DNA from: Nitrosospira briensis
Lineage (GTDB): Bacteria; Pseudomonadota; Gammaproteobacteria; Burkholderiales; Nitrosomonadaceae
Length of the DNA stretch: 64,000 bases
Reading direction: 5' to 3'
Assembly (NCBI RefSeq): GCF_900115125.1
Contig: NZ_FOVJ01000001.1
Location: 343,852-407,851 of the forward strand
This document shows, in pieces, positions 1 through 64,000 of the stretch; the first letter of the stretch is position 1, and each line of letters starts with the position of its first letter. A model generated the notes under the pieces. It saw nothing but the letters and a program-made list of their open reading frames with translations, made no database searches and was not told where the DNA came from. The translations under genes and the position numbers were made by a program.

Positions 1-633
1 GAATCGGGTGAGACATTCTTTTCCTGGGCGCACCGGATGGAGAGCGCCTATTTCACCGATCTGCTGGCGGACCTCGTGGAGGTCAAGCCGGAAGAATTGG
101 CTTCGGTCTTGCGCGATCATGGAAACAACAACGATTTCAAGGTACTGCAACTGGGTGGAGGCGAGTGTGCAGGCGTGAGCCAGATAAAGATCGGTACGAT
201 TTTCTTTGAAGCCGCCCATGAGCGGAATTATCGCGATGCGCTCAAGTTTCAGACGAAATTCGCGGATTCGGTCAAGTGTGCCGAGGAGATCGCCCGTTTG
301 ATCGGCCAGGGCGTGACTGAAATGCTGGGCGGTTTGAAGCATGATGACTTGACTGCGCAGGCGGAAGAACTGCTTCGAGTACTGCCTGCCAAAGCGTATC
401 TGTCCAGGCAATTGGCCAGATTCGCGGAGGATTTTGCTAGCCCGGCCGAAGAGTTGAATGATGCTCATTTGACCGAATGGTTTTCCCGGTTGGATGCATG
501 GACGATGGAGGTTGCGGAATTCTGCCTGGATTTCGACCGTCAGCTCGATCTGGCCGGAGCGCTGCCGTCGCCGCTGCCAGCTTCAGCCAGATCGCCTGCG
601 TTTGACCCGGCGAAGTCTTCCGTCACGATCTGA
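1..633 (+). CDS. C-terminal part of a probable nitrite/sulfite reductase-like protein (5' truncated by window)
   Basis: The reading frame is already open at base 1 and runs 210 codons to the stop at 631-633, so the true start lies outside the window; the ATG at 37 is internal. The visible part is mostly helical and charged, with a short GGGECAG stretch at about residues 53-59 and a C-terminal helical region resembling HEPN-like extensions. No siroheme or 4Fe-4S cysteine motif is visible here. Its place 29 bp ahead of cysH-cysD-cysN is where betaproteobacteria usually keep the assimilatory sulfite reductase hemoprotein gene, so the call rests mainly on context. The last 25 residues are low complexity, rich in Pro, Ala and Ser. 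It could instead be an unrelated helical protein that merely shares the operon. Confidence 0.4.
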   Translation, partial: ESGETFFSWAHRMESAYFTDLLADLVEVKPEELASVLRDHGNNNDFKVLQLGGGECAGVSQIKIGTIFFEAAHERNYRDALKFQTKFADSVKCAEEIARLIGQGVTEMLGGLKHDDLTAQAEELLRVLPAKAYLSRQLARFAEDFASPAEELNDAHLTEWFSRLDAWTMEVAEFCLDFDRQLDLAGALPSPLPASARSPAFDPAKSSVTI

Positions 634-662
634 TAAATTTCAAATGCCACTCTCAAGCCCGG

Positions 663-1478
663 ATGAGCCTGGATCACAAGATTTCTGAAGTGCGAGCACT
701 GTTGGATTGGGTGCAGCGGGATTATGCACCGGCCACCTTCGCTTGCAGTTTTGGCGCTGAGGATATGGTGCTGATGGATCTTATTGCACAGCATTATCCT
801 GGTATCACGGTGTTTACACTGGATACCGGACGTCTGCCTGAAGAAACCTACAGTCTCATGAGAGATGTGGCAGATCGCTACGGGATTCATGTTCCGGTCT
901 ACTTTCCCGAATCTGCCGCAGTTGAGGCCTATGTCGCGCAGAACGGACCGAACGGCTTCTATGACAGCGTGGAGTTACGAAAAAAATGCTGCCATATTCG
1001 AAAGGTGGAACCGCTGAAACGCGCGTTGCACGGCAAGCGTGCCTGGATTACGGGATTGCGCCGCGATCAGGCGCCCACCAGAAAAGAACTGGCGGTGTCA
1101 GAATTCGACGCCGGGAATGGTTTACAAAAAATCAGCCCGCTGCTGGACTGGAGCTTGTCCGATGTATGGGCTTATATCAAGCAATTCAATGTGCCGTACA
1201 GCGCGCTGCATGATAGAGGCTACACCAGCATCGGGTGCGCGCCTTGCACCCGTGCCATTACGCCGGGTGAGGAGGTTCGGGCCGGCCGCTGGTGGTGGGA
1301 AGACCCGGAAATCAGGGAGTGCGGTTTGCACCCGGACAAGCGGCGCGTCACTCCAACGGTTTTCGCCGCGGGGACGGACCGGGCTTCGGGCCAGGAAAAA
1401 GGTGGCGAAGGTGTGGAAGAAGAGGAGCACGGTGCTCTTGCTGGCGCCGCTCGTGAAACTATCAGGATTGATCAATGA
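663..1478 (+). CDS. cysH: Adenylyl-sulfate / phosphoadenylyl-sulfate reductase (CysH family, Fe-S type)
   Basis: Reduces activated sulfate (APS or PAPS) to sulfite with a thiol donor such as thioredoxin, in the cytoplasm. The PP-loop-like N-terminal domain is followed by the paired cysteines CC at residues 109-110 and GCAPC with cysteines at 192 and 195. This is the four-cysteine [4Fe-4S] signature of APS-reducing CysH proteins; the cluster-free PAPS-only enzymes of enteric bacteria lack it. The catalytic cysteine is in ECGLH, about residue 220. Most family members end close to this motif, whereas here a further 48 or so polar residues (Glu/Gly-rich) follow. The gene overlaps cysD by 4 bp (ATGA), so translational coupling is likely. 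No APS kinase (cysC) is seen in the window, which fits direct APS use. Confidence 0.93.
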   Translation: MSLDHKISEVRALLDWVQRDYAPATFACSFGAEDMVLMDLIAQHYPGITVFTLDTGRLPEETYSLMRDVADRYGIHVPVYFPESAAVEAYVAQNGPNGFYDSVELRKKCCHIRKVEPLKRALHGKRAWITGLRRDQAPTRKELAVSEFDAGNGLQKISPLLDWSLSDVWAYIKQFNVPYSALHDRGYTSIGCAPCTRAITPGEEVRAGRWWWEDPEIRECGLHPDKRRVTPTVFAAGTDRASGQEKGGEGVEEEEHGALAGAARETIRIDQ

Positions 1479-2467
1479 ACACTATGCTGAATGATATGGA
1501 AGAACTTGTTACGCCGGCTCCAGGCGTTGTTGTGAAGACCGAACCGGTAGTCATTAAACGTCCTGTTGCACGGCATTTTGGCCATCTGGATGCACTGGAA
1601 AGCGAGGCTATCCATATCATGCGGGAGGTTGCAGCCGAATGCGCCAACCCGACCCTGCTATTCTCCGGCGGAAAGGATTCGATCGTACTGCTGCGCCTGG
1701 CGGAAAAAGCGTTTCGCCCTGGACGTTTTCCATTTCCGTTGATGCATATCGATACCGGCCATAATTTTCCCGAAGTAATCGAGTTCCGTGACCGTCGCGT
1801 CAAGCAATTGGGTGAGCGGCTGATTGTGCGCAGCATGGAAGACTCCATCAGGCAGGGAAGAGTGGTTTTACGTTCCGAGAATCAGAGCCGCAATCCATTC
1901 CAGTCAGTGACATTGCTGGATGCAATCGCCGAGTTCCAGTTCGATGCCTGCATCGGAGGTGCGCGCCGGGATGAAGAAAAAGCGCGTGCCAAGGAACGCA
2001 TATTTTCTTTCCGCGATGAATTCGGCCAATGGGATCCGAAGAACCAGCGTCCCGAATTATGGGATATTTACAATACCAGAGTGCATCCTGGAGAAAATAT
2101 TCGCGTGTTTCCGATCAGCAACTGGACCGAACTCGATGTGTGGGAATACATTGCGCGTGAGGAACTGGAAGTGCCCCATATCTATTTTGCCCATAAGCGG
2201 GATGTAATCCGGCGTGGTACCGGGCTTTTACCGCTATCCCACCTGGTTCAGCCGACCGAGGGGGAAAAAGTGGAGAATCTCATGGTGCGCTTCCGGACAG
2301 TAGGTGACATGAGTTGCACCTGCCCGGTAGAATCCCCCGCAGCCAGCGTCGGCGAAATCATTGCCGAAACCGCAATCACCCGAATTACGGAGCGCGGCGC
2401 TACGCGCATGGACGACCAGACATCGGAGGCATCGATGGAGCGGCGCAAGAAAGAGGGATATTTTTAG
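1475..2467 (+). CDS. cysD: Sulfate adenylyltransferase subunit 2 (CysD)
   Basis: Catalytic subunit of ATP sulfurylase, which forms APS from ATP and sulfate, working with the GTPase CysN. The PP-loop motif SGGKDS lies at residues 64-69 and the protein ends in the family-typical RRKKEGYF. The 330-residue length is slightly longer than usual (about 300) because of the N-terminal 25 residues; ATGs at 1484 and 1493 are alternative starts. The ATG at 1475 is preferred because it overlaps the cysH stop. The 150-bp gap to cysN shows no gene or clear terminator, so cysHDN probably form one transcript. Confidence 0.95.
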   Translation: MNTMLNDMEELVTPAPGVVVKTEPVVIKRPVARHFGHLDALESEAIHIMREVAAECANPTLLFSGGKDSIVLLRLAEKAFRPGRFPFPLMHIDTGHNFPEVIEFRDRRVKQLGERLIVRSMEDSIRQGRVVLRSENQSRNPFQSVTLLDAIAEFQFDACIGGARRDEEKARAKERIFSFRDEFGQWDPKNQRPELWDIYNTRVHPGENIRVFPISNWTELDVWEYIAREELEVPHIYFAHKRDVIRRGTGLLPLSHLVQPTEGEKVENLMVRFRTVGDMSCTCPVESPAASVGEIIAETAITRITERGATRMDDQTSEASMERRKKEGYF

Positions 2468-2617
2468 GCGTATCTTCATGGACCATGATTTCTGATGGGG
2501 CTTGTTCAGGAGTCGGGAATTCGCTCTTGCGCAATTGCACAACATCGAGGTCTCATCTCGCGCTAGCCCGGTTTACGGGATGTCGCGAAACCAGAATTTT
2601 TCCAGAAAGAGTATTAA

Positions 2618-3919
2618 ATGTCAGCTATTGAAAGTATTTCTTTTGATCATTCGGAATTGTTGCGTTTCATTACCGCGGGTAGTGTGGACGACGGCAAAAG
2701 CACGCTGATCGGGCGTTTGCTGCACGACTCGAAATCCATCTTCGAAGATCAACTGAGCGCTATCACCCATACTTCGCAACGGCGCGGGTTCGAAGCCGTC
2801 GACCTGTCCCTGCTTACTGACGGCTTGCAAGCGGAGCGCGAGCAAGGAATCACCATTGATGTAGCCTATCGTTACTTCGCCACGCCCAAGCGCAAATTCA
2901 TCATTGCCGACACCCCGGGTCATGAGCAATATACCCGTAACATGGTTACCGGAGCCTCCACGGCAAATCTTGCCATCATACTGATCGATGCGCGCAAGGG
3001 TGTGCTTACCCAGTCGCGCCGCCATGCCTATCTCGCAAGCCTCGTGGGTATTCCACATCTGGTGGTGGCGGTCAACAAGATGGATCTGGTGGATTATTCC
3101 CGGGATGTATTCGAGCGGATTTGCGAAGAATTTCACGTGTTTGCCGCCGGCCTCCATCTCAAAAATATTGCGTATATCCCGATGTCAGCCCTGAATGGCG
3201 ATATGGTTGTCGAGCGTGGAGACAAGCTTGACTGGTACGACGGAATGACTCTGATGGATCTGCTGGAGAACGTTCCTGTCGACCATGACATCAATCTCGA
3301 AGATTTCCGCTTTCCCGTGCAGTTGGTTTGCCGTCCGCAAACAGAGGAATTACGCGATTTTCGCGGCTATATGGGACGCATTGAATCAGGGTCCATCAGG
3401 GTAGGCGACAGCGTACAGGTACTGCCTTCGGGACTGACTTCGCGTATCAAGGAAATTGTCACTTATGAAGGGAATGTAGATGAGGCGATCGCTCCGCAAT
3501 CAGTGACACTGGCGATCGAAGACCATCTGGATATATCACGGGGCGACATGCTGGTGAAGATTGCCCAAATCCCGCAGGTCACAAAGGAGTTTAATGCCAT
3601 GCTGTGCTGGCTGTCCGACCAGAACCTGGACCCGCGGCGAAAATACCTCATCAAGCATACGACGCGGACCGTGAAGGCAATGGTGTCCCGCATAGATTAT
3701 CGCCTGGATATCAACTCGCTGAACCATGAACCGGCGGAAACGCTGAAAATGAACGATATCGGACGGGTATCGCTAAAGGTGCATCAGCCGCTGGTATGGG
3801 ATTCGTATCACCGTAATCATGCCACCGGCAGCTTTATCGTCATCGACGAAGCCAATAACAATACCATCGCGGCCGGCATGATCTGCGCGGCAAAGGATCA
3901 GGCTGGGAGTTGTGACTAA
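2618..3919 (+). CDS. cysN: Sulfate adenylyltransferase subunit 1 (CysN), GTPase
   Basis: Elongation-factor-like GTPase subunit of ATP sulfurylase; GTP hydrolysis drives APS synthesis by CysD. The P-loop SVDDGKST is at about residues 22-29, the G3 motif DTPGHEQYTRNM near residue 98 and NKMD near residue 154. At 433 residues the protein lacks the C-terminal APS kinase domain found in CysNC fusions. Together with the [4Fe-4S]-type CysH and the absence of cysC nearby, this supports a pathway from APS directly to sulfite. The start ATG is preceded by an AGAAAGAG-like ribosome binding site. A strong hairpin terminator follows at 4013-4042. Confidence 0.95.
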   Translation: MSAIESISFDHSELLRFITAGSVDDGKSTLIGRLLHDSKSIFEDQLSAITHTSQRRGFEAVDLSLLTDGLQAEREQGITIDVAYRYFATPKRKFIIADTPGHEQYTRNMVTGASTANLAIILIDARKGVLTQSRRHAYLASLVGIPHLVVAVNKMDLVDYSRDVFERICEEFHVFAAGLHLKNIAYIPMSALNGDMVVERGDKLDWYDGMTLMDLLENVPVDHDINLEDFRFPVQLVCRPQTEELRDFRGYMGRIESGSIRVGDSVQVLPSGLTSRIKEIVTYEGNVDEAIAPQSVTLAIEDHLDISRGDMLVKIAQIPQVTKEFNAMLCWLSDQNLDPRRKYLIKHTTRTVKAMVSRIDYRLDINSLNHEPAETLKMNDIGRVSLKVHQPLVWDSYHRNHATGSFIVIDEANNNTIAAGMICAAKDQAGSCD

Positions 3920-4012
3920 CTGACGCTTTGTAGCGCAAAACTCTGAAGCGTGAGCTCTGCGCAGTCCACGATGACACAGAAGAACGAACGGGCGTACGGA
4001 GCGGATGAGGTG

Positions 4013-4042
4013 AAAAGCGGCCTTGCCGCTTTTATATTTTTT
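4013..4042 (+). terminator. Rho-independent terminator after cysN
   Basis: A perfect 8-bp stem (AAAAGCGG at 4013-4020 and CCGCTTTT at 4026-4033) closes a 5-base loop and is followed by ATATTTTTT. It lies 94 bp past the cysN stop and about 130 bp before the next gene, so it should end the cys operon transcript. A second overlapping pairing, CTTGCC (4022-4027) with GGCAAG (4043-4048), is possible and would compete with the first. Confidence 0.75.
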
Positions 4043-4171
4043 GGCAAGGAAAAAGCACAAACTGAAAATGGGTATAAAACTGAGGTCCAGCTCGCTTTTG
4101 GATGATTGCCGAGGGCCGATCACTTTCTTTTTGCCTCTTCTTTTGATCTTATACTTTTTGATGACGTTATC

Positions 4172-7100
4172 ATGACAAGTTTACAATTGGCGCCCAACCC
4201 CACCGACGCGGCCGCTGGGCCTTCTCCCATCCTTGGGTTTGGCATGGCCTTCGCCGATCTGTATCGCCGCGAGGGGCTGGTGAAACTGGATCAGGCGTTT
4301 CTCGATTTTCTTGGCGAAGGAGAACCCCCGCTGCGTACCAGCCTGGATCGCGCTCGTGCCTATCCCGATAGCCTCGACCGCAAGGCAGAAGCAGCGCTAC
4401 TGATCGAGATTGCGCCCTGGATGGAAGATTTTATTGCCAGGCTGTTCGGTATCGAGAAAGAGGTCCAGGTACTTGCCTCCCGCCATCATCAGCTTGCTCC
4501 TCTTTATTCCTGCAAAAGACAGTTCGTGCAACGCCGGGCGATGAGCAAGGTAAGCGAGGCGGAGGCGACCGCAGCGGATGGGATTGCGCTGGAAGAAAAA
4601 CTGGCCGCCGATTTCGAGACGCCTTTCTCCGAGCTGACTTTCGCAACCAAAGTCTCGGAGTGGTTATTGGATGAAAATGCGAACGAAGAGCGAATCAGGG
4701 TGGCATTGCTATATGCGGCCTGGGCGCTCAAGACTCCTCAGGGGAGAGAACGCAACAAGGACGGGGTATTGTTCAAAGCACCTGCCAAGCTTGATTTCCT
4801 GAAGCTCTTGTCGACGGATACCGACAACGCAGCGGGTTACACCGTTCACCGCCTTCACCATATACGCCGCCGGGAAGGCTTCGCGCTGACCGACCCGGGA
4901 ACCGACCTGGTGGGCGCCCTGGATGAGGCGAATTACTGCATCTGGTGCCATGAGCAAGGAAAAGATTCGTGCTCGAAAGGACTGAAGGAAAAACCGAAAA
5001 CTCCTGAAGAGGTGCCGTCTTTCAAAAAAAGCCAGCTCGGTGTCCTCCTGACGGGTTGCCCGCTGGAAGAGCGCATATCCGAATTTCACAAACTCAAGAC
5101 CCAGGGCGTGGCGGTCGGCGCCTTGGCCATGATTGTCGTGGACAACCCGATGTGCGCGGGGACCGGGCACCGTATTTGCAATGATTGCATGAAATCCTGC
5201 ATCTATCAGAAACAGGAACCGGTAGATATTCCACAGGCTGAGACGCGCACCCTGAAGGACATATTGGAGCTGCCCTGGGGTTTCGAAATCTATAGCCTTC
5301 TCACCCGGTGGAATCCCCTGGATTTGCGCCGGCCGGTGCCGAAGGCGCCAACAGGCCGGAAAGTATTGGTAGTGGGCATGGGCCCGGCAGGGTATACCCT
5401 GGCGCATCATTTAATGAACGACGGTCATACGGTAGTCGGTATCGATGGCCTCAAGATCGAGCCATTGGCGCCGGAGATCTCCGGAGTGAACCAGCAGGGA
5501 GAGCATGTTCCATTCCGCGCTATCCGCGACGCCGATGAAATTGCCGAGGATCTGGATGAGCGCATGCCTGGCGGGTTTGGCGGCGTGGCCGAATACGGCA
5601 TTACAGTTCGGTGGGACAAAAATTTTCTCAAGTTGATCCGTCTGCTGCTGGAGCGGCGGGAAGAGTTTGCTCTTTTCGGCGGGGTCCGCTTTGGCGGAAC
5701 GCTTACCGCTGACGATGCCTTCGCCCTGGGATTCGATCATGTGGCCCTGGCTGCGGGTGCGGGCCGTCCCACCGTGCTGGATTTACCCAATGGCCTGGCG
5801 AGAGGAGTTCGTGCCGCATCAGATTTTCTGATGGCGTTGCAGTTGTCGGGCGCGGCCCAGACGAACTCTGTCGCCAACATGCAATTGCGCTTGCCAGTGG
5901 TTGTGATTGGCGGTGGCTTGACGGCTATCGATACCGCAACCGAAGCGCTTGCCTATTACCCGGTACAAGTGGACAAGTTTCTTCGCCGTTATGAAATTTT
6001 GACGGCGGTGCAGGGCGAAGCAGCCATCCGCGGAGCATGGGATGAGGAAGAGCGGGAAATTGCCGAAGAATTTCTTGATCATGCTCGTGCCATCCGTGCC
6101 GAACGCAAGGAAGCGGAGCGGGAGGGACGGGCGCCGCACGTATTGGAGCTGCTTCAATCCTGGGGTGGCGCCACAATTGCTTACCGGAAACGGCTCATCG
6201 ACAGCCCCTCCTATACGCTTAATCATGAAGAAGTCGAGAAGGCACTGGAGGAAGGCATCTGGTTTGCCGAGGGCCTCACGCCGGTGCGGGTGGACACTGA
6301 TAAGTGGGAACATGCGAAGGCCGTGCAGTTCGCAGTGCAGGTTCTGGATGAAACCGGGTCATGGCAAAAAACGGGACAGGCGACCTTGCCGGCCCGCGCT
6401 GTTCTGGTTGCGGCCGGGACTCAGCCCAACACAGTTCTCGCCAGAGAAGACGATAAAAATTTCAAGCTGAATGGCCGCTACTTTGCCGCTTGCGATGAAA
6501 ACGGCGATCCCGCCAGTCCGCCGCGGGCGAACCCCAAGCCTGTAACGCCGAGCGTCTTGCTGAGCCGCAATGGTGATGGGCGCTTCATCAGCTTCTTCGG
6601 TGATCTGCACCCCTCCTATTCCGGCAATGTCGTAAAGGCAATGTCCAGCGCCAAGCAGGGTTATCCAGTAGTAAGCCGGGTGCTTGAACGTCTGGCACCG
6701 GCATCCACGAAACCAGCCTGGCTGTTTTTTGCCGAAATGAACGGACAGCTGCGCGCTACGGTGCATAAAGTGGAACGGCTTACACCGAACATCATAGAGG
6801 TGGTTGTGCATGCGCCAATGGCGGTGGAACGCTTCCACCCCGGCCAGTTCTATCGCTTCCAGAATTTTGCAACGCTTGCCACCACCGCCGGCGACACCAA
6901 ATTGGCGATGGAGGGCATTGCCCTTACGGGAGCCTCGGTTGACATGGCGCGCGGGCTGGTATCGCTGATTGCCCTGGAAATGGGAGGATCAGCGGATCTG
7001 TGCGCAAAGCTCAATCCCGGCGATCCGGTAGTATTGATGGGTCCCACTGGTACGCCCACCGAAATTCTGCCGGATGAAACAGTCGTGCTGGTAGGGGGCG

Positions 7101-7723
7101 GGCTGGGCAACGCGGTGTTATTTTCAATCGGTGCGGCAGCGCGAGCAGCAGGATCGAAGATTTTGTATTTCGCCGGGTACAAGAAGCTGATAGACCGCTA
7201 CAAAGTGGCTGAAATCGAGGCCGCCGCGGATATAGTGGTCTGGTGCTGCGATGAAGCTCCCGGCTTCAAACCTTCGCGGCCGGACGATCTCAGTTATGTG
7301 GGCAATATCGTGGAGGCCATGGCTGCTTATGGAAGCGGCGCGCTGGGTCCTCAGAAAATTCGCTTGTCTGACGCCGATCGTATCATTGCCATCGGCTCCG
7401 ACAGGATGATGGCGGCGGTGGGCGCTGCCCGGCATGCCAAACTTCAACCTTATCTGAAAACAGATCATTTCGCGATTGGCTCCATCAATTCGCCCATGCA
7501 ATGCATGATGAAAGAGATTTGCGCTCAGTGTCTGCAACCACATAAGGATTCGGTAACGGGGGAAATTACTTATGTGTTTTCCTGCTTCAACCAGGATCAA
7601 CCCCTTGATCAGGTTGATTTCGGGGGGCTGGCCTCGCGTTTACGCCAGAACAGCGTCCAGGAGAAGTTGACTACTCGCTGGATTAGTCATTGCCTGAAAG
7701 AAACGAACGAAGTCGGGGCGTGA
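4172..7723 (+). CDS. Giant Nfn/GltD-like iron-sulfur flavoprotein, NAD(P)-dependent (single-chain fusion)
   Basis: A 1183-residue soluble protein. Residues 1-240 match no family I recognise. Two Cys-rich segments follow (YCIWCHEQGKDSC near 253 and MCAGTGHRICNDCMKSC near 327), as expected for the [4Fe-4S] region of GltD or NfnB. A GltD-like FAD-binding loop (VVGMGPAGY) starts near 398 and an NAD(P)-binding loop (VIGGGLTAIDTA) near 577. The C-terminal third resembles a ferredoxin-reductase/PyrK/NfnA module: HPGQFYRFQNF near 888, VGGGLGNA near 971, then a terminal Cys cluster, MQCMMKEICAQC, near 1109. The order corresponds to NfnB followed by NfnA in one chain. The likely role is electron transfer among NADH, NADPH and an Fe-S partner, and the transhydrogenase genes next door fit this. 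Exact reaction unknown. The ATG at 4172 was chosen; a TTG at 4106 would add 22 unlikely residues. Confidence 0.75.
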   Translation: MTSLQLAPNPTDAAAGPSPILGFGMAFADLYRREGLVKLDQAFLDFLGEGEPPLRTSLDRARAYPDSLDRKAEAALLIEIAPWMEDFIARLFGIEKEVQVLASRHHQLAPLYSCKRQFVQRRAMSKVSEAEATAADGIALEEKLAADFETPFSELTFATKVSEWLLDENANEERIRVALLYAAWALKTPQGRERNKDGVLFKAPAKLDFLKLLSTDTDNAAGYTVHRLHHIRRREGFALTDPGTDLVGALDEANYCIWCHEQGKDSCSKGLKEKPKTPEEVPSFKKSQLGVLLTGCPLEERISEFHKLKTQGVAVGALAMIVVDNPMCAGTGHRICNDCMKSCIYQKQEPVDIPQAETRTLKDILELPWGFEIYSLLTRWNPLDLRRPVPKAPTGRKVLVVGMGPAGYTLAHHLMNDGHTVVGIDGLKIEPLAPEISGVNQQGEHVPFRAIRDADEIAEDLDERMPGGFGGVAEYGITVRWDKNFLKLIRLLLERREEFALFGGVRFGGTLTADDAFALGFDHVALAAGAGRPTVLDLPNGLARGVRAASDFLMALQLSGAAQTNSVANMQLRLPVVVIGGGLTAIDTATEALAYYPVQVDKFLRRYEILTAVQGEAAIRGAWDEEEREIAEEFLDHARAIRAERKEAEREGRAPHVLELLQSWGGATIAYRKRLIDSPSYTLNHEEVEKALEEGIWFAEGLTPVRVDTDKWEHAKAVQFAVQVLDETGSWQKTGQATLPARAVLVAAGTQPNTVLAREDDKNFKLNGRYFAACDENGDPASPPRANPKPVTPSVLLSRNGDGRFISFFGDLHPSYSGNVVKAMSSAKQGYPVVSRVLERLAPASTKPAWLFFAEMNGQLRATVHKVERLTPNIIEVVVHAPMAVERFHPGQFYRFQNFATLATTAGDTKLAMEGIALTGASVDMARGLVSLIALEMGGSADLCAKLNPGDPVVLMGPTGTPTEILPDETVVLVGGGLGNAVLFSIGAAARAAGSKILYFAGYKKLIDRYKVAEIEAAADIVVWCCDEAPGFKPSRPDDLSYVGNIVEAMAAYGSGALGPQKIRLSDADRIIAIGSDRMMAAVGAARHAKLQPYLKTDHFAIGSINSPMQCMMKEICAQCLQPHKDSVTGEITYVFSCFNQDQPLDQVDFGGLASRLRQNSVQEKLTTRWISHCLKETNEVGA

Positions 7724-7779
7724 TTTGCCCGATCAGCTGTTTTCATCAATCCAGGCAATGCATCAGGGCCGGGTTCATT

Positions 7780-7785
7780 TATAAT
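7780..7785 (+). promoter_or_regulatory. Possible -10 element upstream of pntAA
   Basis: TATAAT, identical to the sigma-70 -10 consensus, sits about 100 bp before the pntAA start. No good -35 hexamer lies 16-18 bp upstream, so the assignment is weak. Confidence 0.3.
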
Positions 7786-7798
7786 CCGGGCTTCGTGA

Positions 7799-7835
7799 TG
7801 AAGTGGCCGCCATAGAGGTAGCGCCGGCCACTTCA
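7799..7835. repeat. Perfect 11-bp inverted repeat in the pntAA leader
   Basis: TGAAGTGGCCG (7799-7809) pairs exactly with CGGCCACTTCA (7825-7835) around a 15-base spacer. No T-run follows, so it is not a standard terminator. It lies between the possible -10 element and the ribosome binding site of pntAA, and could act as an operator or a leader hairpin. Confidence 0.6.
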
Positions 7836-7883
7836 ACAGCCTACGGAACAATAATCATATCGGAAACATAAGGGGGAATACCA

Positions 7884-9011
7884 ATGCATATAGGGGTACC
7901 CGCAGAGATCCGCGGGGGAGAGACCCGGGTTGCGGCCACGCCCGAGACGGTGAAGAAATTTACCGCCAACGGTTTGAATGTCGTCCTGGTACAGTCCGGG
8001 GCGGGAGCCGGCGCCAGTATACCGGATGATGCCTACCAGGCCGCCGGTGCAAGCATCGTAGCGAACGCGGCAGACCTTTACGGTCAATCCCGGATCGTGC
8101 TTAAGGTGCGAGGTCCGGAGCCCGATGAGCTTGCGCTGCTACGCAAGGACGCTGTACTGCTGGGATTGCTCTCCCCACATCAGCTGGAAGGCATTGAAGC
8201 GCTGGCTCGCCACGGCGTTACCGCCTTCTCCATGGAAAAACTGCCGCGTATCTCCCGTGCCCAGAGCATGGATGTGCTGTCGTCCCAGGCGAACATCGCC
8301 GGCTACAAGGCGGTGTTGATGGCGGCCAATGTCTATCAGAAATTCTTCCCCATGCTGATGACGGCGGCAGGCACGGTAAAGGCCGCGAGAGTCTTGGTCC
8401 TGGGCGCCGGGGTTGCCGGTTTGCAGGCGATTGCCACGGCCAAGCGCCTGGGAGCAGTGATCGAGGCGTTCGATGTGCGTCCCGCGGCAAAAGAACAAGT
8501 GGAAAGCCTGGGCGCCAAATTCGTGGAGGTTCCGCTGAGCGATGAAGAAAAGGCGCAGGCGGAGACAGCAGGCGGTTATGCCCGTGAAATGTCGGACGAT
8601 TACAAGCGCCGCCAGGGGGAATTGGTACACCAGCGCGCCGCCGCCGCCGATATCATCATTACCACCGCGCTGATCCCCGGCCGGCCGGCCCCGGTTCTAA
8701 TCAGGGAAGAAACCGTTCAGGCCATGAAACCCGGATCGGTTATCGTCGACATGGCGGTAGAGGCGGGCGGCAACTGCCCTTTGTCTGAATTGGACAAGAT
8801 CGTAGTGAAGCATGGCGTGCATCTCGTCGGTATTTCCAATCTGCCGGGGCTGGTAGCGGCTGATTCAAGCGCCCTTTATGCCCGTAATTTGATGAATTTC
8901 CTCAACCTGATGCTTGATGCGAAGAGCGGAGAATTCAAAGTGAACCGTGAAGATGAAATCATAGCCGGAACGCTGGTCTGCGCAGATGGGGAAGTCATCG
9001 GGAAAGGCTGA
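7884..9011 (+). CDS. pntAA: NAD(P) transhydrogenase subunit alpha part 1 (NAD-binding dI)
   Basis: Soluble NAD(H)-binding subunit of the proton-translocating transhydrogenase, which exchanges hydride between NADH and NADP+ using the proton gradient. The 375-residue protein begins MHIGVPAEIRGGETRVAATP, shares the fold of alanine dehydrogenase, and has a Rossmann loop VLGAGVAGLQAIATAKRLG at about residues 172-190. The alpha subunit is split into PntAA and PntAB as in Rhodospirillum, unlike the single PntA of E. coli. A strong ribosome binding site (AAGGGGGA) precedes the ATG. It is followed by pntAB after 109 bp and then by pntB, so the three genes very likely form one operon. Confidence 0.95.
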   Translation: MHIGVPAEIRGGETRVAATPETVKKFTANGLNVVLVQSGAGAGASIPDDAYQAAGASIVANAADLYGQSRIVLKVRGPEPDELALLRKDAVLLGLLSPHQLEGIEALARHGVTAFSMEKLPRISRAQSMDVLSSQANIAGYKAVLMAANVYQKFFPMLMTAAGTVKAARVLVLGAGVAGLQAIATAKRLGAVIEAFDVRPAAKEQVESLGAKFVEVPLSDEEKAQAETAGGYAREMSDDYKRRQGELVHQRAAAADIIITTALIPGRPAPVLIREETVQAMKPGSVIVDMAVEAGGNCPLSELDKIVVKHGVHLVGISNLPGLVAADSSALYARNLMNFLNLMLDAKSGEFKVNREDEIIAGTLVCADGEVIGKG

Positions 9012-9120
9012 GAAGCGGCGGCAAGCAGTGAAACAGGAAAAAGCTGAAAATTTTTTTGCGGCGCTTTCACTGTGGACAAGCCAGATTATTAATAAAAGTT
9101 AAGGATTAGAAGGAGCGATC

Positions 9121-9426
9121 ATGATTGGCGAAATTGACCCAACCATTATTAATCTCACCGTATTCGTGCTGGCGGTGTTTGTCGGCTATCACGTGGTGTG
9201 GAATGTGACACCGGCCTTGCATACGCCGCTGATGTCAGTCACCAATGCAATTTCCGGCATCATTCTGGTGGGCGCCATGCTGGCTGCCGGGCCGGCGGAA
9301 ACGGACTGGGGCGTCTGGTTGGGAGCGGTGGCAGTAACGCTGGCCGCCGTCAACGTCTTCGGCGGCTTTCTTGTCACGCAGCGTATGCTGGAAATGTTCA
9401 GAAAAAAAGATAAAAAAGGAAGCTAG
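9121..9426 (+). CDS. pntAB: NAD(P) transhydrogenase subunit alpha part 2 (membrane)
   Basis: A 101-residue integral membrane subunit with three predicted transmembrane helices, spanning roughly residues 8-25, 36-55 and 60-85. It supplies part of the proton channel (domain II) together with PntB. The C-terminus is basic and cytoplasmic in character ([10 protein letters not shown]). A ribosome binding site AGAAGGAG lies just before the ATG, and pntB begins 3 bp past the stop, which suggests coupled translation. Confidence 0.95.
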
Positions 9427-9429
9427 TCA

Positions 9430-10809
9430 ATGTCGGCAAATTCAGTCGCACTTGCGTATCTTATCGCATCGGTTTTCTTTATTCTGGCGCTAAAAGGCTT
9501 AAGCTCGCCAGTCACCGCTCGCCGCGGTAATTTGTTTGGCATGGTAGGAATGGCTATTGCCGTCGTCACCACGCTTACCATTACCAAAAACTGGGCCTTG
9601 ATAGTCGGTTGTATCGCGCTGGGCGGCGCAATAGGCGCTGTCGTCGCACGGCGCGTGCAAATGACGGCAATGCCCGAGCTGGTTGCTTTCATGCACTCGC
9701 TGGTCGGCTTGGCGGCTGTATTCATCGCGATCGCCGCCGTCAACAATCCCGCTTCATTCGGCCTGCCGGCGCCGTTGCCGATGGGCAGCAAACTGGAATT
9801 GTTTCTCGGTACATTCATTGGCGCCATGACCTGGTCGGGCTCGGTGATCGCATTCCTGAAGTTGTCCGGCCGCATGAGCGGTGCGCCCATTACCTTCGGT
9901 GGGCAACACATGGTCAACCTTGCTCTCGCGATCGTGATGGTGGGATTCGGACTGTGGTTCTTCTTCAGCGAGACCACCAACTGGACAGCTTTTGCCACGA
10001 TGTCCGCCATTGCCTTTATTCTGGGTTTTCTTATTATCATCCCGATCGGCGGCGCGGACATGCCCGTGGTCATTTCCATGCTTAATTCATATTCCGGCTG
10101 GGCGGCCGCGGGAATAGGATTCTCGCTCGGGAACCCCATGCTCATTATCGCCGGTTCGCTGGTCGGCAGTTCTGGCGCAATTCTCTCTTACATCATGTGC
10201 AAGGCGATGAATCGCCCGTTTCTTTCGGTCATACTGGGCGGGTTCGGGGGTGAGACGGGAACGGCCGCGGCAAGTGACGGGACGCAAAAAACCTATCGCA
10301 GCGGTAGCGCGGAGGATGCATCGTTCATGATGGGTAATGCCGACAGCGTGATCATTGTGCCCGGCTACGGGTTGGCCGTGGCCCGCGCACAGCATTCTGT
10401 CAAGGAACTGGCTGAAAAACTGCATGAAAAAGGAGTGAATGTGCGTTTCGCCATTCATCCGGTAGCGGGGCGGATGCCGGGGCATATGAATGTGCTGTTG
10501 GCGGAAGCAGAGATACCTTATGAGCAGGTGCTGGAGATGGATGAAATCAACAGTGATTTCTCCAATACCGATGTGGTGCTCGTTCTCGGCGCAAACGACG
10601 TCGTGAACCCGGCGGCCAATGTTCCGGGCAGTCCGATTTATGGCATGCCTATTCTGGATGCGCACAAGGCGCGCACGGTCATGGTTGTCAAACGCAGTAT
10701 GGCGGCAGGTTACGCGGGCCTCGACAACGACTTGTTCTATATGGACAAGACCATGATGGTATTTGGCGACGCCAAGAAAGTGGTCGAAGATATGGTCAAG
10801 GCGTTGTAG
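9430..10809 (+). CDS. pntB: NAD(P) transhydrogenase subunit beta (PntB)
   Basis: A 459-residue subunit holding the rest of the membrane domain (eight or nine helices over the first 270 or so residues) and the NADP(H)-binding domain III at the C-terminus. The domain III signature is VPGYGLAVARAQH near residue 312, followed by HPVAGRMPGHMNVLLAEA and the VLGANDVVNPAA segment. The length is normal for the family. It produces NADPH from NADH for biosynthesis, which an autotroph needs in quantity. Confidence 0.96.
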   Translation: MSANSVALAYLIASVFFILALKGLSSPVTARRGNLFGMVGMAIAVVTTLTITKNWALIVGCIALGGAIGAVVARRVQMTAMPELVAFMHSLVGLAAVFIAIAAVNNPASFGLPAPLPMGSKLELFLGTFIGAMTWSGSVIAFLKLSGRMSGAPITFGGQHMVNLALAIVMVGFGLWFFFSETTNWTAFATMSAIAFILGFLIIIPIGGADMPVVISMLNSYSGWAAAGIGFSLGNPMLIIAGSLVGSSGAILSYIMCKAMNRPFLSVILGGFGGETGTAAASDGTQKTYRSGSAEDASFMMGNADSVIIVPGYGLAVARAQHSVKELAEKLHEKGVNVRFAIHPVAGRMPGHMNVLLAEAEIPYEQVLEMDEINSDFSNTDVVLVLGANDVVNPAANVPGSPIYGMPILDAHKARTVMVVKRSMAAGYAGLDNDLFYMDKTMMVFGDAKKVVEDMVKAL

Positions 10810-10989
10810 TGTTTCACGATGACAAGCCACGCAGGAAAACAGGCCGGGTCGCAGAAGTGTTGGCTTGTCCGGCTTCTTCCCCCGCCAAAATTCTTGGGAG
10901 CTATTCGAGCCGCTGCGAAGCATGGCTGATGCGCAAGCAAAGAGTCAGGAAAACGACTTTCCACCCATAGGAGTACCGGTGGACCAAGC

Positions 10990-11760
10990 GTGAGCGCAAT
11001 CGAGGGTTTTGCCGAGGAAACGTTTGCGGCAGATGGCCATACGTTCAGGCTCTTTCGAAAAGGAGACGGACCCGGCGTTATCCTCCTGCATGAACTGCCG
11101 GGCCTCACTCGGGAAACTGTCGAGCTTGCGGAGTGGATCGCGGACCATGGTTTCCATGTCGTCATGCCGCTCTTGTTCGGCAGCCCCCTTCAGAATCCGG
11201 CGCTCGGCCTCATGAAGGCGCCCTTCACGTGCGTTCGAAAGGAGTTCAATAATTTCGCAGCCGGTAAATCCAGCGCCATCACGACGTCGCTGCGGGCATT
11301 GTGCCGAAAAGTGCATGCCGAGCGCGGGGGGGTTGGCATAGGCGCGATAGGCATGTGTTATACCGGAGGTTTTGTTTTCGCAATGATGCTGGAAGCATCG
11401 CTCCTTGCACCGGTAGCCGCCCAGCCCAGTCTTCCGTTATTTCAACCCGAATCGCTCGATGTCGAGCCGGAAATACTCGCATTCGCCTCAAGCCGCGAAG
11501 ATACGATGTCATTGCTTGGACTCCGCTTCAAGGATGATGGCCGGTGTCCAGCGTCACGATTCGAGCGGCTGGAAAAATCGCTCCAAAACCGCACGGGATC
11601 AGCAGAGCCGCGCTTTCGCTCTATAACAGTGCCGGGCAAAGGACATTCAACCCTGACGTTCGAATACGAGAAAGCGCTTAGCGAGGGAATCGATACCAGG
11701 GAGCAGGTGCTCCAGCACCTGCGCGCACAGTTGCTTGATGCGAACAGCTCCACATCCTGA
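10990..11760 (+). CDS. Dienelactone hydrolase family protein
   Basis: An alpha/beta hydrolase of 256 residues in the dienelactone hydrolase group. The nucleophile is a cysteine, C123 in the GMCYTGG elbow, as in true dienelactone hydrolases. The acid is probably the Asp in SSREDTM, and the histidine is H219 in KGHSTL. The N-terminal half carries ILLHELPGL, which forms the oxyanion region. The substrate is unknown. The start is a GTG at 10990 with a weak upstream purine stretch. It stands alone, 180 bp after pntB and 232 bp before ald. Confidence 0.85.
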   Translation: MSAIEGFAEETFAADGHTFRLFRKGDGPGVILLHELPGLTRETVELAEWIADHGFHVVMPLLFGSPLQNPALGLMKAPFTCVRKEFNNFAAGKSSAITTSLRALCRKVHAERGGVGIGAIGMCYTGGFVFAMMLEASLLAPVAAQPSLPLFQPESLDVEPEILAFASSREDTMSLLGLRFKDDGRCPASRFERLEKSLQNRTGSAEPRFRSITVPGKGHSTLTFEYEKALSEGIDTREQVLQHLRAQLLDANSSTS

Positions 11761-11992
11761 CAGCTGGCATCGCGAGGCCGAGTACTTATTTTCCAGCGAT
11801 TTCCTCATTGGGTTGTTATACTTGCGGTGAGCGATGGCAATATAATGAAGCCATCTGAAACTCGATCCCGGGCGCGAACAACACACTGCCAATCTGTAGT
11901 TCATCCCTGTTTTGAAGCCCGGAAATATCCGCAGGGCCCGTTTTTTTTTGCGAAAAAGTAAGGTTTCCATTCGTCGATAGTCAGGAACCCCC

Positions 11993-13114
11993 ATGCTGGT
12001 TGGATTACCCAAGGAAATCAAGGATCACGAAAACCGTGTCGGCCTTACGCCAAACACAGTCAGAGCCCTGACACGGCGCGGGCATAAAGTACTCGTCCAG
12101 AGCGGGGCGGGAGAAGGCAGCTACCTTTCGGATGCTGAATATGAGTCGGCTGGCGCCACCATTGTTCCTCACGCTGACGACGCCTGGGCGGCGCAGTTGA
12201 TCGTTAAAGTCAAAGAGCCGACTCCGGCTGAATACCGTTACCTGCATCGGGACATCATTCTTTTCACTTATCTTCATCTGGCTTCAGACAGGCCTCTTGT
12301 CGATGCTCTGCTGAAGAGCGGAGCCACAGCCATAGGCTATGAAACGGTCCAGGCTGAAGACGGGAAATTACCTCTTTTGACGCCCATGAGCGAGGTGGCC
12401 GGACGCATGGCTACCCAGATCGGGGCAACCTATCTGCAAAAAACGCATGGCGGCCGCGGTGTATTGATGGGTGGCGTTCCCGGTGTTGCTTCTGCTAATG
12501 TCGCGATATTGGGCGGTGGTATCGTAGGTACGAATGCCGCCCGTGTCGCCGTTGGGTTAGGTGCACAGGTTACTGTGCTGGATGTGAGTCATGATCGCCT
12601 GAAATATCTGGATGATATTTATCGCGGACAACTGCAGACCCGGTTCAGCGATGAATATAATATCGAAGAGGCGGTCTACGAGGCAGATCTGGTAATCGGA
12701 GCAGTATTGATTCCGGGCGGCCGGGCGCCGTGGCTGGTTACAGCGGAAATGTTGCCACGGATGCGAAAAGGAGCGGTGATTGTAGATGTAGCGGTTGATC
12801 AGGGTGGATGCGTGGAAACAACCCGGCCTACCACTCACAGCAATCCGACCTATGAACTTGAAGGCGTGGTGCATTATTGTGTCGCCAACATGCCGAGCGC
12901 CGTCCCGCGCACCAGTACCTTCGCACTTAATATCCAGACAGCGGTTTATACCCTGCAGTTGGCGGATGAGGGCTTGAATGCCTTGCAAAAAAACCGTGCC
13001 CTGCAATACGGCCTCAACATCCACGGCGGATCGATAACCTATCCTGCTGTCGCAGAGGAATTTGATATGAAATGCATAGAGCCGCTGCAGGCATTGGGCC
13101 GGCGAATTGAATAA
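11993..13114 (+). CDS. ald: Alanine dehydrogenase
   Basis: NAD-dependent enzyme that interconverts L-alanine with pyruvate and ammonia. The 373-residue length and the start MLVGLPKEIKDHENRVGLTP are standard. The catalytic region TYLHLASD (His near 96) and the NAD-binding loop AILGGGIVGTNAARVA near 170 are intact. In an ammonia oxidiser it could serve ammonia assimilation or alanine catabolism. A T9 run sits 40 bp upstream, after a weak hairpin, and may be a leader element. The next gene starts 22 bp downstream and could be cotranscribed. Confidence 0.95.
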   Translation: MLVGLPKEIKDHENRVGLTPNTVRALTRRGHKVLVQSGAGEGSYLSDAEYESAGATIVPHADDAWAAQLIVKVKEPTPAEYRYLHRDIILFTYLHLASDRPLVDALLKSGATAIGYETVQAEDGKLPLLTPMSEVAGRMATQIGATYLQKTHGGRGVLMGGVPGVASANVAILGGGIVGTNAARVAVGLGAQVTVLDVSHDRLKYLDDIYRGQLQTRFSDEYNIEEAVYEADLVIGAVLIPGGRAPWLVTAEMLPRMRKGAVIVDVAVDQGGCVETTRPTTHSNPTYELEGVVHYCVANMPSAVPRTSTFALNIQTAVYTLQLADEGLNALQKNRALQYGLNIHGGSITYPAVAEEFDMKCIEPLQALGRRIE

Positions 13115-13136
13115 TCAACCATAGGAAGCTAAAAAT

Positions 13137-14054
13137 ATGAAATTAACATATCCCGTGTTTTTGGGCGCATTGCTCACCCCATTGCTTGTCATGAATCAGC
13201 CCGCTGCGGCAAATGTCGATATCGTTTTCGATTACCGGTATGACAGTTCCGGCTTTTTTACCGGATCAAACAGTTCACGTCAGAATTTATTGAATTCCGC
13301 CGCCTCGGTATTCGAGACGCGCTTCGAGGACCACCTTACCGCCATCTCTTCAGCGGGTTCGAACGGGTTTCATGCGCGCCTCTTTCAGCCTGACAACGGT
13401 AAACTAATCAGTATCCCCAACTTCAGTGTAGGCGCTGATCAGATTGTGGTTTTTGTGGGGGCCTATAACATTCCCGGCAGTCTCGCGGTCGGGGGGCCGG
13501 GCGGTTTCACGGTTAATGGTTCCGCCGCGTTTCATGAAAACGTGCTCAGCAGGGGGCAGCCGGGTGCGCTTTTACCCACACAAACGGATTTTGGTCCGTG
13601 GGGAGGCAGAATGTCATTCAATAGTACGTCCAATTGGTATTTTGACCCTGATGTCAGCACAAACGAGCCTTTCTCCAATCAATACGATTTTTACTCGGTA
13701 GCTGTGCATGAACTTGCTCACGTGCTCGGCTTTGCCAGCGCTCCGTCTTTTAATAACCTTATTTCCGGCGGCGTTTTCACGGGCACTGCCGTTAATAGCC
13801 TGTTTGGTTCGAATCCCTCGGTTGCCAGTGACGGCCATTGGGTTTCGGGTCTCAGCTATTCGGGGCAGGAAGCGGCCATGGACCCGAGCATTGCGGTCAA
13901 CCAGCGTAAGCACTTTACAGAACTTGATTTCGCGGCCATGAAAGATACCGGCTGGCAGGTTTCCCCGATACCGGAGACAGAAATCTGGGCGATGATGCTT
14001 GCCGGGCTGGGGTTTCTCGGCTGGCGCTTGCGCCCCTCTCAACGGCGAGGCTGA
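13137..14054 (+). CDS. Secreted zinc metalloprotease-like protein with PEP-CTERM anchor
   Basis: A 305-residue exported protein. A signal peptide is visible at residues 1-26 (hydrophobic core, cut after AAA). The zinc-metalloprotease motif HELAHVLGF starts at residue 191, with the two histidines and glutamate of HExxH. The C-terminus has a PEP-CTERM sorting signal: IPETE, then the hydrophobic MMLAGLGFLGW and an Arg-rich tail (RLRPSQRRG). Such proteins are cut and anchored by an exosortase/EpsH system, which is not in this window. It probably acts at the cell surface or in the extracellular matrix. The third zinc ligand is not obvious, so protease activity is inferred. Confidence 0.82.
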   Translation: MKLTYPVFLGALLTPLLVMNQPAAANVDIVFDYRYDSSGFFTGSNSSRQNLLNSAASVFETRFEDHLTAISSAGSNGFHARLFQPDNGKLISIPNFSVGADQIVVFVGAYNIPGSLAVGGPGGFTVNGSAAFHENVLSRGQPGALLPTQTDFGPWGGRMSFNSTSNWYFDPDVSTNEPFSNQYDFYSVAVHELAHVLGFASAPSFNNLISGGVFTGTAVNSLFGSNPSVASDGHWVSGLSYSGQEAAMDPSIAVNQRKHFTELDFAAMKDTGWQVSPIPETEIWAMMLAGLGFLGWRLRPSQRRG

Positions 14055-14269
14055 TTACGTGAAACGCAGGTGACTGATCACTATAACTCCTTGCCGATTA
14101 TCTAAATATCGTAAAACGCAACATTCCTGCCGGCACGCGTCAAATCCGGCACCGTAACCGCATTCTCCTCGGATCAGGGCACTGCGCGGTCTACGAGAAG
14201 CCTGTCCGGGCCCCTGATCAGTCCGTTGTCTTCGCGGCGAGATATGCGGCTAAACAAGCGGCAAAACCC

Positions 14270-15973
14270 ATGCCCCACAGTTTTACCCTGATCACCACCA
14301 TCGCCGTTAGTCTCGGTCTTGCCTTGCTGATGGGGCTCATCGCCAACCGGCTGAAATTGCCCGTGCTCGTGGGCTATCTGACTGCGGGAATGATTCTTGG
14401 CTCTCACACGCCAGGCTTCGTGGCAGACATCGAGTTATCGGGGCAGCTTGCCGAAATCGGGGTTATTCTGCTGATGTTTGGCGTCGGATTGCACTTTTCC
14501 CTGAAAGATCTGTTGGCGGTCCGGCGAATCGCATTGCCCGGGGCCATTGTCCAGATTGGAGTGTCTACTGCCTTCGGCGCCATTGTCGCTGCCTCCTGGG
14601 GCTGGAACCTGGCTGTCGGTATTGTGTTTGGCGTAGCGCTTTCCACCGCAAGTACAGTCGTGTTGCTGCGGGCGCTGGAGCAGCGCGGCTTGCTCAAGTC
14701 CGTCAATGGATCAATTGCCGTCGGCTGGCTTATCGTCGAGGACCTGGCAATGGTTCTGGTTCTTGTCCTGTTGCCCCCGCTCGCAGGCTGGCTGGGGACC
14801 AACCCGGACAATTCGGCGGGAGAACTGAATTCGGATCTGGTAACAACGCTTCTGCTCACTTTTGGCAAAGTGTCGCTCTTCATCGCTCTAATGCTTATTG
14901 TCGGGAAACGCGTTTTTCCCTGGTTGCTTTGGCACGTCGCCAGCACTAATTCGAACGAGCTCTTTATCTTGAGCGTGATCGCCGTCGCGATAGGCATAGC
15001 CTACGGATCCGCAATGCTCTTTGGTGTCTCTTTCGCTCTGGGCGCCTTTTTTGCCGGCATGGTCATGAGGGAGTCCGATTTGAGTCACCGGGCGGCGCAG
15101 GAATCCCTGCCTCTCCGAGACGCTTTTTCAGTCTTGTTTTTTGTCTCCGTCGGGATGCTGTTTGACCCGGATGTGCTCATAGAGCAACCGCTTCACGTTC
15201 TCGCCACGCTTGGAATCATCATCTTTGGCAAATCGCTGGCTGCTTTCTTATTGGTATTGGCTTTCCGTTATCCCCTGAATACGGCGCTGACCGTTTCCGC
15301 CAGTCTGGCGCAGATCGGTGAATTCTCGTTTATCCTTGCGGCGCTTGGCGTTTCGCTGGGCCTCCTCCCGCTTGAGGCCCAAAGCCTTATTCTGGCAGGG
15401 GCTTTTATTTCGATAACACTGAACCCCCTGGTATTTCGGGTAATCGAGCCCGCCCAGGCCTGGATTCGTTCCCGTTCCAAACTCGCCCGAATCCTCGAGC
15501 GCACTGACGATCCTCTGGCCGAACTGCCGACCACGGTTGCATCAAGCTATGTGACGAGCCATGTGGTGATCGTCGGTTATGGCCGCGTGGGCGGTCATAT
15601 CGGCGAGGCGCTGGCCAAACAGGGAACACCACTCGTTGTGGCGGAACAAAATCGGGAGATAGTTGAAGGACTGCGAAAGCGCGGAATCCATGCCGTGGCG
15701 GGTGACGCCGCCGAACCCGCCGTACTTATTCAGGCGCACATCGCGCGGGCGGCTGTCCTGGTGATTGCGGTTCCTGATACGCTACGAGCCCGGCGCATGA
15801 TAGAAACTGCACGTATACTTAATCCCCCGATCGAGATTATCATCCGTACGCATACCGACGAGGAGGCGGCGCTGTTACAGAAGGAAAGCGGTGGCGCAGT
15901 GTTTCTTGGCGAGCACGAGCTCGCCCTCAGCATGACACGAGATATACTGACAAAGGTTCCGGTCAGCAAGTGA
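14270..15973 (+). CDS. ybaL: YbaL/Kef-type monovalent cation:proton antiporter with TrkA-N domain
   Basis: A 567-residue inner-membrane protein of the CPA2 family. Residues 1-390 hold about 12 transmembrane helices, starting FTLITTIAVSLGLALLMGLI. A cytoplasmic RCK/TrkA-N domain follows, with the nucleotide-binding loop VVIVGYGRVGGHIGEAL near residue 427. It matches the YbaL branch in size and architecture, and is likely to exchange K+ (or Na+) for H+. The closing 45 residues carry the LLQKESGGAVFLGEHELA region typical of the family. It is preceded by 215 bp without a gene and appears to be a single-gene unit. The ion specificity is inferred only. Confidence 0.88.
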   Translation: MPHSFTLITTIAVSLGLALLMGLIANRLKLPVLVGYLTAGMILGSHTPGFVADIELSGQLAEIGVILLMFGVGLHFSLKDLLAVRRIALPGAIVQIGVSTAFGAIVAASWGWNLAVGIVFGVALSTASTVVLLRALEQRGLLKSVNGSIAVGWLIVEDLAMVLVLVLLPPLAGWLGTNPDNSAGELNSDLVTTLLLTFGKVSLFIALMLIVGKRVFPWLLWHVASTNSNELFILSVIAVAIGIAYGSAMLFGVSFALGAFFAGMVMRESDLSHRAAQESLPLRDAFSVLFFVSVGMLFDPDVLIEQPLHVLATLGIIIFGKSLAAFLLVLAFRYPLNTALTVSASLAQIGEFSFILAALGVSLGLLPLEAQSLILAGAFISITLNPLVFRVIEPAQAWIRSRSKLARILERTDDPLAELPTTVASSYVTSHVVIVGYGRVGGHIGEALAKQGTPLVVAEQNREIVEGLRKRGIHAVAGDAAEPAVLIQAHIARAAVLVIAVPDTLRARRMIETARILNPPIEIIIRTHTDEEAALLQKESGGAVFLGEHELALSMTRDILTKVPVSK

Positions 15974-16085
15974 TGGAACAAGCACAGGACATAAAGGTGC
16001 TGTCATAATGGGAAGCCAGGTCGAGGTTCGCCTGAAATACATGATCACGGAATGACGGCCCTGGAGGTTAACATTGGAGGCACGA

Positions 16086-16439
16086 ATGAGTGACAGAATT
16101 GTCGTTTATCAGAAACCCACCTGCAGTAAATGCAGGGCTACGCTTGCGCTTCTCGAGAACAGCGGAAAAGAATTCGATGCCGTCAATTATTACGAAGTGC
16201 CTTTGACTGTCGAGCAATTACGCGAGTTGATTGACAAGCTTGGTTTGCAGGTTCGGGATATATTGCGCAGCGAGGAACCGCTGGCACGCCGTCTTGGACT
16301 TGCCGAGCGTCAGCTATCGGATGATGAATTGATAAGGATCATGGTGGAAAACCCGGATCTGATTCAGCGGCCCATTGTTGTGCGTGGAGATGAGGCAGTA
16401 CTGTGTCGTCCACCGGAGAATGTGAAGAAATTTCTATAA
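16086..16439 (+). CDS. ArsC/Spx-family arsenate reductase-like protein
   Basis: A 117-residue thioredoxin-fold protein of the ArsC (glutaredoxin-linked arsenate reductase) family. The active cysteine is in KPTCSKCR; a second cysteine two residues after it gives a CSKC variant of the usual CSKS. The arginines expected for oxyanion binding are present in LARRLGL and QRPIVV. The ATG at 16086 is chosen because GGAGG lies directly upstream; a TTG at 16074 would overlap this site. No arsenite pump or ArsR is nearby, so a general thiol-redox role is as likely as arsenate resistance. Confidence 0.8.
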   Translation: MSDRIVVYQKPTCSKCRATLALLENSGKEFDAVNYYEVPLTVEQLRELIDKLGLQVRDILRSEEPLARRLGLAERQLSDDELIRIMVENPDLIQRPIVVRGDEAVLCRPPENVKKFL

Positions 16440-16598
16440 CATTCTCCGGTAATCTTCGACCGAGTTCCGCCTGACTGTATGTCAGGGCGATTGAGCTCAG
16501 TGCTCCCACCGTTTCAATATTTGAGGCGGTTAGGCGCGCGTATTAAACTTCGGCAAAGCACGAGATCATAGCAATATGGACATCAAGAGGAAAAGACA

Positions 16599-17009
16599 GT
16601 GAATATGACATCAACGGGCATCTTGCCACTGATTGCCCCGCTTATTCTTGCTATCATGCTGACAGCATTCGCTGCCGTTGCGCAGGCAGAATGTTCCGGT
16701 TGCCTATGCCCGGGAAACCCTTGCAAGTTGTGCCCGTTACCACCAGCAAAAAATGCTTCGCCCGTTCCGGAGGAACCCGACACCTGCCTTAAGATCAGGC
16801 AGAGGGTGCCACTCGTTTCGGCAAACACCGATCCGGACGAGCATTATGCAAGTCTGGATAAATCAATCATGGAATGCGTAAGAAATGGCGGTGATGTTGT
16901 GATGAATTCGCGCCGGAACAAGGAGTTTCCTTCCAAGCATTATTGCAAGCCCTATATTGCGCCAGGCAAGGCCAAGGTGGAAGGTGGCAGCTCAACGGGG
17001 AAGAATTAG
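16599..17009 (+). CDS. Small secreted cysteine-rich protein, unknown function
   Basis: A 136-residue protein with a clear signal peptide (hydrophobic PLIAPLILAIMLTAFAAVA, cleavage after AQA near residue 30). The mature N-terminus is Cys-rich: ECSGCLCPGNPCKLCPLPP. Two or three more cysteines follow. The pattern could bind a metal or form disulfides. I recognise no family. The start is a GTG at 16599, with AAGAGGAAA about 7 bp upstream; an ATG at 16605 is possible. It sits just ahead of the glrK-like gene and might be sensed by, or belong to, that envelope-stress system; this is only proximity. Confidence 0.6.
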   Translation: MNMTSTGILPLIAPLILAIMLTAFAAVAQAECSGCLCPGNPCKLCPLPPAKNASPVPEEPDTCLKIRQRVPLVSANTDPDEHYASLDKSIMECVRNGGDVVMNSRRNKEFPSKHYCKPYIAPGKAKVEGGSSTGKN

Positions 17010-17082
17010 GAATCAGGAACGTGAGCATGAGGCCGCCGCGAATAAAATGCACCTTGTCCCGAGCCGTACTTGAAGGGAAGAA

Positions 17083-18582
17083 ATGTTTGCTCGCGTAGAA
17101 GCCGGCAGGCAGGACAGTGGAGGCGTGTCTTTTTCACGGTTGCGGCGCGATCCGCAGTCTTTCCTCAAATTGATTCTGCTCGGCTTCGCGCTTGTGGGCT
17201 TGCCGCTGATCATCGCGCTGATCAATAGCGCGTTCTCCATCGACCGGCTCGCAGATCAAAGCCGGAAGGCTGTGTATCAGGCGGCGCAAATTGCCCATAG
17301 CAGCCGTGCGCTGGCGGATGAAATCGCTACCATGGAGCGCGCCGTGCGGCAGACGCACATCCTGGGCGACCCGTCCCTGCTGGACAATTATTTCCGCGCG
17401 CACGTCAAATTCGAGGTCATGGCGGCCAGCCTTTCCGAACTTTCCTTGCACGTCGAACAAAAGGACTTGTTGATGCAACTGCAAGCCGCGGAGGCCTTGA
17501 TTTTCGAGAAGGTCTCGGCTGTAAGGCAATCCCCGGCGGAACTGAGCGATCTGATCGGCAACTTCGCTCTCCTGCGGGATTCGGCAAGAACTTTTTTTTC
17601 GGTTGGTTATACGTTGATCGAGCGCGAGGTGGACGAAATGCAGGACATGGCGGGATATGCACGCTTTACGGTTGGATGGCAGTTGCTCGCGCTGATCCCG
17701 TTTGCCATTTTGCTGGCATTCTTTTTTTCGGTACGAATTGCACGTCCCATTCGCCAGATCGATGAGGCGATCCGCAATATGGGGCAAGGTGAACTATACA
17801 AGGCGATACGTGTGGATGGACCTCAGGATCTCGTGTATTTCGGAGAGCGCCTTGACTGGATGCGCCGTCGCCTGCTGAAGCTCGAAGAGCAGAAAACCCG
17901 TTTTTTGCAGCATGTTTCTCACGAACTCAAGACACCGCTCACCGCAATGCGGGAAGGCGCGGATTTGCTGGTCGAAGGCGTGGCGGGAGAGTTGACCGAA
18001 GAACAGCAGCGTATTGCGAGAATCCTTCACAGCAACAGCATGCAACTTCAGCGGCGTATCGAAGATTTATTGAGTTATAGCGCGCTTCAGGCCGAGAAAG
18101 CCGCGCTGGTGAGGCATGAAGCGGACCTGACACAGATCCTGGAATCGGTGTTGCATGACCAGAACCTCATCATTATGAGCAAAGGCCTGAGAATCGATTT
18201 ATCTTGCCCCACATTGATACTTGACTGTGACGAACAAAAAATCAAGGTGATCGTGGATAATCTGCTATCGAACGCAGTGAAATTTTCTCCTCCCGGGGGC
18301 TGTATCCGCATCTGGACGAGCAAGACAACCGGGATGGCCCAACTGGACATCGTGGATGCAGGCCTGGGTGTCGACGAGTCGGACCGCGAGAAAGTATTCG
18401 AACCGTTTTACCAAGGGCGGCGGGTACTCGATAGCCACGTCAGGGGGACAGGACTCGGACTGTCTATTGCCCGTGAATATGCGCTGGCCCATGGCGGGGA
18501 CATCGAACTTGTGCCACAGGTTGGCCTTGGCGCGCATTTCCGCGTCACCATACCCGTTTGTGATCCCGAGGTGCACTCATGA
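17083..18582 (+). CDS. glrK: Sensor histidine kinase, GlrK/QseE type
   Basis: A 499-residue membrane kinase. One transmembrane helix lies at about residues 26-48 and a second at 197-220, with a helical periplasmic sensor between them. A HAMP region follows. The HisKA motif HVSHELKTPL has the phosphoacceptor His near residue 280. The ATPase domain carries the N box DNLLSNAVKF and the G box GTGLGLSI. The architecture and the order kinase, lipoprotein, sigma-54 regulator match the GlrK-QseG-GlrR (QseE-G-F) set of proteobacteria. It overlaps the next gene by 4 bp (ATGA). In enteric bacteria this system controls glmY and envelope homeostasis; the target here is unknown. Confidence 0.88.
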   Translation: MFARVEAGRQDSGGVSFSRLRRDPQSFLKLILLGFALVGLPLIIALINSAFSIDRLADQSRKAVYQAAQIAHSSRALADEIATMERAVRQTHILGDPSLLDNYFRAHVKFEVMAASLSELSLHVEQKDLLMQLQAAEALIFEKVSAVRQSPAELSDLIGNFALLRDSARTFFSVGYTLIEREVDEMQDMAGYARFTVGWQLLALIPFAILLAFFFSVRIARPIRQIDEAIRNMGQGELYKAIRVDGPQDLVYFGERLDWMRRRLLKLEEQKTRFLQHVSHELKTPLTAMREGADLLVEGVAGELTEEQQRIARILHSNSMQLQRRIEDLLSYSALQAEKAALVRHEADLTQILESVLHDQNLIIMSKGLRIDLSCPTLILDCDEQKIKVIVDNLLSNAVKFSPPGGCIRIWTSKTTGMAQLDIVDAGLGVDESDREKVFEPFYQGRRVLDSHVRGTGLGLSIAREYALAHGGDIELVPQVGLGAHFRVTIPVCDPEVHS

Positions 18583-19112
18583 TTGATACAGCCCGGATAT
18601 TGCGGATTCTTCCTGCTGTAATGCTGGCGTTGCTGGCTGCCTGCTCAATCATTCCGAAACATCCGCCAATTATCGAATCGTCGTCGCCCGATCTGGTCGT
18701 AACTGGCCAGATGGATGACATGATGGAATTTTACGATATTGTGCGTAAACAGTCGCCGGCAGAACTGGGCCAGGTTTACGAAAAGGTAAAACAGAACTTC
18801 GTACACAACAAGAGCGATGCAAATCGAGCCAGACTGGTATTGCTTCTCATCCTGCCCAATACTTCCATTCGAGACGTAAGCTCTGCAATCCACCTGCTCA
18901 ATGAGTGGCCGCGTGATGGAAAGCCGGCATCCAATCTGCAAAGTTTCAGAAATTTGCTGGCGAGCCTTCTTGGGGAGCAGCAACGGCTACACCATAGCGT
19001 GGAAGAATTGTCGCAGAAATTGAAAGAAGAGCAAAAACGTTCAGAGACATTAAAAAGCCAGATCGACGCAATAAAAAGTATGGAAAAGAACCTCATCCTT
19101 AGGGAATTGTAA
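18579..19112 (+). CDS. QseG-like outer-membrane lipoprotein
   Basis: A 177-residue lipoprotein with lipobox LAAC (lipidated Cys at residue 22). The mature part is helical and ends in a coiled coil (residues 130-170, rich in Glu, Lys and Gln). It lies between glrK and glrR and overlaps the kinase gene by 4 bp, the position held by qseG (yfhG) in enteric bacteria, where the lipoprotein activates the kinase. Sequence similarity to QseG cannot be judged by eye; the call rests on lipobox, size and position. Confidence 0.75.
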   Translation: MIDTARILRILPAVMLALLAACSIIPKHPPIIESSSPDLVVTGQMDDMMEFYDIVRKQSPAELGQVYEKVKQNFVHNKSDANRARLVLLLILPNTSIRDVSSAIHLLNEWPRDGKPASNLQSFRNLLASLLGEQQRLHHSVEELSQKLKEEQKRSETLKSQIDAIKSMEKNLILREL

Positions 19113-19117
19113 TAAAT

Positions 19118-20476
19118 ATGTCTGATTCAAAGCCAAAAATCCTCATCGTCGATGACGATACAGATCTGCTCGAGTTACTTGTTATCAGGCTGACTGCTGC
19201 TGGTTACAGGGTAGAAGCCGTACAAAGTGCGGAGGCAGCGCTGAATTACCTGGATGTGTCCCGCCCGCAACTGGTCATCAGCGATATGCAAATGAGCGGG
19301 ATGGACGGCATGGCGTTGTTCGAGCACATCCATCGCGCGTTACCCACGTTGCCGGTGATCATTCTAACGGCGCACGGCACGATTCCCGATGCGGTTACCG
19401 CTGTTCAGAGAGGCGTCTTCGGCTACCTCGCCAAACCTTTCGACAGCAAGACCCTGCTGGCGAACATCAACCAGGCTCTCAGGTTTGTCCCTGGAGTCGT
19501 ATCGCAGGAGACATCGCAGGCATCCTGGCGAAAAAACATTATCACGCAAAGCGCAGTCATGGAGGATCTTCTCACGAAGGCGGAACTCGTCGCGGAGGGA
19601 GACGCAAGCGTGCTGATTTATGGCGAAAGCGGCGTGGGCAAAGAATTATTCGCGCATGCCATACATGATGCTTCCAAGCGCCATCACCATCCGTTTGTGG
19701 CTATCAATTGCGCCGCAATTCCTGAACAATTGCTGGAATCCGAGCTGTTCGGGCACGTCAAGGGCGCGTTTACCGGCGCTGTCCGGGACCATAAGGGGTT
19801 ATTCCAGCTGGCCGAAGGCGGCACGCTGTTTCTCGACGAAATCGGCGATATGCCACTTTTGCTTCAGGTCAAGCTATTGCGTGTTCTACAGGAACGGCAC
19901 GTGCGTCCCGTTGGATCCACGCAATCGATTCCCGTCGATGTTCGCATCATTTCCGCAACTCACCGTGATCTCAAAGCCGAAATCGCTGCCGGGACCTTTC
20001 GCGAAGACCTTTACTACAGATTGGATGTGGTGGCGTTGACCATCCCGGTTCTATCGCAGCGGCGGGAAGATATACCCCTGCTAACGAACTATTTCCTAAA
20101 CATGTTTTCCGGAAAGTACAATAAAAACATCAACGGATTCTCTCCCGAAGCCATGGAAATGCTGGTGAGCGCATCGTGGCCGGGTAATGTGAGGCAACTC
20201 ATGAACGTTGTCGAGCGATGTGTTGCCCTGAGTACGGCTCCTCTCATTTCGCCCGTGCTGGTATATGACGCCATGCACCGGGAAGAGGAGCAACTCGTTT
20301 CTTTCGAAGACGCCCGAAAAAGTTTCGAAAGAGAATATCTGGTACGCGTGCTGAAGATTACTGGCGGCAACGTCACGCAGGCGGCGCGCCTGGCCAAACG
20401 CAACCGCACGGAGTTCTACAAGCTGCTCCAGAGATACCAGCTAGACCCGTCCGTTTTCAAGCAACCCGTAACCTGA
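19118..20476 (+). CDS. glrR: Sigma-54-dependent response regulator, GlrR/QseF type
   Basis: A 452-residue NtrC-family activator. The receiver domain (residues 1-120) has the phosphoacceptor Asp near 55 in [12 protein letters not shown]. The AAA+ domain follows, with Walker A GESGVGKE near 168-175 and the sigma-54 contact loop GAFTGA near 217-222. A Fis-type helix-turn-helix ends the protein ([20 protein letters not shown]). Phosphorylation by the adjacent kinase should let it open sigma-54 promoters. It begins 5 bp after the lipoprotein gene, so the three genes form an operon. It converges on the LodA-like gene with a 27-bp gap. Confidence 0.92.
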
Positions 20477-20503
20477 CAGTGGCCTGACTTTTATCCCCGA
20501 CGG

Positions 20504-22069
20504 TCAGGGCTCGCCAGCTATGGGGTTCCGCTCGTCCTCAACGAATCTGTCGCCTTTTTTTACGATAAAGCCCAGTTCGGTCCACCACCGGACCATATCG
20601 CCGTAGTCTTCGATGCCGCGCGAGAACGGCTGAATCTCTCCCGCGGCTGTGACGACGTCGACAGGACGCTGCGCCGGCCACCAGAGTTCGCCACAGGCCA
20701 GGAAGTCGGCCTGCCAGGGCAACGCCATGCGCTCGGTCAGAAAGCCCGGCGGCAAGGTGTGCTTTATCCGGAAGGGCGATTCGTAGGTTGCGGCCTGCGC
20801 GATCACATATGTTACTTCGATACCGGGAAAGAAGGGCGCACCGATACAGCCTTCCAATGCCGCCCGCGTCAGGGCATCGGGCTGCTGGTTCAGCGGTAGT
20901 TCATTGAAGGGAACGGGTGCGGGTTCACCCGTCCAGTCGGCATGGAAATCACCCCGTGCCCATTTTTCCATCATGGTGTACTGGTACTCCGTCAGCGCGG
21001 TGTACTCGCCGCGCTCCGGATTATCCGGATCCAGGCCGCTATTGACTTTTGGCATGCTGGGCGGAGCCGAGCGGGGAGGCGTGTTGGGATCGACACGGGT
21101 ATTGGGCTTCGTCAACCAGGCCAGAACCGTTTCACGCGCTGAATTTCCGCTCTCCGTCTTGTCCGCCAATTTGCTCAGCCGTTCGGGATTCAAAAAATTT
21201 CCTGCGCCACCGTGATGCCGGTTTCTTTGCTCGACCACCCAGTGGATCATGACCACCCGCTTCAGGATCGGGAAGATATCCCGCGTAAAGGACGGCACAT
21301 CCTTTATATGGACCGGTGAGAAATTCCTGGTCGCGACATTTACGGCCTGATCATACCAGGTCGTTACGTTTTCAATGCCAGGAGCATATGACGGCGGCGC
21401 AACGACAACCCATGCGCCCCCTTCCGCGTTGTTGGGTGCCTCGCCTTCAACCTCTACCACAGCAGTTACGGGGCCATCGGCTACACCATCGTACCAGCCA
21501 TCATTGTTCGCAAAATTATTGAGGCCGCTGCCTATGGGAGAGGCCGATTTACCCGGACCGCCAACAACGATCAGCCGCCCTTCGTCATCTGTGAGGAGCC
21601 GCCCGAGCGCAACCTTTGCGCTGCCTTCCAGATCGCCGTCCTTTATGAAGTTGATTTCGCCACTCAGAGGCACAGCCGCCTGGTTCTTTCCAGATATTGA
21701 TCGTAGTGAGGCATCCACGATTAATCCAGCTCTATCGTACTCCGCGTTTCTAGGGGAGGAAGATGGACCTCCCGGAGGAAAACTTCCCCCAGCCGCTTTT
21801 CTATTGACGAGGTGGACGCTCCACGCGATTTTTGTCTTCTCGTCCGGGATAACTTCGCTGTCCAGCGCCTCTTTACCGAAATCATCGCGGATGAACTTAT
21901 ATACGCGGAATCGAACTGCTTGAGGTTTTATTTTTCCAGGCGCCGAAGCGTCGCGGTATGGGCCTTCTGGATGAACTCCCGGGGATTCCGGTCCCAGGAA
22001 ATACTCCATCTCGCTGTTTCCTATTCGCGCAACGCCTATTGCAGGGTAAATTCGGTATACGGTTTTCAT
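20504..22069 (-). CDS. LodA/GoxA-like quinoprotein amino-acid oxidase
   Basis: A 521-residue protein of the LodA family, which uses a cysteine tryptophylquinone (CTQ) cofactor made from its own Cys and Trp to oxidise amino acids such as lysine or glycine, releasing ammonia and hydrogen peroxide. Family features are the start YRIYPAIGVARIGNS, then GCIGAPFFPGIE (Cys near 408) and PWQADFLACGELWWPAQRP (Trp near 452, 463 and 464), which hold the likely CTQ partners. The end (GIEDYGDMVRWWTELGFI) is also typical. It is shorter than Marinomonas LodA (about 720 residues). The flavoprotein LodB needed to mature LodA in characterised systems is not in this window. A GGGGGG-rich ribosome binding site precedes the ATG. 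Substrate unknown. Confidence 0.85.
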   Translation of the reverse strand: MKTVYRIYPAIGVARIGNSEMEYFLGPESPGVHPEGPYRDASAPGKIKPQAVRFRVYKFIRDDFGKEALDSEVIPDEKTKIAWSVHLVNRKAAGGSFPPGGPSSSPRNAEYDRAGLIVDASLRSISGKNQAAVPLSGEINFIKDGDLEGSAKVALGRLLTDDEGRLIVVGGPGKSASPIGSGLNNFANNDGWYDGVADGPVTAVVEVEGEAPNNAEGGAWVVVAPPSYAPGIENVTTWYDQAVNVATRNFSPVHIKDVPSFTRDIFPILKRVVMIHWVVEQRNRHHGGAGNFLNPERLSKLADKTESGNSARETVLAWLTKPNTRVDPNTPPRSAPPSMPKVNSGLDPDNPERGEYTALTEYQYTMMEKWARGDFHADWTGEPAPVPFNELPLNQQPDALTRAALEGCIGAPFFPGIEVTYVIAQAATYESPFRIKHTLPPGFLTERMALPWQADFLACGELWWPAQRPVDVVTAAGEIQPFSRGIEDYGDMVRWWTELGFIVKKGDRFVEDERNPIAGEP

Positions 22070-22263
22070 TGGTACTATCCCCCCTGATTCATTGGCTTTA
22101 CCGGTATCGGCAATGTCAAATCATAGGTGAAAATCTCCGGCCAACTATGTACGGCAACGCACGGAAATAATACCTCCAGGCTATAAAAATAACCGCGAAG
22201 CCGTATTTTACTGTTTCTTCATAGCACCTGCCCGAACACAGCTCGAAACTGCGGGATACATCC

Positions 22264-22974
22264 ATGGAGGCACCCGATGCAGAAGAATCCGCGAGGGAAA
22301 TCATGACCGACTCCTCGTATAACCGTAGCCTTGAGAAGACCGCCGTTCGAATTCCGGCAGGAGATGTAATGTTGAGTGGAGACCTGACGATACCGGCGGA
22401 GGCGAAAGCCGTCGTTGCTTTTGCTCATGGCAGCGGCAGCAGCCGGCATAGCACCCGAAATCGTTACGTGGCGGAAACGCTGAACGGGTATAAATTCGCA
22501 ACCTTGCTCGCCGATCTCTTGACCGAGGAGGAGGAAATCGTCGATACGCGGACACGGCATCTGCGCTTCGATATTCCCATGCTGGCGGACAGGCTGATCA
22601 ATATTGCCGCATGGTTGCAAGATGAACCGCAAACAAGACATTTAAAAATAGGCTGGTTTGGGGCGAGCACAGGCGCGGGCGCGGCATTGATTGCAGCGGC
22701 ACGGCGCCCGGAAAACATCATGGCCGTGGTTTCGCGTGGGGGACGACCGGATCTGGCCGGAGATTATTTGCCGGAAGTCCTGGCGCCTGTGCTTCTTGTG
22801 GTGGGGGAGAACGACCCGCAGGTTCTTGAACTCAACAAATCGGCGCTTGCGCGTCTTACTGCGGAATGCAGGCTGGAGATCGTACCGAATGCGACCCATT
22901 TATTCGAAGAGCCCGGCACCCTGGAGGCAGCAGCGCTTCTGGCGGCTGAATGGTTTCAGGGCCATTCGGATTAA
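22264..22974 (+). CDS. Alpha/beta hydrolase (dienelactone hydrolase-like)
   Basis: A 236-residue cytoplasmic hydrolase. The nucleophile elbow FGASTGAGAA puts a serine near residue 135; the acid is probably the Asp in VGENDPQV and the base the His in NATHLFEEPG. The FAHGSGSSRHSTRN segment is typical of the small hydrolases that are found joined or adjacent to phosphoribosyltransferases, and such a gene begins 18 bp downstream. The start at 22264 is tentative; the ATG at 22303 has a better GAGGGA site and gives 223 residues. Substrate unknown. Confidence 0.8.
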   Translation: MEAPDAEESAREIMTDSSYNRSLEKTAVRIPAGDVMLSGDLTIPAEAKAVVAFAHGSGSSRHSTRNRYVAETLNGYKFATLLADLLTEEEEIVDTRTRHLRFDIPMLADRLINIAAWLQDEPQTRHLKIGWFGASTGAGAALIAAARRPENIMAVVSRGGRPDLAGDYLPEVLAPVLLVVGENDPQVLELNKSALARLTAECRLEIVPNATHLFEEPGTLEAAALLAAEWFQGHSD

Positions 22975-22992
22975 CCCGGAGGGGATTATCAG

Positions 22993-23670
22993 GTGGGAAG
23001 CAGTATTCATTATTTTGCAGACAGGACAGAAGCCGGAAAGATGCTTGCGGAAGCACTGGCAAAATACGGCGGTAGAAGCGATGTCCTCGTTCTGGCGCTT
23101 CCCCGGGGCGGCGTGCCGGTCGCGCATGAAGTCGCGAAAGCCCTGGCCGCACCGATGGATCTATGGCTTGTCCGCAAGCTTGGCGTGCCAGGGCAGGAAG
23201 AATTAGCGATGGGCGCAATGGCTGGACAGGACACCCGTATTCTCAACCAGGAAATCATCAATCTTCTGAATATCGACCAGGCTGCTATTGATGCTGCGGT
23301 AGTCAGGGAACAGGCGGAACTGGAGAGGCGCAACAGGCATTACCGTCAAGGTAGACCGCCACCGCATGTCAAGCAGAAAACCGTTATTCTTATCGATGAC
23401 GGTCTGGCAACGGGTGCGACTATGCGCGCCGCCATTGCTTCCCTCCGGCACGCCGGCGCCGCAAGGATTGTCGCAGCAGTGCCGGTTGGAGCTGCCTCCA
23501 CCTGCATCAAGGTCGAGAAGGAGGTGGATGAGTTCGTATGCCTGTTCACGCCGGAGCCATTCTATGGTGTAGGACAATGGTATAGCGATTTTTTACAGAC
23601 ATCGGACGAGGAAGTGCTGACGCTCCTTGCCCGTACCGCTACAAATCCGGGAAGAACGGTGTACCCGTAG
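22993..23670 (+). CDS. Phosphoribosyltransferase domain protein
   Basis: A 225-residue protein with the PRPP-binding motif VILIDDGLATGATM at residues 131-144 and the N-terminal LVLALPRGGVPVAHEVAKAL. This is a type I phosphoribosyltransferase fold. The base or acceptor is unknown; the group is not a standard purine or pyrimidine enzyme. Starts with GTG at 22993, a GGAGGGG site lying upstream. It lies between a hydrolase and an erythromycin esterase homologue, a trio that is found fused or clustered in many bacteria. Confidence 0.85.
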   Translation: MGSSIHYFADRTEAGKMLAEALAKYGGRSDVLVLALPRGGVPVAHEVAKALAAPMDLWLVRKLGVPGQEELAMGAMAGQDTRILNQEIINLLNIDQAAIDAAVVREQAELERRNRHYRQGRPPPHVKQKTVILIDDGLATGATMRAAIASLRHAGAARIVAAVPVGAASTCIKVEKEVDEFVCLFTPEPFYGVGQWYSDFLQTSDEEVLTLLARTATNPGRTVYP

Positions 23671-23765
23671 AAATAATTCGCCACAAGCGATGAAATGAAA
23701 ATGGAAAGTTTCCATAGATTTACCGAAGCCGATTTTCACCTGTCCGAAAGTGAGGAAAGTTTGAT

Positions 23766-25139
23766 ATGCCTCGCATCGATTACCACCACCATCTGATTAA
23801 TACACTGGAAGGCGCGGCCCAGCCTCTGAAGCAAGCCGGCACGGGCCATGACGTGTTAATCCATGCCATACGCGAGCAGGTAAAAGGAAAACAGTTCGTG
23901 CTGATAGGTGAAGCCAGCCATGGTACTGCCGAGTTCTACCGGATACGTGCCGAAGTGAGCCAGCACCTCATCGTGGAAGAAGGCTTCGATGCGGTTGCGG
24001 TCGAGGCCGACTGGCCCGATGCTTACAGGGTTAACCGCTTCGTATCCGGCCGTTCGGATGACACGGAAGCCGACGCCGCCTTATCCGACTTCGAGCGATT
24101 TCCCACATGGATGTGGCGTAATACAGAGGTGCTGGCCTTTGTTGCATGGCTGCGCAATTACAATGAGGAGACCGGCCGATACAAGGGTCAGCAGGAATCC
24201 GTAGGGTTCTACGGCCTTGACCTGTACAGTATGACAACCTCGATGGAGGCGGTGCTCGCCTATCTGGACAAGATCGACCCGCAGGAAGCTGCGGTTGCGC
24301 GTGCACGCTACGGCTGCTTTGGCCAGTTCATCAGTAATCCCCAGGCTTATGGCTATGCCATCGCTTCCGGCAGGTGGGATTCATGCGAGCAGGAGGTCAT
24401 CACCCAGCTCATGCAATTGCAACGCAAGGCACGGCTCTACATGGAAAAGGACGGCGTCTTTGCCGGGAACGAATATTTTTCGGCGCAACAAAACGCCGAA
24501 CTGGTAAAGAATGCCGAGGAATATTACCGCGCCATGTTTAGAGGCCGGCCCAACACATGGAACCTCAGAGACCGGCATATGTTCGAGACGCTCGAAAAAC
24601 TCTCAGGCCATCTGGGGTCCAGATTGGGAAGGGAAGCCCGGATTATCGTCTGGGCGCACAATTCTCATCTTGGTAACGCGGCCGCAACCGAGATGGGGCA
24701 GCGGGGCGAAATCAATATTGGTCAATTGGTCACCGAGAAATATGCGGATAAAGCGCTTCGCATCGGATTTTCTACCAGCCGCGGCAAGGTGACGGCGGCA
24801 ACCGACTGGGATGGACCGGCGGAAACGAAAACCGTGCGCGACCCATTGCCCGGCAGCTATGAAGAAATTTTCTCGCAACTCGAGAAGAAGCGTTTCTTTT
24901 TTTACCTTCGCGGTGTAGGCGAAGCTGTCGACATGCTGGGAGAAAGAAGGCTGCAGCGCGCAATTGGCGTGATCTACCGGCCGGAAACCGAGCGCATCAG
25001 CCATTACTTCTATGCAACCCTGCCACGGCAATTCGATTTCATGATTCATATCGATAAAACAGAAGCTGTGCAGCCACTGCCCGCAATCAGTCACAAGAGG
25101 CCGGGCGAAATGGATGAGACCTATCCGTCGGGCTTGTAG
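23766..25139 (+). CDS. Erythromycin esterase family protein
   Basis: A 457-residue protein of the EreA/succinoglycan-biosynthesis-like hydrolase family. The active-site segments LIGEASHGTAEFY near residue 42 and VEADWPDAYRVNRF near 78 contain the Glu and His residues expected to act on the substrate; WAHNSHLGNAAATEMG near 297 supplies two more histidines. Most members of this family are not macrolide resistance enzymes, so the name describes homology only. A GAGGAAAG site precedes the ATG. It follows the phosphoribosyltransferase gene by 95 bp and probably belongs to the same functional cassette. Confidence 0.87.
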   Translation: MPRIDYHHHLINTLEGAAQPLKQAGTGHDVLIHAIREQVKGKQFVLIGEASHGTAEFYRIRAEVSQHLIVEEGFDAVAVEADWPDAYRVNRFVSGRSDDTEADAALSDFERFPTWMWRNTEVLAFVAWLRNYNEETGRYKGQQESVGFYGLDLYSMTTSMEAVLAYLDKIDPQEAAVARARYGCFGQFISNPQAYGYAIASGRWDSCEQEVITQLMQLQRKARLYMEKDGVFAGNEYFSAQQNAELVKNAEEYYRAMFRGRPNTWNLRDRHMFETLEKLSGHLGSRLGREARIIVWAHNSHLGNAAATEMGQRGEINIGQLVTEKYADKALRIGFSTSRGKVTAATDWDGPAETKTVRDPLPGSYEEIFSQLEKKRFFFYLRGVGEAVDMLGERRLQRAIGVIYRPETERISHYFYATLPRQFDFMIHIDKTEAVQPLPAISHKRPGEMDETYPSGL

Positions 25140-25472
25140 ACGTTTGAATACGGTTAATCCTCTTCTCGCATATGGCCCCGCATACGCCGCGCTTTCAATC
25201 CTCAGATTCAAGCACATCTTCATCGCGTCCCGTCTACCTGACAGGCCAAGCCCAATTTAACCGACAGCATTACGCATCGTGAAAGGAAAGAATTCTCACC
25301 CGCGATAACGCAACTCCAGGCGCTTATTGCCCCCCTGTTGTGCCTTTTAAGCCGTGGCGATCAATAGCCTTGCTTTTTAAAAAATCTAATCTATTTTTAA
25401 TAATGTCGCCTTACGCTGCCGCGAGAAGAATTCATGAATAGCCAAGGCCTCATAATAATTAAGGAGATAGAG
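25140..25472. other. Gene-free stretch ahead of the PEP-CTERM repeat protein
   Basis: No convincing coding frame. The last 110 bp are AT-rich with several A and T runs, which would suit a promoter, but no paired -35/-10 elements are convincing. The ribosome binding site TAAGGAGATAGAG at the end decides the downstream start codon. Confidence 0.5.
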
Positions 25473-27413
25473 ATGAAAAATACGAAGAAAATTTATCTAG
25501 CTAAAAATATCAAGCCAGCCCAAGGTTATTTCCGGGTATTGCCAATCGCAGCAGCACTGGCCGCCTCCGGCTTCATTCAACCCGCTTTTGCTGTGGACCG
25601 TACGTGGTTTGGCGGTAATGGTGACTGGGAACTCAATACCAACTGGTCACCTAGCGGTGTGCCGGGTAATGGGGATAAGGGAATCATCAACAGCGGCAAT
25701 TCGACACTTTCTTTTAATTCGGGGATTGCCGGTCTAGATTTCTTTGGCGGAAGCCTCCGCGGCGCTGGTGATTTGGCGGTAAGCGGGCTAACCACTTTCA
25801 CGGGTGGGCAGATTGGTGGTGATGGCGGCGATGTGATTGCCAATGGCGGGCTCACCATCAGCGGAGCGGCCGAGAAAACCTTGGGTTACTTTAACGGTCC
25901 GGTCTCAAGTGGCATTGTCAACAATGGTACCGCTACCTGGACTGGTGCTGGCAACCTGGACAACCAGAACAGCGGACGCTTCACCAATAGCGCCAACGGC
26001 AACCTGAATATTCAGACCGATGCGGATTTTCTCAATGGTACTCTGGTTAACCAGGGGACGCTGACCAAATCGGTTGGCGCGGCCGACGGCTCGGACAAGA
26101 CGGTAATCAGCGGCGTATTCGAGAATTCAGGCTCGGTCAATGTACAGCAGGGCACACTTTCCATCATTGGAAGCGGGACGCATACAGGCAGCTTTACCAG
26201 TAGCCCGGATAGTTGGATCGAGTTTGCGGCGGGTTTTAATCGCGCGCAGCAGCTAAACGCGGGCGCAAGCGTTACAGGCAACGTTCGCATGATTGACACT
26301 TCTGGTGGAACATTTGTCAATAGCGGCGCCACTTATGATGCCACTCGCACCGAGATTGTTGCTGGCGGCAGGCTCAGCTTTACTGAGCCAAGCCAGACGG
26401 CAAATACGGACACGCTCAGTGTATCTGGAGGCGCTCTCCGCGGCGCTGGTGATTTGGCGGTAAGCGGGCTAACCACTTTCACGGGTGGGCAGATTGGTGG
26501 TGATGGCGGCGATGTGATTGCCAATGGCGGGCTCACCATCAGCGGAGCGGCCGAGAAAACCTTGGGTTACTTTAACGGTCCGGTCTCAAGTGGCATTGTC
26601 AACAATGGTACCGCTACCTGGACTGGTGCTGGCAACCTGGACAACCAGAACAGCGGACGCTTCACCAATAGCGCCAACGGCAACCTGAATATTCAGACCG
26701 ATGCGGATTTTCTCAATGGTACTCTGGTTAACCAGGGGACGCTGACCAAATCGGTTGGTGCGGCCGACGGCTCGGACAAGACGGTAATCAGCGGCGTATT
26801 CGAGAATTCAGGCTCGGTCAATGTACAGCAGGGTACGCTGGAAGTCACCCGAGCGTTCAATAATCAAGGCGTGATCAACGTTGCTACAGGAGCGATATTC
26901 CACGGCAATAATGGGAATTTTGCGAATGACGGAATCCTTCAAGGCAACGGAACGATTCAAACCGAAGCCAACAACGACCTGATCAATACCGGCGAGATCA
27001 ACCCTGGCGACTCCGTCGGTCACCTTACTATCGACGGTGATCTGAATCAGGCTTCAGGCGGTGTAATCAACTTCGAACTAGCCAGTCTGAGCAGCTTTGA
27101 TCAGCTGACAGTTACCGATGATGTAACACTAGGCGGCGAGATTGCAATATGGAATCTCGGCTACACGCCCGTGGCCGGGGATAGCTTCGTGGTAGCGACT
27201 TTCGATGAACGCGCCGATACGAGGTTCTCATCCTTCAGCGTGAACGGGTTCAACCCGGATCTTTTCAAAGTTCAGTACCACGATCACGATGTCACGGTGG
27301 CAGTGATACCCGAGCCCGAGCAATACCTGATGCTGCTTGCCGGCCTCGGCCTGATGGGCGTGGTGGCTCGCCGCCAGCGGAATGGCATTCGGGGGTGCGA
27401 TGAAGCTGTTTAG
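25473..27413 (+). CDS. PEP-CTERM surface protein with near-perfect internal duplication
   Basis: A 646-residue exported, Gly/Asn/Thr-rich beta-structured protein. The ATG at 25473 is chosen over one 13 codons upstream because TAAGGAGATAGAG precedes it. An extended signal sequence ends near AFAVD. The N-terminal mature part has the TWFGGNGDWELNTNWS pattern found in autotransporter-like and PEP-CTERM repeat proteins. Residues 95-227 and 322-454 are nearly identical. The C-terminus is a classic PEP-CTERM signal: VIPEPEQYLMLLAGLGLMG, then RRQR. It is probably exported, sorted by exosortase and displayed on the surface or in the matrix. No catalytic domain is seen. A stem-loop follows the stop. 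Confidence 0.85.
   Translation: MKNTKKIYLAKNIKPAQGYFRVLPIAAALAASGFIQPAFAVDRTWFGGNGDWELNTNWSPSGVPGNGDKGIINSGNSTLSFNSGIAGLDFFGGSLRGAGDLAVSGLTTFTGGQIGGDGGDVIANGGLTISGAAEKTLGYFNGPVSSGIVNNGTATWTGAGNLDNQNSGRFTNSANGNLNIQTDADFLNGTLVNQGTLTKSVGAADGSDKTVISGVFENSGSVNVQQGTLSIIGSGTHTGSFTSSPDSWIEFAAGFNRAQQLNAGASVTGNVRMIDTSGGTFVNSGATYDATRTEIVAGGRLSFTEPSQTANTDTLSVSGGALRGAGDLAVSGLTTFTGGQIGGDGGDVIANGGLTISGAAEKTLGYFNGPVSSGIVNNGTATWTGAGNLDNQNSGRFTNSANGNLNIQTDADFLNGTLVNQGTLTKSVGAADGSDKTVISGVFENSGSVNVQQGTLEVTRAFNNQGVINVATGAIFHGNNGNFANDGILQGNGTIQTEANNDLINTGEINPGDSVGHLTIDGDLNQASGGVINFELASLSSFDQLTVTDDVTLGGEIAIWNLGYTPVAGDSFVVATFDERADTRFSSFSVNGFNPDLFKVQYHDHDVTVAVIPEPEQYLMLLAGLGLMGVVARRQRNGIRGCDEAV
25755..26152 (+). repeat. 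398-bp direct repeat, copy 1
   Basis: Identical to 26436-26833 except for one base that I can see (GTTGGCGCG here, GTTGGTGCG in copy 2). The offset is 681 bp, a multiple of three, so the repeat and any deletion between copies stay in frame. It codes for about 132 residues. Confidence 0.95.
26436..26833 (+). repeat. 398-bp direct repeat, copy 2
   Basis: Second copy of the 398-bp unit within the PEP-CTERM protein gene. The sequence diverges sharply at both ends, which places the boundaries precisely. The 283 bp between the copies is unique. Confidence 0.95.
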
Positions 27414-27418
27414 TACTT

Positions 27419-27444
27419 GATCCGGGTTCCTGGTTGCCCGGATC
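27419..27444. repeat. Stem-loop after the PEP-CTERM gene
   Basis: GATCCGGG (27419-27426) pairs perfectly with CCCGGATC (27437-27444) around a 10-base loop, starting 6 bp past the stop codon. It is followed by A-rich, not T-rich, sequence, so it may block exonucleases or pause transcription; a classical terminator would need a T-run. Confidence 0.55.
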
Positions 27445-27543
27445 CAAAAGAAGAAAATCGTGCCATCGGCCCGCTCGTTCCAGGCCGGTAGCTTACAAAG
27501 GGCGAGTGGATGTAATTTAATTTACTGTCGATGGGAGGAAAAA

Positions 27544-28326
27544 ATGAAGAAATTGCCTTATATCTTGCTAATCGGAGCAGCCCTGCTTAGCGCGCCCGCC
27601 TTTGCCCAGAATGCAGGGAGTGGCGGAGATACCACCAACCGTGCCGTGAATATCTCTCTGGGCAGTTCGGGAGGAGCGCTGGATGGCGCCGCGTTGAAGT
27701 CGGTCCGCAAACTGGTCGGGAAAGCGATCATTGCCGATACCGTTGATACTTTCGCAGTTTATAGCCCCAGAAAAGGCGGACCCGTTCCGATCGAGGGGGG
27801 GTTGAGCGCATGTGCAGAAGCAGGTTTTATCTCAACGCCGAAGGAATTCAACGCCTTCGTCAAGCAGTTGCGTGCCATTAACCCGAAGCCCGGGACCTTC
27901 CTGAATGTGGAGCTCACCGACCAGTGCAAGCCCATTGATTCCGGTGGGTCGGGGGCGGGGGCAGTCTGTGGAGGAATTGCGGGAACGGCCTGCCCTGACG
28001 CAAAACAGTATTGCGATTTTGGTGTCGGAAAATGCAAGATCCCGGACGCGCAAGGCCAGTGCAAAACCAAGCCCGATATTTGCACGAGAGAGTTCCGTCC
28101 TGTTTGTGGCTGCGACGGCAAGACTTACGGGAATGCCTGCACCGCAGCTGCGGCGGGAGTGTCAATCGAGCATGAAGGGGAATGCAAGAAATCCGAAGTC
28201 CAGGCATGCGGCGGAATTGCCGGAATTCCCTGCCCCGAAGGCAAGACCTGCGTGGATAACCCGAAAGACGATTGCGATCCCAAGCGCGGTGGAGCAGATT
28301 GCCCGGGGATTTGCGAGGCAAAGTAG
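27544..28326 (+). CDS. Secreted Kazal-type inhibitor domain protein
   Basis: A 260-residue exported protein. The ATG at 27544 is preferred because GGGAGG precedes it and the signal peptide (MKKLPYILLIGAALLSAPAFA) starts there; upstream codons from 27460 look non-coding. Mature residues 20-130 are unremarkable. A Kazal-like serine protease inhibitor fold lies at about 178-213, seen as CTREFRPVCGCDGKTYGNAC followed by a spaced Cys. Flanking it are two short Cys-rich repeats starting CGGIAGTACPD and CGGIAGIPCPE. It may protect surface proteins from proteases. It follows the PEP-CTERM protein and is read in the same direction. Confidence 0.8.
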   Translation: MKKLPYILLIGAALLSAPAFAQNAGSGGDTTNRAVNISLGSSGGALDGAALKSVRKLVGKAIIADTVDTFAVYSPRKGGPVPIEGGLSACAEAGFISTPKEFNAFVKQLRAINPKPGTFLNVELTDQCKPIDSGGSGAGAVCGGIAGTACPDAKQYCDFGVGKCKIPDAQGQCKTKPDICTREFRPVCGCDGKTYGNACTAAAAGVSIEHEGECKKSEVQACGGIAGIPCPEGKTCVDNPKDDCDPKRGGADCPGICEAK

Positions 28327-28332
28327 CCGCAA

Positions 28333-28370
28333 CCGGGATGTGCTGAGATTCCTTCGCAGCGCATTCCCGG
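28333..28370. repeat. Long stem-loop after the Kazal-domain gene
   Basis: CCGGGATGTGCTG (28333-28345) pairs with CAGCGCATTCCCGG (28357-28370), giving about 13 pairs with one bulge and one G-T pair. It begins 6 bp past the stop codon and has no T-run, so a role as an mRNA 3' end or attenuating structure is likely but unproven. Confidence 0.55.
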
Positions 28371-28522
28371 CTATCGGTAATGTTAGGCAGCGCACAGAAA
28401 CCTTAATGACGAGGTGTTAAAAATTTGGCGGCGCATCATGCAAGACGCGACCGACAAGACCGTGTGGTATTTGGCTATAACCACTGCACAGACTGATTCA
28501 CTCCATTTTTAAAGGCCATATC

Positions 28523-28780
28523 TTGACAAGTACGCCATCAAATAATACCTGCATCGGGGTCACGAAAAATGATGAGAATGATGCTATCGGGCTATTCGAA
28601 AAACCAGCGCCCGACGAGCGAATGACAGCGGAAGTATATGACGAATCATCAACGAGTCAGGAAGAAGCCCATCATACGGTTTCTACCAGCGCTTATTATC
28701 AACTTGAAGATTATTGTTATGACGGGACGCAGGACTGGCTGGAGGCCGATACGGAAATGGATACGGGAGGCAACTTTTAG
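28523..28780 (+). CDS. Small DUF2934-like acidic protein
   Basis: An 85-residue acidic protein. Its C-terminal half, AYYQLEDYCYDGTQDWLEAD, matches the pattern of DUF2934 proteins (an aromatic pair, then DWLEAE-like end), which are small proteins of unknown function often found near stress genes. The start is a TTG at 28523, with AAAGG 7 bp upstream; a later start is possible but would remove little conserved sequence. It lies 144 bp before hsp20, and its stop codon is within the first unit of a 13-bp repeat array. Confidence 0.65.
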   Translation: MTSTPSNNTCIGVTKNDENDAIGLFEKPAPDERMTAEVYDESSTSQEEAHHTVSTSAYYQLEDYCYDGTQDWLEADTEMDTGGNF

Positions 28781-28826
28781 CTGTAGTTTTTAGCCGCCCT
28801 TTTTAGCAGCCCATTTTAGCCACACA
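28775..28826 (+). repeat. Four 13-bp direct repeats (TTTTAGC iterons)
   Basis: TTTTAGC occurs at 28775, 28788, 28801 and 28814, exactly 13 bp apart. The trailing six bases vary around nGCCCn. The array starts at the stop codon of the DUF2934 gene and ends about 100 bp before the hsp20 start, a position suited to a protein-binding array. Confidence 0.8.
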
Positions 28827-28893
28827 CACGGATTCTGCCTGCTTTGTTGCCTTATGCGATTGAACGAGAGGTAGGGTAGTGGTAACGATAACG

Positions 28894-28920
28894 TTTTTTT
28901 TATTATTTCAAAGGAGAAGA
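28894..28920 (+). promoter_or_regulatory. Possible fourU-like RNA thermometer at the hsp20 ribosome binding site
   Basis: A run of eight T (28894-28901) lies nine bases before AAAGGAGA, the ribosome binding site of hsp20. In RNA, the U-run could pair with AAAGGAGA through A-U and G-U pairs and mask the site at low temperature. It is a weak structure and could equally be only an AT-rich leader. Confidence 0.3.
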
Positions 28921-28924
28921 CATC

Positions 28925-29374
28925 ATGGCAAATATTGCTCGGCGTTCACCTCTTTATGGCGATATGACTCGCTTCGACCCATTCGCTAATATAGATGACC
29001 TGTTCAGGGGTTTTGGAATGCGTCCGTTTTCCATGGAAGGGGAGACTGCACCTACGATCAAGATTGATTTGAGCGAAAACGACACAGCCTATACTGTGCG
29101 GGCAGAAATACCGGGGGTGAAGAAAGAAGATGTCAAGGTCCAGGTGGAGGGCAATCGGGTTTCCATCAGTTGCGAGACCAAACAGGAAAAAGAAGAAAAA
29201 GAAGGCGAAAGAGTCATTTGCCGTGAATGCCATCAAGGATCGAGCTACAGGAGCTTCACCTTGGGAAGCGAGGTGGATGAGACCAGAGCCGAGGCCAAGT
29301 ATGAAAATGGAACACTGGAACTAACGTTGCCAAAGAAAGAGGGCAAGACCGCCAAACGGATTGAGGTTAAATAG
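28925..29374 (+). CDS. Hsp20/alpha-crystallin small heat shock protein
   Basis: A 149-residue ATP-independent holdase that binds unfolding proteins in the cytoplasm. The alpha-crystallin domain spans about residues 40-140, with TAYTVRAEIPGVKKEDVKV at its start and YENGTLELTLPKKEG in the last strands. The ribosome binding site AAAGGAGAAG precedes the ATG. It belongs to the class of short bacterial Hsp20 often induced by heat, low oxygen or stationary phase. A second, more divergent Hsp20 lies at 30864. Confidence 0.93.
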   Translation: MANIARRSPLYGDMTRFDPFANIDDLFRGFGMRPFSMEGETAPTIKIDLSENDTAYTVRAEIPGVKKEDVKVQVEGNRVSISCETKQEKEEKEGERVICRECHQGSSYRSFTLGSEVDETRAEAKYENGTLELTLPKKEGKTAKRIEVK

Positions 29375-29759
29375 CGCCGCATTCCGCGGTCGAACGCGTG
29401 GGTGGCTATGCTGGCATTCTATCGAAAGGAACGGTCAGCATAGTCTGAGGTTGGATACCTTTCAGGAGGCGGCCATCTAGATCTCTTCAGCCAATATTTA
29501 CGTGAATATGACATTAAGTTATAGCTCGCTCAGCGGAGAGTCGATCAAATGAAATTGATCGACGCATAAAACGACCAATATGAAATTTCCCAATGGACTA
29601 CTTCTGGCGGATAACACCGAAGGTGATCGTACTCTTTCCGCAAGATGGTAAGGGAACTACCGGAGCGGGGGCAGGGGGTGGCATTTGCACGTAATCAACC
29701 GCCTCTTGCCATAATATCCTCGATGAAAAAACAGATGTCACTAACAACAGGGCTCTACC
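29375..29759. other. Gene-free stretch between hsp20 and the BCAM0308-like gene
   Basis: No supported coding frame. Two inverted repeats are visible: CTATGCTG (29406-29413) with CAGCATAG (29436-29443), and a stronger pair at 29540-29563 listed separately. No clear promoter elements were found. Confidence 0.5.
29540..29563. repeat. 24-bp palindrome (9-bp arms)
   Basis: GTCGATCAA (29540-29548) pairs exactly with TTGATCGAC (29555-29563) around ATGAAA. It is free-standing, with no T-run after it, and lies about 200 bp before the BCAM0308-like gene. The shape suits a binding site for a dimeric regulator. Confidence 0.65.
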
Positions 29760-30260
29760 ATGACGCATCCCCCTTTCGTCGGTTTTCGCCAGATTTCCCG
29801 CCACGACAAGCTCTTCAAGGAGCGTATACATGATCCATATCGGGCAAGGCATAAGCTGCCTGAGCCCACAGTATGTCCGCAATGCGGTGCTTTATTTCAT
29901 GAAGGGCGCTGGCAATGGGGCGAGCCTCCTGCCGGAGCCCACCAGGAGACGTGTGCCGCTTGCCAGCGTATCAATGATGATTTTCCTGCCGGCTTCGTTA
30001 CCTTGAATGGGGAATTCTTTGCCGCTCACCACGAGGAGATCATGCACGTTGTGCACAACGTGGAAAAACGCGAACGATCCGAACACCCGTTTAATCGCAT
30101 CATGGCTATCGAAGAAAAAGACGGGGGGACGCTGGTGACGACGACAGATATCCATTTGGCAAGAGGAATTGGCGAAGCTATAAATGATGCATATCAGGGC
30201 GATCTGGAATTTCACTATAACCCCGGCGAGTATCTGCTGCGCGTACACTGGACTCGTTAG
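29760..30260 (+). CDS. BCAM0308-like zinc-ribbon protein
   Basis: A 166-residue cytoplasmic protein. The zinc-ribbon-like cysteines are CPQCG at about residues 39-43 and CAACQ near 68; RW.WG and GEFFAAHHEEI follow. It resembles the BCAM0308 family, a group named after a gene of the Burkholderia low-oxygen-activated locus, with an NMD3-like zinc ribbon. Function is unknown. Its neighbours (Hsp20, CBS pair, second Hsp20) are the same kinds of protein as in that locus. The start ATG at 29760 fits the beginning of the conserved part. Confidence 0.65.
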   Translation: MTHPPFVGFRQISRHDKLFKERIHDPYRARHKLPEPTVCPQCGALFHEGRWQWGEPPAGAHQETCAACQRINDDFPAGFVTLNGEFFAAHHEEIMHVVHNVEKRERSEHPFNRIMAIEEKDGGTLVTTTDIHLARGIGEAINDAYQGDLEFHYNPGEYLLRVHWTR

Positions 30261-30376
30261 CATCCTGTTATCAGATCGCTCGGCGCTGCTGAATGCAAAA
30301 TGTGCGTGCATAAAAAAGCACCGGCCAGCGCGGCTTCGTGTCAAACGCCTTCGGTCTAACACGTAAATAAACGGAA

Positions 30377-30838
30377 ATGGAGGGGATGATGCCTATTGGC
30401 GAAATTTGTAACCGCGATACTGTTATTGTTAAACGTGACAATACTGTTCTGGAAGCGGCACAACTCATGCGCCAGCACCACGTAGGCGATGTCGTTGTGG
30501 TCGAAGAGCGCGATGGCGCCCGGATCCCGGTGGGGATCGTCACCGATCGGGATCTGGTAGTAGAGATCATGGCCACCGAACTTGATCCGGGGGTGATCAC
30601 GGTAGGGGACATCATGGAGCAGGAACTGGCTACAGTGAAAGAAAGCGTGGGTGTCTTCGAGGCAATTCAATATATGCGCAGCAAGACGGTAAGACGGCTG
30701 CCCATCGTGAATGAAAAAAGCGAGTTGGTCGGCATTTTGTCACTTGATGACCTGTTGGAACTGTTATCTGAAGAATTGCTGGCAGTTGCGAAGCTGGTGA
30801 ATTATCAGCGGCAAAAAGAAACGAGGCTGCGCAGGTGA
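30377..30838 (+). CDS. CBS-domain pair protein
   Basis: A 153-residue protein consisting of two CBS motifs, at about residues 8-65 (ending GIVTDRDLV) and 78-135 (ending GILSLDDLLELL). Such tandem pairs bind adenine nucleotides or S-adenosyl compounds and sense energy state. It has no attached enzyme domain. The start could be ATG 30377 or the later ATG 30389, which has GGAGGGG just ahead of it. It lies 26 bp before the second hsp20 gene, so the two are probably cotranscribed. Confidence 0.88.
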   Translation: MEGMMPIGEICNRDTVIVKRDNTVLEAAQLMRQHHVGDVVVVEERDGARIPVGIVTDRDLVVEIMATELDPGVITVGDIMEQELATVKESVGVFEAIQYMRSKTVRRLPIVNEKSELVGILSLDDLLELLSEELLAVAKLVNYQRQKETRLRR

Positions 30839-30863
30839 TTTTTTCAATAATGATAGAGGGAGC

Positions 30864-31382
30864 ATGATCATGATGGATTCATTGAAGCAGGCCCGGAGAA
30901 ATATTGGGCGTGGCCTCAGCCGGACCTGGGACCATATTGCCGAGGGCTGGCGCGAACTGGTCCACGATAGCAGCGACGCGCTTACTCACTTCGTGCATCG
31001 CAAGGACGACGTGGATAAGGAGCAAGGGGCAGTCAGCACGTTTCCCCCTTCCAGGAACTGGAGCCTGCTGGCGGGGGAAATGGAAGAAACGGATAAGGAG
31101 ATTGTGGTACGTATAGAGGTCCCGGGCATAGAAAAAAAAGACTGCGAGATTACTGTCGATGGCAATATGCTTTATTTGAAAGGCGAAAAACGCTTCGAGC
31201 GCGTCACGAACAATAGCACCTACCATGTCATGGAGCGCGCATACGGGATATTCCAGCGGGCAATTCCGTTGCCGCACAACGTGGATGCGGATCATGCGGA
31301 AGCGAACTACAAGAATGGCGTTCTGACTGTTCGTCTGCCCAAACTGGGCGGCGAGAAGGGACGGCTCATACCCTTATCCTAG
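30864..31382 (+). CDS. Hsp20/alpha-crystallin family protein, second copy
   Basis: A 172-residue small heat shock protein with an extended, charged N-terminus (residues 1-55) and an alpha-crystallin domain from about 65 to 165. The domain is seen as KEIVVRIEVPGIEKKDCEI at the start and NYKNGVLTVRLPKLGGEKG near the end. It is clearly divergent from the Hsp20 at 28925, so it is not a recent duplicate. A GAGGGAG site precedes the ATG. Located between the CBS protein and the PEBP-like gene. Confidence 0.9.
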   Translation: MIMMDSLKQARRNIGRGLSRTWDHIAEGWRELVHDSSDALTHFVHRKDDVDKEQGAVSTFPPSRNWSLLAGEMEETDKEIVVRIEVPGIEKKDCEITVDGNMLYLKGEKRFERVTNNSTYHVMERAYGIFQRAIPLPHNVDADHAEANYKNGVLTVRLPKLGGEKGRLIPLS

Positions 31383-31397
31383 CAGATGAACTGACCG

Positions 31398-32060
31398 ATG
31401 AGCCGGTCGATGCATACAAGTCCGCATTTCATTGCACGCGCTCGAATTTCCACCCTGCTGGGCCTTTGCGTTATCTGCCTGTTTACCGCGGAGGCTGTAT
31501 CAGCTATTGCGGTCATTACGGCGGTTACTGCGGGAGCGTCTGAAGCCGCTCCCTTGAGTCAGAAGGAAAAAAAGGAGAAGTCCATCATGTCGATGACAAT
31601 CACATCCTCATCTTTTGCGCATCAGGGCCTGATCCCCACTCGTCATACCTGTCAGGGGCACGACACTTCACCGGAGCTTTTATGGACAGAGGTGCCGGAG
31701 GGCGCAAAAAGCCTGGTCTTGATCATGGATGACCCGGATGCCCCTGATCCTGCTGCGCCGGAGCGAACCTGGGTGCACTGGGTGCTGTACAACATTCCGC
31801 CCATTGCCACCGGTCTCGCCGAAGCAATTCCCGCCGCAGAGCTGCCGTCGGGAACAAGGGAGGGACTCAATGACTGGGAGCGCACCGGCTACGGTGGGCC
31901 TTGCCCGCCGATAGGAAGTCACCGCTATTTCCATAAGCTCTACGCACTGGATACGGTGTTGCCGGATTTGAAGCAGCCCACCAAGGCAAAGCTGGAGGAA
32001 GCGATGAACGGCCATGTGATTGGATATTCGGAGCTGATCGGGCTGTACAAGAAGCATTAA
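31398..32060 (+). CDS. YbhB/YbcL-family PEBP (Raf-kinase-inhibitor-like) protein
   Basis: The conserved PEBP core lies in the last 158 residues: DTSPELLWTEVPEGAKSLVL, DPDAPDPAAPERTWVHW and the GYGGPCPPIGSHRYFHKLYA ligand pocket. The longest frame starts at 31398 and adds 63 residues with a hydrophobic stretch (LLGLCVICLFTAEAVSA), a plausible signal peptide. However, an internal ATG at 31587 has a strong AAAGGAG site 9 bp upstream and gives a standard cytoplasmic YbhB of 158 residues. Both forms could be made. Function in bacteria is poorly known. Confidence 0.88.
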   Translation: MSRSMHTSPHFIARARISTLLGLCVICLFTAEAVSAIAVITAVTAGASEAAPLSQKEKKEKSIMSMTITSSSFAHQGLIPTRHTCQGHDTSPELLWTEVPEGAKSLVLIMDDPDAPDPAAPERTWVHWVLYNIPPIATGLAEAIPAAELPSGTREGLNDWERTGYGGPCPPIGSHRYFHKLYALDTVLPDLKQPTKAKLEEAMNGHVIGYSELIGLYKKH

Positions 32061-32263
32061 GCTTGCCAGCGCAATGAGGATGGGGCCAGGCAGAGGTGGC
32101 CGGTCTTTTCTTTCTCTCGACCCTTTATTGACTTCAAATCTGACCATTACGCTTCTTCCGGCTTGAGCGGTAGAGTTTCGATCTCTTCCCCTTCGGCAGC
32201 CTGGGTAGTTGAACAGCCAACATTTGATTAATGGCGGGGCCAAGGCGAACCTGGGGTGTATAT

Positions 32264-33301
32264 ATGGCCGATCTGGTGGTTGCAAGAAAGGAAGGGCTTT
32301 TTTGTGAACCAGGGCAGTTTTACATTGATCCCTGGCAACCCGTCGACCGTGCAATCATTACGCATGCGCACGCGGATCACGCGCGGCCCGGCCATACTCA
32401 TTACCTTGCTGCGCTTCCTGGCGCCGACATCCTGAAGTCGCGGCTGGGCGATATCCAGCTTGAGACGCTGGCTTATGGCGAGCACGTCATCCATAACGGC
32501 GTAACCGTCTCCTTTCACCCGGCGGGCCATGTGCTCGGCTCTGCCCAGGTTCGTCTCGAGTACAGGGGCGAGACATGGGTTGTCTCGGGTGATTACAAGC
32601 TGGAGCCGGATGGTACCTGCGACTCCTTCGAAACCGTCCCTTGCGACACCTTTATCACCGAATCGACCTTTGGTCTGCCCATCTATCGCTGGCAGGCTGC
32701 GAGCGACATTTTCAAGGATATCAACGTATGGTGGCGGAGTAACGCCGAAAAAGGACGAGCGAGCGTGTTGTTCTGCTATGCGTTCGGCAAGGCGCAACGC
32801 ATCCTGAACGGGATCGACAACTCCATAGGTCCAATTATCTGCCATGGCGCTGCTGAAACGCTTAACCGAATTTATCGCAACGCCGGCATATCCTTGCCTG
32901 ACACATTGACTGTCAGCGATGCAAGCAGTAAAGCCGGGTTTCGCGAGGCGCTTGTTATTGCTCCACCATCGTCTGCGGGTTCGCCATGGCTGCGCCGGTT
33001 CGGGGATTATAGCGACGCCTTCGCGAGCGGCTGGATGCTTTTACGGGGCGCACGACGGCGGCGAGCAGTCGATCGGGGATTCGTGCTGTCTGATCACGCA
33101 GACTGGCCGGGCCTGATGAGGGCAATCACCGCAACGGGCGCACAACGCGTGATTGTTACGCATGGGCATGTAGATGTCATGGTACGGTGGCTACGGGAAA
33201 ACAGTCTCGATGCCTCGGCCTTCGAGACCGAGTACGGTACGAATGAAGAGGATAATGCAGCGGAAAACGAATCCGTTGCATTCAAGGAAAGTCATGCGTG
33301 A
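32264..33301 (+). CDS. Ligase-associated DNA exonuclease (metallo-beta-lactamase fold)
   Basis: A 345-residue MBL-fold/beta-CASP nuclease. The metal motif HAHADHARPGH lies near residue 33 and VSGDYKLEPDG near 111, with LSDHADWPGL and VTHGH towards the end. The ATG at 32264 is chosen because the conserved sequence starts there; an earlier ATG at 32231 would add 11 residues. It overlaps the next gene, an ATP-dependent ligase, by 8 bp. This pairing is a known neighbourhood signature for the enzyme. The ligase-associated helicase (Lhr type) and the MPE phosphatase that often complete the set are not in the window. Confidence 0.9.
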   Translation: MADLVVARKEGLFCEPGQFYIDPWQPVDRAIITHAHADHARPGHTHYLAALPGADILKSRLGDIQLETLAYGEHVIHNGVTVSFHPAGHVLGSAQVRLEYRGETWVVSGDYKLEPDGTCDSFETVPCDTFITESTFGLPIYRWQAASDIFKDINVWWRSNAEKGRASVLFCYAFGKAQRILNGIDNSIGPIICHGAAETLNRIYRNAGISLPDTLTVSDASSKAGFREALVIAPPSSAGSPWLRRFGDYSDAFASGWMLLRGARRRRAVDRGFVLSDHADWPGLMRAITATGAQRVIVTHGHVDVMVRWLRENSLDASAFETEYGTNEEDNAAENESVAFKESHA

Positions 33302-34991
33302 TTTTGCGCGGCTGTACAATGAGCTGGACGCAACCACCGCCACCCTGGGCAAGCTCGAAGCACTGAAGCGCTATTTCAGCCACGTTGAACCTGCCAATGC
33401 CGCATGGGCGGTTTATTTTCTCGCGGGCGGAAAACCGCGGCAGACAATCTCGACAAAATTCCTGCGGCAATTTTCAACTGAAATGTCGGGTATTCCGGAA
33501 TGGCTGTTCGATGAGTGTTATCAGGCGGTAGGAGATCTGGCCGAAACCATTGCGCATATCCTGCCGCCGCCCTCGCATGAAACAAGTATTCCCCTCGCGA
33601 ACTGGATGGAAGAGAGAATTATCCCGTTACGGAACGAAACACCGGAAAAGACCCGGGAGGCATTGTTCAGCTACTGGAATGAACTGGAAACGCAGCAGCG
33701 TTTTGTGCTGATAAAGCTGATAAGCGGCGCGTTTCGCGTTGGTGTATCAAAGCTGCTGGTAGTTAGAGCATTAAGCGAGCTTGCCGGCCTGGATGCGAAG
33801 ATCATTGCACAGCGAATGATGGGATGGACCGACAGTGCGCTGCAACCCAGCGCGGAACGCTACAGCTTGCTGATTGCAGCACAGTCCGAGTTTGAACATC
33901 GGAACAAAGACGGTCACCCTTATCCGTTTTTTCTGGCCCATCCCTTGCAGATCAGCCCGCAAGCCGATCCACAAGTGCTTGGCGATATCCGGCAGTGGCA
34001 GATCGAGTGGAAATATGACGGAATTCGCGCTCAATTGGTGCAACGCAACGGACAAAGCTGGCTGTGGTCGCGCGGCGAAGACCTCATCACGGATCGCTTT
34101 CCTGAAATCAGCGGTATTTCTCTCCCCGATGGCACAGTCATTGATGGGGAAATTGTGATATGGAAAAACGGCAGTCCCGCCCCGTTTGCAGATCTGCAAA
34201 AACGGATCGGCCGCAAAAGCCTGTCATCCAGAATATTAAATGAATTTCCGGCAGCGTTTATCGCATTCGATTTACTGGAACATCGCGGCCAGGACATCAG
34301 GCACATTATCCAGTCCGAGCGTCGCAGCAGGCTGAAAGATGTGGTGTGCAGTATTGATGTTCCTGGCTTGATCCTGTCTCCCCTGGTCGATGCGCCTGAC
34401 TGGCACAGGCTGGGCATAATGCGGAATACATCGCGCTCGCGGGCTGTGGAAGGCATGATGCTCAAGTCGGTCAGCGCCCAATATGGGATAGGCCGTACCA
34501 AGGAGCGCGGCATCTGGTGGAAGTGGAAGATCGACCCCTATACAGTGGATGCGGTATTGGTTTACGCGCAAAGGGGGCACGGCCGCCGCGCTTCGCTCTA
34601 CACCGATTACACTTTTGCGGTCTGGGACAGTGGGGGCAGCGGGGACAGTGATCCACCAGGCGAGCGCAAGCTGGTGCCATTTGCAAAAGCGTACTCCGGC
34701 CTGACCGATCGCGAAATCGCTCGGGTCGATGCGGTAATCCGCAGGACAACGATTGAGAAATTCGGGCCGGTGCGCAGTGTCAGGCCCACAATGGTTTTTG
34801 AAATCGGATTTGAGGGAATCGCCCCATCGCCGCGGCATAAGGCGGGTGTTGCCGTGCGGTTCCCTCGTATGCTTCGTATTCGTGATGACAAGAAAGTCGA
34901 CGAAGCCGATACCCTGGATATGTTGAAGGCCATGTTGCCCAACCCATACCGCAAAGCCGCCCTCACGTCCTCCGTCGGCTCGCCCCCTTAG
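33294..34991 (+). CDS. ATP-dependent DNA ligase (LigB/LigC type)
   Basis: A 565-residue ligase with an N-terminal DNA-binding domain (residues 1-205) and the adenylation domain. The catalytic lysine is in EWKYDGIRAQL at residue 240; EGMMLKS and WWKWKIDPYTVDAVL mark the later motifs. A C-terminal OB-fold follows. The ATG at 33294 is chosen since the family sequence begins there and AAGGAAAG lies upstream; the frame also opens at 33174 but those codons lie within the exonuclease gene. The role is DNA repair together with the exonuclease. Confidence 0.93.
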   Translation: MRDFARLYNELDATTATLGKLEALKRYFSHVEPANAAWAVYFLAGGKPRQTISTKFLRQFSTEMSGIPEWLFDECYQAVGDLAETIAHILPPPSHETSIPLANWMEERIIPLRNETPEKTREALFSYWNELETQQRFVLIKLISGAFRVGVSKLLVVRALSELAGLDAKIIAQRMMGWTDSALQPSAERYSLLIAAQSEFEHRNKDGHPYPFFLAHPLQISPQADPQVLGDIRQWQIEWKYDGIRAQLVQRNGQSWLWSRGEDLITDRFPEISGISLPDGTVIDGEIVIWKNGSPAPFADLQKRIGRKSLSSRILNEFPAAFIAFDLLEHRGQDIRHIIQSERRSRLKDVVCSIDVPGLILSPLVDAPDWHRLGIMRNTSRSRAVEGMMLKSVSAQYGIGRTKERGIWWKWKIDPYTVDAVLVYAQRGHGRRASLYTDYTFAVWDSGGSGDSDPPGERKLVPFAKAYSGLTDREIARVDAVIRRTTIEKFGPVRSVRPTMVFEIGFEGIAPSPRHKAGVAVRFPRMLRIRDDKKVDEADTLDMLKAMLPNPYRKAALTSSVGSPP

Positions 34992-35167
34992 TCATGTCGC
35001 GATAAGAGCCCGATCGAAATGCGGCGCTGAAAAAGAGAGCGCCCCTTTGCTTATCATGGAATCGAAGCACTTTTCACTTCTTGCACATTTTTGGGAGGTC
35101 GATGGATATAGCATAACACCTGAACTATACTGAAAAATCAGAAGCAGCCAAGGTAACGGGGAGCTAA

Positions 35168-36987
<1,820 letters not shown>

Positions 36988-36995
<8 letters not shown>

Positions 36996-37359
36996 TCCCT
37001 TGGATGAAAAGCGCCGGGGAGGTAAACCTGTAGCGGATGAGCCGGAGTTAAGCCGTCTCGTGGGAGCCAGGGCAAAGCGCAAACTAAAGGCGCAACGGGA
37101 ACAAGGGCATATCAGGCGGACGGTCTGGTCCGGGTTGAGCATGATCGGGCTGGTCGGGTGGTCGGTGGTCGTGCCAACACTGCTTGGCGCAGCGCTCGGC
37201 GTCTGGCTTGATCGGCGTCATGCCATGAGTCATTCCTGGACACTGACGCTGCTGTTTGCCGGACTGCTCATCGGTTGTTTGAATGCCTGGCATTGGGTTG
37301 TGAAAGAAGATAGAGAAACCCATAAGCAACAAGGGCAACAGGAGGATCGCGATGAATGA
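36988..37359 (+). CDS. atpQ: N-ATPase assembly protein AtpQ (AtpI-like)
   Basis: A 123-residue membrane protein with a charged N-terminal 47 residues and two transmembrane helices (about 50-70 and 83-103), typical of AtpQ, the N-ATPase counterpart of AtpI. The gene starts with GTG within the end of atpC and overlaps atpR by 8 bp. AtpQ and AtpR are found only in N-type operons and mark this operon as such. Confidence 0.85.
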
Positions 37360-37816
37360 AATGTCGATCCAGGCGCTCGCGCTGCTGTTGGCGTTGGCGG
37401 CAGGCATGCTGTTGGGGGTAATCTTCTTTGGCGGCCTGTGGTGGACCGTCCGTAGCGGAATGACGGCGCGCCAACCAGCGCTATGGTTTATTGGCAGCAT
37501 GATACTGCGAACAGGTATCGTCACGATGGGGCTCTATTTTCTACTTAGCCTGTCTGGCAATAGCTGGAAAATCCTGCTTGGGGGCCTGTTCGGATTTATC
37601 CTCGCCCGGCTGTTGGCAACACGGGTTTTGCCTGCACCACTATCGAAAGTCTCCCCTACGGCGGAGCCATCGGTTGGCATAAGCAACCTGTATCAGCGGG
37701 GGGAAAAGGAACAGGGGACACAGGAAACACAGGGGGCGCAGGGGGCACAGGGGGCACAGGGGATGCGCGGGGGGCAGAGGGCGGAGATAGCAGAGAGGGT
37801 GGGCCATGCACCTTAG
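37352..37816 (+). CDS. atpR: N-ATPase membrane protein AtpR with G-rich repeat tail
   Basis: Residues 1-95 have three transmembrane helices and fit AtpR, which has no known F-ATPase counterpart and may assist c-ring assembly. AtpR proteins are usually about 100 residues, whereas this one has 154. The extra C-terminal tail is low complexity (repeated GAQ units) and is encoded by a G-rich 9-bp tandem repeat at 37731-37762. The gene overlaps atpB by 11 bp. Confidence 0.8.
   Translation: MNEMSIQALALLLALAAGMLLGVIFFGGLWWTVRSGMTARQPALWFIGSMILRTGIVTMGLYFLLSLSGNSWKILLGGLFGFILARLLATRVLPAPLSKVSPTAEPSVGISNLYQRGEKEQGTQETQGAQGAQGAQGMRGGQRAEIAERVGHAP
37731..37762 (+). repeat. 9-bp G-rich tandem repeat in atpR
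   Basis: Units AGGGGGCGC, AGGGGGCAC and AGGGGGCAC follow each other, then a partial AGGGG. The 9-bp period equals three codons, so copy-number change keeps frame, but slippage within the G5 runs would shift it. Four G-tracts in 32 bases could form a G-quadruplex. Confidence 0.85.
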
Positions 37817-38546
37817 TCCCGACGACATCGTCTTCTGGGAATATGGCTTTCTAAAACTGAACGCCACAATAGTATATACCTGGGGATTGATGCTTATACT
37901 CGCAGCCGGTTCAAAAGCAATTACCCGCAGACTCTCCGTCGGGCTGGAACGCGCCCGCTGGCAGAATCTGCTTGAAACCGTCGTCATGGCGATAAAGAAG
38001 CAGATCGAGGAAGTGGGTTTGCGCCAGCCCCGGATATATCTTGGATTCCTTGGCACATTATTTGTATTTGTCGCGACCGCAAGTCTCGCGACCGTCATTC
38101 CCGGATATGAGCCGCCCACAGGTTCACTCTCGACCACTGCGGCACTGGCGATCTGCGTGTTTATCGCAGTGCCGCTATATGGCATAAAGGAGCAGGGGCT
38201 GACCGGCTACCTGAGATCCTATCTCGAGCCGACGCCCCTCATGCTCCCGTTCAATATTATCGGAGAGTTTTCGCGCACCCTGGCTCTGGCCGTCCGGCTG
38301 TTCGGCAATATGATGAGTGGAACGATGATTCTTGCAATCATGCTAAGCCTCGCGCCATTTATCTTCCCGATCGTCATGAGTGCGCTCGGCTTGCTGACCG
38401 GCATGGTGCAAGCCTATATCTTCAGCATTCTGGCCACGGTTTATATCGCGGCTGCTGCATCAAGCCGGGAAGGTGCTGAATCCAACGGTCCGGAAAATCT
38501 GAAAAGAGGATCATCTCAGGGCTCGATATTCAAAGACAGCAAATAG
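37806..38546 (+). CDS. atpB: N-type ATP synthase subunit a
   Basis: A 246-residue membrane subunit that forms the ion half-channels. The essential arginine is in ALAVRLFGNMMSGTMILAIM, the conserved helix facing the c-ring. About five or six transmembrane helices are visible. It starts inside the atpR 3' end. Confidence 0.92.
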   Translation: MHLSPDDIVFWEYGFLKLNATIVYTWGLMLILAAGSKAITRRLSVGLERARWQNLLETVVMAIKKQIEEVGLRQPRIYLGFLGTLFVFVATASLATVIPGYEPPTGSLSTTAALAICVFIAVPLYGIKEQGLTGYLRSYLEPTPLMLPFNIIGEFSRTLALAVRLFGNMMSGTMILAIMLSLAPFIFPIVMSALGLLTGMVQAYIFSILATVYIAAAASSREGAESNGPENLKRGSSQGSIFKDSK

Positions 38547-38567
38547 AACAAAACCGAAGGAGAGATT

Positions 38568-38849
38568 ATGGACAACATGACACTTATCGCGATCATATCG
38601 ATTCTCACTGCTGGTTTGACGATCAGCATTGGCGTAATCGCTCCTGCCCTGGGAGAAGGAAGGGCGATCGCCACGGCTGTGAATTCACTGGCTCAACAAC
38701 CTGATGCTTCCGCGACCATTACCCGGACCTTATTTGTCGGTCTGGCGATAATCGAGTCCATGGCAATTTATTGCTTTGTGGTTTCCATGGTTCTGATTTT
38801 TGCCAATCCCTTCTGGAACTACGTTATCTCAGAGACCGCGGGGAAGTAA
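38568..38849 (+). CDS. atpE: N-type ATP synthase subunit c, predicted Na+-binding
   Basis: A 93-residue two-helix hairpin that forms the rotor ring. Helix 1 carries PALGEGRA with Glu30, and helix 2 has IIESMAIY with Glu63, Ser64 and Tyr68. The E-S-x-x-x-Y pattern is the set of ligands known from Na+-binding c subunits, and the second carboxylate (Glu30) is a feature of N-type c subunits. Na+ transport is therefore predicted. AAGGAGAG precedes the ATG. Confidence 0.93.
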   Translation: MDNMTLIAIISILTAGLTISIGVIAPALGEGRAIATAVNSLAQQPDASATITRTLFVGLAIIESMAIYCFVVSMVLIFANPFWNYVISETAGK

Positions 38850-38852
38850 TTC

Positions 38853-39752
38853 GTGCTCATTGACTGGTTTACTGTCATTGCGCAAGTCGTCAACTTTCTC
38901 ATCCTGGTATGGTTGTTGAAACGTTTCTTTTACCAGCCCATTCTCAATGCTCTTGATGCGAGAGAGAGGCGAATCGCCACGGAACTGGCAGATGCCGAGG
39001 CGAAAAAACTGGAAGCTGAAAAAGAGCGCGACGAATTTCAACACAAGAATAATGAATTTGACCAGCAGCGGCTGCTGCTTTTGAGCAAGGCTTCAAACGA
39101 GGCGCAAGCCGAACGCCAGCGGTTGATGGCCGCTGCCCGGACCGATCTGGACAACCTGCGGGCGAAGCGGGAGCGCGCATTGGAACGCGAGTATCGCAGC
39201 CTGAGCGAAGCGCTTGTGCGGCAGACGTGCGCAGAAGTATTTGCCATTGCGCGAAAAGTGCTTGCTGACCTCGCCGGCACAACCCTGGAGGCACATATTG
39301 TGGAAGCGTTTATCAAGCGCTTGCACGAGTCAAGCGATGAGGAGAAGGCAGGGTTGGCTTCGGCTTTCAGATCTAAGTCCGTATTGGCACCTGCAGCGGC
39401 AGCAGCATCGGCAGCATCGGCAGCGTCCAGGGCGGCGTCGACGGCAGCCGCGACAGGCGGAGAGCTTATGGTTAACAGCGCATTTGATTTACCCGCAGCG
39501 CAGCAAGATGCAATAGAGGCTGCGCTTGAGGAAAGCCTCGGCATTCGCCTTCCGGTCCGGTTCGCGACGAGGTCCGACCTGGTGAGCGGGGTTGAACTCG
39601 TCGCCGGTGGATACAAGGTGGCGTGGAGCATTGCGGCCCACCTCGCATCGCTGGAAAAGGAGGTATGGGAGCTACTGGAAAATCAGTCCGGCCACGAATT
39701 CGAAGCTGAATCTGAAACCGAACCTGAACTCCCCCACAAACATGGCACCTGA
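38853..39752 (+). CDS. atpF: N-type ATP synthase subunit b, long form with delta-like C-terminus
   Basis: A 299-residue subunit, longer than ordinary b (about 160). It has one N-terminal transmembrane helix ([15 protein letters not shown]), a long coiled coil to about residue 150, an Ala/Ser-rich linker near 178-207, and a C-terminal part ([23 protein letters not shown]) resembling the end of the delta subunit. N-ATPase operons lack a separate delta gene, and this fusion-like tail can explain that. It starts with GTG and overlaps atpA by 11 bp. Confidence 0.9.
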
Positions 39753-41295
39753 CAATCTGCAAGGTATTTTCGACAGTGCCTTCGCAAAAATAGAGCGCGT
39801 CTGCCAAGCCGGTGCGCCGCAATTAACCTTGCGGGAAGCGGGGAGAATTACGAGCATTGCCGCTGGTATTGCGAAAGTTTCCGGTCTTCCCGGCGTTAGC
39901 TTCGAGGAGGTGCTGAAATTTCCGGGCGACGCGTATGGGATAGCATTCAATGTTGAAGAAGATGAAATCGGCGTGATTTTGCTGGATGATTACTCGCAAC
40001 TGCATGCGGGTGATGAAGTTGAACGAATGGAACATGTAATGGCTGTGCCGGTGAGCGGCAGTTTGATCGGAAGGGTTATCGATCCACTTGGGCGGCCGCG
40101 GGACGGAAAGGCGCCGATCATTTCCACAACCCGGGTACCCATCGAGCGCGCGGCCCCGCCCATCATGGACCGCGCACCTGTCACAATGCCGCTGCAAACA
40201 GGCATCAAGGTCATCGACGCGCTTATTCCGGTTGGCCGCGGTCAGCGCGAGTTGATTCTGGGGGATCGGCAGACAGGCAAGACTGCCATTGCCATCGATA
40301 CGATACTCAATCAACGAAACGAAAACGTGCTATGCGTTTATTGCGCCATTGGCCAGCATGCGTCAGGGGTAGCCAAGGTTATCGCAACCCTGCGAGAAAA
40401 AGGCGCAATGAGCTATACGCTCGTTGTCGTAACGGAAGGGAACGATTCTCCGGGCCTCGCTTACATCGCGCCCTATGCCGCAACCAGCATCGCGGAATAT
40501 TTCATGGAGCAGGGACGGGATGTTCTGATCGTGTACGATGATCTCACGCACCATGCGCGCGCCTACCGCGAACTCTCCCTGCTGCTGCGGCGCCCGCCTG
40601 GCCGGGAAGCCTATCCCGGCGATATTTTTTATATTCACTCGCGACTGCTGGAGCGCGCGACGCATTTGCGGGATTCGCTTGGCGGGGGCTCGCTAACCGC
40701 ACTACCGATCATCGAGACGGAAGCGCAGGATATCTCCGCCTACATCCCGACCAATCTGATTTCCATCACTGACGGGCAGATCTACCTCTCCCCGTCGCTG
40801 TTTGAATTGGGGGTATTGCCTGCTGTCGACGTCGGCAAATCAGTGTCGCGTGTTGGCGGCAAGGCCCAGCGGACCGTTTATCGCGCAGTTGCCGGTGATT
40901 TGAAACTGGATTATGCTCAATTTGAAGAGCTTGAAACCTTTGCCAGGTTTGGTGCGAGGCTGGACGAAGCCACACGCAGGATCATCGAGCATGGCCGGCG
41001 CATCCGCGCCTGCCTCAAGCAACCTGAATCCGCCCCTGTTTCCGTGCGTGAGCAAATTGTCTTACTGCTGGCGCTGACCGGTAAACTCTTCGACAATGTT
41101 CCCCTGGATCGAATGGAGGATGCCGAGCAGGCCGTTCGCAAGGCAATAACGGATATTCCGGCCGAGGTGTGGACGCGAATCGGAGCCGCTGATAATCTGG
41201 ACGCCGGTAGCCGTGAAACGATAATGGGAGCGGTTCGTGAAGCCCTTCCCGATTTTCTGCATGCCGCCGGAGCTGTAGCTGGGGGCGCCTACTGA
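39742..41295 (+). CDS. atpA: N-type ATP synthase subunit alpha
   Basis: A 517-residue non-catalytic subunit. The nucleotide-binding loop GDRQTGKTA is at about 174-182, and the family segments [10 protein letters not shown] and [10 protein letters not shown] are present near residues 38 and 106. The frame is open from 39592, but the ATG at 39742 begins the conserved sequence and overlaps atpF. In typical N-ATPase operons a gamma gene (atpG) follows; here no such gene follows, and the next frame codes for an unrelated glycan protein. Confidence 0.95.
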
Positions 41296-41502
41296 AAGTA
41301 AGGACGGATCGGATTCATCGTTTGTTCATGAGCTGGTTATCCAAGGCTCTTTCCAAATCCGCCTGCCTTATGGAGTCCCCGTTTACGCCAGATCTTCATG
41401 TTGGAAACCGAGGAACATGCATTCAAGGGCCGTTTCTGTCAACGGGTCGCATGAAGCTGCATGGTCTTTTTGAATGCTGCATCCATGTTATAGACCCGGT
41501 CC

Positions 41503-42489
41503 ATGAAAACATCCCCGCCCCAAACTGAGCAGCCACCCGACTGGCCGATGAAGTGGCAAATCAAGGCGCTCTTGAAGGATTTTAAATACGTTCGCGATTT
41601 GTCCTTCTATTTACTGGCAAGAAAGGGAATAAGCCAAAAGCCGTCGGTCAGGCTATATGAAGAAGGGGAGGTATCTCCCGATTACGATAGACCTTTGTGC
41701 TTTTTCTGTAGCTACGACGAAGGGAGCATTGTCCGGAAGAATGTGTACCATTATCTCGATCAATTAAAGCTGGCGGGATTCAATATTATATTCATCAGTT
41801 CGAGCGAGGCGGTATCGGACACAGACCTGAAGAAGCTTTCGAAATGTTGTGTAAGGATCATAAATCGCGAGAATAAGGGATACGATTTTTATGGATGGAA
41901 AACAGGACTGGAGAAGTATGCCCAATATAAAGCCCACGCGGGCCTTCTATTGGTTAACGATAGCGTTCTCGGGCCGCTTTTCAGTATCCGGGATATCATC
42001 CCCAGGCTGGAAAACTGTGACGCCGATATCGTCGGGATGACGGATTCATTTCATGTTTGCCCGCATCTGCAATCTTATTTTCTTTACTGCAAAAAAAATG
42101 TAGTGTTATCGGAGGAATTTAGCGGTTTCTTTAAGGAGGTGGATGTCCTGGAGCTCAAGGTTGCTGTTATCCGGCGATACGAGATGGGTTTTTCCCGCCT
42201 TCTGCGGCACCGATTCCGGCTGTCGGCACTTTATGGATTGGAGCCGGTTCTGGCCAGAGTTGAATATCATCAAAGGCCGCTCGCATGGGTTGAGCCGACT
42301 TTCCATCTCTGGAAACCCCTTATTGCAGAATTCAAATTCCCGTTTCTCAAAAAAAGCCTTCTGACGAGGAAGGGCGTGAGCCTGGAAGAAGTTTCAGCAG
42401 TGCTTGCGGAAAGCGGTTCTCCCTACAATCTGGATATCCTCGATGATTGGATTACGCCTGATAGAAGGAAGGGGACACCGCAGCTTTGA
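41503..42489 (+). CDS. RgpF-like glycan synthesis protein
   Basis: A 328-residue protein resembling rhamnan synthesis protein F. Visible segments are FFCSYDEGSIVRKNVYHYL, then RENKGYDFYGWKTGLE and LLLVNDSVLGPLF, typical of RgpF domains in rhamnose-polymer and surface glycan loci. The closing FHLWKPLIAEFKFPFLKKSLL also fits. It is thought to be a glycosyltransferase-type protein; the exact linkage is unknown. It begins 207 bp after atpA and precedes an FkbM methyltransferase. Confidence 0.82.
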   Translation: MKTSPPQTEQPPDWPMKWQIKALLKDFKYVRDLSFYLLARKGISQKPSVRLYEEGEVSPDYDRPLCFFCSYDEGSIVRKNVYHYLDQLKLAGFNIIFISSSEAVSDTDLKKLSKCCVRIINRENKGYDFYGWKTGLEKYAQYKAHAGLLLVNDSVLGPLFSIRDIIPRLENCDADIVGMTDSFHVCPHLQSYFLYCKKNVVLSEEFSGFFKEVDVLELKVAVIRRYEMGFSRLLRHRFRLSALYGLEPVLARVEYHQRPLAWVEPTFHLWKPLIAEFKFPFLKKSLLTRKGVSLEEVSAVLAESGSPYNLDILDDWITPDRRKGTPQL

Positions 42490-42660
42490 ATCCCAGCGCG
42501 ACGCAGGGATTCGGGCGATACAAAGCCATTCAATGCGGACTGAATAAGTTCGCCAATCACGACAACCGCAAAATATCTGGCATTAAAACAGACAAACCGG
42601 CTATCCTTCGCATTCGCTTCATCTTCCACTCCCATTAGTACATTTCCGATTGGCACATAC

Positions 42661-43434
42661 ATGTCTTCTTTTTTCACAAACATTCTGTCGAGCGTTGCCG
42701 TAGCACTTTACGGAATAAAAGGCGGCTTCACAGAGGTAAACGTCAAGGGCCAGTCCATACGCATCGCCGTGGATAACTTCAGGACTCTACAAAGGGCCAA
42801 GACCTATTCAATAAAAGAACCGGATACGCTTGATTGGCTCGACAGCTTCGAACCCGGAGCATGCTTCTTTGACCTCGGCGCGAACATCGGTCAATACTCC
42901 TTATATCCGGCGAAGAAATACGGAGATGACATTCAGGTATTTTCGTTTGAGCCTCAGTGCATTAATTATTATCTGCTCAATAAAAATATCCACTTGAACG
43001 GGCTGGAAAAAAATATTACAGCCTATGGCGTGGCCGTATCCGGACAGGGCGGCTTTTCAAAATTGTATATTCCCAGGTTTATAGGCGGGGGAAACCGTTC
43101 ACAGTTCGGTACAGAAGATCTGAAGAACATGAAAAGACCCGCGAGCCATATTCAGGGCATGTTCGGGGTGACCTTGGATGATTTATGCGCGAAATGGGGC
43201 TTCCCTTATCCCAACTACATAAAGATAGATGTTGACGGCATAGAGATCCCCATTATCAAGGGCGCGGAAAATGTCTTGAGAAACCCGGCGCTGAAATCCG
43301 TTATCGTCGAGTTGGGAACGCCCGAGGAGCAGCAGGAAGCTGTCAGCCTGATGGAACAGGCGGGTTTGAGAGTTAAATTCAAAACAACCAAAAACTGGGG
43401 TGAAACCTGTTTCGTATTTGAAAAAATAAGTTAA
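42661..43434 (+). CDS. FkbM family methyltransferase
   Basis: A 257-residue SAM-dependent methyltransferase. Motif I FFDLGANIGQYS is near residue 70, followed by FSFEPQCINY and KIDVDGIEIPIIKGAENVL, typical of the FkbM family that often modifies sugars in surface glycans. The stop codon is inside a 14-bp tandem repeat. It lies head-to-tail after the RgpF-like gene and converges on the ABC exporter gene. Confidence 0.87.
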   Translation: MSSFFTNILSSVAVALYGIKGGFTEVNVKGQSIRIAVDNFRTLQRAKTYSIKEPDTLDWLDSFEPGACFFDLGANIGQYSLYPAKKYGDDIQVFSFEPQCINYYLLNKNIHLNGLEKNITAYGVAVSGQGGFSKLYIPRFIGGGNRSQFGTEDLKNMKRPASHIQGMFGVTLDDLCAKWGFPYPNYIKIDVDGIEIPIIKGAENVLRNPALKSVIVELGTPEEQQEAVSLMEQAGLRVKFKTTKNWGETCFVFEKIS

Positions 43435-43450
43435 CGAAAATAAGTTAACG
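43423..43450 (+). repeat. Perfect 14-bp tandem duplication at the FkbM stop
   Basis: AAAATAAGTTAACG occurs twice in immediate succession (43423-43436 and 43437-43450). The TAA stop at 43432-43434 is in the first copy, so the duplication is outside the protein apart from its last codons. Confidence 0.9.
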
Positions 43451-43516
43451 GGTAGTAATCGCGTGCACGGCGGGATTGCGCGGCCTAAGCCGGCGGAAGG
43501 CTGGAAGGTGCTTATC

Positions 43517-45271
43517 CTATCGGGAAGCCGAGCTTGCTTCCTTGCGTGACACGGATCGAATGTCTGAAGCATTTTCCACCTCGGATGAGCGTTGCAGCCG
43601 CTCTACCTTGCCGTTCAAAAGGGTATAGGTGTTATCGGCGGCGTTGATCAGCGCAGGCTGATGAGATACGGCCACCACAGTAAGATCCTGCGCGAGCTTC
43701 TGCAGGGTTTGGCAAACCAGCCGCTCACTTTCGGGATCTAGTGCGCTGGTCGGTTCATCAAGCAGCAGGAAAACCGGTTGATGGGCGAGCGCCCTGGCAA
43801 TTGCGATACGCTGACGCTGCCCGCCAGAGAGAAGCCCGCCGCGTTCGCCGACTATCGTATTCAGACCTTCCGGAAGCGCGCTGACAAAATCCCACGCGCC
43901 TGCCTGGCGCAGCGCTCTTTCTGCATCTGCTTCGACGAGATCGGGCGCGCCTACGATTATATTGCTGAGGATGGTATCGTGAAGCAGGATATTCTCCTGG
44001 GACACGTAACCGATCATGCGCCGCCAACCCCGCGGGTTGATTTCACGCAGCGGTATGCCATCTATGAGAATTTCCCCTGATTTGGGCTCAGCCAGTCCGC
44101 ATAGCAGGTCCAGCATAGTACTTTTGCCGACCCCTGATGGCCCCGCAATCGTGGTAAACGATTTGACGGAAATATCGAGATTGAGGCCAGCTAATATTGG
44201 CTTGGCGCCATAATCGAAATCGATGTTGCGCAAGCTGATACCCGTTTGAAACGTAGGCTCCCGCGTGCCGGTGGTTCTTTCCGCAGCACCGCGGGCCTCT
44301 TCAATCGCCGTGCGCAAGGCCCAGTAAGCGCTCTCCTGCGCCGCGAGATTCTGATATTTCCGCTGAGTCTTATTGAGCAAGCTCAGGAGACGGGTGAGCA
44401 GGAAGACCATGACCATCACCTCAGCCAGCGAAAGGTCCAATAGCACCAGAGCCAGATACAGGCCGATTGCGATAATGGTGGCAAGCAAGGGCTCCTGCAA
44501 GGCCATTAAAGCTTCGCGCGCCATGATTTCACGCCGCGTAGCTTTTTCCAGTTGCCGGGTTTGATCTCGCAGAATGGCATCCGCGACATTGTCCCGCGCC
44601 ATTGCTTTCAGCGATTTTACGGAGCCCAGCACATCGGAGAGGTACGTCAGCAGGAGCCGCAGCAGTTGCGTCTGCTTCGTTCCCGCCCGGCGCGTGGCCC
44701 GGATCAGCTTGTGCAGCAACCGCAGCATCACGAAGCCGACGAGAAAGGAGGCAAGCGTAGCCTGCCATGAAACGAACATGGCAACGATCCCATAAACCAT
44801 GACCTGTATCGCCAGCGCGAGCACGGTAACGCTATGCTCAAACCCATTGGCTGCACGTAATGCCTCGGTAGCGACCGAGTTTGCCAGAGAGCCCATGGGT
44901 TGACGGAGATAATACTGCCACCGGCTGGCGAGCAGTGCGTCGATCAATTCGAGGCGAAGCGCGGTTGCCACACGCGCAACGGTATAGCCTACCTGTCTGT
45001 TGGCCAGCAGCAATATAAGGCTCTTGACGATCATGCCGCCAACGATGATCAGCAACATCACGCCGATACTCGGTTCAATGCCCACACTGCGGAGCCCTCC
45101 CACGATACGCCGTCCAACTTCGGAATTGGCGGTGTCGCCCACTGCGGTCGAAAGCAGCGGGAGAAGGGCTGTCAGGCTAAGCCCTTCGGCAACGCCAGCC
45201 GCAAGCAGCGCGATCAGGACATATGCCGTACGCCGGGGGAAGAGCATGCAATAGGTAAAAAGAGTTCGCAT
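43517..45271 (-). CDS. ABC exporter, fused permease and ATPase
   Basis: A 584-residue half-transporter of the MsbA/lipid-exporter type. About six transmembrane helices fill residues 1-320. The ATPase has Walker A GPSGVGKST near 377, signature LLSGGQRQRIAIARAL near 473 and Walker B LLLDEPTSALD near 500. It works as a homodimer, and lipid- or glycan-linked cargo is plausible because of the neighbouring RgpF and FkbM genes. It is read toward them, so they are not in one operon. Confidence 0.9.
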   Translation of the reverse strand: MRTLFTYCMLFPRRTAYVLIALLAAGVAEGLSLTALLPLLSTAVGDTANSEVGRRIVGGLRSVGIEPSIGVMLLIIVGGMIVKSLILLLANRQVGYTVARVATALRLELIDALLASRWQYYLRQPMGSLANSVATEALRAANGFEHSVTVLALAIQVMVYGIVAMFVSWQATLASFLVGFVMLRLLHKLIRATRRAGTKQTQLLRLLLTYLSDVLGSVKSLKAMARDNVADAILRDQTRQLEKATRREIMAREALMALQEPLLATIIAIGLYLALVLLDLSLAEVMVMVFLLTRLLSLLNKTQRKYQNLAAQESAYWALRTAIEEARGAAERTTGTREPTFQTGISLRNIDFDYGAKPILAGLNLDISVKSFTTIAGPSGVGKSTMLDLLCGLAEPKSGEILIDGIPLREINPRGWRRMIGYVSQENILLHDTILSNIIVGAPDLVEADAERALRQAGAWDFVSALPEGLNTIVGERGGLLSGGQRQRIAIARALAHQPVFLLLDEPTSALDPESERLVCQTLQKLAQDLTVVAVSHQPALINAADNTYTLLNGKVERLQRSSEVENASDIRSVSRKEASSASR

Positions 45272-45738
45272 AACTTAGATTTGCAGTCTACTGATTAGCA
45301 TACTCACATCCACGGGAACCCGGAATCCGCAAAGCCCCAAAGATCCCGGTTCTTGATCAGCATTACGCCGTGGACAGCGCCGTGATCCGTAACAAGAGCT
45401 GGTCTCTCCTGCCGCAAGGTCAAGGAATGCTCGGCACTGAGGGGTTGGTTGTTCAACGTCTTTGCTGAAATAAATAACGGCGGGGAGGGCGGCGGGAGCG
45501 CGAGACGCTGAAGCGCTACATCTGCCTCTGCCGCAATATTGTCTGTAAATTAAATTGATGCCGGCTAGCCTGGAAATATGACCGATACTCTTCAGTTTGT
45601 GGATGTTTCGATGAAATATGGGCAGGGTTTCTGCAAGGTATTTGTCGATGTAATCAGAGGGGGCAGGATAACAGAATGCAGCGAACTTTAAACCGCCGAT
45701 GTTCTGTCAGACAGCCTCGTTCCCATCGTTTTCCTGAT
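45272..45738. other. Gene-free stretch, 467 bp
   Basis: No coding frame that I can support on either strand, and no strong hairpin, repeat or RNA gene was recognised. The region contains the divergent start side of the ABC exporter gene and the 3' side of the DUF2165 gene. Confidence 0.5.
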
Positions 45739-46242
45739 TCAGGCGATTTTATCACTTTGCGCGACGTAAATTAGCACCAGGACGATAGAAACGACAAACC
45801 GGAAAGCGGATTGCTGACCATTCCAGTCTGGCGACTGCCACATGCAGAACCATTCCGCGCCGATGACCATAAAGCCGAAAAACCATAATCCAAATCCGCA
45901 GGACAATCCGGCGATAGACAACGATTTTGCCTTGCTGAATGCCGCCTCATCGCTTTTTATATGGCGAAGCAAGCGCAGTGCGCCTGAGAGGCACAGTATG
46001 GCAGTGACGAACTGGCTGAATATTATAAATGCATATGCTGCGTGGTGGAGAAGAGGTTCGGTGATGGCACGGTGCTTTAGAGCATTCCCGGGATAAACAG
46101 TGTCCATTGTCAGTACGTGCTGAACAAACAGGAAATTAGACTGATAATCTACGACATTGTTAAAAGCTACTACCAAGACCAGGCAACCGATGCCGAAGAC
46201 CATGAAAATCTTGCTTGCCCGAATTGCCAGCGGTTTTTCCAT
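45739..46242 (-). CDS. DUF2165 family membrane protein
   Basis: A 167-residue protein with four predicted transmembrane helices: KIFMVFGIGCLVLVVAF at the start, then one near AAYAFIIFSQFVTAILCL, SIAGLSCGFGLWFFGFMVI and FRFVVSIVLVLIYVA. The VVDYQSNFLFVQHVLTMDT and GAEWFCMWQS segments fit DUF2165. The ATG at 46242 is preferred over one 15 codons upstream since the conserved sequence starts there. Function unknown. Confidence 0.8.
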   Translation of the reverse strand: MEKPLAIRASKIFMVFGIGCLVLVVAFNNVVDYQSNFLFVQHVLTMDTVYPGNALKHRAITEPLLHHAAYAFIIFSQFVTAILCLSGALRLLRHIKSDEAAFSKAKSLSIAGLSCGFGLWFFGFMVIGAEWFCMWQSPDWNGQQSAFRFVVSIVLVLIYVAQSDKIA

Positions 46243-46341
46243 TTTTGAGCTTCTCTTGCTTCCCTTCGCCCGAAACCATGACTGCATGAAGAAAAAGGGG
46301 AGAATCTGCTTGCATCACGATGGGGTGGCATTGCCCTTCGC

Positions 46342-46578
46342 TTAATCGGTTTTTTTTACGCCATGCATGTTGAGCGCCGCCAAAGCAATCTGCAAACCGA
46401 TAACCGCGAAGGCCTGGGCAAACCATCCCCAGACTATCCATAAGCCGTTGCTGAGGAGAGAAAGCAGAAACCCGGCATGACGCTTGTTCTTGGACCGGGA
46501 AGTCAGCAGCCATACCGCAAGTATGTTGACTACCATAGCCGGCCATTGTAGCAGGGAAAAATAGTCCATATTATTCAT
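46342..46578 (-). CDS. Small membrane protein, unknown
   Basis: A 78-residue protein with two or three hydrophobic segments (WPAMVVNILAVWLLT, LLSLLSNGLWIVWGW and FAVIGLQIALAALN), ending in a basic tail. The NGLWIVWGW pattern is seen in small PnuC-like or SemiSWEET-sized membrane proteins, but I cannot assign a family. It lies 99 bp upstream of the DUF2165 gene on the same strand and may be cotranscribed. Confidence 0.55.
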   Translation of the reverse strand: MNNMDYFSLLQWPAMVVNILAVWLLTSRSKNKRHAGFLLSLLSNGLWIVWGWFAQAFAVIGLQIALAALNMHGVKKTD

Positions 46579-46922
46579 CTCTAGGAAAGTATTTGCGAAA
46601 TGACCAGGAATTCCCGCGCCATCATCGACGAAAAATTACATGAAACCAAAACGTGTAATACCCTGATCCGCGTACGGAAATGAGCAATGTCTCATCCACT
46701 AGCTGATCGTTCCGTACGACAGAACACACACGGGAGGGAATTTCACTTTGGTACGCCATCGCACAGATAAGCGGGGGATTCGCAGGGCATGATGATTTTG
46801 CGGGATGCCGCAAGGGGCTTACGGTTCAAGTTCCTGAGGAAGGATTAGCTGCACGGTTCGGTTCGTGCCGGTAACCTCGTCTGCAACAGTTCTTGCAACG
46901 TTATCCTTACTGAAAGTAAATC
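46579..46922. other. Gene-free stretch upstream of ku
   Basis: No supported gene in 344 bp. It contains the divergent control regions of the minus-strand small membrane protein and of ku-ligD, and a 9-bp inverted repeat at 46671-46718. Confidence 0.5.
46671..46718. repeat. Inverted repeat upstream of ku
   Basis: CGTACGGAA (46671-46679) pairs exactly with TTCCGTACG (46710-46718). The 30-base spacer holds a smaller hairpin, ATGAG with CTCAT. It lies about 200 bp ahead of the ku start. Confidence 0.6.
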
Positions 46923-47843
46923 ATGACCACTTCAACTTCAAGCAGCAGATCATTATGGAAAGGCGCTATAAGCTTTGGTTTGGTGCACATACCCGTGGCG
47001 CTTCATTCCGCGACTTCCGAGCAGGGATTGAATTTCGACTGGCTCGATAAGCGCAGCATGGATCCGGTCGGGTACAAGCGCATCAACAAGAAGACCGGGA
47101 AAGAAATCGACAAGGAAAACATCGTCAAGGGAATCGAATATGAAGATGGCCAATATGTTGTTCTGAGCCAGGAGGAAATCTCCGCTGCTTATCCCAAAAC
47201 CACGCAAACGATCGAAATTGAAATGTTTGTGCCCGCCACAGATATTCCATTCGTTTACCTTGAGCGGCCATACTATGTTGTCCCTATCAACAAGGGAGGC
47301 AAAGTCTATGCGCTTCTGCGCGAGGCTCTCCTCAAAACCCGGCGCGTTGGTATTGCCCGAGTAGTGATTCAGACCAAGCAGCACTTGGCGGTTCTCGTGC
47401 CGTCAGGACCGGCCCTTGTGCTGAATCTGTTGCGATGGGGCGATGAGATACGCAGTTGGGAGAAATTGAGCTTTCCGCCCGAGGGAACCGAGGAGGCCGG
47501 CATTACTGAAAAAGAGTTGAAAATGGCCGAGCAACTGGTGATGGACATGAGCGGAAAATGGAATCCGGAAGAATTCCGCGATTCGTTCAAGGAAGAAATC
47601 ATGAAACTGGTACTTGAAAAGGTCGAAACTGGCGATATACAAACCGTGGCTCAACCGGAAGAAGCCGAAACCGGTCGTAGCAGCGCGCAGATTCTCGACC
47701 TTACCGAATTGCTCCAGCGCAGCCTGAAGAAGAGCGGGGATAAGGAGGATAACGAGAAGTCCAGCGGCAGAAAGTCAGTAAAGGCTGGCGCAGACACGGA
47801 GTCGCCTCCTACGAGAGGGGCCCATAAGCGTCGGGCGGTGTGA
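46923..47843 (+). CDS. ku: Non-homologous end-joining protein Ku
   Basis: A 306-residue bacterial Ku. It starts with SLWKGAISFGLVHIPVALHS, the typical beta-barrel entry, and includes DPVGYKRINKKTGKEI. It binds double-strand DNA ends as a homodimer and recruits LigD. The C-terminal 60 residues are charged and low complexity (Lys, Ser and Arg), as in Ku forms with DNA-binding tails. ligD follows after 1 bp, so the two are translated from one message. Confidence 0.96.
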   Translation: MTTSTSSSRSLWKGAISFGLVHIPVALHSATSEQGLNFDWLDKRSMDPVGYKRINKKTGKEIDKENIVKGIEYEDGQYVVLSQEEISAAYPKTTQTIEIEMFVPATDIPFVYLERPYYVVPINKGGKVYALLREALLKTRRVGIARVVIQTKQHLAVLVPSGPALVLNLLRWGDEIRSWEKLSFPPEGTEEAGITEKELKMAEQLVMDMSGKWNPEEFRDSFKEEIMKLVLEKVETGDIQTVAQPEEAETGRSSAQILDLTELLQRSLKKSGDKEDNEKSSGRKSVKAGADTESPPTRGAHKRRAV

Positions 47844-47844
47844 T

Positions 47845-50394
47845 GTGGCAAAAGCCGATTTACTCAAGGCCTACCGGGCCAAGCGCAATTTTTCCATAAC
47901 ATCCGAACCCTCGGGCGCCGGTAGCAGCAAGAAGACAAACGAAAAGGCTTTGTCATTTGTTGTCCAGAAGCACTGGGCCACCCGTTTGCATTACGACTTC
48001 AGGCTAGAACTCGACGGAACCATGAAGAGCTGGGCCGTGCCGAAAGGACCGAGCTTCGATCCAAATGACAAGCGCATGGCGGTTCATGTTGAAGACCATC
48101 CCATTTCCTACAACAGTTTTGAAGGCGAGATCCCGGCCGGACAGTATGGCGCGGGCAAGGTAATCATCTGGGACAGGGGAACCTGGATTCCTCTCGAGGA
48201 CCCTCGCAAGGGTTATCGCGACGGCAAGCTGAAGTTTGAACTGCGCGGCCATAAGCTGAAAGGCGACTGGGCATTGGTCCGCATGAGAACCAGGGAAGAA
48301 GAAAAGCAGGAGGCGTGGTTACTTATCAAAGAAAAAGATGAGCATGTTCGTTCTTCAAGCGAATACAGCGTAGTGGATGAAATGCCGGAGAGCGTTGCAA
48401 CGCTTGAGCCGCCGGAGAGACAGAAATCCCCTGAATTGGGCAGCACCGGGCCGGCCACGGCGAGGCCGGCACCCAGGAAAAAGAAAACGGCTTTGCCGGA
48501 AAACGCAGTTGAAGCCGATCTTCCTCATGCGCTGCGGCCTCAGCTTGCTACCCTCGTAGATGGACCTCCCAATGATTCGGCGGGCTGGATTTACGAAATC
48601 AAATTCGACGGCTATCGAATGTTGACAAGGGTAGACAGTGGAGCAATCCGCCTTTTTACGCGCAATGGGCACGACTGGTCGCACAAACTGCCTCATCTCG
48701 TAGAGGCAGTCAAACAGATGAAGTTGAAGCCGGGATGGCTCGATGGCGAAATCGTGGTGTTGAATGAAAAAGGCATACCAGATTTTCAGGCTTTGCAAAA
48801 CGCCTTCGATAGCGACCGGACTCAAGACATAATCTATTACCTGTTTGACGTACTGTTCTATGATGGGTATGACTTCAGAAGCACCCCCCTTATCGAGCGC
48901 AGGCGTTTGCTGCAAGCAATTTTCGAGACACCGCAGCCGGAGCAGATACGCATCAGCGATATCTTTGACGTGCCGCCGGGTGACATTATTGAATCGGCAT
49001 GCCGCCTGGGACTGGAAGGCGTTATCGGCAAGCGCAAAACCTCGGTTTATGTTGCGCGCCGCTCTTCGGAGTGGATAAAGCTGAAATGCAAGCAACGCCA
49101 GGAATTCGTAATTGGCGGCTATACGGACCCCAAGGGCTCCCGGACAGGAATAGGTTCACTTCTGCTGGGCGTTTATGATGAGGATAAAAACCTTCAATAT
49201 GCTGGAAATGTAGGCGCCGGATTCAGCGATAAGACCCTTCGCGAGCTTAAAGCGAAGCTTGACAAGGTTGCTGCTGCCCGCTGTCCCTTCGTTAAAGAGA
49301 GTGGTATCGACAAGAAGGCTCATTGGGTGGAGCCGGTACTGGTGGCTGAAGTTTCTTTTGGTGAATGGACGCGGGACGATCACATCCGCCATTCGGTTTT
49401 TCACGGCTTGCGATCGGATAAGAAAGCGGAATCTATTATTCGGGAGAAACCGGTGCATATTTCTGCGGAAAAAGCGGCGAGAACGGTATCCATTTCATCG
49501 TCAGTGAAAGTAACAAATCCTGACCGCGTGATTGATGCGTCCACTGGATTCAAGAAAATCGACCTCATACGCTACTACTCGCTGATTGCACCGCTAATGC
49601 TGGAGCATCTTGAAGGAAGGCCAGTATCACTTGTGCGCGCACCGGATGGTATCTCAGGTCAACTGTTTTTCCAGAAGCATTGGGAAAAAGAGAATATGCC
49701 GGCGGTGAACCAGCTTGACCCGGTGCTCGACCCCGAGCATGAGCCACTGCTTGAAATTGCCACTGCTGAGGGCCTGGTGTCCGCCGCTCAAATGAATGTG
49801 ATCGAGTTTCACACATGGAATGCCACAAAAAACGCCATCGGCAAGCCCGACAGAATGACGTTCGATCTGGACCCTGGCGAAGGAGTGAACTGGCCTCTCA
49901 TCCAGCAGTCCGCCCAGCTTGTTTGCGTATTTCTCAAGGAACTGGGGTTGAAGTCTTTTCTGAAAACCAGTGGAGGCAAGGGCTTGCACGTTGTTGTGCC
50001 GATCAGGAGGCTGCGTGACTGGGATACTGTAAAAGGCTTCTCTCAGGCCATTGTTCAACACCTGGCTGAAACCATTCCTGAACGTTTCGTTGCGAAAAGC
50101 GGACCGCGTAATCGCGTCGGAAAAATTTTCATTGATTATCTCCGCAATGGCTTTGGTGCCACTACTGTATCGGCCTGGTCGGTGCGGGCCCGGCCCGGCC
50201 TGGGCGTTTCAGTGCCCCTGGCATGGGAAGAACTGGATTCGATTGGCAGCGCCGCGCGCTGGTCAGCCTTGAATATCCATGAGCGTCTGGATAAGGGCAA
50301 CGATCCCTGGTCGGATTATGAAGCGACGAAGCAATCGATAGTTCCAGCGATGAAAACGTTAGGATTCAAGCCTGACAATGCGCAGGGAAGATGA
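47845..50394 (+). CDS. ligD: Multifunctional DNA ligase D (phosphoesterase, ligase, polymerase)
   Basis: An 849-residue end-joining enzyme in the order phosphoesterase, ligase, polymerase. The 3'-phosphoesterase domain (about 35-185) has HYDFRLELDG and GEIPAGQYGAGKV. The ligase domain follows, with the nucleotidyl lysine in YEIKFDGYRML at residue 253, and LEGVIGKRKTS later. The primase/polymerase domain (about 560-840) has the catalytic Asp pair in FDLDPGEG and TSGGKGLHVVVP. All active-site motifs look intact. Starts with GTG. It repairs double-strand breaks together with Ku. Confidence 0.96.
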   Translation: MAKADLLKAYRAKRNFSITSEPSGAGSSKKTNEKALSFVVQKHWATRLHYDFRLELDGTMKSWAVPKGPSFDPNDKRMAVHVEDHPISYNSFEGEIPAGQYGAGKVIIWDRGTWIPLEDPRKGYRDGKLKFELRGHKLKGDWALVRMRTREEEKQEAWLLIKEKDEHVRSSSEYSVVDEMPESVATLEPPERQKSPELGSTGPATARPAPRKKKTALPENAVEADLPHALRPQLATLVDGPPNDSAGWIYEIKFDGYRMLTRVDSGAIRLFTRNGHDWSHKLPHLVEAVKQMKLKPGWLDGEIVVLNEKGIPDFQALQNAFDSDRTQDIIYYLFDVLFYDGYDFRSTPLIERRRLLQAIFETPQPEQIRISDIFDVPPGDIIESACRLGLEGVIGKRKTSVYVARRSSEWIKLKCKQRQEFVIGGYTDPKGSRTGIGSLLLGVYDEDKNLQYAGNVGAGFSDKTLRELKAKLDKVAAARCPFVKESGIDKKAHWVEPVLVAEVSFGEWTRDDHIRHSVFHGLRSDKKAESIIREKPVHISAEKAARTVSISSSVKVTNPDRVIDASTGFKKIDLIRYYSLIAPLMLEHLEGRPVSLVRAPDGISGQLFFQKHWEKENMPAVNQLDPVLDPEHEPLLEIATAEGLVSAAQMNVIEFHTWNATKNAIGKPDRMTFDLDPGEGVNWPLIQQSAQLVCVFLKELGLKSFLKTSGGKGLHVVVPIRRLRDWDTVKGFSQAIVQHLAETIPERFVAKSGPRNRVGKIFIDYLRNGFGATTVSAWSVRARPGLGVSVPLAWEELDSIGSAARWSALNIHERLDKGNDPWSDYEATKQSIVPAMKTLGFKPDNAQGR

Positions 50395-50611
50395 ATGGAG
50401 CCGGCCTTGTCGACTTGGTCTGGACTACGGTTTCACGCCGATAATGACGCTCGGACGAGCCTAAGTTGAACATTGACCCTAAATTGAACCTGGCGCTATT
50501 CCTGTTCCCCAACCCGAACTACGATGGGTAGATATGAGTAAAATATACGCGGTGTAAAATACGCGATAGGCAATCTCATCCATGAAAAGCGAGCGCGCTG
50601 GACACCTGGTG

Positions 50612-51460
50612 TTAGTTCAGTTTGTCGGCTTTAACAACTTCCTTTGGCAAAAGCAGTTCTCCCGGGTGTCGCGCGATCTGGGGAGGTACGGTCATCAAAT
50701 AGCAGTTATTGGCGCATTGCTCAAGTTTCCATATCTTTCCATCCATTCCCTCCGGTACGGGATATGAGAAGTACGTGTTCTCTGTCGTGTTCGTCAGTGC
50801 AATGGCTCCTTGCGGATCAATGAGGCGCGCGCCCGTATTTTTCCAGTATCCTCCTATTACTCCGGTGTTTTTGGGAACATAGAAGTAGGCAGCATAACTA
50901 TCCGCAAACGGCGAGGGTTTCGTCAGTTCCTGGCTAACGTGCGTCATGGAAAATTGAGGCTCCCAATCAATGGTGAATCCTGCCTTGTCCTTTACGTCAA
51001 CGCGGTACAGCTTCCCTGGCGTCAGGCTCACCTTATAGCTTCTGGCTACCTTGTCCGGAGGGAGAACAGCTTCCGCGACCGCCACGCCGGTAGCAGCATC
51101 GACGAAAGTCAGTTTGGTATTGGTCTTAACTGGATACTCTATGCCTGTCCTGCATGTGAACGTGAAATCCGATTGCCCCTGTTTCATGAGCAGATACCAC
51201 TGATGATCGCCGGAAAGATTAATGCCGTCTGTCCTCGGGCGAGAGTCGGTATCAAAAGCCGCTGGCTTGATCAGATCAAGCGAGAATTTTACGGGCGTAA
51301 ATATCGATTCCGGATTGCTCGCAGTATAGGCTTGACCTTGGGTTGATTCCGCGCTGGCCACCGGCACTACGGACATTCCGTTCGTAAAGGATATATCAGT
51401 AAAAGACATTTGAGCAAACAAGGACATTCCGGCAATCGAAGCTGCAAAATCGGCTTTCAT
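50612..51460 (-). CDS. Probable exported protein, unknown function
   Basis: A 282-residue protein. AAGGAGGAGAACAA directly precedes the ATG, so the start is well supported. The N-terminus has a weak signal-like stretch (AASIAGMSLFAQMSF) but not a textbook signal peptide. The rest is beta-rich and has a few cysteines (CRTGIEYP, CANNCYLM). I recognise no family. It is a lone minus-strand gene converging on ligD with a 217-bp gap. Confidence 0.65.
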   Translation of the reverse strand: MKADFAASIAGMSLFAQMSFTDISFTNGMSVVPVASAESTQGQAYTASNPESIFTPVKFSLDLIKPAAFDTDSRPRTDGINLSGDHQWYLLMKQGQSDFTFTCRTGIEYPVKTNTKLTFVDAATGVAVAEAVLPPDKVARSYKVSLTPGKLYRVDVKDKAGFTIDWEPQFSMTHVSQELTKPSPFADSYAAYFYVPKNTGVIGGYWKNTGARLIDPQGAIALTNTTENTYFSYPVPEGMDGKIWKLEQCANNCYLMTVPPQIARHPGELLLPKEVVKADKLN

Positions 51461-51697
51461 TTGTTCTCCTCCTTGTGACTGACGTTGGAATTATCGGCGA
51501 TTAAATAACGAATAAATGGCCAAACAGCGGCCATTGGACCAGTTCGTCTGCTACGCGTTATTGTCCGGATGCTATGGGGAGGAAAGGACGTCTTTTTATT
51601 TCACAGACGTGCTGAAACTCATCGGCTATTGAGGTGCTTCTCCGACGAATGTCACGAATGGGAAGCCCGGCTGAACGATGCGGGCCTTAACCATATA

Positions 51698-52555
51698 TCA
51701 GCCATTTACAATGGTGCCACCATTCGGATGAAGCACTTGCCCCGCGATATACGAGGAGTCCCGAGACGCAAGAAAAACATAGCAGGGCGCAACCTCGTCA
51801 GGTTGCCCCGGCCGTTTCATCGGGACGTCTTTTCCGAAACTCCCCACCTTCTCCGGCGAAAAAGTGGAGGGTATCAAAGGCGTCCATATCGGCCCCGGCG
51901 CAACAGCGTTAACGCGTATTCCCTGCTCGATCAACTGTAGCGACAAGGATCGCGTAAAGGACACGATCGCACCTTTGGTGGCGGAATAATCGAGCAGATG
52001 CGGGCTTCCCTTATAGGCGGTTACAGAGGTCGTGTTGATTATGCACGCTCCTTTTTTCAGATGGGGAAGCGCAGCCTTCACCATATGGAACATCGAAAAT
52101 ATATTTGTGCGGAAGGTTCTTTCAAGCTGCGCATTATCGATATCAAGAATGTTTTCCCGAACGTGCTGTTCCGCAGCGTTGTTCACCACGATATCGATTC
52201 GGCCAAAAGCAGAAACCGCCTTTGCTGCGACTTCTGCACAGAATTTTTCATCTCCTACGTCTCCAGCAATCAGAAGGCACTTTCTTCCACATTGTTCGAC
52301 TTCACTTTTAGTAGCATCTGCATCACCATGCTCGTTGAGATAAGCGATGACGATGTCCGCTCCCTCTTTGGCGAAAGCAACCGCCACGGCCCGGCCGATA
52401 CCGCTATCGCCGCCCGTGATAATCGCTACCCTGGATTTTAGTTTCCCACTGCCTTTATATTCTTCTGCAGTCGAGTCAGGCTTGGGCTCCATCTCCGTTT
52501 CCAACCCGGGTTGCCGCGTTTGATGCTGTTCAGGAATTTCTGTGGTTTCCATCAC
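51698..52555 (-). CDS. SDR family oxidoreductase (YghA-like)
   Basis: A 285-residue short-chain dehydrogenase. The NAD(P)-binding loop GGDSGIGRAVA is near residue 48, NNAAEQ near 127 and the catalytic YSATKGA near 200. A polar N-terminal extension of about 40 residues (rich in Glu, Pro and Gln) precedes the fold, as in YghA and the stress-induced SDRs of many bacteria. The substrate is unknown. It lies between an exported unknown and the AsmA-like gene, all on the minus strand. Confidence 0.88.
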   Translation of the reverse strand: MMETTEIPEQHQTRQPGLETEMEPKPDSTAEEYKGSGKLKSRVAIITGGDSGIGRAVAVAFAKEGADIVIAYLNEHGDADATKSEVEQCGRKCLLIAGDVGDEKFCAEVAAKAVSAFGRIDIVVNNAAEQHVRENILDIDNAQLERTFRTNIFSMFHMVKAALPHLKKGACIINTTSVTAYKGSPHLLDYSATKGAIVSFTRSLSLQLIEQGIRVNAVAPGPIWTPLIPSTFSPEKVGSFGKDVPMKRPGQPDEVAPCYVFLASRDSSYIAGQVLHPNGGTIVNG

Positions 52556-52841
52556 GAATGCCTCTGGTTGATGTTAAACATGCCGCTAATGCGCCTTTGA
52601 TTGTGGAATTATCAGGAAGACGCACTGTAAGGAACGTACTCTGGCTTGCGAAGATCAATGCTGACGGGTGCTGAAGCGCTCCTGCCGCCTGATCGGGACC
52701 GCCTGTTTGAAATCAGAATATGTTGCTAACATATAATGATTGTAGCGGCTCGATCCGTGCGTTTACACACATAAGAGAGAAACTGGGCGGGGCAAGCCGC
52801 CCTCAAGGGGTCGGGCAGATCAGCCCGGCCGATCAAAATAC

Positions 52842-54818
52842 TTAATGTTTCTTGGGTCCATCTTTCTTTTTTGATCCCTGCGAATGCTGCGGCAGAGGCT
52901 GCTTCGTTGAGGCAATGAGCGCCTTGCAATCGTTATCCTCCCCGGGGCCAGTCTCAATCAGGGGTATCAGCGCAGCGACCGGCGTGGCGAAAATGCCCAG
53001 CACGACCGCAGCGCCGACGCGTATAGCCAGCATTTTGTCCGGATATACCGTTGGCTCCTTGAAAGTGCCGCCAATATGGACGGGTGTACGAAGGCTCACG
53101 ATACTGAAGTCTTTGGGCTGCGGGGAAACTTTCATCTCGATGGTTTCATCAACCAGACTTATCTGACCTTCGCCGATAATGTTTGTATCTGCTGTATCGA
53201 TGATGAAGGTTTCGGTGGTCATTATGCCTTTCTTGATGCCGAAATCGACGACCCCACAACGGACCTTGACGTTTTTGTCCCCGGTCACCAGGAACTTCAT
53301 GATTTCGCCTCCGTCAAGTCCTACGACCTCTAGCATCAGATTACTGATTTGACCGCCAGACATGATCAATCCCAAGCGGCCGTCAGCGGAACCCAGAAGC
53401 GATCCCACCGATTTTCCATGACTCTTTATCTTTGCTGTGCCACCGATTACACCGGTACTGCCGTGGGTGAGCTCGACCTTGGGGAAAAGCTTCGGCAATT
53501 GCATCCTCTTGAAATCGACCTTGGCTTCCCCGGAAGGGGTTTCCTCGCGCGCATTTATCGTGACGTTGGCAATGATATTACCGCCTGCCACCGAGAAATT
53601 AGCTGGATCAATGGCCAGCAAGCCATTGTCTATTTTTAAGTGAGTGACCAGGTGTTCGACGGGCAGATCCTTGTTGCGTATCGACTCGCCCGTAAACTTG
53701 ATATCCGCGTCCATCGCCTGCAACCGGTCCACTTTGAACTCCTGATCGGGTAGGATGCGATCTTTCTGCGCCTCGATCGACGCCTTCTTTTTCTCCTTCT
53801 CCGCAGGCGTATCCTGCGGTTGCGGCGCCTTTCTGGCGCCGATAAAACCCTGCAAGTCATTCAGGTCGAGAACCTTGGAGACCACGTCCCCACGCAAGAT
53901 CGGGCGTTCGCCTCCCGTATCAAAAAGCAGATCGCCGCCGAGATCGCTTTTGCCCACCTGCCCCGAAAATCCTTTCATCGACCATTCGGTCTTCTGGTGC
54001 TCAACCCTTCCTGATATCTGATATGGCGGTGAGGGGAAAAATACGATTCCCGTTATCGGGTAGAGCGCAGACAAATCTTCACCCTGCACGTTCAGCTTCA
54101 AGTCCATTTTGGCTAATTTTTCCAGGCCGGTAATGGTGCCATCAACCTCGGCATGGGTTGTTCCTACGTCGGCGCTCGCCTTGATGGGATAGGGAAGTGT
54201 CTTGTCCGCGAGAGACATTATTTTGCCACCCTGGGCTTGGGCTTTGAACTTCAGGCCCGTAAACTTGCCTTCTGCCTTTACATCAAGCGGCATTTCCCGT
54301 GCATCGGCCGCGGGATCCGTAAATATGCGCGCTATAACATCAGTTTCGGTCTTGGGGTCGCGATAGGTGAGCTGCCCCTCCTCCAGGGTGAGCTTGCCGA
54401 TTTCTGGCAATTCCGCTTCCTTTTCCTCCTCTTTTTTCAAATCCCAGTTACGCTTCCCGTCGGCACTTTTTTCGAGGATGATCTTCGACCGGGCTACGGA
54501 TACTTCAGGCAATACCACGTCTCCCAGGAGCAGATCCCAAAGGCTGATCCTGAACGCGACCTTATCGACATCGAGCATGGGCTGTTCGGTTCCCCATTCG
54601 GCGTTGGCGAGCGAGATTCCTTCCGCGCTGATCAATGGGTTGAGCGATAACCTGACATCCAGGTCTCGAATCACGAATTCGCGCCCGGTCTTTTCGGTGA
54701 CCTGGCGTTCCACGTATGGCTTTATCATATTCCAGTCGAACCAGACAATGAATATCGTGACAAGCAGCACAAATACGATGCTTGAGATAGACAAGATTCT
54801 TTTTGTGCGACGTCTCAT
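52842..54818 (-). CDS. AsmA family protein (envelope biogenesis)
   Basis: A 658-residue protein with one N-terminal transmembrane helix (ILSISSIVFVLLVTIFIVWF) and a long periplasmic beta-rich part typical of AsmA/TamB-like bridge proteins. GREFVIRDLDVRLSLNPLIS near the N-terminus and GGTFKEPTVYPDKM near the C-terminus are family marks. Such proteins are linked to lipid transport between membranes and to outer membrane assembly. A charged stretch (KEEEKEAELPE) and a Lys-rich tail (GSKKKDGPKKH) are present. Confidence 0.85.
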   Translation of the reverse strand: MRRRTKRILSISSIVFVLLVTIFIVWFDWNMIKPYVERQVTEKTGREFVIRDLDVRLSLNPLISAEGISLANAEWGTEQPMLDVDKVAFRISLWDLLLGDVVLPEVSVARSKIILEKSADGKRNWDLKKEEEKEAELPEIGKLTLEEGQLTYRDPKTETDVIARIFTDPAADAREMPLDVKAEGKFTGLKFKAQAQGGKIMSLADKTLPYPIKASADVGTTHAEVDGTITGLEKLAKMDLKLNVQGEDLSALYPITGIVFFPSPPYQISGRVEHQKTEWSMKGFSGQVGKSDLGGDLLFDTGGERPILRGDVVSKVLDLNDLQGFIGARKAPQPQDTPAEKEKKKASIEAQKDRILPDQEFKVDRLQAMDADIKFTGESIRNKDLPVEHLVTHLKIDNGLLAIDPANFSVAGGNIIANVTINAREETPSGEAKVDFKRMQLPKLFPKVELTHGSTGVIGGTAKIKSHGKSVGSLLGSADGRLGLIMSGGQISNLMLEVVGLDGGEIMKFLVTGDKNVKVRCGVVDFGIKKGIMTTETFIIDTADTNIIGEGQISLVDETIEMKVSPQPKDFSIVSLRTPVHIGGTFKEPTVYPDKMLAIRVGAAVVLGIFATPVAALIPLIETGPGEDNDCKALIASTKQPLPQHSQGSKKKDGPKKH

Positions 54819-55227
54819 GGGTGAAAGGATTTCCAGTTCGAAACTTGAAATGAAAAATTACTTCGAATGAGTTTTGGAGCTAAATTTGGTAGTTGGACGG
54901 GTGAAGTGTTCAATCCGCCCCGTAGCGAACTCACCAAAAAGGAAGGCCAAGGGATACAAAAAGTCTTGGTGGATCACACGCTAAGTTGAAAAACAAGCGG
55001 TCAACTGCCGGATTTACGTTGAATAATACTTTCGCTGATGGAGCTGTTCAGTACGTCATCGCACATTGGAACGTGAATAAGGTGCGACTGGAACAGCAGG
55101 GAAGGGGAGTGCTTCAGGGGATGAAGGTCGATTGCCGAGGTGAAACTTGAAATGAATGGTCAAATCCAGTCCGGCGGCCGCGTCGAGTTAAACCGGATAA
55201 ACGTCGCATGAAGGCGCGGCTCGTATC
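54819..55227. other. Gene-free stretch, 409 bp
   Basis: No recognisable gene. The 15-mer GAAACTTGAAATGAA occurs twice, at 54840 and 55142, and short open frames of 40-55 codons lie between, none with a family I know. Possibly decayed sequence next to the broken Crp/Fnr gene. Confidence 0.4.
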
Positions 55228-55953
55228 CTAGTACTTCCGCACGTCGCGAAACAAACGGTCAAATTCCTTCTTGACAACATCATAACACTCGCAAACGTGC
55301 GCTTTCAGTCCGATCTGGTCTAGTACTGTAATGTGGCCGCGGCGGTAGCGAATGATTCCAGCTTGTTGCAATTTTCCGGCAGCCTCCGTTATGCCTTCGC
55401 GGCGCACGCCAAGCATGCTGGCAATCAACTCCTGTGTCATCACCAGTTCCTCCGAATTCAACCGGTCGAGTGTAAGCAACAGCCACCGGCACAGTTGCTG
55501 TTCGATCGTATGATGTCTGTTGCATACCGCGGTCTGGGAAATCTGCGTAATAAGCGCCTGGGTGTAACGCAACAACAGGCGCTATACTGGCCCGCCCTGA
55601 TTAAACTCTTGCAGCAGAAGCGCGGCCTTCATTCGATAACCGTAGCCTGCGGTTTGCACTGTCGCCCAACTCGGCGTGCTTTCGCCTCCCATGAACAATG
55701 AAATTCCGAGCATGCCTTCATTGCCTACGCCCGCAATTTCGGATGAGGCGCCGTTTTCGAGGATGTAATGGAGGGAAATAATGGTGGAAGTTGGAAAATA
55801 GACATAGGGAAGGCGTCCGCCAGACTCGCAAAGAACGTCACCGAGAGGCATATGCATCAGTTCCAGGTGCGGTTTTAAACGTTCAAGTTCAATCGCCGGC
55901 AGCGCGGCGAGGAGATGGTTCTGATCGGGCTGATGTGGGGGAGAACTTAGCAT
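55228..55953 (-). pseudogene. Crp/Fnr family regulator gene interrupted by one in-frame amber codon
   Basis: Reading leftward from ATG 55953, the cyclic-nucleotide-binding-like domain runs to NQGGPV and then meets TAG at 55584-55582. The same frame continues at once with RLLLRYTQALITQISQTAV, the linker of this family, and then the helix-turn-helix (TQELIASMLGVRREGITEAA). No shift is needed, so a single CAG-to-TAG change explains the break. The two halves total 241 codons including the TAG, the normal length. The DNA-binding half could be made alone from the TTG at 55575. Either a pseudogene or a readthrough product. Confidence 0.88.
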
Positions 55954-56577
55954 CCGTTACAGAGGTCTGTAAAAAGTAAGCGCAGCCAGGCGCAATGAAA
56001 TGAAACCTGAAGATCCAAGTGACTCTTGTTTCCTTCCACCCCCGCGTTTCCATCCAAACTTATGATAGCATTTATCTTGAGAGGCAATTCTGTCAAGTGG
56101 AGCTTTTTGCCGAGTATTCCATTTTACGTGCGGGCATTTGGTGCGCTAGCGTACATACCACTGATGAGCCGGGTTTTAACATGCAATAATGGTATATTTG
56201 CCGGACAAAATCACAATCGCACGCTAAGTGCTCGCGCGCCAGCATAACTCAAGAATCGCCCACGCCGACATCTCATAAAGTAGGCCATGCGAAGATACAT
56301 TGGCATGAAATCTGGGGACGTTTCATGCACATCAGATAACAGGTGCCAGAAGGCGCTATTACGGTAAGTCGCTCGTAGCGCGGAAGCGTGTGCTTGAGAA
56401 GGAGCTTCGATATCCGCAGACCTTCTTCCTTTTTCTGTTAAACCATTTATCTTTCTGCATTATGCTGAAAGCTGTGCAGGAGGAGGGGTTTACGATTATC
56501 GCGAAATCGAGATGAGACTACTACATGTGAAGCCTCATGCCCATCAAAGAAGACCAGTATTTTGATTGCACTGCCTG
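55954..56577. other. Gene-free stretch upstream of the glucan synthase
   Basis: No coding frame that I can support in 624 bp. Several short open frames exist without recognisable domains. It presumably holds the promoter of the glucan synthase gene, but no clear element was found. Confidence 0.45.
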
Positions 56578-59500
56578 ATGGGTGTGTCCGGGAGAATATC
56601 CAGATTGAAAGCTAGAGGCACAACCGTTTCCGAGCTTTTGCTTCCCTTTACGGCCCGGCTCAGGAAAATCAGAAAGCCGCCAACTCCGATTAGTGAAGAA
56701 CTGCCGTTGCGCTCTGAACTATTCAGCGCCGATCAGATGGAGTTGTACGGGGGAATTCTTGCGGCGTCTCACGAGGTGTCCTCAACCCGGGGTACGGATC
56801 AGCTCCTGGCACGGCTGGACGATAACGAAAAAACATTATTCGATATCGCCAATGTGCTGACCGAAGCAGTCACGGCGGACCAACTCCTGACCCCGGCGGG
56901 TGAATGGCTTTATGACAATTTCTATTTGATAGAAGAGCAAATCCGCACCGCCCGGCGTCATCTTCCCAAAAGCTATAGCAGAGAACTGCCTCTCCTTGCA
57001 AACGGAACCTCCGCAAATCTTCCGCGCGTCTATGACATTGCGCTGCAGGCGATTTCGCATGGCGACGGAAGGGTCGATACGGAGAGTCTCATGCGTTTTG
57101 TTGCCGCGTATCAGGCGGTAGCCAACCTGCAGCTGGGCGAGTTATGGGCGATTCCGATTATGCTGCGCCTGGCATTGATCGAAAATCTCCGTCGTGTCGG
57201 GGTACATGTCGCAGCCGGCAGAATAGACCGGAATCTTGCCGCTGCCTGGGCGGACGAGATTACGAGTGTTGCCGAAAAAGATCCCAAGAGTCTGGTTCTA
57301 GTCATTGCTGACATGGCGCGGTCGGACCCGCCGATGACAACACCTTTCATTTCCGAACTCGCACGCCGACTGCAGGGACAGGGCCCCTGGCTAGCACTGC
57401 CATTGACCTGGATCGAGCAGAGGCTGGCAGAGTCGAACCAGACCATCGATCAGATGGTACAGCTGGGAAACCAGCAACAGGCGGCAGATCAGGTTTCCGT
57501 ATCCAACAGTATCAATAGCCTGCGCAAGCTCGGCGGCATTGACTGGCGCGAATTTGTCGAAACGACAAGTCTTGTCGAGCAAACATTGCGAGAGGACCCG
57601 GACGGGGTCTATGGCAGGATGGATTTTGCCAGCCGGGACCGTTACCGGCATGCGGTGGAACGGCTGGCCAAGGCAAGTCCGATGTCGGAAGTGGAGGTGG
57701 CGCGGCTGGCGCTACGGCTGGCGCGTCAAGCAGAGCCGAATGGGAATGACACCGTCAGCAAGCATGTCGGTTTTTACCTGATTGACCAAGGCGTGACGGA
57801 GCTCGAGGAGGCCGCGCAGGTGGGCGTCTCATTGCGGGAGAAGTTTTGGCGGGCGGGACGCCAGTATCCGCTTTTTTGCTATCTCGGCGCGATCGCATTG
57901 ATTACGCTGAGTCTGACCGGCCTCCTGGTGTTAGAGGCCTATTCGGACGGTGCAAGTGGTTGGTTGTTAGGGGCAGTGGGCATATTGTCACTGTTTGCAA
58001 TGAGTCAACTTGCCATTACGCTGGTCAATTGGGTGACCCCTTTTCTGGTGCGGCCTCACTCGCTGCCGCGAATGGATTTTTCCGCTGGCATACCTTCGAC
58101 GTTCCAGACGTTGGTAGTGGTTCCGACGATGCTGACGAACGAGGCGGAGGCCTTGAACCTCATTGAAGCACTTGAAGTCCGGTTTTTAGCCAATCGCGAC
58201 GACAGTCTTGATTTCGGTTTATTGACTGATTTCAGGGACGCGGATCAGGAAACGCTGCCCGAGGACGAACCCTTGCTGAAGCTCGCTCAAGCCGGCATTG
58301 AAGAGCTGAATAGGAAATATGCCGCTGCAACCCGCAATGACGGAGCTGGCGGGCCGGAACATGCGGTAATCCCCAAGAACGGGCCATTTTTTCTTTTTCA
58401 CCGCCCGCGCCGATGGAATGGACAGGAGCGCCTCTGGATGGGTCATGAGCGCAAACGGGGAAAGCTTGCCGATTTAAACTCACTTCTACGGGGGGGCGGG
58501 GGTGACGCATTTTCCCTGATCGTGGGTAATACAGCTTTGCTGTCCAGTGTGAAGTATGTCATCACGCTCGACACCGACACCCAATTGCCGCGCGAGACTG
58601 CACATCAATTCGTAGGTGCGATGGCTCATCCCTTGAATCGCCCGAGGCTCGGCAGGGTTCGCGCAGATGGAGACGCCGAGGTGGTGACCAAAGGCTATGG
58701 AATTTTGCAGCCCAGGGTCGCGGTGAGCCTGTCGAGCACGAACCGGTCAAGATTTGCATGGCTTTTTGGCGGCGAGGCCGGGATTGATCCGTACACCCGG
58801 ATTGTCTCGGACGTTTATCAGGATCTGTTTTATGAGGGCTCGTTTGTCGGAAAGGGCATTTACGACGTCGATGCGTTCGAACAAGCCGTTTGCCGCCGCT
58901 TCCCGGAAAATCGGATTCTGAGCCACGACCTTCTGGAAGGTTGCTATGCCCGGGCAGGTCTATTAAGCGACGTGCAACTGTATGAGGGATTCCCGTCCCG
59001 CTACAGCGCAGACGTCGCTCGCCGCCACCGATGGATCCGGGGAGATTGGCAACTCGCGAGCTGGTTGTTATGGCGCGTACCGGGAGCTCTGGAAAGCTAT
59101 CATCCGAACCCGCTATCGGCATTGTCGAGATGGAAACTGCTGGACAATCTCCGGCGCAGCCTTGTGCCGGTTGCGATGATGCTGCTCCTGTTACTGGGAT
59201 GGCTGGCTTTGGCCCATGCATGGTTCTGGACACTGGTCGTGATAGCCGCACTCGTTATTCCCGTCGGGGTAAATGTCATCTCCGATCTGTTGAAGAAGCC
59301 ACGCGAAGTTGCGTGGCGACCGCACATTACCACCACCACGCGCGGCGCTGGCCGGTATTTCGCGCAGATATTGTTCACGCTGGCCTGCCTCCCATATGAG
59401 GCTTATTTCAGCCTTGATGCGATAGTGCGCACTCATGTACGGCTTTTCGTAACACATCGCGGGCTTCTCGAATGGAGCCCTTCTCACTATGCAGAGGGCG

Positions 59501-62500
59501 AGTCCGGACCTGCAGTTGTGGAAGGATATAGGGGCCTTGGTTCCTCCTTCCGGTCAATGTGGATAGCACCCGTAAGCGTCGCGCTCGCAACGGCCGGGAT
59601 GGTAAGCACCGCACCCTATTCGCTGATAGCCGCCTTGCCCGTACTACTGTTGTGGGCGGGGTCTCCAGTCATCGCATGGTGGGCAAGCGTGCCGTTTCCT
59701 CCGCGCAGTTCGGAGCTGACCATTGGGCAGATACACTTCCTGCGTCAGGTTGCGCGCAGGACTTGGTTTTTCTTCGAGACATATGTCGGCCCGGAAGATC
59801 ATTGGCTGCCGCCCGATAACTTTCAGGAGCATCCGGTCCCAACTGTTGCACACCGAACCTCGCCGACCAATATGGGACTGGGACTGCTTGCCAATGTTGC
59901 CGCCTACGACTTCGGCTATATCGGTGTGGGCCAGCTCATCGAGCGCACGGAAAAAATGCTGCAGTCGATGGAAACGCTGGAACGGCATGCCGGGCATTTT
60001 TACAATTGGTATGATACTCAAACAAAAACGCCATTGACGCGCTATGTTTCCACCGTGGATAGCGGTAATCTTGGCGGTCACCTCCTGACGCTGCGCGCAG
60101 CTCTGTTGGAGATATCGGACGCGCCTGTTATCAGCGAACAATTATTTCTGGCGCTGGCCGATACTTTGCGGATTCTGGAAAAAAGCGCTGGAACTACCAC
60201 TCCCAATTCTTCTCTGGCGCAACTTGGAATGGCGCTTGCCGTTGCGGCAGATACCACCCCAATAACAGTCGCGAGCGCGAGAACCGATCTCGAATGGCTG
60301 GCTGGCTGTTCCAAAGAAATTGTGCGCGAGATTGTCGAAGAGCCGGCTTCCCAGTCCTCCGCCTCAAAGGACGCGCAGGAATGGGCAAAAACATTGAACA
60401 AGCAATGTGAAGAGGCGCTCGCCGAACTGAACAGCCTCGCCCCCCAATCCCGGTCGACAGCTTTGGCAGACGAAACGGGGAAAACCGGCATTATTGCAAT
60501 CCCTTCCCTCCGCCAACTTGCCGATGAGGGTAGCGGGGTAGCCGGAGAGTGGCTGGCTACCCTCGAACGACTGGCGCTTCAGGCTGCGGAAATGGCGCAG
60601 ATGGAATACGGCTTCCTGTTCAGCCATGCGCAGCGGCAATTGGCAATCGGATACAACGCGGGTGAGCATCGGCTGGACGGCAGCTACTACGACCTGCTCG
60701 CATCCGAGGCGAGACTCTGCAATTTTGTCGCGATTGCGCAAGGACAATTGCCCCAGGAAAGTTGGTTTGCTCTCGGACGCATCCTTACCACCTACGGCGG
60801 GGAAGCTACGCTGCTGTCCTGGAGCGGTTCGATGTTCGAGTATCTCATGCCGCTGCTGGTAATGCCGACCTTCGATAACACGCTCCTCGACCAGACGTGC
60901 AAGGGGGCGGTAAGACGGCAAATCGCCTATGGCGAGGAACGCGGTGTCCCCTGGGGGGTTTCAGAGTCCGGCTACAACGCTGTCGACGCTCAATTCAACT
61001 ACCAGTATCGCGCGTTCGGCGTTCCCGGTCTGGGACTCAAGCGAGGACTGGGGGAAGACCTGGTCATCGCACCCTATGCCTCCGTGCTGGCGCTCATGGT
61101 TGAGCCCGAGGCCGCGTGCCGCAACCTTCAGCAAATGGCAGCCGAAGATATGGCCGGCAAGTACGGTTTTTACGAAGCTGCGGATTATACGCCCTCGCGG
61201 CTCCGGCGAGGTGAATCACGCGCTATTGTGCGATCGTACATGGCCCATCATCAAGGCATGAGCCTGCTTTCGCTGGCGTACCTGTTGCTCGATCGTCCAA
61301 TGCAACGCCGATTCGAGTCCGAGCCCCTGTTTCAGGCAACCATGCTGCTGCTTCAGGAACGCGTTCCGAAGGCTACCGTTTTCCGCTCGCAAGCCGCCGA
61401 ACTCCCGGATGTGCGGGTGATCAAGGAGCTTCCGGACATGCCGATGCGGGTGCTCTCGAGTGCGAATACACCGATTCCCGAGGTACAGCTTCTGTCAAAC
61501 GGCCGGTATCACGTAATGGTAACCAATAGCGGAGGGGGAAGCAGTCGCTGGAAGGACCTCGCCGTGACCCGTTGGCGGGAAGACAGTACGTGCGATTACT
61601 GGGGCAGTTTCTGTTATCTGCGCGACGTGGCAAGTGGAGAATTCTGGTCGAACACGTACCAGCCCACACTAAAAGAGCCCAAGCGTTATGGCGTTGTCTT
61701 TTCAGAAGGACGAGTCGAATTTCGCAGGCGGGATCTTGATTTTGATACCCATACCGAGATTACGGTATCGCCCGAAGATGACATCGAGTTACGCCGGATC
61801 CGTATCACCAACCGTGCATGGACAACCCGGACAATCGAAATCACTTCGTATGCCGAGATTGTGCTCGCACCCCCGGCGGCAGATGCACAGGCGCCCGCTT
61901 TCGGAAACCTTTTTGTGCAGACGGAAATCCTGCCCGACCGTCATGCGATCCTGTGCAGCAGGCGGCCGCGCTCGCAGAGCGATGCGGTGCCTTGGATGTT
62001 TCACCTGATGATGGCGCACGGCGTTGCCACGGACACGGTCTCCTACGAGACCGACCGCATGGCTTTCATCGGGCGGGGAAATGATGTGTCCGCGCCACAG
62101 GCAATGATGGATGCGGCACCGCTTTCCGGCGGCGCGGGATCGGTTCTCGACCCGATAGTAGCGATCCGGAAATGCGTAACCATCGAACCGGGAGAGTCCG
62201 CGACGATAGATATCGTTACCGGGGCAGGAGATTCGCGTCACGCAGCCATGCATCTGGTTGATAAGTACCAGGATCAGCACTTGACGAATCGTGTCTTTGA
62301 TCTCGCATGGACTCATAGTCTCGTTGTGCTGCATCAGCTCAACGCGACTGAAACTGATGCGCAATTGTTCGGCCGGCTGGCTGGCTCGGTGCTGTACGCG
62401 AATTCCTATTTGCGTGCGGACGATTCCATACTCGTCAAGAACCAGCGTGGGCAGTCCGGCCTGTGGGGGTACGCCATCTCCGGTGACCTGCCAATTGTGC

Positions 62501-64000
62501 TGTTGCAGATCAGCAACGTCGCCAATATCAATCTGGTGCGGCAGTTGGTGCAGGCCCATTCCTACTGGCGCGTGAAGGGATTGGCGGTCGATCTGGTAAT
62601 CTGGAATGAGGACCACTCCAGTTATCGGCAACTGCTGCACGAGCACATCATGGGTTTGATCGCGGGCAGTGCGGAGGCACATGTGCTTGATCGTCCCGGT
62701 GGCATTTTTATCCGGCGCGCAGAGCAGATTGCTCCGGAAGACCGGATTCTGATGCAAACCGTTGCGCGCGTGATCATACTCGACAGCAACGGGAATCTGG
62801 TGGAACAGCTGGCGCGGCGCCTTCCCGTAGAGTTGCCGCGTCCCCAAGCCATGCTGACGCCGATCCGGGCTCTGGAACCTTATGAGCCTGTCACGTTGCC
62901 CCGCCGCGAACTGCTCTTCGACAACGGGCTTGGCGGATTCACCCCTGATGCGCGCGAGTATGTCATAACGACGGGGCAGAATCAGGCAACGCCCGTGCCT
63001 TGGTCGAACATCCTGGCAAACCCTGAATTCGGGACTATTATCTCGGAGAGCGGCCAAGCTTACACCTGGTATGAAAACGCCCACGAGTATCGGTTGACGC
63101 CGTGGGATAACGATCCTGTTTGCGACTCGAGTGGCGAGGCTTATTACTTGCGGGATGAAGAAACCGGTGATTTCTGGTCCCCGACGCCTCTGCCAAAGCC
63201 GGGAGCGGCGCCATATGTTACCCGGCATGGATTTGGTTACAGTATTTTTGAACACACCGAGAGCGGCATTCATTCAGAACTCGAGGTCTATGTCGCCCTG
63301 GACGCTCCCGTGAAGTTTGCGGTACTGAAAGTGCGTAACGAATCCGGACGACCCCGGAAGCTTTCGGCAACAGGTTGTATGGAATGGGTACTGGGTGACC
63401 TGCCGGCGAAGAGCAGAATGCATGTCGTAACGGAGATAGAACCCGAAAGCGGAATTCTGTTTGCGCACAATCCTTATAACAACGAGTTTTCCAGCCGTGT
63501 TGCTTTTTTTGATGTAGACGATGAAACGCGCAGTATCACAGGAGACCGAACCGAATTTATCGGCCGCAATGGCAGATTGAAGAATCCTGCCGCGATGGCT
63601 GCGAAGGATCTCTCGGGCCAAGTGGGTGCGGGGCTTGATCCCTGTGGGGCTATCCGTGTTCCGTTCGAGTTGCTGGAGGGGGAAATGCGGCAGGTCACGT
63701 TTCGCCTGGGCGCCGGGCTTCATGCTGATGACGCCCTCCAGATCGCTCGGCGCTTCCGCGGAGCCGGGGTCGCGCATGAGGCACTGCAAAAAGTGCGCAA
63801 CTACTGGCTCCGGACGCTCGGCACTGTACAGGTCGAAACGCCGGATCCATCCGTAAACGTAATGGTCAACGGCTGGCTGTTATATCAGGTGATGGCATGC
63901 CGTTTGTGGGGGCGGAGCGGCTATTATCAATCAGGGGGAGCTTTCGGATTCCGCGATCAGCTGCAGGATGTGATGTCGCTGGTTCACGCCGAACCCGCTC
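56578..64000 (+). CDS. ndvB: Cyclic beta-1,2-glucan synthase-like protein (NdvB/ChvB type), 3' end outside window
   Basis: An uninterrupted frame of 2474 codons that continues past the window; complete relatives have about 2800 residues. Transmembrane segments lie near residues 437-490, then 860-905 and 1000-1040. The GT84 transferase between them has ITLDTDTQLP at about 662 and a RHRWIRGDWQ motif near 817. A glucoamylase-like domain follows, with YNWYDTQT at 1142 and MAHHQGMSLLS near 1555. Two GH94-like beta-sandwich parts begin near 1640 and 2117, and the window ends in the phosphorylase catalytic region (GAFGFRDQLQD). It should make and cyclise periplasmic glucan, important for osmotic adaptation. 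ATG 56578 lacks a good ribosome binding site; TTG 56605 has GGGAGA upstream. Confidence 0.9.
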   Translation, partial: MGVSGRISRLKARGTTVSELLLPFTARLRKIRKPPTPISEELPLRSELFSADQMELYGGILAASHEVSSTRGTDQLLARLDDNEKTLFDIANVLTEAVTADQLLTPAGEWLYDNFYLIEEQIRTARRHLPKSYSRELPLLANGTSANLPRVYDIALQAISHGDGRVDTESLMRFVAAYQAVANLQLGELWAIPIMLRLALIENLRRVGVHVAAGRIDRNLAAAWADEITSVAEKDPKSLVLVIADMARSDPPMTTPFISELARRLQGQGPWLALPLTWIEQRLAESNQTIDQMVQLGNQQQAADQVSVSNSINSLRKLGGIDWREFVETTSLVEQTLREDPDGVYGRMDFASRDRYRHAVERLAKASPMSEVEVARLALRLARQAEPNGNDTVSKHVGFYLIDQGVTELEEAAQVGVSLREKFWRAGRQYPLFCYLGAIALITLSLTGLLVLEAYSDGASGWLLGAVGILSLFAMSQLAITLVNWVTPFLVRPHSLPRMDFSAGIPSTFQTLVVVPTMLTNEAEALNLIEALEVRFLANRDDSLDFGLLTDFRDADQETLPEDEPLLKLAQAGIEELNRKYAAATRNDGAGGPEHAVIPKNGPFFLFHRPRRWNGQERLWMGHERKRGKLADLNSLLRGGGGDAFSLIVGNTALLSSVKYVITLDTDTQLPRETAHQFVGAMAHPLNRPRLGRVRADGDAEVVTKGYGILQPRVAVSLSSTNRSRFAWLFGGEAGIDPYTRIVSDVYQDLFYEGSFVGKGIYDVDAFEQAVCRRFPENRILSHDLLEGCYARAGLLSDVQLYEGFPSRYSADVARRHRWIRGDWQLASWLLWRVPGALESYHPNPLSALSRWKLLDNLRRSLVPVAMMLLLLLGWLALAHAWFWTLVVIAALVIPVGVNVISDLLKKPREVAWRPHITTTTRGAGRYFAQILFTLACLPYEAYFSLDAIVRTHVRLFVTHRGLLEWSPSHYAEGESGPAVVEGYRGLGSSFRSMWIAPVSVALATAGMVSTAPYSLIAALPVLLLWAGSPVIAWWASVPFPPRSSELTIGQIHFLRQVARRTWFFFETYVGPEDHWLPPDNFQEHPVPTVAHRTSPTNMGLGLLANVAAYDFGYIGVGQLIERTEKMLQSMETLERHAGHFYNWYDTQTKTPLTRYVSTVDSGNLGGHLLTLRAALLEISDAPVISEQLFLALADTLRILEKSAGTTTPNSSLAQLGMALAVAADTTPITVASARTDLEWLAGCSKEIVREIVEEPASQSSASKDAQEWAKTLNKQCEEALAELNSLAPQSRSTALADETGKTGIIAIPSLRQLADEGSGVAGEWLATLERLALQAAEMAQMEYGFLFSHAQRQLAIGYNAGEHRLDGSYYDLLASEARLCNFVAIAQGQLPQESWFALGRILTTYGGEATLLSWSGSMFEYLMPLLVMPTFDNTLLDQTCKGAVRRQIAYGEERGVPWGVSESGYNAVDAQFNYQYRAFGVPGLGLKRGLGEDLVIAPYASVLALMVEPEAACRNLQQMAAEDMAGKYGFYEAADYTPSRLRRGESRAIVRSYMAHHQGMSLLSLAYLLLDRPMQRRFESEPLFQATMLLLQERVPKATVFRSQAAELPDVRVIKELPDMPMRVLSSANTPIPEVQLLSNGRYHVMVTNSGGGSSRWKDLAVTRWREDSTCDYWGSFCYLRDVASGEFWSNTYQPTLKEPKRYGVVFSEGRVEFRRRDLDFDTHTEITVSPEDDIELRRIRITNRAWTTRTIEITSYAEIVLAPPAADAQAPAFGNLFVQTEILPDRHAILCSRRPRSQSDAVPWMFHLMMAHGVATDTVSYETDRMAFIGRGNDVSAPQAMMDAAPLSGGAGSVLDPIVAIRKCVTIEPGESATIDIVTGAGDSRHAAMHLVDKYQDQHLTNRVFDLAWTHSLVVLHQLNATETDAQLFGRLAGSVLYANSYLRADDSILVKNQRGQSGLWGYAISGDLPIVLLQISNVANINLVRQLVQAHSYWRVKGLAVDLVIWNEDHSSYRQLLHEHIMGLIAGSAEAHVLDRPGGIFIRRAEQIAPEDRILMQTVARVIILDSNGNLVEQLARRLPVELPRPQAMLTPIRALEPYEPVTLPRRELLFDNGLGGFTPDAREYVITTGQNQATPVPWSNILANPEFGTIISESGQAYTWYENAHEYRLTPWDNDPVCDSSGEAYYLRDEETGDFWSPTPLPKPGAAPYVTRHGFGYSIFEHTESGIHSELEVYVALDAPVKFAVLKVRNESGRPRKLSATGCMEWVLGDLPAKSRMHVVTEIEPESGILFAHNPYNNEFSSRVAFFDVDDETRSITGDRTEFIGRNGRLKNPAAMAAKDLSGQVGAGLDPCGAIRVPFELLEGEMRQVTFRLGAGLHADDALQIARRFRGAGVAHEALQKVRNYWLRTLGTVQVETPDPSVNVMVNGWLLYQVMACRLWGRSGYYQSGGAFGFRDQLQDVMSLVHAEPA

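Follow-up and report, generated by a model that had tools for sequence, protein, structure and literature searches.

A Putative Single-Chain Nfn-Type Flavoprotein Encoded Upstream of the Transhydrogenase Genes in Nitrosospira briensis

The window analyzed here, 64,000 nucleotides of Nitrosospira briensis, contained a gene (4172..7723, +) whose 1183-residue product is best read as a putative single-chain Nfn-type NAD(P)H-ferredoxin oxidoreductase; its activity and its electron bifurcation are inferred. Published surveys, in the parts accessible, confined Nfn almost wholly to anaerobes, whereas the family described here occurs in ammonia oxidizers and keeps all 12 expected Fe-S ligands in the 101 proteins examined, as far as each sequence reaches.

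Reading Frame and Family

The reading frame ran from an ATG at 4172 to a stop at 7723 and was identified as Nfn-like by profile match and predicted model; an in-frame TTG upstream, at 4106, would add 22 residues if used. The frame was present in 33 of 41 genomes searched (source genome counted), with no internal stops in the matches, and this conservation argues that it is not a chance ORF. The Nitrosovibrio sp. Nv4 homolog matched at 94% across residues 1–1183, and Candidatus Nitrotoga also harbored the gene. Within Burkholderiales, 50/150 sampled genomes, ammonia oxidizers among them, contained the family. The 80 best-scoring of 587 relatives were fetched as loci, some of which stop just 3' of the gene. 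No description of the family was found in the literature searched, which covered few subscription journals.

Cofactor Modules

An earlier note on this DNA had described a GltD/NfnB plus NfnA/PyrK fusion of 1183 residues upstream of pntAA, and this architecture was borne out by the ORF, Pfam matches, motifs, and predicted model. The first module comprised a two-[4Fe-4S] domain (residues about 229–394; 4856..5353, +) and an FAD and NADPH domain (about 395–843; 5354..6700, +), both delimited by Pfam, motifs, model, and alignment. By analogy with DPD and GltS, the former would hold two [4Fe-4S] clusters, with C256, C259, C267, C296, C336, C339, C343, and E357 as putative ligands; all eight positions were identical in 101/101 aligned family proteins, and an insert of about 24 residues precedes C296. 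The FAD and NADPH domain carried the motifs GxGPAG (402–407), GGGLT (580–584), and YRKR (671–674), retained in nearly all of the 101 proteins, and a helical insert at about 600–663. The best match of the predicted module (about 229–843) was Pyrococcus furiosus NfnI-L (Z 23.6, 443 residues, 25% identity). These motifs and the model point to a GltD-like module with FAD and an NADP(H) site.

The NfnA/PyrK-type module (about 856–1174; 6737..7693, +) was delimited by profile, motifs, model, and alignment. It contained the NAD-site motif GGGLG (975–979) and four putative [2Fe-2S] ligands (C1111, C1117, C1120, and C1138), kept in 100/100 family proteins reaching them, and Thermotoga maritima NfnA aligned with the predicted model at Z 13.2 over 257 residues. 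A PyrK-like module with FAD, an NAD(H) site, and a [2Fe-2S] cluster is thus predicted, the loop at 1107–1116 being modeled at low confidence. The pLDDT fell below 50 at 333–335, 470–478, 530–534, and 1107–1116, near two of the cluster-ligand stretches. Incomplete cofactor sites would have spoken against the reading in the earlier note, and the ligand set was complete in the predicted model and the alignment.

N-Terminal Domain

The N-terminal 240 residues had been called unassigned. This stood for Pfam, in which a profile search found no family, but not for NCBIfam: residues 21–725, N-terminal domain included, aligned to positions 3–687 of the uncharacterized equivalog NF005128/PRK06567 at 778.4 bits, below its curated cut-off of 1072, which was reached by 0/299 genomes of the phylum and 0/150 of the order. 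The helical domain (about 20–228; 4229..4855, +) was analyzed by profile, fold, and distribution searches and occurred only inside the flavoprotein family, in 15/298 Pseudomonadota genomes of the sample searched. Foldseek gave no match at E ≤ 0.001 and 21 at E ≤ 10 (best 1.6), and VIA-align against the PDB gave a best Z of 3.3, which is not convincing; neither result shows a novel fold. The family offers a conserved domain with no known fold match.

Comparison With Known Nfn Enzymes

The flavoprotein shares both modules, the Fe-S ligand positions of the GltD part, and the NADPH and NAD(H) motifs with NfnAB/NfnI of T. maritima and P. furiosus (4YLF, 5JCA). It differs in fusing the large and small subunits in one chain, in having an additional N-terminal domain (about 228 residues), in the inserts before C296 and at about 600–663, and in occurring in aerobes. 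The flavin motif of its NfnA part lacks the arginine, with G915 in 99/101 proteins where NfnS has that residue. Its [2Fe-2S] set consists of four cysteines, whereas NfnA has an aspartate among the ligands. Identity to characterized Nfn is only about 18–26%, so that the activity of those enzymes is not safely transferable.

The accessible part of Liang et al. (2019, PMC6405883) gave Pattern C fused Nfn from Actinobacteria, Alpha-, and Gammaproteobacteria a length some 200 residues beyond that of the clostridial fusion, whose 2,274-bp gene corresponds to about 757 aa. As far as that description goes, Pattern C likewise has one chain, the NfnB module followed by NfnA, and a length exceeding other fused Nfn, whereas the flavoprotein surpasses the clostridial fusion by about 425 residues. 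PRK12779, which presumably corresponds to Pattern C, scored 78 bits on the flavoprotein against 778 for PRK06567.

Gene Neighborhood and Co-occurrence

The gene lies directly before pntAA, as the earlier note had reported from gene order and as the Pfam matches support: pntAA (7884..9011; AlaDh_PNT_C, E 9.3e-70), the 4TM region of pntAB (9121..9426; E 3e-39), and pntB (9430..10809; E 5e-192) follow on the same strand. An Fe-S partner had also been suggested; the gap before pntAA held no such gene, whereas certain other lineages had ferredoxin genes (FdxA, RnfB-type) at most two genes away (10/100 loci, a count without matched control). These loci fell in at least three places on the tree, some in lineages other than the pnt-adjacent clades. 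Genes for 2-oxoacid:ferredoxin oxidoreductase adjoined the flavoprotein gene in two sister loci. This enzyme was found in 6/16 chosen genomes (0/5 Nitrosomonadaceae, 0/2 Nitrotoga), which ruled it out as a general partner.

The proposal that the flavoprotein and pntAB form one unit held in part. Adjacency was seen in two clades of the tree, Nitrosomonadaceae and Nitrotoga with its kin, but was not kept across the family: pntAA lay downstream in 24 of the 80 fetched loci, none of them outside these clades. Eight Nitrosomonas-type loci showed no visible adjacency (8 kb downstream was read in six, about 1 kb in L036, and the contig ends at once in L026), and the genome contained a pntB in 8/8. 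In Burkholderiales, PntB occurred in 43/50 family-positive and 65/100 family-negative genomes (Fisher p 0.007), but the association was borderline when counted per taxonomic family (p 0.06), and at the phylum level it showed no excess over background (15/15 against 263/299 overall). The last comparison is uninformative as a test because PntB was already present in 263/299.

RnfD exceeded its cut-off in 7/50 family-positive and 39/100 family-negative genomes of the order sample (p 0.002) and, among PntB-positive genomes, in 4/43 with and 17/65 without the family (p 0.045). Among Rnf-negative genomes, PntB was found in 39/43 against 48/61 (p 0.12, not significant). Per taxonomic family, the association with Rnf/Nqr was weaker (p 0.035), and Rnf/Nqr and Pnt were themselves anti-correlated (p 0.013), so that shared ancestry may explain part of these associations; kinship is only partly corrected for in the statistics of the 150 genomes. 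Four family-positive genomes contained neither PntB nor Rnf/Nqr (completeness 68–87% in three, 98% in one). The N. briensis genome gave no RnfD or NqrB match and contained one FNR-type NAD_binding_1 protein.

Upstream, the window opened with the 3' part (1..633, +; profile search) of a nitrite/sulfite-reductase-like gene that starts ahead of it and encodes 702 aa, followed by cysH, cysD, and cysN (663..3919, +), of which cysN was assigned by profile and the other two are presumed from their sequences. An intrinsic-terminator-like hairpin of nine pairs with a T run (4013..4033, +) follows cysN, which makes a single cys-Nfn-pnt operon doubtful. The scan returned 4 terminator-like sites against 7.0 in shuffles, and the argument is therefore confined to this one strong hairpin. 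Among 20 same-genus loci, scanned without shuffled control, such a site lay between cysN and the flavoprotein gene in 11 and between the latter and pntAA in one; L022, L065, and L082 also had one 5' of pntAA. Neighbors that we take to be eno, folD, pyrD, and pyrG seem to reflect synteny alone.

Alternative Functions

The preferred reading was weighed against four others. There is a modest chance that the protein, though of Nfn fold, reduces ferredoxin with NADPH but does not bifurcate, as in NfnII/Xfn, its NfnA-like part being structural or serving another acceptor. The predicted fold is very similar to Xfn/NfnII (5vj7_A, Z 22.7), cofactor ligands are shared, the NfnA-like part has a deviating flavin motif, and the two most divergent members (L126 and L133) have lost NAD-motif glycines. 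The accessible part of PMC8097209 reported NfnII as similar in fold yet non-bifurcating, with an obstructed NADH site; the main family, in contrast, keeps GGGxG at the NAD site and all [2Fe-2S] cysteines. It is very improbable that the protein is a small subunit of glutamate-synthase type, in fused form, that works for a different oxidoreductase in the manner of GltD, AegA, or DPD: the GltD fold 2vdc_G matched as well as NfnI-L (Z 23.5) and the NCBIfam label reads glutamate synthase subunit beta, but the chain also includes a full second flavin module and no GltB-like partner was recognized among the neighbors named in the gene lists.

The neighborhood suggests two further roles. It is improbable that the protein is devoted to supplying assimilatory sulfite reductase with electrons, substituting for CysJ, although cysH-cysD-cysN precede the gene in most Nitrosomonadaceae loci and, in a distant genome (G103), it lies 5 bp after the cysNC fusion ending cysI-siroheme synthase-cysH-cysD-cysNC. 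The N. briensis genome gave no CysJ (TIGR01931) match at E 1e-40 in a six-frame search that included the flavoprotein gene; models of ferredoxin-nitrite reductase gave its reductase the highest scores, which still lay far under the cut-offs. Against this role, Nitrosomonas HPC101 and two further genomes of its taxonomic family (G400 and G442) have the gene and CysJ within about 5 kb. CysJ occurred in 6/50 family-positive and 8/100 family-negative genomes of the order (p 0.55), counting 14 of 18 matched genomes; the four weak matches omitted (E about 1e-42 to 1e-45) were all family-negative. Most loci outside Nitrosomonadaceae lacked nearby cys genes, and the hairpin parts the gene from cysN. 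CysJ replacement was rejected as the main role, given this coexistence and the lack of anti-correlation. It is more improbable still that the protein is a soluble NADH/NADPH transhydrogenase or regulator forming one redox-balancing unit directly with PntAB, a unit that the earlier note had suggested. It has both nucleotide sites, adjacency recurs in two clades, and 19/20 same-genus loci lack a terminator-like site before pntAA; but other lineages show no visible adjacency, the Nitrotoga-clade loci L065 and L082 do have such a site, phylum-level co-occurrence is not above background, and two [4Fe-4S] clusters would be left with no clear role.

Proposed Function and Implications

As a putative Nfn-type oxidoreductase, the flavoprotein would pass electrons from NADPH to the FAD of its GltD-like module, where their paths would part: one would reach ferredoxin by way of the two [4Fe-4S] clusters, the other NAD+ by way of the [2Fe-2S] cluster and then the second FAD. 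Ferredoxin is the likely partner, and the chances that both arms are in use are about even. A circuit with PntAB is tentatively proposed, in which the proton-motive force would keep NADPH high and the Nfn-like protein would spend it on ferredoxin reduction, the pair acting as a proton-motive-force-driven NADH:ferredoxin reductase where Rnf is absent. Reduced ferredoxin would feed ferredoxin-dependent steps such as the neighboring sulfite reductase. A redox-balancing role is possible, though a less specific reading than ferredoxin reduction.

In the accessible part of Poudel et al. (2018, PMC6085437), Nfn was found in 397 genomes, anaerobes in all but one, and bifurcating enzymes besides Fix were almost wholly missing from aerobes. 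It is conceivable, if rather doubtful, that aerobic nitrifiers and their relatives bifurcate with a one-chain Nfn bearing a private N-terminal domain, which with PntAB would convert proton-motive force into reduced ferredoxin and replace Rnf. If the flavoprotein does bifurcate, it would account for reduced ferredoxin without Rnf in such cells and make a specific two-enzyme circuit of PntAB and Nfn testable, and bifurcation in aerobic nitrifiers would overturn the view of Nfn as essentially an enzyme of anaerobes.

Architecture and Cofactor Sites of the Flavoprotein

The Nfn-like flavoprotein (1183 residues) is encoded on the forward strand at 4172-7723, 252 bp after cysN and 160 bp before pntAA, and PntAA, PntAB, and PntB were identified downstream by Pfam. 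Its closest named record (94%) belongs to Nitrosovibrio sp. Nv4, and the source of the window, with a genome of 3.23 Mb, is an ammonia oxidizer of the Nitrosospira/Nitrosovibrio-like kind. Nitrosospira is an obligate aerobe. A gene that we take to be alanine-dehydrogenase-like (11993-13111) lies 1.2 kb past pntB and shares ~31% identity with pntAA. The window also contained an ATP synthase cluster (35171-41292), where beta and epsilon come first, then two small proteins, and then a, c, b, and alpha; of these, beta, c, and alpha were matched by Pfam, whereas the other subunits and the resemblance to the N-ATPase type are our assumption. At 46995-50391, Ku precedes a LigD that combines phosphoesterase and ligase domains with a polymerase domain at the C-terminus, and 25434-27410 encodes a protein of 659 residues that carries a PEP-CTERM motif.

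The earlier note described a GltD/NfnB-like module fused to an NfnA/PyrK-like module, and the predicted structure bears this out. Pfam placed Pyr_redox_2 at residues 397-608 and, below threshold (22.2 vs. 25.8 bits), Fer4_20 at residues 294-357. The AlphaFold2 model, built with 58 sequences, had a mean pLDDT of 85.3 and a pTM of 0.88, with pLDDT <50 at residues 1-17, 333-335, 470-478, 530-534, 1107-1116, and 1180-1183. In fold comparisons of this predicted protein chain, the region from about 200-229 to about 843 matched NfnI-L (Z 23.6, rmsd 2.9, 443 residues), GltD (2vdc_G, Z 23.5), and DPD (Z about 20), and the C-terminal part (856-1174) matched NfnA (4yry_C, Z 13.2); Foldseek was concordant (5jca_S, E 3.5e-17). 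Among the four layouts of Nfn set out by Liang et al. (2019; PMC6405883), the nearest published relative by layout appears to be Pattern C, an uncharacterized fusion with a C-terminal NfnA part and a length around 200 residues greater. According to Poudel et al. (2018; PMC6085437), Nfn is nearly confined to anaerobes; the NfnL value in their Table 1, 2e-96, reads as an E-value threshold, and such a threshold would probably miss the flavoprotein family.

The first 240 residues matched no Pfam family. The top NCBIfam model, NF005128/PRK06567 (778 bits vs. a cut-off of 1072), aligned from residue 21 onward; therefore, the N-terminal part falls within a recorded, uncharacterized family. Modeled alone (292 residues), the N-terminal domain consisted of helices only, the confidence being high at about 20-195, and comparison of this model with the PDB gave no convincing match. 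Pfam searches with the N-terminal domains of 37 members likewise returned no family, only five single-member weak matches (E 0.016 or worse). When a profile of the domain was scored against up to ten first-look candidates in each of 298 Pseudomonadota genomes, it matched 15, exactly those in which the family occurs, each with one copy in the open frame of the family member itself. Within this sample the domain is private to the family, and its candidate roles are ferredoxin docking, dimerization, or cluster shielding.

The earlier note named incomplete cofactor sites as a ground for refuting its proposal, and the sequence gave no such ground. When 101 family proteins were aligned (one from the window and the others from 100 loci, a single gene being present more than once in some cases), C256, C259, C267, C296, C336, C339, C343, and E357 were invariant, as were C1111, C1117, C1120, and C1138 in all 100 rows reaching them; two of the ligand stretches coincide with the lowest model confidence. 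The first eight appear to parallel in order the ligands of the GltD-like class, and C256, C259, and C267 aligned to NfnB weakly, by sequence alone. The full DPD ligand list used for comparison is one that we assumed. R672 was invariant, and R674 was found in 98/101 proteins. One DPD cluster has a Gln ligand where GltS has Glu, as described in PMC8097209, and E357 fits the GltS residue. The NfnA-like part carries GIALT in place of the NfnS flavin motif RIPLT and thus lacks the NfnS arginine. Its NAD-site GGGxG was retained in nearly all members; the two most divergent (L126 and L133) have lost glycines of this motif and perhaps represent an NfnII-like non-bifurcating branch.

Distribution and Gene Neighborhood

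The family was present in 33 of 41 relatives (own genome counted), 50 of 150 genomes of Burkholderiales, and 15 of 299 of Pseudomonadota. The earlier note took the position of the flavoprotein gene directly before pntAA to suggest one redox-balancing unit. This adjacency recurred in 24 of 80 contig loci (the best-scoring 80 of 587), with one small gene intervening at L031, L033, L035, and L049, and cysN upstream plus pntAA downstream was conserved in 20/20 same-genus loci fetched (23 genus genomes searched). The loci with this arrangement fall in two clades, Nitrosomonadaceae and Nitrotoga with its kin, between which Gallionella and other lineages lack it, on a tree from a quick, short search with SH-aLRT support only. 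Nitrotoga is a nitrite oxidizer. Eight Nitrosomonas-type loci showed no visible pnt adjacency, and all eight genomes contained pntB.

The gap between cysN and the flavoprotein gene contains a hairpin at 4013-4033 (AAAAGCGGCCTTGCCGCTTTT, then ATATTTTTTG), and no comparable hairpin with a T run was found in the gap before pntAA in the window; judging from these sequence features, the gene is therefore more likely to be co-transcribed with pnt in this genome than with cys. At 7802-7833 in that gap, a hairpin that lacks a T run (AAGTGGCCG...CGGCCACTT) was noticed by eye, and at two Nitrotoga-clade loci the corresponding gap has a terminator-like site.

Other neighbors, from genes that we called and clustered ourselves and named in part by test, included an RnfB-type ferredoxin directly downstream (L050, L072, L075, L080, L084, L085, and L095; name tested in L085), FdxA directly upstream (L093, L130, and L135; tested in two), convergent 2-oxoacid:ferredoxin oxidoreductase genes (L121 and L122), and a cysI-siroheme synthase-cysHDNC run ending 5 bp upstream (L117), although such neighbors were absent at many loci. 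A ferredoxin gene lay within two genes in 10/100 loci, an uncontrolled count that is suggestive only. A betaproteobacterial operon also recurs upstream of the Nfn-like gene (e.g., L054, 615-7702), with a fumarate-reductase-like flavoprotein (PRK08275) and FdxA as tested names, and with presumed small Fer4-like, ABC transporter, and DUF971-like proteins.

Co-occurrence with Pnt and Rnf

Among 150 Burkholderiales genomes (50 with the family, 100 without), PntB was more frequent with the family (43/50 vs. 65/100, p 0.007), whereas RnfD above cut-off (7/50 vs. 39/100, p 0.002) and Rnf or Nqr (8/50 vs. 43/100, p 0.001) were less frequent; p values are raw across all tests, and ancestry is only partly accounted for. 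When 144 genomes were scored by majority rule within their 51 taxonomic families, the contrast gave p 0.035 for Rnf/Nqr and p 0.06 for Pnt, and Rnf/Nqr and Pnt were themselves anti-correlated (p 0.013). Within PntB-positive genomes the Rnf contrast held weakly (4/43 vs. 17/65, p 0.045), and within Rnf-negative genomes the Pnt contrast fell short of significance (p 0.12). CysJ showed no association with the family (6/50 vs. 8/100, p 0.55; four weak matches omitted).

Proposed Role

In a respiring cell, the proton-motive force drives NADH + NADP+ -> NAD+ + NADPH through PntAB. Nfn catalyzes 2 Fd(red) + NADH + 2 NADP+ + H+ <-> 2 Fd(ox) + NAD+ + 2 NADPH, a reaction described as near equilibrium in cells (PMC5861303). 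Alongside PntAB, the flavoprotein would run in the bifurcating direction. We infer that the net of this circuit would be ferredoxin reduction by NADH driven by the proton-motive force, something that Rnf can do; the Rnf search gave no match in the own genome or in the four further genomes sampled from its taxonomic family. The sulfite reductase encoded upstream, most like ferredoxin-type enzymes and below all cut-offs, would be one consumer of the reduced ferredoxin. Nitrosomonas HPC101 has CysJ and a CysI-type gene upstream instead and retains the flavoprotein gene; therefore, sulfite reduction is probably not the sole job of the flavoprotein.
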